NCBI GenBank assembly: GCA_037893245.1
Contig: JBAIAA010000351.1
Span: forward strand, 434,001 to 498,000
DNA from: Crossaster papposus
Taxonomy: Eukaryota > Echinodermata > Asteroidea > Velatida > Solasteridae
Length of the DNA: 64,000 bases
Direction of reading: 5' to 3'
This document shows, one piece after another, positions 1 through 64,000 of the stretch. The notes under the pieces are model-generated. The model was not told the origin of the DNA, made no database searches, and was given only the letters and a program-made list of their open reading frames with translations. Every line of letters starts with the position of its first letter. Within the stretch, counting starts at the first letter, position 1. Made by a program: the position numbers and the translations under genes.

Positions 1-3000
1 TAATAATTGGGGAGGCTAATCATCCTTACTTGCAGCTGGTGTGCTGAATTGCGAAGGATGCAAGTGACACCCAATGACTGTTCATGTGTCACGTCACATT
101 AAAGAACCATTTTTTCAAAAGAACCTAAAAACAAATGTAAACATTGGTTTTTATGTTGATTATTTCCTAACGTTTCCAAAAATGTATAGTTTAGCAAATC
201 TACACAAACAGTGAACGAAACTTTCAATATGTACATTATGAACCTGACTTGGAGGCAAGGGCTTTACACACAAGCCACCCAACCAATCCTATCGGCTTGA
301 TCTGTTAGCTAAGCTTGATAGAATCCAAGGTATTATATTCCCATCGACCCAGTCCTATCGGCCTGACCTTAGCTAAGCTGGATAGAATCCAAGGTATTCA
401 TATTCCCATCGACCCAATCCTACCGGCCTGACCTAATAGCTAAGCTGGATAGAATCCACGGTATTCATATAATAATAATAATTGGGGAGGCTAATCATCC
501 TTACTTGCAGCTGGTGTGCTGAATTGCGAAGGATGCAAGTGACACCCAATGACTGTTCATGTGTCACGTCACATTAAAGAACCATTTTTTCAAAAGAACC
601 TAAAAACAAATGTAAACATTGGTTTTTATGTTGATTATTTCCTAACGTTTCCAAAAATGTATAGTTTAGCAAATCTACACAAACAGTGAACGAAACTTTC
701 AATATGTACATTATGAACCTGACTTGGAGGCAAGGGCTTTACACACAAGCCACCCAACCAATCCTATCGGCTTGATCTGTTAGCTAAGCTTGATAGAATC
801 CAAGGTATTATATTCCCATCGACCCAGTCCTATCGGCCTGACCTTAGCTAAGCTGGATAGAATCCAAGGTATTCATATTCCCATCGACCCAATCCTACCG
901 GCCTGACCTAATAGCTAAGCTGGATAGAATCCACGGTATTCATATAATAATAATAATTGGGGAGGCTAATCATCCTTACTTGCAGCTGGTGTGCTGAATT
1001 GCGAAGGATGCAAGTGACACCCAATGACTGTTCATGTGTCACGTCACATTAAAGAACCATTTTTTCAAAAGAACCTAAAAACAAATGTAAACATTGGTTT
1101 TTATGTTGATTATTTCCTAACGTTTCCAAAAATGTATAGTTTAGCAAATCTACACAAACAGTGAACGAAACTTTCAATATGTACATTATGAACCTGACTT
1201 GGAGGCAAGGGCTTTACACACAAGCCACCCAACCAATCCTATCGGCTTGATCTGTTAGCTAAGCTTGATAGAATCCAAGGTATTATATTCCCATCGACCC
1301 AGTCCTATCGGCCTGACCTTAGCTAAGCTGGATAGAATCCAAGGTATTCATATTCCCATCGACCCAATCCTACCGGCCTGACCTAATAGCTAAGCTGGAT
1401 AGAATCCACGGTATTCATATAATAATAATAATTGGGGAGGCTAATCATCCTTACTTGCAGCTGGTGTGCTGAATTGCGAAGGATGCAAGTGACACCCAAT
1501 GACTGTTCATGTGTCACGTCACATTAAAGAACCATTTTTTCAAAAGAACCTAAAAACAAATGTAAACATTGGTTTTTATGTTGATTATTTCCTAACGTTT
1601 CCAAAAATGTATAGTTTAGCAAATCTACACAAACAGTGAACGAAACTTTCAATATGTACATTATGAACCTGACTTGGAGGCAAGGGCTTTACACACAAGC
1701 CACCCAACCAATCCTATCGGCTTGATCTGTTAGCTAAGCTTGATAGAATCCAAGGTATTATATTCCCATCGACCCAGTCCTATCGGCCTGACCTTAGCTA
1801 AGCTGGATAGAATCCAAGGTATTCATATTCCCATCGACGCAATCCTACCGGCCTGACCTATAGCTAAGCTGGATAGAATCCACGGTATTCATATAATAAT
1901 AATAATTGGGGAGGCTAATCATCCTTACTTGCAGCTGGTGTGCTGAATTGCGAATGATGCAAGTGACACCCAATGACTGTTCATGTGTCACGTCACATTA
2001 AAGAACCATTTTTTCAAAAGAACCTAAAAACAAATGTAAACATTGGTTTTTATGTTGATTATTTCCTAACGTTTCCAAAAATGTATAGTTTAGCAAATCT
2101 ACACAAACAGTGAACGAAACTTTCAATATGTACATTATGAACCTGACTTGGAGGCAAGGGCTTTACACACAAGCCACCCAACCAATCCTATCGGCTTGAT
2201 CTGTTAGCTAAGCTTGATAGAATCCAAGGTATTATATTCCCATCGACCCAGTCCTATCGGTCTGACCTTAGCTAAGCTGGATAGAATCCAAGGTATTCAT
2301 ATTCCCATCGACCCAATCCTACCGGCCTGACCTAATAGCTAAGCTGGATAGAATCCACGGTATTCATATAATAATAATAATTGGGGAGGCTAATCATCCT
2401 TACTTGCAGCTGGTGTGCTGAATTGCGAAGGATGCAAGTGACACCCAATGACTGTTCATGTGTCACGTCACATTAAAGAACCATTTTTTCAAAAGAACCT
2501 AAAAACAAATGTAAACATTGGTTTTTATGTTGATTATTTCCTAACGTTTCCAAAAATGTATAGTTTAGCAAATCTACACAAACAGTGAACGAAACTTTCA
2601 ATATGTACATTATGAACCTGACTTGGAGGCAAGGGCTTTACACACAAGCCACCCAACCAATCCTATCGGCTTGATCTGTTAGCTAAGCTTGATAGAATCC
2701 AAGGTATTATATTCCCATCGACCCAGTCCTATCGGCCTGACCTTAGCTAAGCTGGATAGAATCCAAGGTATTCATATTCCCATCGACCCAATCCTACCGG
2801 CCTGACCTAATAGCTAAGCTGGATAGAATCCACGGTATTCATATAATAATAATAATTGGGGAGGCTAATCATCCTTACTTGCAGCTGGTGTGCTGAATTG
2901 CGAAGGATGCAAGTGACACCCAATGACTGTTCATGTGTCACGTCACATTAAAGAACCATTTTTTCAAAAGAACCTAAAAACAAATGTAAACATTGGTTTT

Positions 3001-6000
3001 TATGTTGATTATTTCCTAACGTTTCCAAAAATGTATAGTTTAGCAAATCTACACAAACAGTGAACGAAACTTTCAATATGTACATTATGAACCTGACTTG
3101 GAGGCAAGGGCTTTACACACAAGCCACCCAACCAATCCTATCGGCTTGATCTGTTAGCTAAGCTTGATAGAATCCAAGGTATTATATTCCCATCGACCCA
3201 GTCCTATCGGCCTGACCTTAGCTAAGCTGGATAGAATCCAAGGTATTCATATTCCCATCGACCCAATCCTACCGGCCTGACCTAATAGCTAAGCTGGATA
3301 GAATCCACGGTATTCATATAATAATAATAATTGGGGAGGCTAATCATCCTTACTTGCAGCTGGTGTGCTGAATTGCGAAGGATGCAAGTGACACCCAATG
3401 ACTGTTCATGTGTCACGTCACATTAAAGAACCATTTTTTCAAAAGAACCTAAAAACAAATGTAAACATTGGTTTTTATGTTGATTATTTCCTAACGTTTC
3501 CAAAAATGTATAGTTTAGCAAATCTACACAAACAGTGAACGAAACTTTCAATATGTACATTATGAACCTGACTTGGAGGCAAGGGCTTTACACACAAGCC
3601 ACCCAACCAATCCTATCGGCTTGATCTGTTAGCTAAGCTTGATAGAATCCAAGGTATTATATTCCCATCGACCCAGTCCTATCGGCCTGACCTTAGCTAA
3701 GCTGGATAGAATCCAAGGTATTCATATTCCCATCGACCCAATCCTACCGGCCTGACCTAATAGCTAAGCTGGATAGAATCCACGGTATTCATATAATAAT
3801 AATAATTGGGGAGGCTAATCATCCTTACTTGCAGCTGGTGTGCTGAATTGCGAATGATGCAAGTGACACCCAATGACTGTTCATGTGTCACGTCACATTA
3901 AAGAACCATTTTTTCAAAAGAACCTAAAAACAAATGTAAACATTGGTTTTTATGTTGATTATTTCCTAACGTTTCCAAAAATGTATAGTTTAGCAAATCT
4001 ACACAAACAGTGAACGAAACTTTCAATATGTACATTATGAACCTGACTTGGAGGCAAGGGCTTTACACACAAGCCACCCAACCAATCCTATCGGCTTGAT
4101 CTGTTAGCTAAGCTTGATAGAATCCAAGGTATTATATTCCCATCGACCCAGTCCTATCGGCCTGACCTTAGCTAAGCTGGATAGAATCCAAGGTATTCAT
4201 ATTCCCATCGACCCAATCCTACCGGCCTGACCTAATAGCTAAGCTGGATAGAATCCACGGTATTCATATAATAATAATAATTGGGGAGGCTAATCATCCT
4301 TACTTGCAGCTGGTGTGCTGAATTGCGAAGGATGCAAGTGACACCCAATGACTGTTCATGTGTCACGTCACATTAAAGAACCATTTTTTCAAAAGAACCT
4401 AAAAACAAATGTAAACATTGGTTTTTATGTTGATTATTTCCTAACGTTTCCAAAAATGTATAGTTTAGCAAATCTACACAAACAGTGAACGAAACTTTCA
4501 ATATGTACATTATGAACCTGACTTGGAGGCAAGGGCTTTACACACAAGCCACCCAACCAATCCTATCGGCTTGATCTGTTAGCTAAGCTTGATAGAATCC
4601 AAGGTATTATATTCCCATCGACCCAGTCCTATCGGCCTGACCTTAGCTAAGCTGGATAGAATCCAAGGTATTCATATTCCCATCGACCCAATCCTACCGG
4701 CCTGACCTAATAGCTAAGCTGGATAGAATCCACGGTATTCATATAATAATAATAATTGGGGAGGCTAATCATCCTTACTTGCAGCTGGTGTGCTGAATTG
4801 CGAAGGATGCAAGTGACACCCAATGACTGTTCATGTGTCACGTCACATTAAAGAACCATTTTTTCAAAAGAACCTAAAAACAAATGTAAACATTGGTTTT
4901 TATGTTGATTATTTCCTAACGTTTCCAAAAATGTATAGTTTAGCAAATCTACACAAACAGTGAACGAAACTTTCAATATGTACATTATGAACCTGACTTG
5001 GAGGCAAGGGCTTTACACACAAGCCACCCAACCAATCCTATCGGCTTGATCTGTTAGCTAAGCTTGATAGAATCCAAGGTATTATATTCCCATCGACCCA
5101 GTCCTATCGGCCTGACCTTAGCTAAGCTGGATAGAATCCAAGGTATTCATATTCCCATCGACCCAATCCTACCGGCCTGACCTAATAGCTAAGCTGGATA
5201 GAATCCACGGTATTCATATAATAATAATAATTGGGGAGGCTAATCATCCTTACTTGCAGCTGGTGTGCTGAATTGCGAAGGATGCAAGTGACACCCAATG
5301 ACTGTTCATGTGTCACGTCACATTAAAGAACCATTTTTTCAAAAGAACCTAAAAACAAATGTAAACATTGGTTTTTATGTTGATTATTTCCTAACGTTTC
5401 CAAAAATGTATAGTTTAGCAAATCTACACAAACAGTGAACGAAACTTTCAATATGTACATTATGAACCTGACTTGGAGGCAAGGGCTTTACACACAAGCC
5501 ACCCAACCAATTCTATCGGCTTGATCTGTTAGCTAAGCTTGATAGAATCCAAGGTATTATATTCCCATCGACCCAGTCCTATCGGCCTGACCTTAGCTAA
5601 GCTGGATAGAATCCAAGGTATTCATATTCCCATCGACCCAATCCTACCGGCCTGACCTAATAGCTAAGCTGGATAGAATCCACGGTATTCATATAATAAT
5701 AATAATTGGGGAGGCTAATCATCCTTACTTGCAGCTGGTGTGCTGAATTGCGAAGGATGCAAGTGACACCCAATGACTGTTCATGTGTCACGTCACATTA
5801 AAGAACCATTTTTTCAAAAGAACCTAAAAACAAATGTAAACATTGGTTTTTATGTTGATTATTTCCTAACGTTTCCAAAAATGTATAGTTTAGCAAATCT
5901 ACACAAACAGTGAACGAAACTTTCAATATGTACATTATGAACCTGACTTGGAGGCAAGGGCTTTACACACAAGCCACCCAACCAATCCTATCGGCTTGAT

Positions 6001-6362
6001 CTGTTAGCTAAGCTTGATAGAATCCAAGGTATTATATTCCCATCGACCCAGTCCTATCGGCCTGACCTTAGCTAAGCTGGATAGAATCCAAGGTATTCAT
6101 ATTCCCATCGACCCAATCCTACCGGCCTGACCTAATAGCTAAGCTGGATAGAATCCACGGTATTCATATAATAATAATAATTGGGGAGGCTAATCATCCT
6201 TACTTGCAGCTGGTGTGCTGAATTGCGAAGGATGCAAGTGACACCCAATGACTGTTCATGTGTCACGTCACATTAAAGAACCATTTTTTCAAAAGAACCT
6301 AAAAACAAATGTAAACATTGGTTTTTATGTTGATTATTTCCTAACGTTTCCAAAAATGTATA

Positions 6363-6947
6363 CAGGGTGTCTCTAAAAAAAGTATACCCATTTTAAAATT
6401 GGTATTATTGCAAAAGTACTGAATATTTCAGAAAAAGACAAATGTCTGTGGAAAGGGTAGAATGTACTCTGTCCAATAGTATAAGGTATATTATGTCATT
6501 GCCATGGATGACTGAACAAACAAGACATTTATGAAAGGTACTGAAATCAGCACTGTGACAAGTTGGTTTTACTTGAGTGACGAAGCTCCGGCAGGTGTTT
6601 TTAAGGACAAATTATTTTGCTGTTTGAGGTTGAACAAATTGGAAAAATTATGACAGGGTCCCTTTCCTGACAAATGCAAGGTGATGGTCACCATTCCTGT
6701 TAATGCATAGCTGGCATCTTGGTCTCATGCCTGACTTATCGTCCCAAATTGTCACAGTGCTGATTTCAGTACCTCTCATAACTGTCTTGTTAGTTCAGTC
6801 ATCCATGGCAATGACACATTGAACCTTATACCATTAGACAGAGGGCATTCTACCCTTTCCACAGACATTTGCCTTTTTCTGAAATGTTCAGTAATTTTGC
6901 AATAATATGAATTTGAAAATGGGTATACTTTTTTTAGAGACACCCTG
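6363..6947. mobile_element. Foldback MITE with TA target duplication (Tc1/mariner-like)
   Basis: A 585-bp insertion in a satellite unit. Its ends are CAGGGTGTCTCTAAAAAAAG and the reverse complement, flanked by TA at 6361-6362 and 6948-6949; uninterrupted units have a single TA there. Inverted arms of about 200 bp enclose a ~180-bp unpaired centre. No transposase is encoded, so it would need an enzyme from elsewhere. The TA duplication and CAGGGTGTC ends suit Tc1/mariner relatives, but the family name is inference. Confidence 0.92.
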
Positions 6948-6948
6948 T

Positions 6949-9900
6949 AGTTTAGCAAATCTACACAAACAGTGAACGAAACTTTCAATATGTACATTAT
7001 GAACCTGACTTGGAGGCAAGGGCTTTACACACAAGCCACCCAACCAATCCTATCGGCTTGATCTGTTAGCTAAGCTTGATAGAATCCAAGGTATTATATT
7101 CCCATCGACCCAGTCCTATCGGCCTGACCTTAGCTAAGCTGGATAGAATCCAAGGTATTCATATTCCCATCGACCCAATCCTACCGGCCTGACCTAATAG
7201 CTAAGCTTGATAGAATCCAAGGTATATCCCAATCGACCCAATCCTATCGGCCTGAGCTAATAGCTAAGCTGACTAGAATCAACGGTATTCATAACCCCAT
7301 TGACCCAATCCTATCGGCCTGACCTAATAGCTAAGCTTGATAGAATCCAAGGTATTCATATTCCCATCGACCCAATCCTACCGGCCTGACCTAATAGCTA
7401 AGCTGGATAGAATCCACGGTATTCATATAATAATAATAATTGGGGAGGCTAATCATCCGTACTTGCAGCTGGTGTGCTGAATTGCGAAGGATGCAAGTGA
7501 CACCCAATGACTGTTCATGTGTCACGTCACATTAAAGAACCATTTTTTCAAAAGAACCTAAAAACAAATGTAAACATTGGTTTTTATGTTGATTATTTCC
7601 TAACGTTTCCAAAAATGTATAGTTTAGCAAATCTACACAAACAGTGAACGAAACTGTCAATATGTACATTATGAACCTGACTTGGAGGCAAGGGCTTTAC
7701 ACACAAGCCACCCAACCAATCCTATCGGCTTGATCTGTTAGCTAAGCTTGATAGAATCCAAGGTATTATATTCCCATCGACCCAGTCCTATCGGCCTGAC
7801 CTTAGCTAAGCTGGATAGAATCCAAGGTATTCATATTCCCGTCGACCCAATCCTACCGGCCTGACCTAATAGCTAAGCTGGATAGAATCCACGGTATTCA
7901 TATAATAATAATAATTGGGGAGGCTAATCATCCGTACTTGCAGCTGGTGTGCTGAATTGCGAAGGATGCAAGTGACACCCAATGACTGTTCATGTGTCAC
8001 GTCACATTAAAGAACCATTTTTTCAAAAGAACCTAAAAACAAATGTAAACATTGGTTTTTATGTTGATTATTTCCTAACGTTTCCAAAAATGTATAGTTT
8101 AGCAAATCTACACAAACAGTGAACGAAACTTTCAATATGTACATTATGAACCTGACTTGGAGGCAAGGGCTTTACACACAAGCCACCCAACCAATCCTAT
8201 CGGCTTGATCTGTTAGCTAAGCTTGATAGAATCCAAGGTATTATATTCCCATCGACCCAGTCCTATCGGCCTGACCTTAGCTAAGCTGGATAGAATCCAA
8301 GGTATTCATATTCCCATCGACCCAATCCTACCGGCCTGACCTAATAGCTAAGCTGGATAGAATCCACGGTATTCATATAATAATAATAATTGGGGAGGCT
8401 AATCATCCTTACTTGCAGCTGGTGTGCTGAATTGCGAAGGATGCAAGTGACACCCAATGACTGTTCATGTGTCACGTCACATTAACCCTAACCCTCCCAA
8501 ATCCTCCAAATTCCTCATTGCAAAATGCAGGATTTTGCAGGATTGAGGTCACTTGGAGTTTGATGCATTGCAGGATTTTGCAGGATTGAGGTTACTTGGG
8601 GTTTTACCCCTGCAGGAATATGGAGGATTCAGGTTATCAGGCTGAATGTGACACACAAGGATTTTGCAGGATTGAGGTCACTTGGAGTTTGATGCATCGC
8701 AGGATTTTGCAGGATTGAGGTTACTTGGGTTTTTACTGACTGCAGCCAGGGCAAGACAGCAGGATTTTGCAGGATACAGGCTGTATGGTCACCAGTGACC
8801 AATATTGGAGGATTTTGCAGGATTCAGGTTACTTGGAGTTTTAACAATTTAGGAATTGGAGGATTTTGCAGGATTCAGGTTATGTGTAAGTAAAAATGGG
8901 TAGGGAGTTAGGGTTAAAGAACCATTTTTTCAAAAGAACCTAAAAACAAATGTAAACATTGGTTTTTATGTTGATTATTTCCTAACGTTTCCAAAAATGT
9001 ATAGTTTAGCAAATCTACACAAACGGTGAACGAAACTTTCAATATGTACATTATGAACCTGACTTAGAGGCAAGCGCTTTACACACAAGCCACCCAACCC
9101 AATTCTATCGGCTTGATCTGTTAGCTAAGCTTGATAGAATCCAAGGTATTATATTCCCATCGACCCAGTCCTATCGGCCTGACCTTAGCTAAGCTGGATA
9201 GAATCCAAGGTATTCATATTCCCACCGACCCAATCCCACCGGCCTGACCTAATAGCTAAGCTGGATAGAATCCAAGGTATTCATATCCCAATCGACCCAA
9301 TCCTATCGGCCTGAGCTAATAGCTAAGCTGAATAGAATCAACGGTATTCATAACCCCATTGACCCAATCTTATCGGCCTGACCTAATAGCTAAGCTTGAT
9401 AGAATCCAAGGTATTCATAACCCTATCGACCCAATCCTACCGGCCTGACCTAATAGCTAAGCTGGATTGAATCCACGGTATTCATATAATAATAATAATA
9501 ATTGGGGAGGCTAATCATCCTTACTGGCAGCTGGTGTGCTGAATTGCGAAGGATGCAAGTGACACCCAATGACTTTTCATGTGTCATGTCACATTAAAGA
9601 ACCATTTTTTTCAAAAGAACCTAAAAACAAATGTAAACATTGGTTTTTATGTTGAGTATTTCCTAACGTTTCCAAAAATGTATAGTTTAGCAAATCTACA
9701 CAAACAGTGAACGAAACTTTCAATATGTACATTATGAACCTGACTTGGAGGCAAGCGCTTTACACACAAGCCACCCAACCCAATCCTATCGGCTTGATCT
9801 GTTAGCTAAGCTTGATAGAATCCAAGGTATTATATTCCCATCGACCCAGTCCTATCGGCCTGACCTTAGCTAACCTGGATATAATCCAAGGTATTCATAT

Positions 9901-10053
9901 TCCCATCGACCCAATGCTACCGGCCTGACCTAATAGCTAAGCTGGATAGAATCCAAGGTATTCATATCCCAATCGACCCAATCCTATCGGCCTGAGCTAA
10001 TAGCTAAGCTGAATAGAATCAACGGTATTCATAACCCCATTGACCCAATCCTA
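6949..10053 (+). repeat. Higher-order duplication, copy 1 (partner 10,769-13,440)
   Basis: This block of satellite is nearly identical to 10,769-13,440. The offset is exactly 3,820 bp before the TTAA element and 3,388 bp after it. Shared private variants include CCGTACTTGC, GAAACTGTCAATATG, ACGGTGAACG and GGATTGAATCC. The copies part at about 10,053/13,441. Confidence 0.88.
8486..8913. mobile_element. TTAA-flanked MITE with CCCTAAC ends (piggyBac-like)
   Basis: A 428-bp insertion in a satellite unit, flanked by TTAA at 8482-8485 and 8914-8917. The ends are CCCTAACCCTCCC and, inverted, CCCTAACTCCC. The interior is a series of diverged short repeats built on GCAGGATTTTGCAGGATT. The equivalent position in the duplicated copy (12,302) has one TTAA and no insertion. 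TTAA duplication and CCY ends are typical of piggyBac-type elements. It is non-coding. Confidence 0.9.
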
Positions 10054-10768
10054 CCGGCCTGACCTAATAGCTAAGCTGGATAGAATCCACGGTATTCATA
10101 TAATAATAATAATTGGGGAGGCTAATCATCCGTACTTGCAGCTGGTGTGCTGAATTGCGAAGGATGCAAGTGACACCCAATGACTGTTCATGTGTCACGT
10201 CACATTAAAGAACCATTTTTTCAAAAGAACCTAAAAACAAATGTAAACATTGGTTTTTATGTTGATTATTTCCTAACGTTTCCAAAAATGTATAGTTTAG
10301 CAAATCTACACAAACAGTGAACGAAACTTTCAATATGTACATTATGAACCTGACTTGGAGGCAAGGGCTTTACACACAAGCCACCCAACCAATCCTATCG
10401 GCTTGATCTGTTAGCTAAGCTTGATAGAATCCAAGGTATTATATTCCCATCGACCCAGTCCTATCGGCCTGACCTTAGCTAAGCTGGATAGAATCCAAGG
10501 TATTCATATTCCCATCGACCCAATCCTACCGGCCTGACCTAATAGCTAAGCTGGATAGAATCCACGGTATTCATATAATAATAATAATTGGGGAGGCTAA
10601 TCATCCGTACTTGCAGCTGGTGTGCTGAATTGCGAAGGATGCAAGTGACACCCAATGACTGTTCATGTGTCACGTCACATTAAAGAACCATTTTTTCAAA
10701 AGAACCTAAAAACAAATGTAAACATTGGTTTTTATGTTGATTATTTCCTAACGTTTCCAAAAATGTAT

Positions 10769-13440
10769 AGTTTAGCAAATCTACACAAACAGTGAACGAA
10801 ACTTTCAATATGTACATTATGAACCTGACTTGGAGGCAAGGGCTTTACACACAAGCCACCCAACCAATCCTATCGGCTTGATCTGTTAGCTAAGCTTGAT
10901 AGAATCCAAGGTATTATATTCCCATCGACCCAGTCCTATCGGCCTGACCTTAGCTAAGCTGGATAGAATCCAAGGTATTCATATTCCCATCGACCCAATC
11001 CTACCGGCCTGACCTAATAGCTAAGCTTGATAGAATCCAAGGTATATCCCAATCGACCCAATCCTATCGGCCTGAGCTAATAGCTAAGCTGACTAGAATC
11101 AACGGTATTCATAACCCCATTGACCCAATCCTATCGGCCTGACCTAATAGCTAAGCTTGATAGAATCCAAGGTATTCATATTCCCATCGACCCAATCCTA
11201 CCGGCCTGACCTAATAGCTAAGCTGGATAGAATCCACGGTATTCATATAATAATAATAATTGGGGAGGCTAATCATCCGTACTTGCAGCTGGTGTGCTGA
11301 ATTGCGAAGGATGCAAGTGACACCCAATGACTGTTCATGTGTCACGTCACATTAAAGAACCATTTTTTCAAAAGAACCTAAAAACAAATGTAAACATTGG
11401 TTTTTATGTTGATTATTTCCTAACGTTTCCAAAAATGTATAGTTTAGCAAATCTACACAAACAGTGAACGAAACTGTCAATATGTACATTATGAACCTGA
11501 CTTGGAGGCAAGGGCTTTACACACAAGCCACCCAACCAATCCTATCGGCTTGATCTGTTAGCTAAGCTTGATAGAATCCAAGGTATTATATTCCCATCGA
11601 CCCAGTCCTATCGGCCTGACCTTAGCTAAGCTGGATAGAATCCAAGGTATTCATATTCCCATCGACCCAATCCTACCGGCCTGACCTAATAGCTAAGCTG
11701 GATAGAATCCACGGTATTCATATAATAATAATAATTGGGGAGGCTAATCATCCGTACTTGCAGCTGGTGTGCTGAATTGCGAAGGATGCAAGTGACACCC
11801 AATGACTGTTCATGTGTCACGTCACATTAAAGAACCATTTTTTCAAAAGAACCTAAAAACAAATGTAAACATTGGTTTTTATGTTGATTATTTCCTAACG
11901 TTTCCAAAAATGTATAGTTTAGCAAATCTACACAAACAGTGAACGAAACTTTCAATATGTACATTATGAACCTGACTTGGAGGCAAGGGCTTTACACACA
12001 AGCCACCCAACCAATCCTATCGGCTTGATCTGTTAGCTAAGCTTGATAGAATCCAAGGTATTATATTCCCATCGACCCAGTCCTATCGGCCTGACCTTAG
12101 CTAAGCTGGATAGAATCCAAGGTATTCATATTCCCATCGACCCAATCCTACCGGCCTGACCTAATAGCTAAGCTGGATAGAATCCACGGTATTCATATAA
12201 TAATAATAATTGGGGAGGCTAATCATCCTTACTTGCAGCTGGTGTGCTGAATTGCGAAGGATGCAAGTGACACCCAATGACTGTTCATGTGTCACGTCAC
12301 ATTAAAGAACCATTTTTTCAAAAGAACCTAAAAACAAATGTAAACATTGGTTTTTATGTTGATTATTTCCTAACGTTTCCAAAAATGTATAGTTTAGCAA
12401 ATCTACACAAACGGTGAACGAAACTTTCAATATGTACATTATGAACCTGACTTAGAGGCAAGCGCTTTACACACAAGCCACCCAACCCAATTCTATCGGC
12501 TTGATCTGTTAGCTAAGCTTGATAGAATCCAAGGTATTATATTCCCATCGACCCAGTCCTATCGGCCTGACCTTAGCTAAGCTGGATAGAATCCAAGGTA
12601 TTCATATTCCCACCGACCCAATCCCACCGGCCTGACCTAATAGCTAAGCTGGATAGAATCCAAGGTATTCATATCCCAATCGACCCAATCCTATCGGCCT
12701 GAGCTAATAGCTAAGCTGAATAGAATCAACGGTATTCATAACCCCATTGACCCAATCTTATCGGCCTGACCTAATAGCTAAGCTTGATAGAATCCAAGGT
12801 ATTCATAACCCTATCGACCCAATCCTACCGGCCTGACCTAATAGCTAAGCTGGATTGAATCCACGGTATTCATATAATAATAATAATAATTGGGGAGGCT
12901 AATCATCCTTACTGGCAGCTGGTGTGCTGAATTGCGAAGGATGCAAGTGACACCCAATGACTTTTCATGTGTCATGTCACATTAAAGAACCATTTTTTTC
13001 AAAAGAACCTAAAAACAAATGTAAACATTGGTTTTTATGTTGAGTATTTCCTAACGTTTCCAAAAATGTATAGTTTAGCAAATCTACACAAACAGTGAAC
13101 GAAACTTTCAATATGTACATTATGAACCTGACTTGGAGGCAAGCGCTTTACACACAAGCCACCCAACCCAATCCTATCGGCTTGATCTGTTAGCTAAGCT
13201 TGATAGAATCCAAGGTATTATATTCCCATCGACCCAGTCCTATCGGCCTGACCTTAGCTAACCTGGATATAATCCAAGGTATTCATATTCCCATCGACCC
13301 AATGCTACCGGCCTGACCTAATAGCTAAGCTGGATAGAATCCAAGGTATTCATATCCCAATCGACCCAATCCTATCGGCCTGAGCTAATAGCTAAGCTGA
13401 ATAGAATCAACGGTATTCATAACCCCATTGACCCAATCCT
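10769..13440 (+). repeat. Higher-order duplication, copy 2 (partner 6,949-10,053)
   Basis: Second copy of the larger block. It lacks the TTAA element present in copy 1 and differs otherwise by only a few substitutions, for example ATCGACC at 11,661 against GTCGACC at 7,841. Confidence 0.88.
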
Positions 13441-13782
13441 ATCGGCCTGACCTAATAGCTAAGCTTGATAGAATCCAAGGTATTCATAACCCCATCGACC
13501 CAATCCTACCGGCCTGACCTAATAGCTAAGTTTGATAGAATCCAAGGTATTCATAACCCCATCGACCCAGTGCTACCGGCCTGACCTAATAGCTAAGCTG
13601 GATAGAATCCAAGGTATTCATATAATAATAATAATAATAATAATTGGGGAGGCTAATCATCCTTACTCGCAGCTGGTGTGCTGAATTGCGAAGGATGCAA
13701 GTGACACCCAATGACTTTTCATGTGTCACGTCACATTAAAGAACCATTTTTTTCAAAAGAACCTAAAAACAAATGTAAACAT

Positions 13783-14124
13783 GTATTCGCATTTTTGTAT
13801 CACTGTGGAGACATGGCTTTGTTCTCGTGTACAAAATGGTTAGAAAGTCGAGCACGTTTTTCAAAATGCTCCCATTTTAACCATATTTTTTTTCCTGGGT
13901 TGAAATTTCGACCCAATATACCCTATATTATACCCATACCCAAACAGTAACCCTAACCCACATCCTAATCCTAGTTTTTGAGTAATTTAAGTAAAATCCA
14001 AAAATCTAATTAGTGAAATTCCCAGTGGAGACCTATTCATCTATAGAAATTTACCCTCTGGAGACGTTTTGTCTTCATTGTACACATTGTGTTCATGTCT
14101 CCAGAGGGTACCGTATTTCGCACC
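13783..14124. mobile_element. 342-bp insert in satellite unit, copy 1
   Basis: Inserted between AAACAT and ATTGG of the spacer, flanked by AT on both sides. The ends are loosely inverted (GTATTCGC and, inverted, GGTGCGAAATAC), and both lead into GGAGACATG. Near the right end there is a hairpin with 14-base arms, TACCCTCTGGAGAC. It is probably a non-autonomous transposon of unknown family. The ORF across its left edge (13,711-13,950) looks like chance. Confidence 0.72.
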
Positions 14125-14797
14125 ATTGGTTTTTATGTTGAGTATTTCCTAACGTTTCCAAAAATGTATAGTTTAGCAAATCTACACAAACGGTGAACGA
14201 AACTTTCAATATGTACATTATGAACCTGACTTAGAGGCAAGCGCTTTACACACAAGCAACCCAATACTATCGGCTTGATCTGTTGGCTAAGCTTGATAGA
14301 ATCCAAGGTATTATATTCCCATCGACCCAGTCCTATCGGCCTGACCTTAGCTAAGCTGGATAGAATCCAAGGTATTCATATTCCCATCGACCCAATCCTA
14401 CCGGCCTGACCTAATAGCTAAGCTTGATAGAATCCAAGGTATATCCCAATCGACCCAATCCTATCGGCCTGAGCTAATAGCTAAACTGACTAGAATCAAC
14501 GGTATTCATAACCCCATTGACCCAATCCTATCGGCCTGACCTAATAGCTAAGCTTGATAGAATCCAATGTATTCATAACCCCATCGACCCAATCCTACCG
14601 GCCTGACCTAATAGCTAAGCTGGATAGAATCAACGGTATTCATATAATAATAATAATAATTGGGGAGGCTAATCATCCTTACTCGCAGCTGGTGTGCTGA
14701 ATTGCGAAGGATGCAAGTGACACCCAATGACTGTTCATGTGTCACGTCACATTAAAGAACCATTTTTTCAAAAGAACCTAAAAACAAATGTAAACAT

Positions 14798-15139
14798 GTA
14801 TTCGCATTTTTGTATCACTGTGGAGACATGGCTTGGTTCTCGTGTACAAAATGGTTAGAAAGTCGAGCACGTTTTTCAAAATGCTCCCATTTTAACCATA
14901 TTTCTTTTCCTGTGTTGAAATTTTGACCCAATATACCCTATATTATACCCATACCCAAACAGTAACCCTAACCCACATCCTAATCCTAGTTTTTGAGTAA
15001 TTTAAGTAAAATCCAAAAATCTAATTAGTGAAATTCCCAGTGGAGACCTATTCATCTATAGAAATTTACCCTCCGGAGACGTTTTGTCTCCGTTGTACAC
15101 ATTGTGTTCATGTCTCCAGAGGGTACCGTATTTCGCACC
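14798..15139. mobile_element. 342-bp insert in satellite unit, copy 2
   Basis: The same insert at the same site in the next unit, with the same length and a few substitutions (for example CTCCGGAGAC for CTCTGGAGAC). Identical insertion points mean the second copy arose by duplication of the satellite unit, not by a new insertion. Confidence 0.75.
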
Positions 15140-16240
15140 ATTGGTTTTTATGTTGAGTATTTCCTAACGTTTCCAAAAATGTATAGTTTAGCAAATCTAC
15201 ACAAACGGTGAACGAAACTTTCAATATGTACATTATGAACCTGACTTAGAGGCAAGCGCTTTACACACAAGCAACCCAATACTATCGGCTTGATCTGTTA
15301 GCTAAGCTTGATAGAATCCAAGGTATTATATTCCCATCGACCCAGTCCTATCGGCCTGACCTTAGCTAACCTGGATATAATCCAAGGTATTCATATTCCC
15401 ATCGACCCAATGCTACCGGCCTGACCTAATAGCTAAGCTGGATAGAATCCAAGGTATTCATATCCCAATCGACCCAATCCTATCGGCCTGAGCTAATAGC
15501 TAAGCTGAATAGAATCAACGGTATTCATAACCCCATGGACCCAATCCTATCGGCCTGACCTAATAGCTAAGCTTGATAGAATCCAAGGTAATCATATAAT
15601 AATAATAATAATAATAATTGGGGAGGCTAATCATCCTTACTCGCAGCTGGTGTGCTGAATTGCGAAGGATGCAAGTGACACCCAATGACTTTTCATGTGT
15701 CACGTCACATTAAAGAACCATTTTTTCAAAAGAACCTTAAAACAAATGTAAACATTGGTTTTTATGTTGAGTATTTCCTAACGTTTCCAAAAATGTATAG
15801 TTTAGCAAATCTACACAAACAGTGAACGAAACTTTCAATATGTACATTATGAACCTGACTTGGAGGCAAGCGCTTTACACACAAGCCACCCAACCCAATC
15901 CCATCGGCTTGATCTGTTAGCTAAGCTTGATAGAATCCAAGGTATTATATTCCCATCGACCCAGTCCTATCGGCCTGACCTTAGCTAAGCTGGATAGAAT
16001 CCAAGGTATTTATATTCCCATCGACCCAATCCTATCGGCTTGATCTGTTAGCTGAGCTTGATAGAATCCAAGGTATTCTTATTCCAATCGACCCAAGTCA
16101 TTCAGTCGTAAAGTCAAGTCACTCTTATTTCATTATTCAAATGAACTTGTGACAAAACAATTCAGAGATGAAACTTCAGATATCAATCGGAAATTTAAAG
16201 CAGGAATTTAAAAAAAAAAAATTGCTGTATTTTATTGCAG

Positions 16241-16391
16241 AGATCAAGAAAAGAAACCTGTCTCCCAACACAAGATGAGAAGAGCTAAATCATTGGAAGT
16301 GTTTTCCGTCGAAACACTCTTTGAAGACCTCGGGATTGACTCCGACACTGTTCATAAGTGAAGACCAAGCCTGGAATTTGACCCCAAACTT
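16241..16391 (+). CDS. CCDC87: Exon of CCDC87-like gene (first in window)
   Basis: A good acceptor (TTTTATTGCAG) at 16,240 opens a frame reading MRRAKSLEVFSVETLFEDLG and ending IDSDTVHK before a stop at 16,359. It resembles the segment of human CCDC87 around 'RRGQSMPSLREGWRLADELG' as I remember it. Two donors are possible: GTGAAG at 16,358, which leaves the next exon out of phase, or the strong GTAAGT at 16,392, reached only after the in-frame stop. So this exon has either a frame error or an unusual junction. Earlier exons would lie beyond or inside the left array. CCDC87 is a testis-enriched coiled-coil protein linked to sperm function; assignment of this exon alone is moderate. Confidence 0.5.
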
Positions 16392-16441
16392 GTAAGTTCA
16401 TAGACAAGTTATTCTTTACTCCCGCACAAAAAATTGCTTAA

Positions 16442-16742
16442 CCCTAACCCTCCAGGGTATTTTGGCTAGACAGCCTCCTACACGCAGCAAATTGCAGCTA
16501 CGGTCCAAATAACATGGTAGTTACAGTGCAGAAACATCCATCAGGTCAAAAATCTTAAGGTCAAAATGCCCTAGAGTCACTGGTCACTGAACGCAGCCGA
16601 TTCATCATTGGCATTGTTCAATGGGGACTAGCTCTCAATAGTCTTAGACTGTGGTATTAATACACTGTCGACAGCAGAATGTATCAAAGTGCACTAGATT
16701 TTATTTTGTTGATGCATTGTGCTGCGTGTAGCAGGGATAGGG
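16442..16742. mobile_element. TTAA-flanked MITE with CCCTAACCCT ends
   Basis: A 301-bp element between TTAA at 16,438-16,441 and 16,743-16,746, with ends CCCTAACCCTCC and, inverted, CCCTATCCCTGC. A subterminal TACACGCAGCA is repeated inverted near the right end. It has the same target and end type as the element at 8,486, with a different interior. It lies in a CCDC87 intron. Confidence 0.82.
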
Positions 16743-17438
16743 TTAAGCAGAAAAAAACTTGCTTAGTAAAAAACAACTTACCAGCCACAACTCTACATGA
16801 TGTATATTGTTTGTTATTTTGCATTTTGTTTGTTTGTTGATTGGTATTTGTTGTTAGCTTGCATACATGTAACAGTTACATGGAATTTTGGCTAGTAATT
16901 TGATTTTATAAATAAGCAAGGTTTTTTGTGCTTCAGCAGCTCGATGAAATCGGCCCCTGGTCTTAGAAAATTCATAAAACATATTGGAAATTATACAAAA
17001 TAAAGGAATTGGTTTTTGTTATACATGTAGTTAAATATATTTGTACACAGTTTGCCTTTTTTAAATTTATTTTTTAAACTAATATCCGTTGCCAACATTT
17101 GTTGTAGGTGGAGATCTTATAATTATTTGCATTTAGAAATTACTGTCACTCAAGTGATTTTGACGTTACAAAACATTTCCTGTAAAATTCACTGGAATTA
17201 AAATGTGTTTATTTTTCACGAATTCACAGCACGAAAACTCTGAATCCCCTGATGTCACAAATTTGCATTCGCTTTCGCACCGAATATGAAGCGAATATGA
17301 ATTAGGAAAAAAGGGCCAAAGGAGTAATTTTTATTTGTTGACAATTGTTGACAGTAGATTGTCCCAAAGTCAGAAGGGCCAATATCCACTGTAAAAGTAT
17401 GTCGTCATAACATCAGCCGTCGCTGACTTCCTCCGCAG
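16743..17438. other. Intron, no gene seen
   Basis: AT-rich intron sequence between the first two recognisable CCDC87-like exons, with no repeat I can name. Confidence 0.5.
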
Positions 17439-17600
17439 CTAGAGAAACCAAAGACGACCGAAGATGATGTCTCCAAATCCAAGGACTCCCGAGAGTACTT
17501 CCAGCAGGATCTAAAGATGCTGTCCAGCTATCGATCAGCTAGAGAGGAAGGGAAGGAGGAGCAGTTAGCTGAGGAGGAAGACCTACCACCTCTCTTACAG
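17439..17600 (+). CDS. CCDC87: Exon of CCDC87-like gene
   Basis: Acceptor CTCCGCAG, donor CAG|GTAAGG. The exon is 162 bp, an exact multiple of three. The frame starts LEKPKTTEDD, continues REYFQQDLKMLSSYR, then EEGKEEQLAEEE, and ends DLPPLLQ. It is highly charged and suits a helical coiled-coil stretch. The pattern DLK-L followed by LPPLL matches the middle of human CCDC87 as I recall it ('EDLKQLMKKM' then 'GLPPLLG'). It joins in phase to the exon at 19,856. Confidence 0.78.
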
Positions 17601-19855
17601 GTAAGGGTGGGGTCAAATTTGATAGCGCAACTGCAGCTGAAAATCAAACCCCCATACTCTACATCTGTATTTCACCCCTACTCCTCACCTCCATTCCCCA
17701 CTTGGCAGATACCGGCAGTATATCAGTTTTCCTTGTTATTGTAACGAAACCCACTTGGGATCCGCCAGTGGACAACCAAACTCACAACAACAATGAACGA
17801 TGAAACAAATTCTACTTCTTAAAGCCACGTCTTTTAATTATTATATACAATTTAGGCAGTATGGATTCAGTTTGAGCAGCAATGAAAACAAATATATAAT
17901 TGCGTGGCATGTTATCCATGCTGGATAACACGCAAAGCCCCTCCAAAATGAATACAACCTAACGCTACTAAAAACTTATACAATCCTACAATACAATAAA
18001 CAAGTACGGCTGAAAAGGGGGGCATGGGCACATACCTGCATGTAAATTAAACTTACATGTACGACACATGAGGCCGGCAACCAAAGACGAAATAAAATCT
18101 AAAACTCAGAGAGACACAGCTAGCTTTACCTTACATACGCACTGTGGACATTCCTTTGTCTTCGTGTAGTTAACAAACTTTGACTAAATACTCATTTTTC
18201 TCGCTTCCCCAAAACAAATTTACCCTCAAATTTGGATTATGGGCCTCTCAGCTGTCCCTTCTATCTTTTCTATATATAACCCTAACCCTATATATAAATA
18301 TAACCTCTAGCGCTCTTTTTCGGAAACTGAAAAACGGATTGTGGACGTGTGCAAGTCCACACACCGTAACCTCTTCCCGCATCGTGTGGACCTATATTGT
18401 TCGGAGGTCCACAGTGCGTATGCAAGACTAACTCATACACACACGTGTCTCTCCTACAGCACCTAGTCACAAGTCCTCCATGATAAGTATTGTGACACAG
18501 TTTATATACTGACTAGCCCTGTTGACTACAAAGGAAAGTCAGGTGAGGCAAATCTACAGGTAAGTGTATTGTTCGAGTACTTTGCATAAAATTAGCTTAA
18601 GAATTGGGTTAATTCTATTAAGGATTACAAGCAACAATTGTATTTTGGCCAGTCCAGGCCAGTAAAAAAACAAACAAAGGCGAGTTAGCTGGTAAAAGAA
18701 CAATCAGCTTGCGCTATACAAAAAAAAGGAATTTCTAGCACATTGTATAATTTACATGTACATACACAAACCTTGTTTCGTTACATTATTATTGATTATA
18801 TAACTGACATACAGATCCTTGTCATTTTATTGGTTGAACTCGCATCACCTGACATTCATTATTGCTCCCATTCACGCCGGGGCTCAAAAAGTCCCATTTG
18901 CCCATACTATTCAACAGCTAGGATCATTCATTCTTGTTCTCACTAATTTTGAACAGCAGAGTGCCGCACACCAAAACCCGGGAAGAAGGTTAATATTTTC
19001 CAAGGAGAACAAAACACAGCGCTCCTTAAAAATTCCACAGGAGAAGTAATTTCTTCAGTTTGATTTGTAACGCGAACCGGAACGCGTCCGTTGATTTTGT
19101 GTCATGGAAAAATCTATACTACAGTACTAATTAAGGTACTGTTTTTTTACGTACACTTGCGGTATACTCACGCAGTATGTGTGCCGCGTCAGCCATGCGC
19201 GCCAATGTATGCGTTAGCTATAGCTAGCTGGCCATGAACATCACGAATAAACACTGTATGTACAGGAATGACACGATCCTATCTCTGCAATGCATGGCGC
19301 GTGCACTGTTGTGTACATGTACATGTACGTACTGGTACGAGTGCGTGTACAATATACCTGTAAACAACCCCAGTACAGAACTGTAGCTGTGCACGTGTAT
19401 CTATACTGAATGTACATGGTGTTCCGTACAAAAATACCAGGTGTGATTTTCAGTGCGCCTAATCGACCATGAGTGCCTGACCCGTGCAATACGTTTTGTG
19501 GTAAAATAAAAGTGGTACATTATTGTATATGGCACTGAGACTAAACAAAGAAGTACTGCATGCGCGCGCAATGTAAACAAATGTGTAGCTAGCGCGTGCA
19601 TTAGCAAACTTTGAAAGCGACGTCTTTTGAAAGCTTTGAAAGCAACATACACATGTAGGCCGAAACAGCTCTTGTTTTTGTTATTTTCTTTTCTTTCTAT
19701 TTAAGGAGATCGAATAGCTCTTCTTAAATCAACATCAGGATTTAAGGAGAGCAATTTTAAGCTCTCCTCATTTTTGTTTTATAAATGAAGGACTTGTATA
19801 CTATTGTATCTTTTTGTGTGCCTGAGCAGTTATTATTAAGTGTATTTCTCTGCAG
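17601..19855. other. Intron, no gene seen
   Basis: Intron of the CCDC87-like gene. It holds short TATA-rich and CCCTAACCC-like patches near 18,275, and palindromic GTACATGTACATGTAC near 19,315. The ORFs here (60-83 codons, overlapping on both strands) have no recognisable protein features. Confidence 0.55.
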
Positions 19856-19956
19856 GCAATATCTCTTATGGACAGAGTAGAGACAGGGAGGGAAGAGTTA
19901 AAGAAACAGCTGAAGATGATAGAAGAGAAACGGGCCATCCAAGAGAGAAATGAACG
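19856..19956 (+). CDS. CCDC87: Exon of CCDC87-like gene (coiled coil)
   Basis: Acceptor TTTCTCTGCAG, donor AACG|GTACGT. The frame reads AISLMDRVETGREELKKQL then KMIEEKRAIQERNER. It continues the previous exon in phase as LPPLLQ-AISLMDR, and is equivalent to the human region where LPPLL is followed by a leucine/glutamate-rich 'LEELEKMLRNLQEEE'. The repeating E/K/L pattern predicts a coiled coil. The exon ends after two bases of a codon. An expected following exon (in human about 60 residues before the next recognisable block) was not found before 23,151. Confidence 0.75.
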
Positions 19957-20119
19957 GTACGTTGTCAATCAGGAGGTGTGATGATGGTGTCTGTGTGCAA
20001 ATGACTCGCTGTATAATGGTTATGAAGATAGAAAGCTAGGTAGGATTGCTGAATGCATAATTGCTGCCATATCCCTTGAGCTAAACATGAAGACGCACCG
20101 TGTTTATTGCAAGCCCACT

Positions 20120-20545
20120 TGAACCAGAATAAAGGGGAAGATATACTATCTCGTCTCATCCTCAACCGGCTACAGTCATCCCAAAAAGTCAATGTGCTTT
20201 TGTGCCTCGCGTGGCACAGTTGGCATGATGTTTTCGGGTCAACAACTCCAGGAAAAGTGCAGAGAACAACATCCTGACCTCTTCATTGTCTTCATCGACC
20301 TGACAAAGGCCTTTGACTCAGTCAGCCAGGAAGGTCTGTGGAAGCTTCTGTACAGGGCTGGCTGCCCATCCAAGATAATTAACATCATCAGATTCTTCCA
20401 CGATGGTATGGTTGCCCGTGTGAGGTTGCGGCTCTAGGTCCATCTAGCCCATTTCCTGTTACCAACGGCACTAAACAGGGCTGTGTCCTAATACCATTGC
20501 TCTTTAGCAGTGTTTTTTCATTCATGCTCCGTTATGCTTTCAACA
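20120..20545 (+). pseudogene. Non-LTR retrotransposon reverse transcriptase fragment
   Basis: Fragments of RT translate in order but in shifted frames. GEDILSRLILNRLQ comes at about 20,132. In the open stretch 20,192-20,437, RGTVGMMFSGQQLQEKCREQ leads to LFIVFIDLTKAFDSV (the palm motif A with its first catalytic Asp) and then IRFFHDGMVARV. After a TAG stop come PVTNGTKQGCVL and PLLFS (RT motif B). The YxDD motif and both ends are missing. It is a dead LINE piece lying in a CCDC87 intron, possibly related to the minus-strand LINE at 31.4-33.8 kb. Confidence 0.88.
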
Positions 20546-21212
20546 ACTGCACGCGGGGATAATGATTCAGTTTTGCACTGACAGCGGTGGTGTATTTCAT
20601 TTAAATTGTTGCTCCGACAAAGTCGTGCGCCTTATCGCACTAATCGTTTCAAAAGTCGCTCAACCATTGCATACTATTTCAACATTGCAACATTTAACAT
20701 TGCGACAAAATGAAGGCTATGTAAACTGTTGAATTAGATGGTACCAGACTAATTAGTCATTAGAGCTGACTGGTATTAATTTGTAATTAACTTTATTTCA
20801 TTATTTTTAAGCTCCAAAAAGGAAGATTTTACTTCACTTTTAATTTAAGATGGCCGACCCGTGAATGTTGCGTAATGGGAGGACATTTCATGCTGCACCT
20901 CATCATCACTTTTTGTTTGAAAACTTGGCATGATTATGAGCTTAAAAACATTTAGGGTAACTGGATTTTGAAGTCTCTGATTTCTCCCACCTAAAAAACC
21001 CCCACAGTATTGAGATTTGTGAGCCCACCCACCCTCAGCCTGCCACCGTCACCACTAGAATGCCTAACAGACCAGTTGTACGTACATGTACCTCTGATGT
21101 GCGTGTGTCGGAGCGTGTCAGCTTGTCATCTATCACACTGAAACTCAACACCACCGTCTTCAATGAACTCAACGATGACATGAGTTGTTTTTCAGAGAAT
21201 AGGCTCTGTCTA
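20546..21212. other. Intron, no gene seen
   Basis: AT-rich sequence with no supported coding region or repeat family. Confidence 0.5.
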
Positions 21213-22362
21213 CGAAGTAAACACAAATGTCACGTGATACGCGCGACCCACTTCTGGCATTTTCACAATGTAACTCAAAGCCCATAGTTAATACTGTGAC
21301 AGAAAGTGCAAGGACTTAGTGCCAGTAACCACGAACTGTAACCACGGGCGGACAAGACCTGTAGTTGCGCGCGCTGGCTGGGCGGAGCTTACCGCTCAGT
21401 GACTCGCTGCGTGAATGCACGCGATTGGGTAACAAAGCCCATATGCTTAAGTACATGTATGTGTTTTACATGGTGTGCGTGTTTACCTGGGTGGTAGACA
21501 CGTAATATTCATTGTTATAGTTGTTCGAGAGCTGCACGACAGATAAGACGTAGGTAACTGGTGCTGCGTTTTGTGAAATGCTTATGCGAATCGGTACAAA
21601 GCGATATAGCTGTACATTGTTTACGCAAGCCTGCATGGTTAATGTGTTGGTGGTACAAAGCTGAGACAGCTAGCTGTACATAGCTGACGCAAACTGGCAT
21701 GGTTAATACGTAGCAGGTGCAAAGCTGTACTGGTTGTACACAGCTTACTGGGGCATGTAATGCTGACTAGGCATGTAATGCTGACTAGGCATGTAATGCT
21801 GACTATAGGCACGTAATGCTGACTAGGCGCTTGATGCTGACTTCGCTTGTGTAATGTTCATGATGGCTTTTGCGTTCTGAACACTGCAGTTATTGTGCAT
21901 TGCTGCTGAGGACCCTAGTATTTAAACAGCCCACTTAATTTCCAATTACTGTGCATTTCTTGATTGTTGTGAATAAATCATCTTTATTGTTCATTGTACC
22001 GTCAATCCAGTTGTCAAGGAGTCTTTGTTACAGGTTATAGTGTAATTAACAGAGAGTAATCGCAATCATCATAATCGGCGGTATATTTCCTCCAAAACGG
22101 ACCTGCACCCTTTGCCTTTTAGGTCGCTCTGAGTGATCTCTCGTCTAGGGAAGAGCCTTAGGTTGGGAAGATTGTCGTGGCTTTAATAGGTGTCCGACTT
22201 ATCCTAACAGCCTTAGGTTGGCCCGGGGAGTTCCCGCCACAATACACACGAATAGAGTTTTCACAAAGTGACGCTATCCGTGTGTATTAGCTATGGGCTT
22301 TGCATTACTTTGTGAAAATGCCAGAAGTGGGTTGTATCACGTGACATTTGTGTTACTTCGTG
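21213..22362. mobile_element. Inverted-repeat pair, ~80-90-bp arms about 1 kb apart
   Basis: Arm 1 at 21,213-21,292 (ACGAAGTAAACACAAATGTC, then CACGTGATA, then CCACTTCTGGCATTTTCACA) returns inverted at 22,271-22,362 with few mismatches. The pair could be the terminal repeats of a ~1.15-kb non-autonomous element, but I could not fix its ends or find target duplications. ORFs overlapping the arms are not convincing genes. Confidence 0.6.
21744..21843 (+). repeat. Short tandem repeat, ~19-bp unit
   Basis: Five consecutive copies of GGCATGTAATGCTGACTA with small changes; the last two read GGCACGTAATGCTGACTA and GGCGCTTGATGCTGACT. Confidence 0.9.
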
Positions 22363-22780
22363 GGGACGGTGACAAAATTAGGGGTTCAATTTTCCATGTC
22401 CATGTTACATCAGACATAGGAATTTGTTTTTTTAATTCAGCACACATTCCTTGGCGCCTTTTATATCAGGGTAATTACATAAAACAAAGTACCTATAGCA
22501 AAAACTTTGAAGTCAATTTCAGCGACACTTGCATGGTAAATTACTTGGTCATGTGTGACCGGGACATCAACAAATATCACAATTTTAGACCCCCTTTTAG
22601 ACCCCCTTATTTATGGACTAACCAATAGAAAATCAGTTCTGTTCTTGAAAATCAAATTTCTATCGGATGTGTAAACATAATTTTTGCTATAAATACCACC
22701 ACAAAGTGGTACAAAAGAGAATGGACAGAAATTAAACAAATGTCACTTGCTCCTAAACAATTTGTAAACATTTCTCTTAA

Positions 22781-23007
22781 CCAGTTCGTATTATATAAAA
22801 ACGTGTCTACATCCAAATTTGTTCCTGAATTCAAGCAGAGCAAGGCCATAAATATCTGTCAGCAACCGGCTCGCAGCGAGCAAGGCCAGAAATATCAGGG
22901 TGTGCTACCCACAGATGCCGGTCTAAACCTGACTCGGATCAAGGTTCGTGAAAAACAATCCCGCGCTTGGGCCTAATCAATGTCAAAATAATCCTTGCGT
23001 GAACTGG
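22781..23007. mobile_element. TTAA-flanked MITE, CCAGTTC family, copy 1
   Basis: Flanked by TTAA at 22,777-22,780 and 23,008-23,011; ends CCAGTTCG and, inverted, CCAGTTCACG. The interior contains GCAAGGCCAGAAATATC, then GTGCTACCCACAGATGCC and AATGTCAAAATAAT. The same interior recurs at about 29,072 and 46,323, which defines a dispersed family in this window. Confidence 0.82.
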
Positions 23008-23150
23008 TTAAGATATTGTACTTGTTACAGACGTACATGTATGTATTTGCAACATTATATTTCTAGTGTTATGCAAAAGACTTCTTAGTATAAAGGCTCA
23101 CTGTAGATAAACCAACTTAGAATCGACCATTTGAATTTGTTTGCTTTTAG

Positions 23151-23267
23151 GTCAGTGGCAACACTATCAAGAAACTGGACAGTAACTTGTTCCGTGGTCA
23201 AGAGATTAACAAAGTATACAGAGAGATAATGAAGACATTGCCTACTGACCACTTAGCTTATGATCAG
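23151..23267 (+). CDS. CCDC87: Exon of CCDC87-like gene
   Basis: Acceptor TTTGCTTTTAG, donor GATCAG|GTAGTT; 117 bp. It encodes VSGNTIKKLDSNLFRGQEIN followed by KVYREIMKTLPTDHLAYDQ. The second half matches the human CCDC87 block 'REIYKELMSHVSSDHLHFDQ' as I recall it, and the first half matches 'AIEKMDIDNFVG'. This is the most diagnostic exon for the assignment. It joins in phase to the exon at 25,259. Two decayed copies of it follow in the next 550 bp. Confidence 0.85.
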
Positions 23268-23348
23268 GTAGTTATCTCACTGACCCCTGCCTTCTAAACT
23301 TTGCCTCGCCATGCACTACCCCACCCAAACCACCACACCCATGAACTG

Positions 23349-23627
23349 GACATTTAACCTTTGGGGCCCAGTGGTTTATGTTTGTGATTCACGATCAGAG
23401 GGTCGGGGTTCGAATCCAGCTGCTGGCCTTATGTTGTGTCCTTGGGCACGCCACTTCACCCCACTTGCCTCTTTCCACCCATGGGTACAGACATTCGCTG
23501 GGGAGTAACCTGCGATGGACCAGCATCCCATCCTGGGAGGGGGGAATATTCTCAGTTATTTTATGCTAGAGAAACGAGTTAAACACCAGCCTGATGAGCC
23601 ACATTGGCTCGTGACAGGCTTTACTTA
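23349..23627 (+). mobile_element. tRNA-derived SINE
   Basis: A box-B-like GGGTTCGAATCCAGC at about 23,406 is followed by a tail with TTGGGCACGCCACTTCACC, CTGCGATGGACCAGCATCCC and GAGCCACATTGGCTCGTGAC. This body type is widespread as a SINE in echinoderm, hemichordate and other marine animal genomes. It appears to interrupt the second copy of the duplicated CCDC87 exon. Confidence 0.8.
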
Positions 23628-23694
23628 GAGAGATTATGAAGACATTACCAACTGACCACTTGGCCTATGACCAGGTAGTTATCTCACTGACCCC
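23626..23694 (+). pseudogene. Duplicate of CCDC87-like exon, copy 2 (3' half)
   Basis: Repeats the last ~48 coding bases of the exon at 23,151 (REIMKTLPTDHLAYDQ unchanged at protein level) and its donor CAG|GTAGTTATCTCACTGACCCC. The 5' half is cut off by the SINE, so there is no acceptor and the copy is not usable as a normal exon. Confidence 0.82.
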
Positions 23695-23728
23695 TCCCTC
23701 CTAAACTATTCCCCGCCTCTACAACCAG

Positions 23729-23808
23729 AAAATAGAAAGTAACTTTAATCAAAAGATTAATGAAGTATACAGAGAGATTATGAAGACGTTTCCAACTGAT
23801 CACTAATA
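23729..23808 (+). pseudogene. Duplicate of CCDC87-like exon, copy 3 (decayed)
   Basis: Reads KIESNFNQKINEVYREIMKT then a Phe and PTDH before a TAA stop, in place of the original's DHLAYDQ ending. The donor is lost. It is more diverged than copy 2. Confidence 0.78.
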
Positions 23809-23819
23809 GTGTATGATAA

Positions 23820-24059
23820 TGTAGTCCGGATTACCATTTCGGTGCTCTACCAACTGAGTTATATAGCCTTGTGTCGGTGGCTCCCTATATTTATCAATAT
23901 ATTTGTTCATCAGGGGATGCTGGTCAACAGCCATCAACCCGTAAATGCCACAGGTTCAAGTCGAGCTCCAGTCAATTTATGTGTTCAATTCTATATAAAA
24001 TTTCTTAGTCAATTTTTCTTAGTGGCTTATTTGAAATGTATAAACAAAAAGCCTAATGG
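23820..24059. mobile_element. Rearranged tRNA-SINE pieces
   Basis: A minus-strand box-A-like half (read on minus: TATAACTCAGTTGGTAGAGC) at 23,848-23,870 is followed by a plus-strand box-B-like half, CAGGTTCAAGTCGAGC, with CCAGTCAATTTATGTGTTC. The second half has the same 3' sequence as the SINE at 24,964. Confidence 0.65.
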
Positions 24060-24803
24060 TGCTGTCCCATGGCGCCGGCTAAGCCCAACGGGCCCTTACC
24101 GTTTGATTTAAATGACAAGCGGTGTAAATCTCTCCGGCCGCAAAGATTATATTTTTGTTAAATTTGTCCACCGTGTCCTCAACGTTTCCATTCCGTCTCC
24201 TTACCGGGTTCTTACCACCTACAACGTCCTCGTACCAGCTAGTGTCACTAGTGTCACTGTGTCTGGAACGGTTTCTGAACGGGTGCGATGTAAACCACAC
24301 GGCAACAGGCCGGTATGGAGACTTTATGAGGACAGTAGAACGGTAAGAGGACGAAGTAGGTCGGTAAGAGAGCGGTTGAAAGTTAATAGACCGGTGAGAG
24401 GTCAGTATGTAGCCGGTATGAGGTGGTGGGTCAACGTTGAGCAAACGGCGAGAGCCCTGCGAGAACCCGGTATGAACACGGTGACAACCCGTTGGACAAA
24501 ATATGACACGTCATCACCGTCGTCACCGTTTTCACCGCCCCAAAAAACGGGTCCATAACGGCCTCGTACCGGCCCACTATCCTCTTACCGGGTTCCCGCC
24601 GTGTGGTACAAGCGGTGGCACACGGCGAAAGTTTTGGGCATGCCCAAAACTTTTGCCGTGTCTTGCCGGCCACTAACGGGCCCCCACCGTGTTCACCGAT
24701 CGCGCAACGCCCCGCCATGTGCCCTTACCGTGTTCCACCGTCCGCACAAAATGTACCACACGGTGGCACACGGTAGGCTTAGCCGGCGCCATAGGACAGC
24801 TAC
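24060..24803. mobile_element. GC-rich inverted-repeat element (~740 bp)
   Basis: The ends GCTGTCCCATGGCGCCGGCT and, inverted, GCTGTCCTATGGCGCCGGCT mark an element much richer in GC than its surroundings. The interior consists of many short, degenerate repeats (TACCGGG, CGGTATGAG, ACACGGT) in both orientations, and a near-perfect palindrome at 24,620-24,661 centred on GGGCATGCCC. Open frames of 95-148 codons on both strands follow from the stop-poor composition and look like no protein. Confidence 0.78.
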
Positions 24804-24961
24804 TTTACCATCTTGCTTTTCCCCATTTTTAACCTGTTGTTTTAACATTGTTTCAAAATTGTTGCTAGTATCGTGCCTTTGGCGTGGAAATTTCGATTTG
24901 ATGGCTTCAGACTAGCACCCCTGAACAAAAATATTGACATATTTGGGTAACCAACAACATA

Positions 24962-25045
24962 GCGCCGGATAGCTCAGTTGGTAGGGCACCGTAATGGCAA
25001 TCGGGATGTTGGTTCAAGCCCCGCTCCAGTCAATTTCTTTGTTCA
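24962..25045 (+). mobile_element. tRNA-derived SINE head
   Basis: A tRNA-like sequence with box A (TAGCTCAGTTGGTAGGGC) and box B (GGTTCAAGCCC), followed by the non-tRNA tail CCAGTCAATTTCTTTGTTC that other SINE pieces here share. The lack of a proper acceptor stem and this shared tail argue against a true tRNA gene. Confidence 0.75.
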
Positions 25046-25258
25046 AATGTCTTTGATCCAAAAACTGTGAGTCTGTAACCTTCTTGACCATTACTAGATA
25101 ATAGATGTATACAATTTGGAATAAAACAAAATGTGCAGGTTTATAAACTGAGTTGGAAAAACTTTAAATGCACAGCTCTAAACCTTTTCGAAAATGAAAA
25201 GAAGTATGTGTGCTTAGATTTACAGCATTCTCTTGTAATTTCCTTCGTGCAAATGTAG

Positions 25259-25414
25259 GATGAGTTTATGGAGCATTCCGCCAGCTACCACGCCTTAGCC
25301 AACCACACCATCTTAGCCTCCTCAATGATACAGAAACGTGGTCCAGATAGAGTGCTGAACCCGCTCCTAACTAAGACAGAGAACCCACCCTGGGGAGATG
25401 ACGGAGAAGAATAG
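25259..25414 (+). CDS. CCDC87: Exon of CCDC87-like gene, ending in a stop
   Basis: The acceptor AAATGTAG continues the previous exon in phase (…AYDQ-DEFMEHSASYHALANH). The sequence runs on TILASSMIQKRGPDRVLNPL, then LTKTENPPWGDDGEE and TAG at 25,412. It aligns loosely with the human stretch after 'HFDQ' ('FLSSAFLRQEK…IINPELVG'). The stop comes well before the normal end of CCDC87, and a plausible donor (ATAG|GTATGG) lies 7 bases after it. So the protein may be truncated here, or the TAG is a mutation or sequence error before the donor. Confidence 0.72.
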   Translation, partial: DEFMEHSASYHALANHTILASSMIQKRGPDRVLNPLLTKTENPPWGDDGEE

Positions 25415-25455
25415 TCTAATAGGTATGGCTGTGTCCTGAATCACCTGTCTATTAT

Positions 25456-26571
25456 CGTCCGTCGATGTCATTTTTTAAATAATAATCGATATATCGGTAA
25501 TTCAATATCGAGTATACCTCGATATATCAATTATTTCCCGTGTACAAGATGAAGCCTAAAAACAGCGCTAAATATACTAAAGACCGACAGTTTAATAGGT
25601 ACGTTGCATACAGATTTTCGGCTTGATCCTCCGCGCATGGTCCGAACAATATCAAATTGCGCCAGCCCGCGTGTTTATGGTTTATTGAGGGCGCCCTTAA
25701 AGGTAGTAAATATCATTTAACTGACCTGTTCAAAGTTTTACAATCATGGATGCCGAGAAAATTGAGAAAAACAGCATTTGTTTTTAACCGGTTTTTAGCC
25801 GGACGGCGATCGTGATTTTTTTTAAAGAAAATTATATTTTTCGGAATAATTACAGGATATCTAGCGCCATCATTTTGCTGGATGCCTAGAATCATTATTT
25901 ACTTTCAATTGAGTAAGATTTTTCCTAATAATTCGGTAATAAATATTTTCGATATCTGCAAATGGTGTATACTACACTATACCTTTAATTATAAGGGCGC
26001 CCTCAATAAGCCCAGATAACAGACAGCGCGACCCGGAACAAATGAACGAACAGCTCGGTCTTGGAATCCAGACTGGCTTGCTAGGCCAATAGCAGGGTGC
26101 AGAGAACGCTCCTCGCAATTCCCAACTCGTGATTGGCCACCCCAAAATGTTATCAGAACAAGGGAGGGTTACGTCCCAAACAACCGATAGGCGCATGGCT
26201 GGGGCGGCATGGCCGGTTTCTTTTGAGATTTCACTGCGCAAGTGATTGTGAACTATAGCGGCGGGGCGGGTGAAACACAAAGAACAACTTCACAACCGCA
26301 GTTGGTCGTCGAACGTATTTTATTTAATAGGCCTACTCAAATGTTCTAAGCTACAAATAAAGACGGCAGCTTTTCTAATATACTAAAGCCCTGAGATTTT
26401 CTGGATAATCTGACACTCTTTCAGTGTTTTCGATATCATTTAGGAACATCAAAATTTAGATACATCAAAATTGTCGATATATCGAAATGTAGATACATCA
26501 AAATTGTCGATATATCGAAATGTAGATATTTCGATATTATTAAAAAAGTGACATCGGCGATATCGACGGAC
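25456..26571. mobile_element. Foldback element with CGTCCGTCGAT ends
   Basis: The left end CGTCCGTCGATGTCATTTTT and the right end (inverted CGTCCGTCGATATCGCC, then GATGTCACTTTTTTAAT) enclose AT-rich arms packed with TCGATATATCG motifs. The interior holds a second inverted-repeat element (25,680-26,006). Non-coding, lying in a CCDC87 intron. Confidence 0.68.
25680..26006. mobile_element. MITE nested in foldback element
   Basis: The ends TTATTGAGGGCGCCCTTA and the inverted counterpart sit about 325 bp apart, each followed by an inverted AAAGGTA. This is a separate inverted-repeat element inside the larger one. Confidence 0.72.
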
Positions 26572-27240
26572 GTTAGGTTACTGTCTATGGCTACCGGTAG
26601 CGCATGATGTGTATATAGAAAGTAGACTATGCCGTAACCAATATGCAACCTATGTAAAAACGACAATTATTGTCCAATACTACTTTGACTTTTATCAAAT
26701 GTAGTTAGTCAACATTTTGTTTGCAATTAGTTACACATCCTCGAATGGGTGCAACCCAACTAGTCTAGTTCCTTAACCTGATAATTCCCGGATGTCTGTA
26801 AATTTCTCTTCTTTTTTTTTGGGTGGGAAACCAGACTACAAGAACAAATTTGTTTTTCTTTTTGTTCCAGCATTTATGAACACAAACTTTTAATGTGAGT
26901 GTAACAATATTTGCTATTCCCATTTCCCCTTTTTTTTTTATTACAACAGAAGCAAATAGTGTATACTACGTTTAAAATCGAAAATCTTGTGGCTAAAGCC
27001 AGTTCATACTTTATGCGGAAGCGATACGAATTTGACGTCACAGAGCATTCGCTGAAAACATTTGTCGGAGTTGAAATGTGTTCAACTTTTGAGAATTCGC
27101 ACCCCAAAAATTTCCTGTGATTAACAAAAATCGCATTTGTGTTTGCTTTTGCGCCGAGTGTAAACCAAGTCGCTCTGAATGAGCTACTTGAATGCACCCT
27201 TATTTACAATCATTGTATTTCTGTTGCCTTTTATATCCAG
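26572..27240. other. Intron, no gene seen
   Basis: AT-rich sequence with T-runs. Overlapping small ORFs on both strands (26,874-27,197) show no protein features. Confidence 0.45.
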
Positions 27241-27324
27241 TCCCATCTTCAATGCCACATTTGCCAAGAAACCCACCCCCAACAAGGCTACACACTTGCA
27301 ACAAGCACCTTCTTGGAAACCTTG
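27241..27324 (+). CDS. Possible exon of CCDC87-like gene, frame broken
   Basis: After the acceptor TTTTATATCCAG, one frame reads IFNATFAKKPTPNKATHLQQ then APSWKP before TGA. It resembles the human segment 'LQSNTKKMPSLPSLQATKSWEKW' in order and spacing. The following ~150 bp is open in another frame and is Gly/Pro-rich (GGGTPGQDQAGPSGG) with no clear homologue. No good donor joins the two. Tentative: it could be a real exon with a frameshift, or chance. Confidence 0.35.
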
Positions 27325-28299
27325 ACGCCCAACCTCAACCTCGGGGGTGGCACCCCGGGGCAAGACCAAGCTGGGCCTAGTGGCGGGTTACTAGCTGGCA
27401 CTGGTCCAGGCAGGTTGGATCTGGATAGAACCGGTATGGGTAAACCGGTCTCTCAAGGTTTGATGGCCGATCGGAATACCAGGTCCTATGCTACATGATT
27501 ACACCAAATATTTATCCACACAAGTAAAATATACCTTTTCTTTCCTTGTTCTTATAAGAAATGTAACTATTGATCTTTAAACATAAATGTGAACAAATAA
27601 TTGTAAATGCATATTTCGTCTCTGAGATATGGTACATATGGTTAAAGATTGCATGTGCCAAACCTGCTTATAGGAGCTTGATTTAAAAAACAAACAAACA
27701 ATACACTTCAACTAAGGAGTTTTATACTTCAATTTCTTTTTCAAGTTTTTCTTTAATATCATCCAAGTTTAAGTATATTATGACAATTTTTTTCCTTTCC
27801 ATGTTCTTTAGAAATATTTCCTAGAATTAAAATAATGATGTGCATTAATTGATCAACTTCAGATACGCACTCAAACTCTGTCAAAAGTAGGTTTCCTTCT
27901 TTCTTTTACGACCCTGTACTATTATGGCTTATCTGACAACAGCAGAGTACTCCCTGGTGGACAATCAATCAGATTTCCCCAGCAGTGCTAAGCTTCCTGG
28001 CCCAAGTCCAACATAATCCATTAAAATGTATTCACATCGGGCCTGCAGGACTAAGTCCCCCCAAAAAATCTGCCAAAATAGGGGAAGGATTTTGATGGAT
28101 TTGGCAAGGTTAGGGTTAACAAATGGATCCGCAAGCTTTTTCATGACCTCATTAACATTCTGGTGAATATTACAGGAAACTGATTTTCTGGGAGCAGTTT
28201 TTCACATGTCGGAGAGTGACCACGACAAAGGTGATGCAAATAAATCAGATAAAGATGTCCTAGCTCTTCCAAAATGGCCAAACAAAGGTGAGAATGGGT
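27325..28299. other. Intron, little recognisable
   Basis: Open Gly/Pro-rich frame to 27,498, then AT-rich sequence. TAGGGTTAA at 28,113-28,121 looks like one end of a CCCTAA/TTAA element, but I found no matching left end. Confidence 0.4.
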
Positions 28300-28560
28300 G
28301 CATGTCACAGACCCCGTTCCCACTTGATCCTCCAATTGGGGGATCCGATCCGGCAATTTGGTGATGAGTGGGAACGCTAACTGCAAAAAGGGCGATCAAG
28401 ATCCAAAAGGGGATCTTGATCCTACTTTCGAGCAGGATAGAGATCCCCCAATTGGGCGATCAGATCCGGCAATTGCAGGAATTGGTGGATCAGGATCAAG
28501 TGGGAACGGAAAGGTGGATCATGATCCACCAATTTGACCTGGTAACTTCCGACCAGCTGG
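28300..28560. repeat. Inverted-repeat block with GATC-rich motifs
   Basis: CGTTCCCACTTGATCCTCCA at about 28,315 returns inverted as GGATCAGGATCAAGTGGGAACGG... near 28,490 (shared core about 18 bases). Between them GGATCTTGATCC, CCAATTGGG and GATCCGGCAATT recur in both orientations. It is probably a non-autonomous inverted-repeat element and is not coding. Confidence 0.62.
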
Positions 28561-29069
28561 GCATTTAGAGCGAAAAAATATAAACCGCGCCAAATGTTGT
28601 TTATACCATGAACTCCATACAGCATACGTACATGGCGCTAGTTCATTTTGTGACTGGCACACATGCCGTGTACTTCGTGTTACAAAAGGAACAGTGTTGC
28701 GCCATGCATTGTGAGGGAACCTGAACTTTGTGTTCTATATGTATACGTTATAGCTTGCATTGCACATGCGCAAACATGGATTTCGATCGCGTCCTTTTTC
28801 AATGTTGTAGCTTCGGTTCCGTCCTCGTGTAGTTTCCTCTGCTGACAATTTCATTTAAATATCTGCATTTTTCTTTCACTTAAGTTCAAAATATTTATAT
28901 TAGATTGCTCATTTTTACATCCTGTAATTGGCATCAACTGCAACTGCCTTCGGAAGTATAGTTGCATTTGTCCGGTAGTTTTGTTTGTTAAGCCTGCTCG
29001 CAAAGCTAGAGCGCAGTCAAAGATGGCGACTAACGTTAGTAGCAAATCGGGCAAATGTTCGCATGCATG
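28561..29069. other. Intron, no gene seen
   Basis: No supported coding sequence or named repeat. Confidence 0.4.
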
Positions 29070-29071
29070 TT

Positions 29072-29310
29072 GCACACGTTACCAGTTTGCATTGGAGGAT
29101 GTGTATACACGCAAAGTTTTCCGGAATTAAAAACGGATGACAGTTAAACACGTCACAAGCAAGGCCAGAAATATCTGTCAGCAACTGGCTCGCAGTGCAA
29201 CATCAGGGTATGCTACCCACAGATGCCAGCCTGAACACGTCTCGGTTTGTAAAAAGCAATCCTGCTTCTGGGCCCGGTCAATGTCAAAATAATGCAGGAG
29301 CAAACTTGTC
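29072..29310. mobile_element. CCAGTT-family MITE, copy 2
   Basis: Shares with 22,781-23,007 and 46,323-46,550 the ordered motifs CCAGTT, GTGTATACACGCAAAGTTTT, AAGGCCAGAAATATC, GCTACCCACAGATGCC and AATGTCAAAATAATGC. The right end is diverged. Confidence 0.7.
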
Positions 29311-29596
29311 GAAGAATCCTGGATTAGGTGCGTCAAACTGGGCATGACTGACACGAGCCTGGTGTTGCCTCGGAAAATGACTCTTGCCGAATTTAGTGCT
29401 ATAGGCGTTGAACCTTTTTATTTTTTTGTGATGAGTGTTTATAAATCTGTCCTTATGTTCTTATGTTCTTATATATTTGAGACCGACATTGCAAAAATAG
29501 TGTCTAGAAGCAGAGGAAAATACAGTTTTGTTTTTAATAATAAATAATAAATGTTCCTACCTAAAAAGTTCAACAGCATTAAAAATCATTGTGTCA

Positions 29597-29835
29597 GTCA
29601 GGTTGGCGCAGTGGTTCTTCTCTTTCCTTTTTGTATATGGCATGGGTTAGATTCCTGCCCTGGTCCACATGTGGATTGGGTTTTCAGTTCCTGCTTTATT
29701 GTTTGTCTAAGATTTCCTCCCACCTCTGAAACTGAACGCTTCTTCATTGAATCTTCTTTCACAGTTTTCTATAGACTTGTGCGCTATATAGTGCCTTAGG
29801 AATTTTGTGAGAGATCCTTGGTTTCATCAAAGATT
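29597..29835 (+). mobile_element. tRNA-derived SINE, family B, copy 1
   Basis: TTGGCGCAGTGGTTC (box-A-like) and GGGTTAGATTCCTGCCC (box-B-like), then TGGTCCACATGTGGATTG, a T-rich tail, and GAGAGATCCTTGG near the end. A diverged copy lies at 41,355-41,625. Confidence 0.75.
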
Positions 29836-29855
29836 TAAACAATTAAATTGACTGG

Positions 29856-29945
29856 GTTTGGCCCTTTAACCTACGGATTACCGTTCTAGTGCTCTGCCAA
29901 ATGAGCTAACAGCCCTGTGTTGCCGTTTCCTTAAATTTGTCAATA
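29856..29945 (-). mobile_element. tRNA-derived SINE, minus strand
   Basis: On the minus strand it has box A (TTAGCTCATTTGGCAGAGCAC) close to its 5' part and ends in CCCAGTCAATTTAA, the same tail as the SINE at 24,962. Box B is degraded. Confidence 0.65.
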
Positions 29946-29982
29946 TTCGATTTTTCCTTTGTGTTTTTTTTGTTGGAAGCAG

Positions 29983-30132
29983 AAATCTCTCCAGACCTCT
30001 GCCATTCCCGAGCCCCTGAGTTCCCAAGACAGACTAGAAGCAATCTGGAACTCATTACAGATGCCCGACAATCTCAAACTGGACATGGCCATAAAATACA
30101 GCTCAGATAACCACATGGACAAGCTAGAAAGT
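29983..30132 (+). CDS. CCDC87: Exon of CCDC87-like gene
   Basis: Acceptor TTGTTGGAAGCAG, donor AAAGT|GTAAGT; 150 bp, in frame throughout. It reads KSLQTSAIPEPLSSQDRLEA then IWNSLQMPDNLKLDMAIKYS and SDNHMDKLES. The core matches human 'LEQLWSVLEVPDKDQVDMTIKYSS' as I recall it, which makes it one of the two strongest CCDC87 hits. The perfect donor predicts at least one further exon, equivalent to the human C-terminal 'AWERALK…' region. I could not find one in the remaining 34 kb, so the gene is either cut short by later rearrangement or continues beyond the right array. Confidence 0.84.
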
Positions 30133-31454
30133 GTAAGTACTAGTCCACAAGTGAAAGCAGCTGGCTAAAGAAGCAATTACGTAAGATCTGAAGAAACTGG
30201 TACCGGTAATTAGCACAGAAACAGGATCACATCAACGCAAACATGGCCACCACTCACTACAGTTGCTTTTTTGTGTTGTTTCGTTAGGAAAGTGGACACA
30301 AATCCAATTGTGACTTTTATGATTACAGTCCACAGCAAAACAGTTGACCATCGCGAGGTAGCATTTATTGACCAATTTACCAAATGATTTACTTCACTTC
30401 AAATGCCCATGCAGTACTGGGTGCATCAGTTGCCAAGTGTGTGACTTGATCTATCACTAGAGTTACGAAACGCTTCTCGCATTGCATAAGACTTCAATGT
30501 TAGCCAGTACATATGATTGTAAATTCATTGCCGGTTCAAATCAACATTACAGATTCTATAGTAACCCCAAATTAGCCATATATGGAGCCAATCTGTAAAA
30601 AAAAATTAAAAGAAGCTAATTTTAACTGATTTTGGTGGGTATGGGTATGGACAACTACCAAAAAAAGGAAGGAAGGTTGGGGAATGTTTTTTTATTAGAG
30701 GTCAAAGGTTATTGACCCCTGCCAGCTAAATCACTACAAATTATATTTCAGCAACAAAATATGGTATATAGATGATCTTGGTGTCAAAATGCACAGAATT
30801 ACAAAAGAAGATGACATAAAATAATTATTGACTCTTGGGACCAAATCCTGACCTCCGAAAATGAGGTCAAAGGTCAAAAAACTTTTTTTTTACTAAAATG
30901 TCATTATTATCACCGGTAATAATCAATCAGTGAGTGAACTAAAAACAAAAAGACCACTGTTGCAAGACACAAACCAGTCATCGCGTCGCCAAAACCAGAA
31001 AATGTCTAACCCAATTGGCCTGCAGACGTTTGATGTATTTGCCTGTCCACGAACTCCAACCACTGACTGTCATCTAGCAGATATAATGTGGATAGAACTG
31101 ACCCCCCAGATGCGTGTCTTACACAAAAAGGGAGAAAAAGAGTTAAGAATTACGCTCTGGAGAGGCCAGTCAAACAACTACTCTCTGGCATACCCACTAG
31201 ATAACGTACAATTACAGATTTATCTCTGCAGACCAGTCACAAAAACACCCCCCTCTTATCCCTAGACTTTATAGGCACTCAACACTATTGTAACCTACCC
31301 CCCCCCCCCCCCCCCTTGAAACCTAAAAGGAATTCCTGAGATTCCGGGAACACAATGGTCAACACAAAAGAGGGGGTGGGGGGTTTCTCTGCTTCATATG
31401 TTCATTCTAGATTGTTTGAAATAGTTTGGGGAGTTTTATTGACATGAGATGACC
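30133..31454. other. No recognised gene; poly-C tract
   Basis: Contains an unassigned open frame at 30,930-31,265 (111 codons, no acceptor or motif I recognise) and a run of 18 C at 31,298-31,315. The frame is long enough to note, but nothing shows that it is a gene. Confidence 0.4.
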
Positions 31455-31562
31455 ACCATGCTTGTAGATTTATGCTGGAATGCTGTCTGCTCCAGGAGCT
31501 TTACCAAAAGATTTATGGCTTTGTTCACCTCGTGCAGCGATGGCAGTTTACCAAGTACTTGT

Positions 31563-31966
31563 ACAATAAGCCATTTGCGCGTGACCCCGAGTTAAATTTA
31601 AATAATATCTGGTACACTGACTTGTTCACGCAGCTTGGCACAGTTTAACTTTAAATTCTCCAGACCAAAGACAATGTTGCTATATCACGTGATTCGGGGC
31701 AAGCTTTTGCATAGTTACGTAAGAGACGCTCAGCACCAATACATTGTTTACAATGGGTGAGAATGACAAAAAGACTAGACCATTCCAGAGCTGGGGGTTG
31801 CTAGCGTATGACGCGTAAGGCTTGCCGGCCCCGAATCACGTGATATAGCAAAAGCGTCTTCGGTCTGGAGACTTTAAAGTTAAACTGTGCCAAGCTGTGT
31901 GAGCAAGTCAGTGTACCAGATGTTATTCAAATTTAACTCGGGGTCACGCGCAAATGGCTTATTGGG
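31563..31966. mobile_element. Foldback MITE inside the LINE
   Basis: About 400 bp with long inverted arms: CAATAAGCCATTTGCGCGTG at the left end returns inverted at the right end. The arms continue through CTCGGGGTCACG, CAGCTTGGCACAGTTTAAC and TATATCACGTGATTCGGGGC. It splits the LINE between the HFNSLLN and LPSLHEV segments. I see no clear target duplication. Confidence 0.88.
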
Positions 31967-32569
31967 CGCTGTTTGGTGGAATTGATTGCATCGTTGTACA
32001 TAGAGGATTCCAGGTTTAAAAGAGAATTGAAATGCTCAGCCAAGCGGTCTACTATTTATTTTTATGTCAGTGCACAGTTTACAGTTTATTATCGTCGACT
32101 GCATGCACTGGTGTAGACCCACCTGACCAAAGGACCATAAACAGCATTCAAACCCTCAAAGAAACGCTTTTGTCATGCCTGTCGACTGCTTCCTGTTACT
32201 CCTTGGCTTTATCTTCCTACCATTTGCCCAAGCTTGGTTGGCACTGTACGCTTTGTCTCCAGGTACCTTTCTTAACACCTAACGTATTTTCACAAATGAA
32301 AACAGAGTGGGCAGTGTGTATACTGTCAAGAAGTTCGCCTATGTCCTCGTCATTTGCATCAAAGCAGTACTGGTGTTTCCTCTTTACAAAACCCAGAATT
32401 TCTGGGGCTGTATTATGTCATATACCGTAAGTATTTCAAAGATTCCTCTGCGTTACTATAATCTGAATCATCATGACCAGCATCAGCTGTAAATGCCTCT
32501 GCAGTTTTCTGCTGCAGTTTGTCTCTTGTTTTTGTGTATTTAAAACCTGCAACACTCGGCTTTTTCAGT

Positions 32570-33012
32570 TGGTTCCTTCAAGTTGGGTGGGATGTTGAGG
32601 GAGTGACTTGATGAGGTAAGAGGATTGCAGAAAGGGTGGAGTGCTTGGTAATGGGATTGTGGGACAGTATCCCTTGTTTAATGTCTTTTTTTTTAATTGC
32701 TCCGTAATATTATTTCTGTTAATATGAATATGTAAATATAAGTATTTTTTCACTGTTTAGCTAAATTCATCATAGTTATTTATACATTTATTGTTAAATA
32801 CATTTAATGTTATTCTGTGTGTCACAGTTTTCAAGTTAGGATCGGTAGGCTTTCAAGTGAAAGTGTTTTATTATACTTTTGTCGGTCCTGGCCAACTTGG
32901 ATAAGGTTGTTTTTGTTTTGTTTTAATGTTAGTGTAATTTGGAATTGTATGTTGTTCATTTATGTTTGTACCTCTTGTTGAAGGCCGAATAAATAATAAT
33001 AATAATAATAAA
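32570..33012 (+). mobile_element. 5'-truncated LINE 3' end with AAT tail
   Basis: A plus-strand, AT-rich non-coding stretch contains TTTTGTCGGTCCTGGCCAAC and TGTACCTCTTGTTGAAGGCC and ends in an (AAT)n tail at 32,988-33,011. It lies between two parts of the minus-strand LINE coding region (SDYRLVRSQ on one side, the RT linker on the other), so it is a later insertion in the opposite direction. The family is inferred from the 3'-tail style. Confidence 0.6.
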
Positions 33013-33780
33013 GATTTGTGTTTAAGCTGTAACGACACCTGGCTTCTCACGAGTCTATAGTCTGACAAGCAGTATGCACCTCATTGATCGTGTGTTAATG
33101 ACATCTTTACAATATGCTTGTCGGGCAATAACATAGTCAATTATAGATGTCACAGTTTTGAGCGAGGGTGCATTCAAGTACAAGAACGAGGGTTTTATAC
33201 TTGTTGGTCTGTTGGAAGACTGTATTGGTGATGACAAGCTGATGTTCTGCACACTTTGAAAGAAGCAGAAGCTTATTTGAGATACATTTCATAAATACCT
33301 ATTATTGTATTCCATGTACCACTGTCACATCCCACTTTCGTATCGAAGTCGCCTAGTAGAATGAGCTTGTCACTATGTGGAACTGCATGGAGGACGTACC
33401 GTACCGAGTTATTCATAGAATGCTTGTTTTACGTCATCTGTCTGGGACATTGTTGGGGCATAAGCACTGATGATTGTTGCAAAGCTATCATTTTAAGTTC
33501 TAACGCGCATGTGTCATGTGTCTGTCATGCCTCTTGGTAAAGTATTCAGGTTGCGAGCAATTCAGTAAAATGTGTAACCAGTTCATATTTCTTTCAGGTG
33601 TGACTCCGATAATCTGGTTTTGCTGAGGACAGCAATGTCATTGTCGTAGCGCTTGAGAGTTTGGGCAATTAGAGCAGTCCACGATAGTGTCCTGACATTC
33701 CATGCACCAATATTTAGAGTGTATATCTCTTCTTATTTCGACCGCTGATTAGTGGATGTCTAACCAGGTGCGGCTACCCG

Positions 33781-35660
33781 GCCAGAACTAGTATTTTTCT
33801 AACCTCTTCCTCTTATTGAAAGAACAGCGCTACTCCTAAATAGGTCTTTTCTGTCATCCTGAGAACACGAAGGCGACATCTGCCCAACTTGTCGATCGTT
33901 GTGGCTAAAACATTTCAGCAGCATCCTCTGCCTGTTCCCGTTACCATTTCCTCATCGATACTTGGCTTCCACACACAAAACTCAGAAATTAAGTAACTCA
34001 TCATTGATAAATAACTTTAATACACAAATGAAAGGATTTTGATGGAAACGTTGTGCGTATAGTCTCTTCCCACTGTCTGCATCGTGCAGGCGAATGTGCG
34101 CCACACTGGTGCAGACACTGCCACAAGTGTGGCACCCTGCACGATCCCAGGTTGGATTTTGGAGTGTTTTTCACTTAGATGGAAGGGTAATACATGACTA
34201 AGGAATTTCATCTATTCTAGAAGCACAGTTGGGGCAGATATATGCCCTCATACGTCCTAAAGGTATTATGCTTAGTTCATACTATTTAACCCATAGCTGG
34301 GTCAAGGTTGTTACGCGCTGGAGAGTATAGACTGCTATTTTTGGCTAACGAGTTTTACGTACCCGGGTTTGTGATCAGAGTTGTCCTTCTCTTAGTCATA
34401 TTGAGGACTTTGATCACAAACTCGGTTAGAGCTCGTTAGCCTGAGTTGTCCTCCTAGGCATATTACCGACCTATGCTAACGAGCTCCACCTACCCGGGTT
34501 TGTGATCAGAGTTGTCCTTCTAGATGGAATGGCAACCAAGCCTTACGAGTTCACCTATATACCCGAAGCAGCCTGGATATAGCGCAGGAACTTGCTGACA
34601 CCCTCTGCTATTCAGTAGAAACAGGACTGGCACGAGAAGCCAGACACGAGGATTTAGCCAGGAGAGGCTAATGGTGAGACGCAGAATGAAATGAGATACT
34701 TCAGTGGGGATGGAGCGGCTCAGTTCTACATTGCAGCACATATTGTTAACTGCATGCGTGCGGATTGTCTCGGGCTCTTAATTATTTAAATTGGAAGGTC
34801 AATTTAAAACAAGGCTTGTAGGGCCAACAAGTTGGTAATAACTTTAAAGAAGACATGCAGTCGAACATCTTCATTACGCAATTTTTTGTTTTAAATTAAT
34901 AGATTTATGTGTATTAAATGTGAATAAGAAGCAAAGCTAGTTCTAGTGTACGTTTAGTGTGGTAATTTGCCGCCCAAAAAATGAGCCCTCCCCCCCCCCT
35001 TTTTTTTTGTTTTTTTTTGTTTTAGTTTCGCGGCCACTCAAAATGAGTGACGTAAACCGAAGCAGAACCCAGACAAATTTGCGATAGTCGGTACCCCACG
35101 TCTAGGTACGAGACGGGTTTGCGTGGATATGATTCGCGTACGCTTTGTGCACGCTGTACAACGTAATCGAATTTAACATGGACGATCGTGAAAGTTCTTC
35201 CTCGGTTATTTTAGTGAATCCGACGAAAATAGTACTGATTCGTCTGATTCGAATCACAGTATTTCTTATTCAGACACTGAAGACACTAAGCGCTCTAGGT
35301 CGAAGCACAACCGCTCAAAATGATTGCTGCAGAGGGCCGAGAATCACTATAGGCCTGCCTGGACCACTTTGCTCTGTACCCCTAGAACTCTGGGTCTCCC
35401 TTAGGGACACCCTTAGGGCGGAGACCCATAGATGGAGAGGGTTTTTACAGGTTAACCGCCGTTAAACAATATAAACCGTGCACAAATTTCGGGCAATAAC
35501 TCCATACTGCCGCACGGTCTACCCCAACCAAAAATGTGTAAGAGTACTTTATCAACTCGCCCAGCTGCTGCCCACCAAAAACCGGTCAAATCTCGGCCAA
35601 TTTCTGTAAAAAAGGTGAAAACTTTCCAGTATTTATTGATCTTCATTTGATACACCCTCT
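33781..35660. other. No gene recognised; short direct repeats
   Basis: Between 34,345 and 34,525 the block GCTAACGAG…CCCGGGTTTGTGATCAGA, ending TTGTCCTTCT, occurs twice about 125 bp apart. The rest is unassigned; ORFs of 60-106 codons have no recognisable features. Confidence 0.45.
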
Positions 35661-35668
35661 CACAAAAA

Positions 35669-35776
35669 GGGGGGTGGGGGGGGGGGGGGGGTGGAGAGGA
35701 GTGGAGAGGTGTGGAGAGGTGGAGAGGTGTGGAGAGGTGGAGAGGAGTGGAGAGGAGTGGAGAGGTGGAGAGGAGT
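35669..35776 (+). repeat. G-run and GTGGAGAGG minisatellite
   Basis: A run of mostly G at 35,669-35,690 is followed by about ten short units (GTGGAGAGGT, GTGGAGAGGAG, GTGGAGAG). The strand is purine-only over most of its length. Confidence 0.93.
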
Positions 35777-36574
35777 TATTCTCATTTCACCTTCAACTTC
35801 TTTACTTCCGATTCTTAATCACCCTGACCGCTAGGTTATAAAAGGGAGGGCGTTGACACCAGGGACGTTACGGGAGAGTGGCCGGAAATGAGCGGCGTGT
35901 ATATGTCACCTTTATTCTCACTGGGCGCAACCAGAAGCGCCAAGGGTACCAGACGTATAGGTGTTAGATCAATTATGACAAGTCCAATCTCAAAAAAGTC
36001 AAGAGAATCGGTCCTTGATTTCTGACAACAGTTGATGTCTGCCGCCTGTGTCTGGAGTCGGGTCTAAAAATGTGCATGGGATTGAAGACCCAAACGATTA
36101 TGAAGGGAATACATTGCAAATGCAAGTATAGAGGTATTCCAGCGGTGGCAGCTTTTTTGATGTTATCCCTTTATACAAACCAAATGGCTGCCGAAATGGC
36201 TGCCGTACCCCGAGTCAACTCGTACTCCGAGAATATTTATACAAGAAAACTATATACAAAGTTATTTTGTTTGCATCAATTTTATGTAGGTCAAGCTATA
36301 TCATTTTAATAAATATAATGCGTTTGTCTTATCCCACAGTTATCTTAAGAAGTACATGTACCGCTAATTGCAATTTAAAGTAAATCAAATAATTATGAAG
36401 ACAACAATCCTGTACACAAAACCATAATGGTGCATCTTTACGTGCACGAGGGTACGAGTTGACTCAAATACGACTTGACTATAGGGTGTCAATTTTGGGG
36501 TATGAGTTAACCTGGGTACAATTGACCCATTTCCAACAAAATCCACTTTGAGTTATTAGACGAAACAAGAAGAT
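35777..36574. other. No gene recognised
   Basis: AT-rich sequence. It probably includes the 5' end of the transposable element whose coding region starts at 36,575, but no terminal repeat was identified. Confidence 0.4.
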
Positions 36575-38750
36575 ATGAGTGAATCAGAAGATGATGAAGA
36601 CTTGCCACATGACCCAATTGAAAATGAGCCTGCAGATGTCATTGTGGACACTGATTCTTTGTCAACAACATTCATCTTAGGATTGAGGGGAAAGTATAAA
36701 CTCAATCATGAGGCATGCAGTTATGTTGCTGAGGAAACACAGAATGTACTCCGATTAGCAAGAGAAAATTTACAGAAGAAAGCAAGAAATCTGTTGCCTG
36801 AAGTACAGGAAGCTGAACTAGATGGTATTTTTAGTTCTTCAGAATTGGAACAGTCATTCAGTTTTATCCGAAACATGGCCAATCTGAACTCCTACATTAA
36901 ATAAAATTTTGATCTTGTTGAACCAGTGGAGCATATGATGGGAAGGAAACCAAACGGCAAAGTGCAGAGCGTTCAGTATGTCAGTATTCTACAGACACTG
37001 CAGGCCCTTTTAAAGGATGATAATATTTTTGCTGAGGTAATCCAGGGACATCAAAGTGACCAATTACATGTAGTTAGAGACCATTGTGATGGTTTGAACT
37101 ACAAAAGTCACTCACTGTTTTCACTGCCAAGTCCAACTATCCAGGTTATTCTTTACAATGATGACTTTACAGTGGCTAATCCCATAGGAAACCGAGTTAA
37201 GCAGCTTAAGTTTTCTGGTTTTTATTTTTTTGTGGGGAATATGCTGCCACAAAATCGGTCTAAGCTGTCCTCTATTCAGCTTGCTCTTTTGTGCCAGTCG
37301 GAGATAATTTCACAGTATGGAATGTCTCGCGTAATAAGTCCTCTAATTGAAGATTTGAAAACCCTTGAGACTGTTGGTGTGGATGTTGAAAAGGACGGTG
37401 TCGTGCATACTTTTAGAGGAACCCTCTCTATGTTCGTCGCAGACAACTTGGCTGCACACGGCATTGGGGGCATTCAGGAAAGTTTCAATACTCGACGCTT
37501 CTGTAGGTTTTGCAAAGTCACAAAGACAAATGTTAAAAACTATTTTCGGGATGTTGACCTTGTTTCAAGAAGTAGAGATTCTTACAATGAACAAGTTGAA
37601 ATAGTTCGGCAAATGCCAGAAGTTGCTTGCATATATGGGGTGAAAAAGGACAGTCCATTGAATGCGTTGGATCATTATCATGTTGTAGATGGACTTCCTT
37701 CAGATGTGGCTCATGACTTGTTTGAAGGTGTAATTCCAGAAGTCATGAAAAAGGTAATTCTTCATTGTGTCGAGGAAGAATATTTCACACTGCAGTTCTT
37801 AAACGAAGAAATCAAGAATTTTCCGTATTCGGGAACAGACAAGACAAACAAGCCTTCTAAAATGGCAACACAGTTTGCCTCATTCAGTGTAAAGCAGAAA
37901 GCTGTACAGTCTTGGTGTTTTCTTCGTCTCTTGCCTTTGATGGTCGGAAGCAAAGTACCGGTTGGTGATGAAATGTGGGCAGTTCTTTTCTTACTTGAAG
38001 AAGTAGTGCAATTGTGTACTGCACATACAGTGGATCCAGCTCTTTGTGATTTCCTTGCTGATTGAAATGTTTCTGGAGAAATACTTCACTCTATTTCCTG
38101 AAGATTCTATGAAACCCAAGTTTCATTATATTATCCACTATCCCAAATTGATGCTAACATTTGGCCCACTTGTCCATTGTTGGACACTAAGGTTTGAAGG
38201 AAAACACTTGTATTTCAAAGAACTGTCCCACCACACCAAAAACAGACGAAATCTTTCAAAGACACTTGCAACCAGACATGAATACTATCAGGCATGGATG
38301 AGAGCTACTCATACAGGTTTTGTTGATGCTGTTGAGCACACTGGTGGGAATTTGTTGCTGGTACGGCTGCTGTTACGACCAATACAGGAAACACTTCAGC
38401 CACTGCTTGGGGACAATGAATTCGTTTATGTTGCAAAGAAAGTGCAGTGTAACATCACATGGTACAGTCAAGGTTTGGTAGTTGCTGTAGGAACGACACC
38501 AAGAGGTTTTGTTCAGTTTGGTGTGATTGAGCTTTGTTGTCTAATAGGCGGCAGCGTATATCTTGTTTGCAAGCCAGCTACAAATACTTGATTTGTATCC
38601 CACATCCATGCTTTTGAGTTGACACTTTCTGCTAATGATTTTGTAGTGAAGGTTTCAGATCTGCTTGACCACTATGCACTCGGTGTCTACAATAGTGACA
38701 ACGGTAAAATAGTTGTGCCACGTCATCATATAAATATTCCTGAGTTTTGA
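36575..38750 (+). pseudogene. Transposase-like gene (Tnp2-like family), intronless, broken
   Basis: About 720 codons in one run with three breaks. An acidic N-terminus (MSESEDDEDLPHDPIENEP) leads to a TAA at 36,902, after which the same frame continues (NFDLVEPVEHMMGRKPNG). The body carries the family's hallmarks: YNDDFTVANPIGN, FYFFVGNMLPQNRSKL, IQLALLCQSEI, LIEDLKTLETVGV, FRGTLSMFVADNLAAHGIGG, RFCRFCKVTK (Cys pair), LPSDVAHDLFEGVIPEVMKK. A frameshift at about 38,045-38,062 is followed by KFHYIIHYPKLM, then FGPLVHCWTLRFEGKH. A TGA at 38,589 precedes a tail ending IVVPRHHINIPEF at 38,748. The family occurs as multicopy 'uncharacterized proteins' in fish and invertebrates and recalls CACTA-type Tnp2. 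No terminal repeats were located. Confidence 0.8.
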
Positions 38751-39477
38751 AGGTATGCAGGTATCACTGTTGATTCCTGGTGGTCATAGATAGTAACCTA
38801 GCTGCGCAGTTTTATCACATATGTCTTGCAAAGCTCATTGCATGATACTAGATAGTCCAAAGTTGTTTGTGCTGCATCCAAAGCTTGAGAGTAGTCAATA
38901 AAGGACATGTAGACTGGGAAATTAATTTCTATAGATTTCTCTATTATGATTCTGATGTTTGCTATCTGGTCTCTTGTGCCCGGCCCTTCTTTTCACAAAA
39001 CCTGCCTTTTAATTCTGGAGGGCCATATCTTACGTTGCATGTAATTGCTTCATAAGCGTCCTCTCACTATAATAACATAATTATAAAAAGCTCTTGCTTG
39101 CATACGTGCTACAGGAATGTAACTCCACCTCCCTGCATTTCTTTTTAAGGAAGGACTTCTTATTGTCCTACGCTGAATTCTGGTCAGATCCTTATACTGT
39201 CTTTCTCAGATTTTACACCCCTAATTGCCTTCATCATGTTTATCTTCTGTCTTTCATCTGATAGTTCAACAACTTCAGACATGTACATTCAGACAGCAAA
39301 AAAGTCCAGGTTACTGGAGAACATATTGCAAATGCATATATACTTCCAGGCATGTGATCCAATGTGTACAACCGCAATCTGTTGACAAGAACTGATATAT
39401 GTGATTACGTTACTTGGTCAAACAGTACTAAGTATAAGTCATAAAGTGAGTCTGAATCACTATTTAATAATCTGAAT
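38751..39477. other. No gene recognised
   Basis: AT-rich, unassigned. It probably includes the 3' end of the preceding element. Confidence 0.4.
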
Positions 39478-40010
39478 TATAACACCTCACTCACAGATTC
39501 TGTGTCTTGATTGGCCGAGAGCGCGGCACGTGTCACTTGCTCTTTTTACTATTTTTTACTTGTGCTATCCAAAAAGACTATACCACGCAAAAAGGACTAT
39601 GCGCATAGCAACACACGAAATATGCGCATAGCAACGAAAGCGTGACTGAAAACCAGACGTGTGTTTCGGTGCATTGCGTAAACATTGCTCTATCACTTTC
39701 GCACCCGTTCATCAAGGCAACAAAGTACACGTATGATCGAGAGACGTAGGCCTATAATTCAGAGATTTGTTGTCATTACTATACTTTCAGGAAGCTTAAG
39801 TTGTGCAGAATCCGTGAGTGAGGTGTTATAAAACAAATATTGACTGCTTTATTTCGCGGTATAGTAAAACTAGCCTCCCTCGGTGATCCATGGAGCATTC
39901 TATTTTCCCTCGGCTTCGCCTCGGGAAAATAGAATGCTCCATGGATCACCTCGGGAGGCTAGTTTTACTATACCACTCAAAGCAGTCAATATTTGTATAA
40001 TATTCTATTA
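39478..40010. mobile_element. Foldback element with long hairpin, tandem copy 1
   Basis: Starts TATAACACCTCACTCACAG. An inverted GTGAGTGAGGTGTTATA follows at 39,812-39,829, then a hairpin at 39,836-40,003. The hairpin has nearly perfect ~75-80-base arms (AAATATTGACTGCTTT to CCATGGAGCATTCTATTTTC) around the tight loop GGCTTCGCC. The next copy begins 531 bp on. No coding capacity. Confidence 0.9.
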
Positions 40011-40527
40011 TAACACCTCACTCACAGATTCTGTGTCTTGATTGGCCGAGAGCGCGTCACGTGTCACTTGCTATTTTTACTATTTTTTACTTGTGCTATC
40101 CAAAAAGACTATACCACGCAAAAAGGACTATGCGCATAGCAACACACGAACAATGCGCATAGCAACGAAAGCGTGACTAAAACCCAGACGTGTGTTTCGG
40201 TGCATTGCGTAAACATTGCTCTATCACCTTCGCACCCGTTCATCAAGGCAACAAAGTACACGTATGATCGAGAGACGTATAATTAGGAGATTTTTTTGTC
40301 ATTACTATACTTTCAGGAAGCTTAAATTGTGCAGAATCTGTGAGTGAGGTGTTATAAAACAAATATTGACTGCTTTATTTCGCGGTATAGTAAAACTAGC
40401 CTCCCTCGGTGATCCATGGAGCATTCTATTTTCCCTCGGCTTCGCCTCGGGAAAATAGAATGCTCCATGGATCACCTCGGGAGGATAGTTTTACTATACC
40501 ACTCAAAGCAGTCAATATTTGTATACT
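40011..40527. mobile_element. Foldback element with long hairpin, tandem copy 2
   Basis: Head-to-tail duplicate of the preceding 531-bp block with about 2-4 % differences, including its own long hairpin (40,366-40,524). It ends 15 bp before the first exon of the next gene. Confidence 0.9.
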
Positions 40528-40541
40528 GTTGATATTTTTAG

Positions 40542-40832
40542 ATTCCTGTTTATCTACGGCAATCAACAAAAACAAGTTGACATGTCATTCGAGGATGAGG
40601 GGAGCAAGGTACATGTTGGGGACATAAAGAAGCAGGCTTGCCAGTTGTTCACCCTCCAGAAGGCCCAGGTTAAGCTATGGGATAGGACATTCGAGGACTG
40701 GGTCGATGCAGACAATGACCAGGAAGAAGTGCAAAACAATAGCAAAATACTGGTAGATGTTGCTGAACACTAAGTCACGGCCGAAGATCCAACTCCTGAT
40801 GTGCCAGCAACACCTCCACCTTCTTCATTTAG
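40542..40832 (+). CDS. Exon 1 of repeat-family multi-exon gene (ubiquitin-like N-terminus?)
   Basis: After the acceptor-like TTTTTAG the frame reads FLFIYGNQQKQVDMSFEDEG, then VHVGDIKKQACQLFTLQKAQ, VKLWDRTFEDWVDADND and ILVDVAEH. This is the pattern of a small beta-grasp-like N-terminal domain (basic helix, 'VKLW-D-FEDWVD', hydrophobic end). A TAA at 40,771 interrupts the frame, which then continues VTAEDPTPDVPATPPPPSSF to a donor (AG|GTACGC). The codon phase joins correctly to the next exon across the split AGA, so the TAA is an in-exon nonsense change. The first exon may start further upstream, inside or before the foldback repeats. Confidence 0.6.
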
Positions 40833-40961
40833 GTACGCTCGAGATTGTTCCAGACTATAAAACAAGTATCCAAGACAGAGGTGTAACAATGTTCTAGTTT
40901 TATGTCAGGAACTACATACATTGTACAATAACTTTGATTTATTTGTATATTTTAACTTCAG

Positions 40962-41079
40962 AGGACATCAGGCAGAGTCATCTTCTATCAACTGGACGGG
41001 AAGGTACAAACTACCCGATTTTCCATGCGAGGTCAGCAGTCCTGGAGGCAATCTACAGCGGTGTGAAAAAAAATACATA
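40962..41079 (+). CDS. Exon 2 of repeat-family multi-exon gene
   Basis: Acceptor TTTTAACTTCAG, donor CATA|GTAAGC. It begins GHQAESSSINWTGRYKLPDF PCEV. After that the more protein-like reading is one base out of frame (SAVLEAIYSGVKKNT), so there is a frameshift near 41,033. The 'W…Y-LP-F…' opening with an amphipathic helix after it is typical of this family's second domain. Confidence 0.6.
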
Positions 41080-41354
41080 GTAAGCATTGTTTTAGATTTT
41101 AACACATTACATATAACAACCTTTTCTAATTTAAATATTATAACTTTGGATTGGATTGAATTTATGAGTACAGTACTAATAATAGTCAGCAGCTGTAGTC
41201 TGCACATTCTAAAATTACCAATAGCTAATCTGTTACTGTTTTAGTATTCAGACTATACTTTCTTTAATTTGAATTTGCTATTCACTGACAAAATTCACAT
41301 TATTAGGAAAAGGCAAACAAAACCAGAAATAAGGAAATGTTCAGGTCGGGTGAG

Positions 41355-41625
41355 TCAGATTGGCACGGTGCATGTTATAATATACTCTCCTTCGGTTTCC
41401 ACTGCTGTGGCCGAGGTGCGATTCCTGCTGGACCACACGTGCATTTTAGTTTTCAGTCCTTACCTGATTCTGTGTGTTTTCCCCAGAATTTTTTTGGGGG
41501 GTTTTCCTCCAATCTCTCAAACTGTAATTTCTTTTTATTGTCTTCTCAGTCTATAATGTTTCTTCATGCATGTGAGCTATAGGGTGCCTATTTCTAGGGC
41601 ACTTTTAAAGAATCCTTGGATTTAT
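41355..41625 (+). mobile_element. tRNA-derived SINE, family B, copy 2
   Basis: A diverged copy of the SINE at 29,597. It has ATTGGCACGGTGCATG, GGTGCGATTCCTGCTGGACC, CACACGTGCATTTTAGTTTT and GAATCCTTGG in the same order. It lies in the intron between exons 2 and 3. Confidence 0.7.
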
Positions 41626-41775
41626 TACCAGAAATAATTATAATCAGATTCGCTTCTGTCAATCAGATCAACTTCTTGTTGTTAAGAAAGAATATTGAAA
41701 CTTTGATACAATTCTATATTTATATGTCTATACTTAGGCTATATATATACTATATTTATATGTTTTATACTGCAG

Positions 41776-41875
41776 CTACCCAACATCAGCTCAATACAAC
41801 CACCTCATTGGTGTTCTCTTCGAACGGTTCCCCAAGTTGGCCAAGCAGCCAAATATGTCATTGGACACTGCATCG
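41776..41875 (+). CDS. Exon 3 of repeat-family multi-exon gene
   Basis: Acceptor TATACTGCAG, donor CATCG|GTAAGT. It encodes YPTSAQYNHLIGVLFERFPK then LAKQPNMSLDTAS. The motif YP-(S/A)-x-x-Y-x-x-(I/V)-x-x-L-x-x-(K/R)-F-P is a hallmark of the family. Confidence 0.75.
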
Positions 41876-41892
41876 GTAAGTTTGAACTATAA

Positions 41893-42062
41893 ACAAATAT
41901 GTACCGAGTGGTGTAGTAAAACTTGCCTCCTGAGGTGATTCATGAAGCATTGTTTTCCTTAGGCAAAGCTATGAAGTACAGAGGGAGTTTTACTACAACA
42001 CGAGATAAAGCAGTAAATATTTGTTTTATAACACCTCGCCTACATATTTTGCTTGGTTTCAA
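41893..42062. mobile_element. Diverged relative of the 39.5-kb foldback hairpin
   Basis: Contains GTGTAGTAAAACTTGCCTCC, a GAGGTGATTCATGAAGCATT arm, GGGAGTTTTACTACA and AAAGCAGTAAATATTTG, then TTATAACACCTCGCCTACA. These are the hairpin and terminal motifs of 39,478-40,527 in the same order but with many mismatches, which indicates an older insertion of the same family. A further GTGAGGTGTTATAA lies at 42,201. Confidence 0.72.
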
Positions 42063-42293
42063 AAATGTAATATACTTTAAATCTAAATACAGTTAAAATG
42101 AACTTCTATTTCAATACAACATTTGTGAAAAATGTATTTGCTCACTAATCCCAAACCACCTTTTCCATGGATGCTATTTGGCCGTGCATATAATTTGTGG
42201 GTGAGGTGTTATAATGTAATCGATTTGGATAAATATAGATTACTTCTGAAATGGGTCACAACTTTTAATAGGATTCTACTTTTACCTCTAACA

Positions 42294-42425
42294 CCTCCCC
42301 CTCCCCCTCCCCCTCCCCCTCCTCCTCCAAAATTAAAATGACTTTCTTATGCACCCCCTCCTCCATAATTTAATTGACTTTATTATGCACCCCCCTCCTC
42401 CAAAATTAAAATGACTTCCTTATGC
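42294..42425 (+). repeat. CCCCCT microsatellite and ~36-bp tandem repeat
   Basis: A (CCCCCT)n-type tract at 42,296-42,328 runs into nearly three copies of a unit carrying AATTAAAATGACTTTCTTAT and GCACCCCCTCCTCC. Confidence 0.92.
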
Positions 42426-42471
42426 ACAAGCTGTAGTGCAGCATAATGTCATTGTTTCTTTCAATTAACAG

Positions 42472-42850
42472 ACTCTCTGGAAATACAGACTTCTGTATAA
42501 ATTTGCGAATTCACGTAGACGTGATGACAACAAGATCCAAGTGGTCATCAAACATAAGAGAAAGCCGGGGAACAACCCACTATTTGGATCACCTAGTGCC
42601 AAAAGACAACCACCACAATGGGGCATTGCAACTATATCAACCATCCAGACCTTCTTCTGAGGACGATGCTTCCATTCAAGCACACATTCACTGGATGCAG
42701 CAAGAAACATCGAAGAGGAAACCTAACTATTAGCGAATCCAGTTAGCAATGTCCATGACCCTCTCTGACCGGCGTCAGCTCATCACAAAGGAAGGAGCAT
42801 CACTGAAGAAGATACAACAGACGTATCCTTGGCTCTTCGATGAAGACGAG
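42472..42850 (+). CDS. Exon 4 of repeat-family multi-exon gene, frame broken
   Basis: Acceptor CAATTAACAG, donor GACGAG|GTCCGT. It opens TLWKYRLLYKFANSRRRDDN then KIQVVIKHKRKPGNNPLFGS and PSAKRQPPQWG. A one-base shift near 42,620 gives the continuation PSRPSSEDDASIQAHIHWMQ, QETSKRKPNY, a TAG, then RIQLAMSMTLSDRRQLITKE and QQTYPWLFDEDE. The whole run has the family's order: basic 'W-x-x-(K/R)-x-x' segment, acidic linker, 'M…T-x-x-x-R…' helix, and 'YPWLF-DE' end. At least one frameshift and one nonsense codon are present. Confidence 0.7.
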
Positions 42851-43486
42851 GTCCGTTTCTTTTGTGCAAATTATAAATTATAAATTATAAATACATGTAT
42901 GTTGATAATCAGAACTCTTTGTCATTAAATATACAAATGTTTAATAACGTCATGGCTTTGTTTACATATGCACTTTCCTATGGAAGTAAAGTCGGAACAC
43001 CAGACGATGTAGGGACAGACTCGCTCGTAGGAAAGTGCACATGTACACATATAATCTAAACTGATATAATCTAAACTGCTGTTAACATGTTTTAAAACAT
43101 GAATCTAAACAACCTTTGAACACAACAGTGTATGGGTAATTCCTAATGATTTGCAAGGCTATTTGCCCATACACATGGATAACATAGTGCTAGAAACCTA
43201 AATAAAACTTTAACGACATCACATTAAAAAACATAAAGGTCAACCATAATCTTGTATCACAGGCACTTTGCACTTGGTGATAATCAGTAATTGACAGTAA
43301 TGCACGGTGCTGTAATTGTGACGCCCTGTTTCAAAATAGGGCTATATATTCAAGTATTTAAAATTTGTTTTGAATATACAATTTATTATCACATATTCGA
43401 AAGTGCTCGGTCAAGAGGTGACACAGACATTCCCTACATCAGACTTTATTACAATGTGTGATACCGTAAAATCCCTGTTTTAATAG

Positions 43487-43669
43487 ATGCAGACTGAGTT
43501 CGACGCCTTAGAGAAGAACAAGAGGGACCTCACGATCTTTTGCAGGCAGGTCTACAGAAGTATGCAACTCCGATTCTCAAGATTTACAGGGGTTCGAAGA
43601 AGATGAAACCCCTTCTTGTGCAGGCACTGGAAGAAGTTGGATTACAGCGCGAGGAGAAAAGTCGAAAAG
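43487..43669 (+). CDS. Exon 5 of repeat-family multi-exon gene
   Basis: Acceptor TTTTAATAG, donor AAAAG|GTACAA. It begins MQTEFDALEKNKRDLTIFCR. After that the better reading is out of frame: LQKYATPILKIYRGSKKMKP then LLVQALEEVGLQREEKSRK. It is a helical, basic segment. Another one-base frame change lies near 43,545. Confidence 0.62.
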
Positions 43670-44222
43670 GTACAAAAGCCTAAACTAGCCCAATGGCCTG
43701 CACTTGTCACAAATTGACAATATAACCACACAACTTAATTTTTATTTTATTTTGTAATTTCCTAGACACCTCACATTTTGTAATAGAACAAATGCTATTC
43801 AGATATTTTGTTGGTCAAGTATTCGGTATAACAGCGTAGCCTTACAAAACTTGTTTTAGCATTAAACCTTAAGCATATGGCACTCTAAAAGGACAATGCC
43901 ACCTAGACCGTTACAGTTGTGCGCACAAATTTAATTTAATTTTGTGTGCACAACGGCATGTTCAAGTGTGTACAGCAAAACAGCTTTGGAGAAAGTGGCA
44001 TGTGTCCAAAATATCCACTTCATGTATAACTTGAAGGAAATTAAACTGTGTGTGCGATCTTTTAATTTTGATATAATAGCCCCTCCCTAATGAGATTTGA
44101 AGGTTTGCATGATGAAAAGTTAATAAGATAAGTTGTTTGTGAGAGCACATCGTGGCAAATCTCTGTGTGGCTCTCAAATTGTCTTTCTCAAATGGTCTTT
44201 TGCTTAATATATTTTTTAATAG
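43670..44222. other. Intron, no gene seen
   Basis: Contains the partial palindrome TGTGCGCACAAATTT / AAATTTGTGTGCACA-like near 43,918-43,955; otherwise unassigned. Confidence 0.45.
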
Positions 44223-44314
44223 AGGCTACTTACATTACTGCAGCTCTGGCTGTTCCATCTCTGTTGAAGGAGGACGTTGACAATCTGATGGTTCTTGGAG
44301 AGGATTCGGATTTG
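44223..44314 (+). CDS. Exon 6 of repeat-family multi-exon gene
   Basis: Acceptor TTTTTTAATAG, donor GATTTG|GTAAGT. It reads EATYITAALAVPSLLKEDVD NLM then VLGEDSDL. It has no internal break. The short hydrophobic helix followed by an acidic stretch matches the family's order just before the C-terminal domain. Confidence 0.68.
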
Positions 44315-45528
44315 GTAAGTTTTATTGGGAGGTTTACAGAATTGACCTATCGCCGTTGAGAGTTAGCTTGAAACGCGCAGTTGCAATTATGTGGAATAAT
44401 TGCATAAAAGCTATCTGACCGGGTACAGGAGTTGTCTTAGATTTCTGAGAAAACTTTGCCCACGTGTACACGCAGACTTTCGTGAGACAACTAATTGCAA
44501 AAAGTCACTTGTTAATGTGTATCTGAATAATGCAGACTTCCCAGACCCCACTCACATATTTTAACATTCGAGAATAGGAAAAACTTAAGAAATATGAACA
44601 GAACAAACGGGCCGATGAGCATTTGCATTAAATTTGAAATGCATTTGCATATATTGCGTTTCAACGAACCGGGCATATAATGTGTATGTAGCCAAATAAA
44701 TGCCTGTATATTTAGATTTTTTTCAACAGACACTACGATTGGATAATGGTCCTGAACGGTGAAAGGTCAATTCCATAAAGAAACAAGAATTTAATGAAAA
44801 ACATAAGCCACATTGCATAAAATCTTGAACGGATAGTTACTGGCTTAGGTGATTTCAAACAATGGCAATTGTTTTCAACAGAAACAGAACAGGCACATAT
44901 ATTGGCCCCACAATGCTTAGTATAATTGTTCAAAATCATCCAAGCAGTATTTGCGGTAATTATGGCCTGTGCTCCGTGGCTTCTTGATCGTGTCATATTT
45001 TTGATGTACAATGCAATGCATGTTATTTTATTACATATTTAGGCTTTAGATGTGTCTTTATCATTGAAAAATTATAGAGATTGTGGTATAAAAATTAATG
45101 CATGACCTTGAACCATTATGTTAGTGCCCCGCTCGGCTGCGGCCGCAAGTTCGACTCGTGTTATGAGTAGCATTAGAGCAGTACTGTGGGTATAGGTGGA
45201 GCCGGGTCTCGGTGATGATTTTTTTTAACAATCCTTGAAATATGCTTTGTACCCCATCAACTTTTTTACTTTTCCACATTGCTAGGGAAAATCCCTTCCT
45301 TTGGTTTTTGAGTGAGTAAGAAACAATCATGTGTCACTTGATGACACCAATTTGATTCCTGAATTAATTTTGTTTGGTACAATTCACACATGTAAATTTT
45401 GCAAGGTTTCAAGATTTTGGCAACACAGTATTCTTTTTAAAAATATTCTCATATTTGTCAGATATAGCTTTACGTATATCATGCTTAATACTCAATTGTT
45501 TTCTTCTTTTCTTTTATTTTGTCAACAG
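44315..45528. other. Intron, no gene seen
   Basis: About 1.2 kb of AT-rich intron. Small ORFs on both strands have no recognisable features. Confidence 0.5.
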
Positions 45529-45805
45529 AAGGATTTTCCAATAATTCGGGGAGATGAAAGTAATTTCACCTCGTGTACTACTTTTGATGTGGTGATTGAT
45601 GGCATAGTTGTTAGCAGCTCCACTAACCTACTGATGGCCCTCTCTGTGTACTTGGCAGGATTCTATGTCATCAACTTGGCTTATCCCTCGTGTCTTAAAA
45701 AAGACATGTACTTTCTTCCAGAAGGTGATCCTGAACATCCAAGATAATCAGAAGCCTGAACGAGATGTTGTATCCTTACTGGAGAAGCTTACACTAAATA
45801 ACTAA
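45529..45805 (+). CDS. Last exon (7) of repeat-family multi-exon gene
   Basis: The acceptor TTTTGTCAACAG opens KDFPIIRGDESNFTSCTTFD, then VVIDGIVVSSSTNLLMALSV and YLAGFYVINLAYPSCLKK. This is the family's C-terminal domain, with its 'A…Y-(V/I)-x-N-(I/L)-x-YP' motif. After an AAAAAA run (45,698-45,703) the frame is off by one: the expected ending FFQKVILNIQDNQKPERDVV then SLLEKLTLNN and TAA at 45,803 is in another frame. One extra A in that run would explain it, either as sequencing error or mutation. Together with the other breaks I count at least five lesions, so the gene is more likely a pseudogene than an error-free active copy. Confidence 0.72.
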
Positions 45806-46322
45806 GAAATCAAGATATTTCTTAAGATTGATGTTCAAATGTTTTAAAGTTGTATGTGCATAGTTTGGTTCATGTTTCCACATGTTTCACAAAACATTAA
45901 GCAATGCTAACTCCACTTGTGCAACATTTAACTTTGCGCAATATTTCAGAAAATGTACATAGTAAGTTTGTGACTTATGAAACAAATAATGGTGTAACTT
46001 ATACAATTACATTAATTGACATAAGTTACGGCACAGAAACTTTGAATGAACCATTTTATTATCACCTTAACAAAACATTCGTGGCATTGTTGTTTATTAA
46101 CCTGTGTTGCTGTGTAATTTTAAAGAAATTTGAAGAAAAAAAATGAAATTCAAAATGGTAGGCAAAGGGGATTCAAAGCCTGTTTTATGACAGAACCGAA
46201 ACAATTGAAGAAAACAAGTTTCCTTGTCCAAGATGTTAAAGTTATGTAAAATGTTACACATCTTCGCAAAGTTGTTTGAAATTGACCATTATTTAATAGC
46301 AGTGCAACATATTTGTTTCTAA
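45806..46322. other. Possible 3' UTR and flanking sequence
   Basis: AT-rich with no convincing coding sequence. An open frame at 45,904-46,146 (80 codons) has no recognisable features. Confidence 0.45.
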
Positions 46323-46550
46323 ACCAGTTCATGTAGAAATCTGTGTATACGCGCAAAGTTTTTCCCAGAATTTTAAACCGATGATGGATAAACCTTTACA
46401 TGTAAGGCCGTAAATATATGTCAGCGACAAAGGCCGGAAATATCAGGGTGTGCTACCCACAGATACTGACACGAAATCGAGGGTGTGAAAAACAATCCCG
46501 TGCCTAGGCAATATCAAAACAATCCCAGATTCCTGGTACGAACTGGTTTA
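46323..46550. mobile_element. CCAGTT-family MITE, copy 3
   Basis: Ends AACCAGTTCATG and, inverted, AACCAGTTCGTACC. The interior shares GTGTATACGCGCAAAGTTTT, AAGGCCGGAAATATCAGGG and GTGCTACCCACAGATACTG with the copies at 22,781 and 29,072. Confidence 0.8.
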
Positions 46551-47520
46551 AATCCTAAGCATGGCACATGTTAAATACTTTTATTAACCAGCTGATAACG
46601 ATTAGAAGGTTTTAAACCATTGGTATTACCAATTAATTGTTCTTAAACGTCTTTTTGATTTATTTAAGATTACAAATTGAGACGATGATATGGTAAAAAT
46701 TTGTTGTCCTTTTCAGGAAATTTCTATCCATTCTTGCTTGAAAAAAACATGTCGAGAATGTAGTGTCAAAAGAGGTCATAATGGGGAAAAATGTACAATG
46801 TAATTAGATGGCCACTCAAAGATCTGGGTAATCATAATAATATGGCTTAGAATTAATGTTATGGATGTTTATATTGAGGTTTGATATTAATCATTGAGAC
46901 TCAAAATATTTGGTACTTCAAATGTTTGATAAAATAAAAGCTGATTAGCCAAAATAACATACGAATGTTGTAAACTTCTAACAGTTTTGTTACACTCTTG
47001 TACATCATTTACAAATGTAAAATGTCACAAACTTTGAACCAAAATATTTGTCATGGATGATCTCAAAAACATGCGTAGAAGTGGCTTTTGACCAAAGTGT
47101 GGCATTCGACAAACAATAATCATGCAACTATGTGTTAAAGAAGACAATGGGTCTTTTTACAAGCGCTCTCATTTTATCCCCAAATGTTTTAATTGGAAAA
47201 TTATTTATTGGGATTTACCCATTGTTCAAATATACTGCGTGTTACAGCAGCTGTATCTTCTTGAGAGATGTTGAAAAAATAAACAGTATTAACAAACAAA
47301 AACAGAAATCTTTGTGTTTCTCTTGGAGGTGTCATCATAATTCTGCAGTGGTAGATCCAAGGAGCTTAACATTGGCACTGTGACCCAATCCATCCAGTAA
47401 GCTAAACATGTCCTTATAACACCGTGCTATACTTGGATCTGCCACTGCTACAAATTTCAGTATGTCCGATTTCTGGAATGACAAATGTTAAATCATCAAA
47501 GCTCACTAGTCACTGGACTA
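46551..47520. other. No gene recognised
   Basis: AT-rich unassigned sequence. Confidence 0.45.
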
Positions 47521-47815
47521 CAGTGTGATTAGTCAGAAGTTCAATTACAAGTCGCTTGACTAACAGATTAGTCGTATCAGACATGATCCTATCCTTGTCA
47601 TATGACTAATTCGGTTAGTCAGAAGTTCAATGACGAATCGCGAAAGTCACTTGACTAAGAGATAAGTCGTATCAGACATGGTCCTATCCTTGTCATAGGA
47701 CTACTTTTATAAGTCAGAGTCTTGACTGATTTAGTTAGTCATCAACAGTAGGTGACTAATTTAGGTAAGTCGTACGAGACATTGCTCTGGACAATTTTTT
47801 TTTAGTCAAAATGAC
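47521..47815 (+). repeat. Tandem repeat of ~86-95 bp
   Basis: TTAGTCAGAAGTTCAAT, TTGACTAA and GTCGTATCAGACATG, then TCCTATCCTTGTCAT, occur twice in order. Degenerate further copies (TTAGTCAT, AAGTCGTACGAGACAT) run to 47,790. Confidence 0.85.
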
Positions 47816-47833
47816 AAACTAATTTTTAGAGTG

Positions 47834-47853
47834 TACACACACACACACACACA
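47834..47853 (+). repeat. CA microsatellite
   Basis: About nine AC dinucleotides. Confidence 0.95.
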
Positions 47854-48738
47854 GCTATGTTTTGACCGGCAATCGTGGACGGGGTATTGTCCGACCGTCT
47901 TCCCTCTTTTGTTTATACTCTAACGTTTGTTGATGATCGCCATAGGATTTGTACAGATCGTGGACGTTGTGATATTCTTTTGTCCGACGACCACGATTGC
48001 CGGTCAATACAAACGCACACGGCACACCAAGTCGTGGACCACATAACGATTGAGGCTCGATATTGTGTTTTCCTTTATTCCTATGTTATACCCAATCCCC
48101 ATTGCTTTGCGCTTGCACCGTCGATCGAGGACCGAATTTTTCCATTTATACCGCCGACCGAGGGGATTTTGTTTCCTTTGTTCTCCTTTGTGTCTCGCCC
48201 CTCGGTCGTTATGTGGTACCAGAGCTGGCAGGCCCGCTGGAACACATTTTTTCCCGGGGGTGGGTACTTTATTTGATAAAATTGTCGGCAAGCGCGAAGC
48301 CATTACGGCGTGGGGTCCGGGAGCTTTGAGTTTATAGATGCTCTGTGGTGCAATCTGAGCGCTTAATTGACACTTTTACTGCATTTGTAAAGTGTAAATG
48401 ATATTTCAAAATTTCGTTTTTTGGGGACACTTTTGAACAATTTTGTAATAATTGTTTATGCTGAAACTTCTTAAAAAGATGACGGATTCCAAAATATCGC
48501 TGAATACCTATAATCCACGACTCAACCCAACTGTTAAGTAATGAGTATTTTATGTATTTTATGGTGCCCTTTATGGTGTGTACAAACAAACAAGTGTTAT
48601 TCCCATCATAAGACCCCAGAGCTATTTTGTCATAAATTATGCAAGGTCTCAATAAAGCACTCTTCAGCTGAAATGTACTCTGTAGTGATCTCACAATTTT
48701 GTTGAGTTTACCCTGGATTTGGGGGAGACCCTGAGATT
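47854..48738. other. No gene recognised
   Basis: GACCGGCAATCGTGG at 47,864-47,878 returns inverted at 47,991-48,005, so a small inverted-repeat element may lie here. ORFs on both strands at 47,875-48,337 overlap heavily and show no protein features. Confidence 0.45.
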
Positions 48739-48760
48739 CCCCCCCCCCCCCCCCCCCCCC
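48739..48760 (+). repeat. Poly-C tract
   Basis: 22 consecutive C; a likely place for length error in the assembly. Confidence 0.97.
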
Positions 48761-48824
48761 AATTTTTAAATACTGGAGACTCTTAAAGTTAGTTATTTGA
48801 TAGTCATTTGATGCAAGAGTTTAT

Positions 48825-48996
48825 GGCCGAGTTCGGGCGGTCTGTTCTTGACACGCGAACTCTGTTCTTACGCTCGAACGGCGGGAACGCGACCCGTGAA
48901 CATTGCACTCGGAACAAGAACACACACCACCTATATCCACCAGGGTTTTGCAAGAACTAGTTACGCGTGTCAAGAATAGACCGCCCGAACTCGGCC
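48825..48996. mobile_element. Compact MITE with ~33-bp terminal inverted repeats
   Basis: 172 bp. GGCCGAGTTCGGGCGGTCTG then TTCTTGACACGCG at the left returns inverted at the right with two mismatches. The flanks are TTAT and TATA, so a short TA-type target duplication is possible. Confidence 0.88.
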
Positions 48997-49487
48997 TATA
49001 ACTGTAGAGTATGGGAACAATATTTGAAATCACACGTTGTGAGTGACATACCGCCCCGATTTCTTTTTCGTAAATTCGCTGCTCCCGTGATTTTTTTTTT
49101 ACAAGCCGTCCTAAAAGGACAGTCGCATTGCGAGTCGGAAATCTGGCTAAAAATTGTTTTCTTAAAAAAAAACAATATCTGAACGATATTTGCACACCAA
49201 GAAGCTTACATTTTACTTTTCAAAACGCACCTCGTTAGAAAACGGAGACCAATTCAAACAAAAGAGGTAGGTTTTTATCTTAAGCTATCCGGAACTAGGA
49301 AATATCTGGCAGTAGGAAAACGACTGTACTACGAGTTGACTCGAGAGACATGGAATAATTAATTAACGCCCCACCTCTCCCAAAATCCACCACTGGAAGA
49401 AAATGCCAAAACAGTTCATAAACGTGATGAAACTGCAAGGAGAAATTTAACTCGTTCAAGTTCTGGTATCTCTGAAACTCCGATAGT
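48997..49487. other. No gene recognised
   Basis: Unassigned intergenic or intronic sequence. Confidence 0.45.
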
Positions 49488-50856
49488 CTCACTAGAGTTC
49501 GTGCGTTTTAGACCGTAAATTACCGTTGTACGCAAGATCAGCCAATCAGCACATGCGAGTGTTCGTGAGGTCAACGGTGCTTGCGTTCCATCCAATGAAC
49601 TATTGGGACTGTACCGTAGCTTATTGTTATTCATAATAAGGTCTGGCACACGATCTACATGATTATTATAATCATTAGTAGACACACCCTACCCCCGCTG
49701 GTCGCGTGACCGACACGCCAGATATGTACATGGACAATGGCGTTTGCAAGGACTGATCCCTGCTTCTATTGTTACAAGGCTAGGTACAATGGGATACGTA
49801 CGTGGCGGGAATTTCAATGGTATTTTCAACATGCAGGTTGTCAGGATCAAACCATTTCAATTGCAGGGAACACGAACGACTGCTCGTTGCTCACGCAGTG
49901 TCAGTGTGGTGGACATTGTACCGTAAAATGGGAAACCTTGGTCAATATTTTCAGACAATTTACAATATATTTTTGCATATTAAACAATAATGTTATATTT
50001 TCCGTGTTATGTTTTACAGTAGAGTTGGGTTTGAGCCAACAAACATTTTTTGACCGTAAATAAAATCCGTTTGCACAAACAAATAAAAAAAATAAAAAAT
50101 CGATTTGATTCCTCAAACACCCCAGAATTTTCTGAAAAGCTAAAATTGACGATTGCCCTCGTTACACACAATGAGTTAAAGAAGTTTCCGGAAGCGTATT
50201 GTACGTTTTATAGTCATTAAAGGAAATTTAGGGTTAGGGTAACTTTGGTCAGATCGTTTGGGGAAAAACATTTCTAAAATATCACATAAAATCCAGTTTG
50301 ATGTTATTTTTCAACTCCTTTTTTGATCATTTACATAAATAATAAAAACCATGTCCAAAAATACAAGTAAAATCATCAACAAAAGATTGTTTTTTGCATG
50401 TAGTGGCCAAAGTTACCCAGCATGACAAAGTTGCCCCATTTTACGTTATGTTTGGGGGTGGGTCACGGTGCACGTTTATGGGTTCTGATGTGAGAGTTAA
50501 TATACCCTCTGGGGTGGAAATATAATACACCAGTTAAGGCATCCGCGTTTTGGTATGGTACATGTACGTATCCCATTGAACCTTTTAACAATAGAAGCGG
50601 GCCGGGCGTCATTGTAAGCGCCATTGTACACAAGTCAGTTGCCAGCGAGAGGAGGGCGTGTATATACTAATAATTAGAATAATAATGTATATCGTATGCC
50701 AGGCCTTATTACGAATAACAACAAGCTAAGGTACAGTGCCGACAGTTCATTGGATGGAACGCAAGCACCGCTGATCTCATGAACACTCGCAGGTGCTGAT
50801 TGGCTAGGCTTGCGTACGACGGTTATTGACGGTCTAAAACGCAAGAACCCTAGTCC
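49488..50856. mobile_element. Foldback element, ~165-bp arms around ~1.05 kb
   Basis: The left arm at 49,488-49,652 (CTAGAGTTCGTGCGTTTTAG, then AGACCGTAAATTACCGT, CCAATCAGCAC, TGCTTGCGTTCCATCCAATG and ATTCATAATAAGG) returns inverted at 50,697-50,856 with scattered mismatches. The interior includes an open frame at 49,737-50,063 (108 codons, several Cys) that I cannot assign. A smaller inverted pair, GGTAACTTTGG / CCAAAGTTACC, lies at about 50,239 and 50,408. Possibly non-autonomous; no transposase is recognisable. Confidence 0.75.
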
Positions 50857-51677
50857 ATCCAACGTTATCTAGCTCGTGCAGCAGATGCACGACGTACATG
50901 TACATGTGCACAAGACGCTGTTCCCGGGTACCCGGCTCGTGCAGTACACGCATGGCCAACACACGAGCGTGCATAATCGCTGGTATCATGGTACATAGAA
51001 GTACACGTATTATGGCCATGGCCGTATATGGGTTAGCCAAGGTGTATTAATTGTACATGTACAATGTACATGTACTGCACGTGGACGACGTACGTTGTTC
51101 ATGCATTTGGGCCACAGTGCGCGATGCATGGGGGTGGATTTGAATGGCGCTTTCGAGAACGTCGTCACAGGGGCGGAACATTTTAAAGTTTTATATTGTT
51201 TGTAGGCCTATTTTATAATTATAGTTTTCCATTTTTATAGATCTTTATTTTTGATCACGTAAGTATTCAAGTACTTATGATAAGATGTGCGTATATATAC
51301 TCTCAAATATAGGGGTGCTTTAGTATTGCAGCACCCCCACCCCAAAATCCGTCCTAGGGGGGCGGCAGCACCCCCTGCACCCCCTGTTCCCGCGTGCCTG
51401 ACGAGGGGAGTAGGCCGAATGGCAGAAACGTTTCAGTGTAGATTTTAGTAACAGGTTCCTTCTGGGGCTGGGAATTAGATACCACAACACTAATTACAGA
51501 TAAGCTAGCAATCTGTATCATAATCTTGATTTTCATTTGTTGCTACTTTATGCCCATTTCGTGGTAACAACATCAGGTCACATATATCATTTTAACTCTT
51601 TTAGGGTAAAAAGATTACTAAGCAGCTCATCCACCAAGATCTTTTATCAGAGCAACGTGGTGCCTTGTTCTAAAATA
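50857..51677. other. Region upstream of TRMO exon
   Basis: GTACATGTACATGT-type palindromes at 50,896-51,075 and the short repeat GCAGCACCCCC at about 51,330-51,370. This may include the TRMO 5' UTR or promoter, but no TATA box or other element could be fixed. Confidence 0.45.
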
Positions 51678-51931
51678 ATGGAAGATCAAGAAATTCAGCA
51701 TCATCCACACGATGTCACTCTCCACCAGTGGGGTCAGACTCGACAAGTGACCCAGAAACATCTTGGCCTATCGCCGATTGGATTTATCAAGTCGTGTTTC
51801 AAGAGCAAGAACGGCACTCCTCGTCAGCCGTCCATCTGTGCCTTTTCAAGAGCCAAGCTGACGGTGCTAAAAGAGGTCTTCCCCAATCAGGAGCATTCCG
51901 TCCAGGGTTTAAGCCAATTTTCCCACATTTG
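51678..51931 (+). CDS. TRMO: TRMO exon: tRNA (N6-threonylcarbamoyladenosine37-N6)-methyltransferase, N-terminal part
   Basis: TRMO (TsaA/UPF0066 fold) methylates the N6 of t6A at position 37 of certain tRNAs, using S-adenosylmethionine. The frame from ATG 51,678 (MEDQEIQHHPHDV…) reaches SPIGFIKSCFKSKNGTPRQP, then SICAFSRAKLTVLKEVFPNQ and EHSVQGLSQFSHIW. This follows human TRMO closely as I recall it ('VGYLESCFSAKNGTPRQP…NPEHSLMGLEQFSHVW'). The CF-KNGTPRQ motif is the family's N-terminal signature. The frame is open upstream to 51,537, with an acceptor-like TTTTAG at 51,605, so the start is not certain. The exon seems to end TTTG|GCGAGT, a GC-type donor: joined to 55,858 it restores W-ILFI, as in the human W-ILFV. 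Confidence 0.9.
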
Positions 51932-53700
51932 GCGAGTCTCAAGACAGTCACTATGTAGATGTAGATGGTACCAAGGAAGTGTTTTCCAAGGTCCGCATAC
52001 ACTGTTAAGAGGGATACTGTAGTTCTGAAGATGTTTTTAGATTCGGCCATCAGCCAGCTTTGCATTTTCACAATAACTGTTTCTTCCCAATGGCACATTG
52101 TATATGCTAGCTAATTTTGAATGTTATCACACTAACAACTGACAGGTATGGGTGGGATCAAGTCAGCTAGTGAAACCATATATCAGGCCAAAAAAACCAA
52201 ATAAATTAGTTTCTCATCCTCGCGCACATCCTTTTTTGCTGCTGCATCAAAACAATTTGTTTATATTTGTATTTGTTTCGCATCGTCACTTTTCTCCCGA
52301 TCTTAATTGTTCTCGTTTGCATTTTTTTAGAAGAGTGAAGCCTTATTATTATCATATGACGCGACACTATACAGTGTGGCAGGCCTGGAATTACAATTAC
52401 AATTTGTTTAGGGAAAGGCCACTTTGGCCTTGGAGTATTCAAAATTTGGGAGGGCACCAAGGCCAGTAGGAAGGGCGCCAAGGCCAAAATTTGAAAATAA
52501 AAAGGGTATGTCGCTGTATATACCACTAAAATAACGAGACGAAGTCCGTGGACCCATTACCCCTATTTATTTCGCACACCGCTGATGCAGGCAGGTGAAA
52601 ACTAAAGCAAAATACACAAAATAGTTATTATTAAGCATTATAATTTAAAGAAATACAAATGTGCAATAAAATAATTACATTAGGTTTGGAGAAAATTGGG
52701 CAGCACCTTGTCGGCAAAATCAGTTACAGAGGAGCAACAATCAATCAGTTATGAAAATAAAGAAACCCGTATATAAACTTACAATCGTTCCCGGGGTAAG
52801 GGATCGTCCGCACACACAGCGAGATAAACAGGAATTTACGGCGGCATTCTGGGGTGCTGCACAAATAATAAATACACGTATATAATTCAACAAATACCAC
52901 TATAATTCTAGTAATTTGCAATTACTAACCCAAACTAAGAATTTATATTTGTTTCCCCGACGCACCATGAACTATAAAGGGCGTTGGCTCTGAGGAATGT
53001 TCGGATATTTCTAGTGTACATTAAAAGGCTTATAAACTAGAAGGCAAACAATTTAACAGCAATATAAACCTTAAGATAAATGCTTCCATGTAAATTACAT
53101 CTTCGGAAATAAACATGATATAAATCAAAGGTAAAAATACTTACAAATGGTTGACTACAGAAAGAACGAAGTGAGTTGGTTGGGAGCGTGAACGCAACTG
53201 ACTCAATCCCTCCCCGCGCGCCTCGGTGGTTAAGTGGGGCAACCAGAAATTACGTAATTACATACCAAACATGCTCAGACCTACGGCTTATGCAAATAAG
53301 AGAACAATCATTTAACAGATGGAAAAATACATAGCGGTGACGATAACAGGGTACGAAGGCCACTTAGTTATGAAAGTTATAAAACAAACTACAACCAACG
53401 GCGAACTACTTTGTTGATTCGACACTAAAACAGGCCTCTTTATTGAACAAGTTTCCAAGATAATAACTATTGATCCGTTGAACATTGTTACTCTATTAAA
53501 TTCTTGTAGTTTAATCCGAAAAGTTTTGGACGGTGAAGGGATTCATTCACTAAAAAAGTTTTTCTAGTCATGCGGTGCAACAATTCCACCAGAAGAGGGC
53601 GTTCAAACAACAGAGAGCGCCCTCTGTTGGTCAATGTTTTTATTTTAGACTGGTCCCTTGTTTAAAGACGTCGGGTGTTCGTGTACAACGCGAACGGGTG
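51932..53700. other. TRMO intron, first part
   Basis: No gene seen. Small ORFs on both strands at 52,152-52,526 are not protein-like. Confidence 0.6.
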
Positions 53701-54320
53701 CCGAGCACTGACCTCAACACCTGGACAGATCATTGTCCATATTCTGCTGTGCTAACACTTGAAGTCGGCGCGAACTGGAAGTGCAACATGGCGTCACTGC
53801 TGTGAGCCAATGAAATGTCCAGTTGTAGAGGTCAGTGGATTTACCAACCAACTGAACTCTACACCTGGACATTTCATTGGCTCACAGCAGTGACGCCATG
53901 TTGCACTTCTCTGCATGCCGACTTCAAAATGAAACAATGGATGATCTGTCCATGTATAGAGGTCAGTGGTGCCGAGAGAGTCGCGAATGCGTTGAACGCA
54001 CTGACCTCTATACATGGACAGATCATCATTGTTCTATTTTGAAGTCGGCATGCGGAGAAGTGCAACATGGCGGACCCACGACGTCACTCTGTGAGCCAAT
54101 GAAATGTCTAGGTGTTGGTACGATACGTATTACGTAATGTTTATAAATACAAAACGTACAGAGTAAATCCACTAACCTAGGCTCTACACTGGACATTTCA
54201 TTGGCTCACAGCAGTGACGTCTCGGGTCCGCCATGTTGCACTTCCAGTTCGCGCCGACTTCAAGTGTTAGCACAGCAGAATATGGACAATGATCCGTCCA
54301 GGTGTAGAGGTCAGTGGTTG
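53701..54320. repeat. Compound palindrome: four alternating copies of a ~120-130-bp module
   Basis: The module runs from TGACCTCTACACCTGGACAG through ACTTGAAGTCGGC, AGTGCAACATGGCG and GTGAGCCAATGAAATGTCC. It appears at about 53,708-53,835 (+), 53,857-53,972 (-), 53,998-54,113 (+) and 54,180-54,315 (-). Copies 1 and 4 share GTGCTAACACTTGAAGTCGG and GCGCGAACTGGAAG. Copies 2 and 3 share CATGTATAGAGGTCAGTG and GCATGC. So an inner palindrome (2/3) is nested inside an outer one (1/4). All small ORFs with TDLYTWTDH belong to this repeat. Confidence 0.9.
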
Positions 54321-55857
54321 AACGTAAACAATTTACGCTAGTGCAACTTCCTTTGACTCGTTCGAGCGGATTGCGCTGCACGTACAAACTTATCGCGGAA
54401 ATTCCCATATGCAAATTAGGTGAACAGCGCCGCTCATTATGACGTCATCGTACGTTCTCGCTTTACGCGCGTCATCGCCTTCGGCCACTTCCGGGTAGGT
54501 ACGGACTCGTTTCAGTTTAATGAATGAATCATTATGCATCGGGTACTGCACATGCGTAGTGATGGTATGAGAAAAAGCTAAGATGGCCGCTGTCTAGTAG
54601 TGCTGAAAAAAGATTCCGAATCGGTGGAGTTTGGGTGAGTTATTGACAGTTTAAAAACTGTTTGCGTCTTCCTTTTTTGGAACTCAAAGTTCAGAGAGTC
54701 CATATTTGTAATAATGTTATTCTTTCTCACCAAATTTCTTTGAAAATCAAGCGATTTAGTTCCGAATAGTTCATTTGTTTAGCTGTCGAATGGTGTTACA
54801 CACGTGGGTAATCGGATTGATAGTGCGATGGTCGCGAGCAATATGCATGGCCATTTTTAGATGAAACTCCCAAAATTTGCCAATAATTCTCAAAGGATCA
54901 CGTGATAAACTACACGCGGCGTGTGAACGCATCAAGTTACATCGATGCATTGTTATGGAAATTGAGCGGCGGCGCATCGTTAAATATAGAATGACTGGAG
55001 GGGAATGACCAGCAAATTGGCGGGACAATCTTACGTCACAAAAGTCACTGATAATTTTGGGCATCAAATGAGTGCAAGTGCGCAGGCGTGCAAATTCCCG
55101 CATGATTTATGGGACAGGTTTGTAAAACTAACACAAGTAAATAACGCGCCGGAAAACTGGTGTCGATTTTCCTTGATTTGCAGGTCAAGAATTGATCGTG
55201 AATACCTTAGAAGTTCGTTAACTCAGCTTGGATACATATGGAAGGTTATTTAGACGATTTGTGTGGATTTTGGCGACATTTTGAACCACATTCAAGACAT
55301 AATCATTCGTCAATATTCTTCTGGCTCGGCCTCTAGTAGCGCAAGATAATGCCCAAATGTAAAAAAAGCGATAACTAGAAGCCAGTAACTCGGTCTACAC
55401 CACACCGTGTTTTGTCGCACCGAAAAATAACTAGCTATTTACTTTACAAAATAGGGTCTGGAGCTAAAATTACTAGCCCAAATCAATATATCTTGGTATC
55501 AGTTTTCTTGTAGAAAGATTCTCCATCCATTGGTATAGGTAGTTTTGGCCTCATGGAAGTGGAAGTATGCTTGTTCGTTGAGATATTATGCTTGTTGGTT
55601 TTTTGGGGGGCCACCCTGTGTAAGTTTCTCTATACAAACACATCAAGCCAACGTCAAGCTCCCCAAAAATGTCCCCATCTTCCGCTTTTAAAAATAGTTA
55701 GGACGAGAAACATTTTTTTATTTGGCCTAACAGACCAGTTTTCACTGGTTGCGATGAGTTACCACTCAGCAATTCAGAATCAAGAACCATTGAGTTTTAG
55801 GTAAAATAAGTCTGGGACTTCAATAATTGCGCCCCAAATTGTATGTGTAATTTGCAG
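54321..55857. other. TRMO intron, last part
   Basis: Around 54,575-54,590 AAGCTAAGATGGCCGCTG resembles a YY1-type promoter motif, within a moderately CpG-containing stretch (54,420-54,600). That is suggestive of a promoter for an alternative start but is not strong. No exon was recognised. Confidence 0.4.
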
Positions 55858-56017
55858 GATACTATTCATCTCCACAAGAATGGTGATGGGAGGTTCACCA
55901 AGGCCAAAGTGAAGCCGCCTCGTTTAGACGGAGCCAAGGTTGGGGTTTTCGCCATCCGCAGTCCCCATCGACCCAATCCTATCGGCCTGACCTTAGCCAA
56001 GCTGGATAGAATCCAAG
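55858..56017 (+). CDS. TRMO: TRMO exon: SAM-binding TsaA core, with a one-base deletion
   Basis: Acceptor TAATTTGCAG, donor CAAG|GTATTC. From 55,873 the frame reads HKNGDGRFTKAKVKPPRLDG, then AKVGVFAIRSPHRPNPIGLT and LAKLDRIQG. This is the TsaA core; RSPHRPNPIGL is the family's SAM-site signature, matching human 'TRSPHRPNAIGLTLAKLE' as I recall it. The first four codons (ILFI, 55,859-55,870) are in another frame. Two bases (55,871-55,872) stand where a Phe codon belongs, so one base is missing relative to the family. As read, the spliced mRNA would be frameshifted before the catalytic core: a pseudogene, a null allele, or a sequence error. The last ~54 bases are the source of the adjacent satellite. 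Confidence 0.9.
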
Positions 56018-56365
56018 GTATTCATAACCCCATCGACCCAATCCTATCGGCCTGACCTAGTAGCTAAGCTGGATAGAATCCAAGGTATTCATAACTCCAT
56101 CGACCCAATCCTATCGACCTGACCTAATAGCTAAGCTGGATAGAATCCAAGGTATATCCCAATCGACCCAATCCTATCGGCCTGAGCTAATGGCTAAGCT
56201 GAATAGAATCAACGGTATTCATAACCCCATTGACCCAATCCTATCGGCCTGACGTAATAGCTAAGCTTGATAGAATCCATGGTATTCATAAACCCATCGA
56301 CCCAATCCTACCGGCCTGGCCTAATAGCTAAGCTGCATAGAATCCACGGTATTCATATAATAATA
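55964..56365 (+). repeat. Exon-tail minisatellite, ~66-bp unit, six copies
   Basis: The first copy is the exon end itself (CCCATCGACCCAATCCTATC through GGATAGAATCCAAG plus donor GTATTC). Five copies follow directly in the intron, differing by substitutions and by ACCTAATAGCTAAG in place of ACCTTAGCCAAG; the latter adds in-frame stops. Each keeps the AATC(C/A)A(A/C/T)GGTAT splice-donor context. They are the most divergent and presumably oldest copies. Confidence 0.95.
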
Positions 56366-59300
56366 ATAATTGGGGAGGCTAATCATCCTTACTCGCAGCT
56401 GGTGTGCTGAATTGCGAAGGATGCAAGTGACACCCAATGACTTTTCATGTGTCACGTCACATTAAAGAACCATTTTTTCAAAAGAACCTAAAAACAAATG
56501 TAAACATTGGTTTTTATGTTGATTATTTCCTAACGTTTCCAAAAATGTATAGTTTAGCAAATCTACACAAACAGTGAACGAAACTTTCAATATGTACATT
56601 ATGAACCTGACTTGGAGGCAAGCGTTTTACACACAAGCCACCCAACCCAATCCTATCGGCTTGATCTGTTAGCTAAGCTTGATAGAATCCAAGGTATTAT
56701 ATTCCCATCGACCCAGTCCTACCGGCCTGACCTAATAGCTAAGCTGGATAGAATCCAAGGTATATCCCAATCGACCCAATCCTATCGGCCTGAGCTAATG
56801 GCTAAGCTGAATAGAATCCATGGTATTCATAACCCCATCGACCCAATCCTACCGGCCTGACCTAATAGCTAAGCTGGATAGAATCCAAGGTATTCATATA
56901 ATAATAATAATTGGGGAGGCTAATCATCCTTACTTGCAGCTGGTGTGCTGAATTGCGAAGGATGCAAGTGACACCCAATGACTTTTCATGTGTCACGTCA
57001 CATTAAGGAACCATTTTTTTCAAAAAAACCTAAAAACAAATGTAAACATTGGTTTTTATGTTGATTATTTCCTAACGTTTCCAAAAATGTATAGTTTAGC
57101 AAATCTACACAAACAGTGAACGAAACTTTCAATATGTACATTATGAACCTGACTTGGAGGCAAGGGCTTTACACACAAGCCACGCAACCAATCCTATCGG
57201 CTTGATCTGTTAGCTAAGCTTGATAGAATCCAAGGTATTATATTCCCATCGACCCAGTCCTATCGGCCTGACCTTAGCTAAGCTGGATAGAATCCAAGGT
57301 ATATTCCCATCGACCCAATCCTACCGGCCTGACCTAATAGCTAAGCTGGATAGAATCCACGGTATTCATATAATAATAATAATTGGGGAGGCTAATCATC
57401 CTTACTTGCAGCTGGTGTGCTGAATTGCGAAGGATGCAAGTGACACCCAATGACTGTTCATGTGTCACGTCACATTAAAGAATCATTTTTTCAAAAGAAC
57501 CTAAAAACAAATGTAAACATTGGTTTTTATGTTGATTATTTCCTAACGTTTCCAAAAATGTATAGTTTAGCAAATCTACACAAACAGTGAACGAAACTTT
57601 CAATATGTACATTATGAACCTGACTTGGAGGCAAGGGCTTTACACACAAGCCACCCAACCAATCCTATCGGCTTGATCTGTTAGCTAAGCTTGATAGAAT
57701 CCAAGGTATTATATTCCCATCGACCCAGTCCTATCGGCCTGACCTTAGCTAAGCTGGATAGAATCCAAGGTATTCATATTCCCATCGACCCAATCCTACC
57801 GGCCTGACCTAATAGCTAAGCTGGATAGAATCCAAGGTATTCATATCCCAATCGACCCAATCCTATCGGCCTGAGCTAATAGCTAAGCTGAATAGAATCA
57901 ACGGTATTCATAACCCCATTGACCCAATCCTATCGGCCTGACCTAATAGCTAAGCTTGATAGAATCCAAGGTATTCATATAATAATAATAATTGGGGAGG
58001 CTAATCATCCTTACTTGCAGCTGGTGTGCTGAATTGCGAAGGATGCAAGTGACACCCAATGACTGTTCATGTGTCACGTCACATTAAAGAACCATTTTTT
58101 CAAAAGAACCTAAAAACAAATGTAAACATTGGTTTTTATGTTGATTATTTCCTAACGTTTCCAAAAATGTATAGTTTAGCAAATCTACACAAACAGTGAA
58201 CGAAACTTTCAATATGTACATTATGAACCTGACTTGGAGGCAAGCGCTTTACACACAAGCCACCCAACCCAATCCTATCGGCTTGATCTGTTAGCTAAGC
58301 TTGATAGAATCCAAGGTATTATATTCCCATCGACCCAGTCCTATCGGCCTGACCTTAGCTAAGCTGGATAGAATCCAAGGTATTCATATTCCCATCGACC
58401 CAATCCTACCGGCCTGACCTAATAGCTAAGCTGGATAGAATCAACGGTATTCATATAATAATAATAATTGGGGAGGCTAATCATCCTTACTTGCAGCTGG
58501 TGTGCTGAATTGCGAAGGATGCAAGTGACACCCAATGACTGTTCATGTGTCACGTCACATTAAAGAACCATTTTTTCAAAAGAACCTAAAAACAAATGTA
58601 AACATTGGTTTTTATGTTGATTATTTCCTAACGTTTCCAAAAATGTATAGTTTAGCAAATCTACACAAACAGTGAACGAAACTTTCAATATGTACATTAT
58701 GAACCTGACTTGGAGGCAAGGGCTTTACACACAAGCCACCCAACCAATCCTATCGGCTTGATCTGTTAGCTAAGCTTGATAGAATCCAAGGTATTATATT
58801 CCCATCGACCCAGTCCTATCGGCCTGACCTAATAGCTAAGCTTGATAGAATCCAATGTATTCATAACCCCATTGACCCAATCCTACCGGCCTGACCTAAT
58901 AGCTAAGCTGGATAGAATCCACGGTATTCATATAATAATAATAATTGGGGAGGCTAATCATCCTTACTTGCAGCTGGTGTGCTGAATTGCGAAGAATGCA
59001 AGTGACACCCAATGACTGTTCATGTGTCACGTCACATTAAAAAACCATTTTTTCAAAAGAACCTAAAAACAAATGTAAACATTGGTTTTTATGTTGATTA
59101 TTTCCTAACGTTTCCAAAAATGTATAGTTTAGCAAATCTACACAAACAGTGAACGAAACTTTCAATATGTACATTATGAACCTGACTTGGAGGCAAGGGC
59201 TTTACACACAAGCCACCCAACCAATCCTATCGGCTTGATCTGTTAGCTAAGCTTGATAGAATCCAAGGTATTATATTCCCATCGACCCAGTCCTATCGGC

Positions 59301-62300
59301 CTGACCTTAGCTAAGCTGGATAGAATCCAAGGTATTCATATTCCCATCGACCCAATCCTACCGGCCTGACCTAATAGCTAAGCTGGATAGAATCCACGGT
59401 ATTCATATAATAATAATAATTGGGGAGGCTAATCATCCTTACTTGCAGCTGGTGTGCTGAATTGCGAAGGATGCAAGTGACACCCAATGACTGTTCATGT
59501 GTCACGTCACATTAAAGAACCATTTTTTCAAAAGAACCTAAAAACAAATGTAAACATTGGTTTTTATGTTGATTATTTCCTAACGTTTCCAAAAATGTAT
59601 AGTTTAGCAAATCTACACAAACAGTGAACGAAACTTTCAATATGTACATTATGAACCTGACTTGGAGGCAAGGGCTTTACACACAAGCCACCCAACCAAT
59701 CCTATCGGCTTGATCTGTTAGCTAAGCTTGATAGAATCCAAGGTATTATATTCCCATCGACCCAGTCCTATCGGCCTGACCTTAGCTAAGCTGGATAGAA
59801 TCCAAGGTATATTCCCATCGACCCAATCCTACCGGCCTGACCTAATAGCTAAGCTGGATAGAATCCACGGTATTCATATAATAATAATAATTGGGGAGGC
59901 TAATCATCCTTACTTGCAGCTGGTGTGCTGAATTGCGAAGGATGCAAGTGACACCCAATGACTGTTCATGTGTCACGTCACATTAAAGAATCATTTTTTC
60001 AAAAGAACCTAAAAACAAATGTAAACATTGGTTTTTATGTTGATTATTTCCTAACGTTTCCAAAAATGTATAGTTTAGCAAATCTACACAAACAGTGAAC
60101 GAAACTTTCAATATGTACATTATGAACCTGACTTGGAGGCAAGGGCTTTACACACAAGCCACCCAACCAATCCTATCGGCTTGATCTGTTAGCTAAGCTT
60201 GATAGAATCCAAGGTATTATATTCCCATCGACCCAGTCCTATTGGCCTGACCTTAGCTAAGCTGGATAGAATCCAAGGTATTCATATTCCCATCGACCCA
60301 ATCCTACCGGCCTGACCTAATAGCTAAGCTGGATAGAATCCACGGTATTCATATAATAATAATAATTGGGGAGGCTAATCATCCTTACTTGCAGCTGGTG
60401 TGCTGAATTGCGAAGGATGCAAGTGACACCCAATGACTGTTCATGTGTCACGTCACATTAAAGAACCATTTTTTCAAAAGAACCTAAAAACAAATGTAAA
60501 CATTGGTTTTTATGTTGATTATTTCCTATCGTTTCCAAAAATGTATAGTTTAGCAAATCTACACAAACAGTGAACGAAACTTTCAATATGTACATTATGA
60601 ACCTGACTTGGAGGCAAGGGCTTTACACACAAGCCACCCAACCAATCCTATCGGCTTGATCTGTTAGCTAAGCTTGATAGAATCCAAGGTATTATATTCC
60701 CATCGACCCAGTCCTATCGGCCTGACCTTAGCTAAGCTGGATAGAATCCAAGGTATTCATATTCCCATCGACCCAATCCTACCGGCCTGACCTAATAGCT
60801 AAGCTGGATAGAATCCACGGTATTCATATAATAATAATAATTGGGGAGGCTAATCATCCTTACTTGCAGCTGGTGTGCTGAATTGCGAAGGATGCAAGTG
60901 ACACCCAATGACTGTTCATGTGTCACGTCACATTAAAGAACCATTTTTTCAAAAGAACCTAAAAACAAATGTAAACATTGGTTTTTATGTTGATTATTTC
61001 CTAACGTTTCCAAAAATGTATAGTTTAGCAAATCTACACAAACAGTGAACGAAACTTTCAATATGTACATTATGAACCTGACTTGGAGGCAAGGGCTTTA
61101 CACACAAGCCACCCAACCAATCCTATCGGCTTGATCTGTTAGCTAAGCTTGATAGAATCCAAGGTATTATATTCCCATCGACCCAGTCCTATCGGCCTGA
61201 CCTTAGCTAAGCTGGATAGAATCCAAGGTATATTCCCATCGACCCAATCCTACCGGCCTGACCTAATAGCTAAGCTGGATAGAATCCACGGTATTCATAT
61301 AATAATAATAATTGGGGAGGCTAATCATCCTTACTTGCAGCTGGTGTGCTGAATTGCGAAGGATGCAAGTGACACCCAATGACTGTTCATGTGTCACGTC
61401 ACATTAAAGAATCATTTTTTCAAAAGAACCTAAAAACAAATGTAAACATTGGTTTTTATGTTGATTATTTCCTAACGTTTCCAAAAATGTATAGTTTAGC
61501 AAATCTACACAAACAGTGAACGAAACTTTCAATATGTACATTATGAACCTGACTTGGAGGCAAGGGCTTTACACACAAGCCACCCAACCAATCCTATCGG
61601 CTTGATCTGTTAGCTAAGCTTGATAGAATCCAAGGTATTATATTCCCATCGACCCAGTCCTATCGGCCTGACCTTAGCTAAGCTGGATAGAATCCAAGGT
61701 ATTCATATTCCCATCGACCCAATCCTACCGGCCTGACCTAATAGCTAAGCTGGATAGAATCCACGGTATTCATATAATAATAATAATTGGGGAGGCTAAT
61801 CATCCTTACTTGCAGCTGGTGTGCTGAATTGCGAAGGATGCAAGTGACACCCAATGACTGTTCATGTGTCACGTCACATTAAAGAACCATTTTTTCAAAA
61901 GAACCTAAAAACAAATGTAAACATTGGTTTTTATGTTGATTATTTCCTATCGTTTCCAAAAATGTATAGTTTAGCAAATCTACACAAACAGTGAACGAAA
62001 CTTTCAATATGTACATTATGAACCTGACTTGGAGGCAAGGGCTTTACACACAAGCCACCCAACCAATCCTATCGGCTTGATCTGTTAGCTAAGCTTGATA
62101 GAATCCAAGGTATTATATTCCCATCGACCCAGTCCTATCGGCCTGACCTTAGCTAAGCTGGATAGAATCCAAGGTATTCATATTCCCATCGACCCAATCC
62201 TACCGGCCTGACCTAATAGCTAAGCTGGATAGAATCCACGGTATTCATATAATAATAATAATTGGGGAGGCTAATCATCCTTACTTGCAGCTGGTGTGCT

Positions 62301-64000
62301 GAATTGCGAAGGATGCAAGTGACACCCAATGACTGTTCATGTGTCACGTCACATTAAAGAACCATTTTTTCAAAAGAACCTAAAAACAAATGTAAACATT
62401 GGTTTTTATGTTGATTATTTCCTAACGTTTCCAAAAATGTATAGTTTAGCAAATCTACACAAACAGTGAACGAAACTTTCAATATGTACATTATGAACCT
62501 GACTTGGACGCAAGCGCTTTACACACAAGCCACCCAACCCAATCCTATCGGCTTGATCTGTTAGCTAAGCTTGATAGAATCCAAGGTATTATATTCCCAT
62601 CGACCCAGTCCTATCGGCCTGACCTTAGCTAAGCTGGATAGAATCCAAGGTATTCATATTCCCATCGACCCAATCCTACCGGCCTGACCTAATAGCTAAG
62701 CTGGATAGAATCCACGGTATTCATATAATAATAATAATTGGGGAGGCTAATCATCCTTACTTGCAGCTGGTGTGCTGAATTGCGAAGGATGCAAGTGACA
62801 CCCAATGACTGTTCATGTGTCACGTCACATTAAAGAACCATTTTTTCAAAAGAACCTAAAAACAAATGTAAACATTGGTTTTTATGTTGATTATTTCCTA
62901 ACGTTTCCAAAAATGTATAGTTTAGCAAATCTACACAAACAGTGAACGAAACTTTCAATATGTACATTATGAACCTGACTTGGAGGCAAGGGCTTTACAC
63001 ACAAGCCACCCAACCAATCCTATCGGCTTGATCTGTTAGCTAAGCTTGATAGAATCCAAGGTATTATATTCCCATCGACCCAGTCCTATCGGCCTGACCT
63101 TAGCTAAGCTGGATAGAATCCAAGGTATTCATATTCCCATCGACCCAATCCTACCGGCCTGACCTAATAGCTAAGCTGGATAGAATCCACGGTATTCATA
63201 TAATAATAATAATTGGGGAGGCTAATCATCCTTACTTGCAGCTGGTGTGCTGAATTGCGAAGGATGCAAGTGACACCCAATGACTGTTCATGTGTCACGT
63301 CACATTAAAGAACCATTTTTTCAAAAGAACCTAAAAACAAATGTAAACATTGGTTTTTATGTTGATTATTTCCTAACGTTTCCAAAAATGTATAGTTTAG
63401 CAAATCTACACAAACAGTGAACGAAACTTTCAATATGTACATTATGAACCTGACTTGGAGGCAAGGGCTTTACACACAAGCCACCCAACCAATCCTATCG
63501 GCTTGATCTGTTAGCTAAGCTTGATAGAATCCAAGGTATTATATTCCCATCGACCCAGTCCTATCGGCCTGACCTTAGCTAAGCTGGATAGAATCCAAGG
63601 TATATTCCCATCGACCCAATCCTACCGGCCTGACCTAATAGCTAAGCTGGATAGAATCCACGGTATTCATATAATAATAATAATTGGGGAGGCTAATCAT
63701 CCTTACTTGCAGCTGGTGTGCTGAATTGCGAAGGATGCAAGTGACACCCAATGACTGTTCATGTGTCACGTCACATTAAAGAATCATTTTTTCAAAAGAA
63801 CCTAAAAACAAATGTAAACATTGGTTTTTATGTTGATTATTTCCTAACGTTTCCAAAAATGTATAGTTTAGCAAATCTACACAAACAGTGAACGAAACTT
63901 TCAATATGTACATTATGAACCTGACTTGGAGGCAAGGGCTTTACACACAAGCCACCCAACCAATCCTATCGGCTTGATCTGTTAGCTAAGCTTGATAGAA
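56366..64000 (+). repeat. Right 475-bp satellite array
   Basis: About 16 units of the same 475-bp satellite as the left end, in the same orientation, running off the right window edge. A variant with GGTATATTCCC in place of GGTATTCATATTCCC (2-4 bp shorter) appears at 57,220, 59,728, 61,149 and 63,521, followed each time by AAGAATCATTTTTT. Units 59,728-61,148 repeat from 61,149 on (1,421-bp offset, sharing CCTATCGTTTCC), so three-unit blocks were duplicated. The recurring 67-codon frame (HRPSPIGLTLAKLDRIQG) is a residue of the TRMO exon. Downstream TRMO exons, if any, lie beyond the window. Confidence 0.97.

Follow-up and report, generated by a model that had tools for sequence, protein, structure and literature searches.

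Probable staged origin of a higher-order satellite from a coding exon of TRMO in a probable echinoderm genome

The stretch of DNA that has been analysed here, which we refer to as the window, comprises 64,000 nucleotides (C351:434001-498000) of a genome assembly of 1.02 Gb in 1841 contigs. It raises a question about the birth of satellites: the end of a coding exon of the gene TRMO, splice donor included, stands at the head of a tandem series that continues into a satellite array, and it has to be asked whether the satellite has descended from the exon and, if it has, at which copy of the exon and by which steps. The answer at which we have arrived, and which we hold to be highly probable, is a staged birth of the satellite from the coding exon of TRMO. 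The window comprises one body and parts of two arrays of a macro-tandem repeat, with the following features.

1-16093, + strand: left array, with 104 modules and 27 spacers; tail of the array of the preceding macro-unit (see below)
16094-51428, no strand assigned: body of the macro-unit, between the arrays
51429-52381, + strand: copied TRMO segment that includes exon 1
51678-51931, + strand: TRMO exon 1 (TrmO_N profile positions 1-40, E 0.0013, below the curated cut-off)
52382-55410, no strand assigned: stretch of ~3 kb in TRMO intron 1, opposite which the alignment to the TRMO locus of contig C217 has only ~160 nt
55858-56017, + strand: copy of TRMO exon 2, 160 nt long where the complete loci have 161, with a 1-nt deletion near its 5' end
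56018-56019, + strand: GT donor of exon 2
55964-56357, + strand: six consecutive modules at a spacing of 62-68 bp, namely the exon tail with its donor, followed by five copies in the former intron
56359-56637, + strand: first 279-bp spacer
56638-64000, + strand: right array, a higher-order satellite with a unit of mostly 475 bp (modules A, B and C plus the spacer), running past the end of the window

The exon at 55858-56017 matches the Pfam family TrmO_N (E 1.8e-14, profile positions 41-89) and four chains of the PDB (E from 6e-7 to 4.5e-4). The donor of exon 1 is GC in the window and GT in both complete TRMO loci of the assembly, which are located on contigs C162 and C217; with exon 2 frameshifted and this GC donor, the window holds no complete open frame of TRMO, and a TrmO_N profile search of the assembly contigs has found no exon 3 on C351. 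Judged by its sequence, the TRMO of the window is a frameshifted, truncated pseudogene copy. Motif searches in six frames have found nothing convincing as a next TRMO exon in the window, and we have rejected the idea that the left array lies in an intron of a second TRMO of the window, exon 3 being placed only on C162 and C217.

The module consists of the last ~55 nt of exon 2 and ~11 nt of intron, the splice donor included, and it is found six times at the exon edge, as the exon copy plus five, in agreement with the original prediction. A module profile search of the whole window has identified 159 modules, all on the + strand: the exon copy, 104 modules in the left array and 54 in the right array. 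Besides the exon, the 158 modules take 43 distinct forms, one of which is cut by the end of the window, and in all 43 a GCC of the exon has become GCT; the first module after the exon differs from it at only three positions. The local alignment of the exon tail with these 158 modules yields scores of 52-116 (median 102; 126 for the exon tail against itself), compared with at most 21 for 300 random 65-mers from the unique body, at most 25 for 300 shuffled exon tails and at most 14 for the unrepeated 5' part of the exon; since the modules score far above all three controls, their likeness to the exon is not due to chance. It had also been predicted that the intron copies carry stops, which is the case for most of them, but 40 of the 158 keep a frame that is open in the phase of the exon. 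The GGT of the donor is kept in 155 of the 158 window modules, one of the three misses being the module that is cut by the window end, and in 40 of the 42 listed module forms; the corresponding counts are 18 of 21 modules at C217, 9 of 11 at C162 and 19 of 24 at C116, a further exon-2 locus. These differences in retention are uninformative, because copies of a few forms inflate the count for the window, and we have drawn nothing from them about selection on the copied donors.

Within the two arrays, groups of modules alternate with spacers of 279 bp, of which 43 have been counted (27 left and 16 right, four of them split by insertions), matching the expectation of about 43 units. The composition of the unit, which had been described as three module-derived blocks in every 475 bp, is correct for the ABC units that make up long stretches of both arrays, but the number of modules per unit varies from 3 to 7: units with 4-7 modules, typically ABCDEC, are located towards both of the array ends that are visible in the window, and in the left array three-module (ABC) units occupy the leftward part, while three-module units are mixed with units of 5-7 modules from ~7000 to the right edge. 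Among the unbroken spacers, 39 in number, the mean difference is 2.8 positions when both come from the left array, 2.2 when both come from the right and 2.6 across the arrays, and left and right share one full 475-bp unit letter for letter; we conclude that both arrays are of the same kind and that recent exchange or copying has maintained their likeness. Long homogenised arrays of multi-monomer units, as in satellites with higher-order repeats, are thus present in the form of the 475-bp units, and an 8-kb sample of the same contig (L046), taken ~40 kb past the window exon, consists of the 475-bp repeat over 8000 of its 8000 bases.

Centromeric and pericentromeric satellites form large homogeneous arrays with more diverse ends, and the arrays described here have the same appearance. 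By analogy, the arrays might serve a chromosomal role, for example a centromeric or pericentromeric one, that favours their growth; this explanation is compatible with a staged birth from the TRMO exon, but we regard it as unlikely, and the arrays probably have no function.

Several local observations have been made in the arrays. A 944-bp stretch of the left array that contains rare module variants occurs twice, at 9090-10033 and 12478-13421, in letter-identical form and 3388 bp apart. Four insertions are located inside spacers of the left array, at about 6363-6949, 8486-8913, 13794-14121 and 14809-15136; the first is bounded at both ends by inverted copies of CAGGGTGTCTCT, and the last two are near copies of each other, which indicates that an array segment was itself duplicated with its insert. 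The spacer contains a 36-bp imperfect palindrome (e.g. at 56485-56520) that is 83% self-complementary, and the inserts at 13794 and 14809 break the spacer at about the site of the palindrome. On contig C267, spacer matches extend over more than 100 kb (1436382-1541340), possibly one of the longest arrays, and the same contig has an exon-2 copy at 1575408.

Beyond the window, the DNA searches of the assembly (spacer, junction, body, flank and interspersed family) each cover the best 40 candidates scored, and their counts are lower bounds. The junction between array and flank is found in its full 501 bp at no fewer than seven places on C351 and at least two on C377, and the flank of the macro-unit recurs on further contigs as well. 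Successive junctions on C351 are separated by 124901, 85154, 126831, 120591, 130235 and 179120 bp; a body probe is found on C351 at seven or more places, on the same strand and in step with the seven junctions, with periods that agree with those of the junctions within 5 kb. In the assembly, this body probe (29300-29800) has at least 32 matches at 98-100% identity, one of which is the window itself, and at least 8 at 90-93%. The distance from the junction to exon 2 on C351 is 39.8-45.0 kb in six of the seven units; in the departing unit, exon 2 (182554), which is of the one-stop type described below, lies 69.6 kb past the junction. The next junction follows exon 2 on C351 at a distance of 45-137 kb. 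The macro-unit thus consists of a ~40-kb body with TRMO exons 1 and 2, followed by 45-137 kb that we attribute to satellite, the attribution beyond the window resting on the one 8-kb sample (L046). Head-to-tail units of many kilobases, the hallmark of a macrosatellite, are therefore found on C351, and, given the recurring junction and its periods, the best interpretation of the left array of the window is that it ends the array of the preceding unit. The macro-repeat may total several megabases, as estimated from the 42 exon-2 places without exon 3 multiplied by ~125 kb.

As to genes in the body, a Pfam comparison of 16097-46000 in one of the three + strand frames has returned only a weak RVT_1 match below its cut-off, and single frames and pieces of the body have returned RVT_1 below its cut-off and chance-level matches only; the reverse transcriptase (RVT_1) piece is located at ~20200-20395. 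A 386-residue open frame at 36905-38065 has no Pfam match at E up to 1.

The exon-2 places are spread over 17 contigs, and the matches of the body probe at 90-93% identity, at least eight in number, lie on six contigs; such a spread could be produced by a mobile element that had captured TRMO exons 1 and 2 with the minisatellite and multiplied, the tandem macro-structure being secondary. We consider this quite improbable, as junction, body and exon follow one another on C351 in an unchanged order, always on one strand and at largely matching periods, as in tandem amplification. Near the complete TRMO of C217, the body and flank probes match at 1826495 and 1839061, i.e. at ~32 and 20 kb from the gene and on the opposite strand; an assembly of the amplified unit from this neighbourhood is suggested.

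The TrmO_N profile search of the assembly, in which all 94 of 94 candidates have been scored, has given 75 matches at E up to 1. Of these, 44 (including three partial ones) are places of exon 2, two are places of exon 3, and 29 are weak matches to exon 1 that stay below the curated cut-off. The exon 1 of C162 and that of C217 are absent from the list, so the search misses weak exons. Exon 3 (profile positions 84-116) is placed on C162 and C217, each time downstream of an exon 2, leaving 42 exon-2 places without exon 3. Both loci are open through exons 1-3 (961 and 952 nt), the C217 product covers TrmO_N positions 1-116 with an E of 2.8e-42, and another exon probably follows the third. The intron that follows exon 2 bears 11 modules in C162 (4, a 2.5-kb interruption and then 7; intron of 3707 nt) and 21 in C217 (intron of 1877 nt). 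The two loci may be alleles or paralogues; the gene of V-ATPase D, used as a single-copy test, is found as one multi-exon locus, which hints at a haploid assembly as far as one gene goes.

Two other contigs have been characterised in passing. Contig C8 (at least 5.2 Mb) holds an intronless COX1 frame of 682 residues and a V-type ATPase D frame of 209 residues, and resembles a contig of bacterial origin within the assembly. Contig C1841 is mitochondrial: in its COX1, a conserved Asn is encoded by AAA, Ser by AGA and Trp by TGA, ATA stands at Ile sites, and ND4L-like and COX2-like frames come next. This is the code of echinoderms and flatworms and, taken with the gene order, makes an echinoderm the probable host.

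We have compared the surroundings of the best-scoring 30 of the 44 exon-2 places. Modules follow exon 2 in all 30 and precede it in none, within the DNA read, and the window, C162 and C217 have the same 65-bp exon tail, letter for letter; the descent of the modules from the end of the TRMO coding exon and its donor, as originally predicted, is borne out by this identity and by this one-sided placement. Exon 2 is intact in two loci (C162 and C217), 160 nt long and frameshifted in 20, the window copy among them, and 161 nt long with one stop in the remaining 8. Spacers occur within 1.5 kb in 27 of the 30, the exceptions being C162, C217 and C116. A maximum-likelihood tree of 418-bp stretches from the 30 loci separates the 28 broken copies from C162 and C217 with a support of 92/88, which is below the star level of the tool, with a bootstrap that had not settled and a midpoint root that serves for drawing only.

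These comparisons bear on the copy at which the satellite was born. The original prediction placed its birth at the window exon, from which it would have spread, and the presence of six modules along the edge of the exon, with a first copy only three positions away from it, would fit such a beginning; this reading is largely refuted, and we give it very little credence, since the window exon is frameshifted in a truncated pseudogene and is one of the 42 places without exon 3, and since the introns of the complete loci C162 and C217 already contain the minisatellite without spacers. That the macro-repeat is mainly an assembly artefact, with haplotypes or collapsed repeats placed end to end, is highly improbable: stretches of hundreds of bases are identical between several copies, and copies at ~100% identity could in part be assembly duplicates, but the distance from exon to next junction varies between copies (45-137 kb), exon 2 occurs in two broken types, and eight exon-2 places are located in one contig of 1.08 Mb.

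The step from the minisatellite to the higher-order satellite is represented at C116, where exon 2 has one stop and is followed by 24 pure modules, which end with types D, E and C ahead of the first spacer. Six of the next eight inter-spacer intervals hold six modules, four of these reading ABCDEC, and five intervals measure 673-674 bp. With its pure modules followed by mostly six-module units, C116 is, on the order of its modules, a locus that keeps the intermediate stage. The first module after the window exon, the commonest form of class E and two class C modules are at distance 0 from C116 modules; the common form of class C (29 copies) is at distance 1 from one of them, and class B is two changes away from the intact exon. 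For class A, the first module of most units, no close parent has been found among the modules read in C162, C217 and C116: it has at least 11 differences from every pre-spacer module read there, with the exception of one class A module, at the array edge (16017), which is at distance 7; this leaves a gap in the staged account.

The source of the spacer has been sought in the same loci. That the spacer is the original TRMO intron has been rejected, since no + strand spacer occurs in either complete locus within the 10 kb read at each. The minus strand of C217 contains one weak match, of 66 bases (E 8.2e-8), which covers the first ~66 nt of the spacer, and no source has been identified for most of the spacer beyond this likeness of ~66 bp. 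The 201-base stretch around the match (L040 8980-9180) is a member of an interspersed family, for which at least 39 further matches at 70-86% identity have been found (best 40 of 69 candidates scored); most of these matches include no more than a part of the spacer-like 66 bases. As a lead, this suggests that a mobile element may have contributed to the spacer.

From the observed sequence relations, the C116 intermediate, the truncation and the periodicity of C351, we infer the following order of events, with slippage or repair, unequal exchange or conversion as putative drivers. In a complete TRMO, the end of exon 2 and its donor would have been tandemly duplicated within the downstream intron, as in exon stuttering. 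Exon 1, exon 2 and the start of the minisatellite would then have been copied away without the later exons, and would have decayed. In a third stage, the 279-bp sequence would have landed in the minisatellite, near its end; the spacer with six modules (ABCDEC, ~673 bp) would have spread as a higher-order unit, and the loss of three modules would have led to the ABC unit of 475 bp, which would have been homogenised. Lastly, array and body would have been amplified together as a macro-tandem repeat of 85-180 kb.

Repeats that share single traits with this system are known. The macrosatellite D4Z4 consists of 3.3-kb units that contain gene sequence, and shares with the C351 repeat the tandem array of long units with gene sequence; it differs in that the period here is 85-180 kb and, as far as read, is largely satellite derived from the gene's own exon. 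In the Epstein-Barr virus, viral repeats contain exons. The human interferon-induced gene 6-16 (IFI6) reportedly has a minisatellite that gives multiple splice donor sites (Turri, 1995), a short repeat of dodecamer type that is said to be confined to one gene. A minisatellite unit that contains a splice donor is common to both cases, but here the ~67-bp unit is an exon tail and has grown into a satellite, whereas that of IFI6 is not known to be either.

In satellites at large, adjacent monomers join into homogenised higher-order units, and the seeds that are named in the passages available of a review are rDNA spacers and transposable elements (PMC5615363); the higher-order units are shared with the satellite of the window, whereas no coding-exon seed is mentioned in those passages, the word "exon" occurring once in the whole text of the review (PMC5615363). 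The closest system is the exon stuttering of bird genes, published in February 2026, so that the claim that such a process is not described does not stand for the first step. As reported there, the edge of a coding exon and its splice donor or acceptor are copied through the adjacent intron in genes that are mostly located on chicken dot chromosomes, gerbil genes being mentioned as data not shown; the copies are imperfect tandems, their source is within 1 base of the exon border in more than 90% of cases, and they number 1-44, span 112-23,555 bp, stay strictly between exons and have a GC-rich setting (PMC12954441).

With the bird genes described there, the TRMO loci share the copying of a lateral part of the exon with its splice site into the adjacent intron (21 modules in C217, 4+7 in C162), and a source that reaches the exon border, the unit here spanning the donor. 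Confinement between exons is seen at C162 and C217, where exon 3 lies downstream, but not in the window, which lacks exon 3 and whose array extends in the direction of the next macro-unit. The setting is not GC-rich, as it is in the bird genes described: the GC content is 0.418 at the C162 locus, 0.416 at the C217 locus and 0.403 in the window (0.454 in exon 2 plus modules of C217). The present case also differs from the bird genes, as far as these are described there, in being from a probable echinoderm, in having 158 modules in one window and higher-order units, and in having been amplified outside the gene, where the exon itself is broken. Among the best-ranked matches in the open-licence literature, mostly titles and abstracts, we have recognised no second minisatellite with splice donors and no coding-exon-seeded satellite besides that paper, and a search of this literature for stuttering of exonic sequence has returned PMC12954441 only. 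What is new here is the probable echinoderm host, the ordinary GC content, the higher-order units and the amplification beyond the intron, the first step being already known.

The origins of satellites are usually lost because their parents have been erased; here the parent exon, an intermediate and mature arrays are present in one assembly, so that the order of the steps can be tested. We lean towards the view that exon-edge stuttering is a general mutational process that is able to seed satellites, and that this genome keeps the whole lineage of one of them. The occurrence of exon stuttering in a probable echinoderm, in a region of ordinary GC content, speaks against a need for GC-rich dot chromosomes, and the complete TRMO loci, with their arrays of copied donors, offer a natural test of the choice of the spliceosome among near-equal donors.
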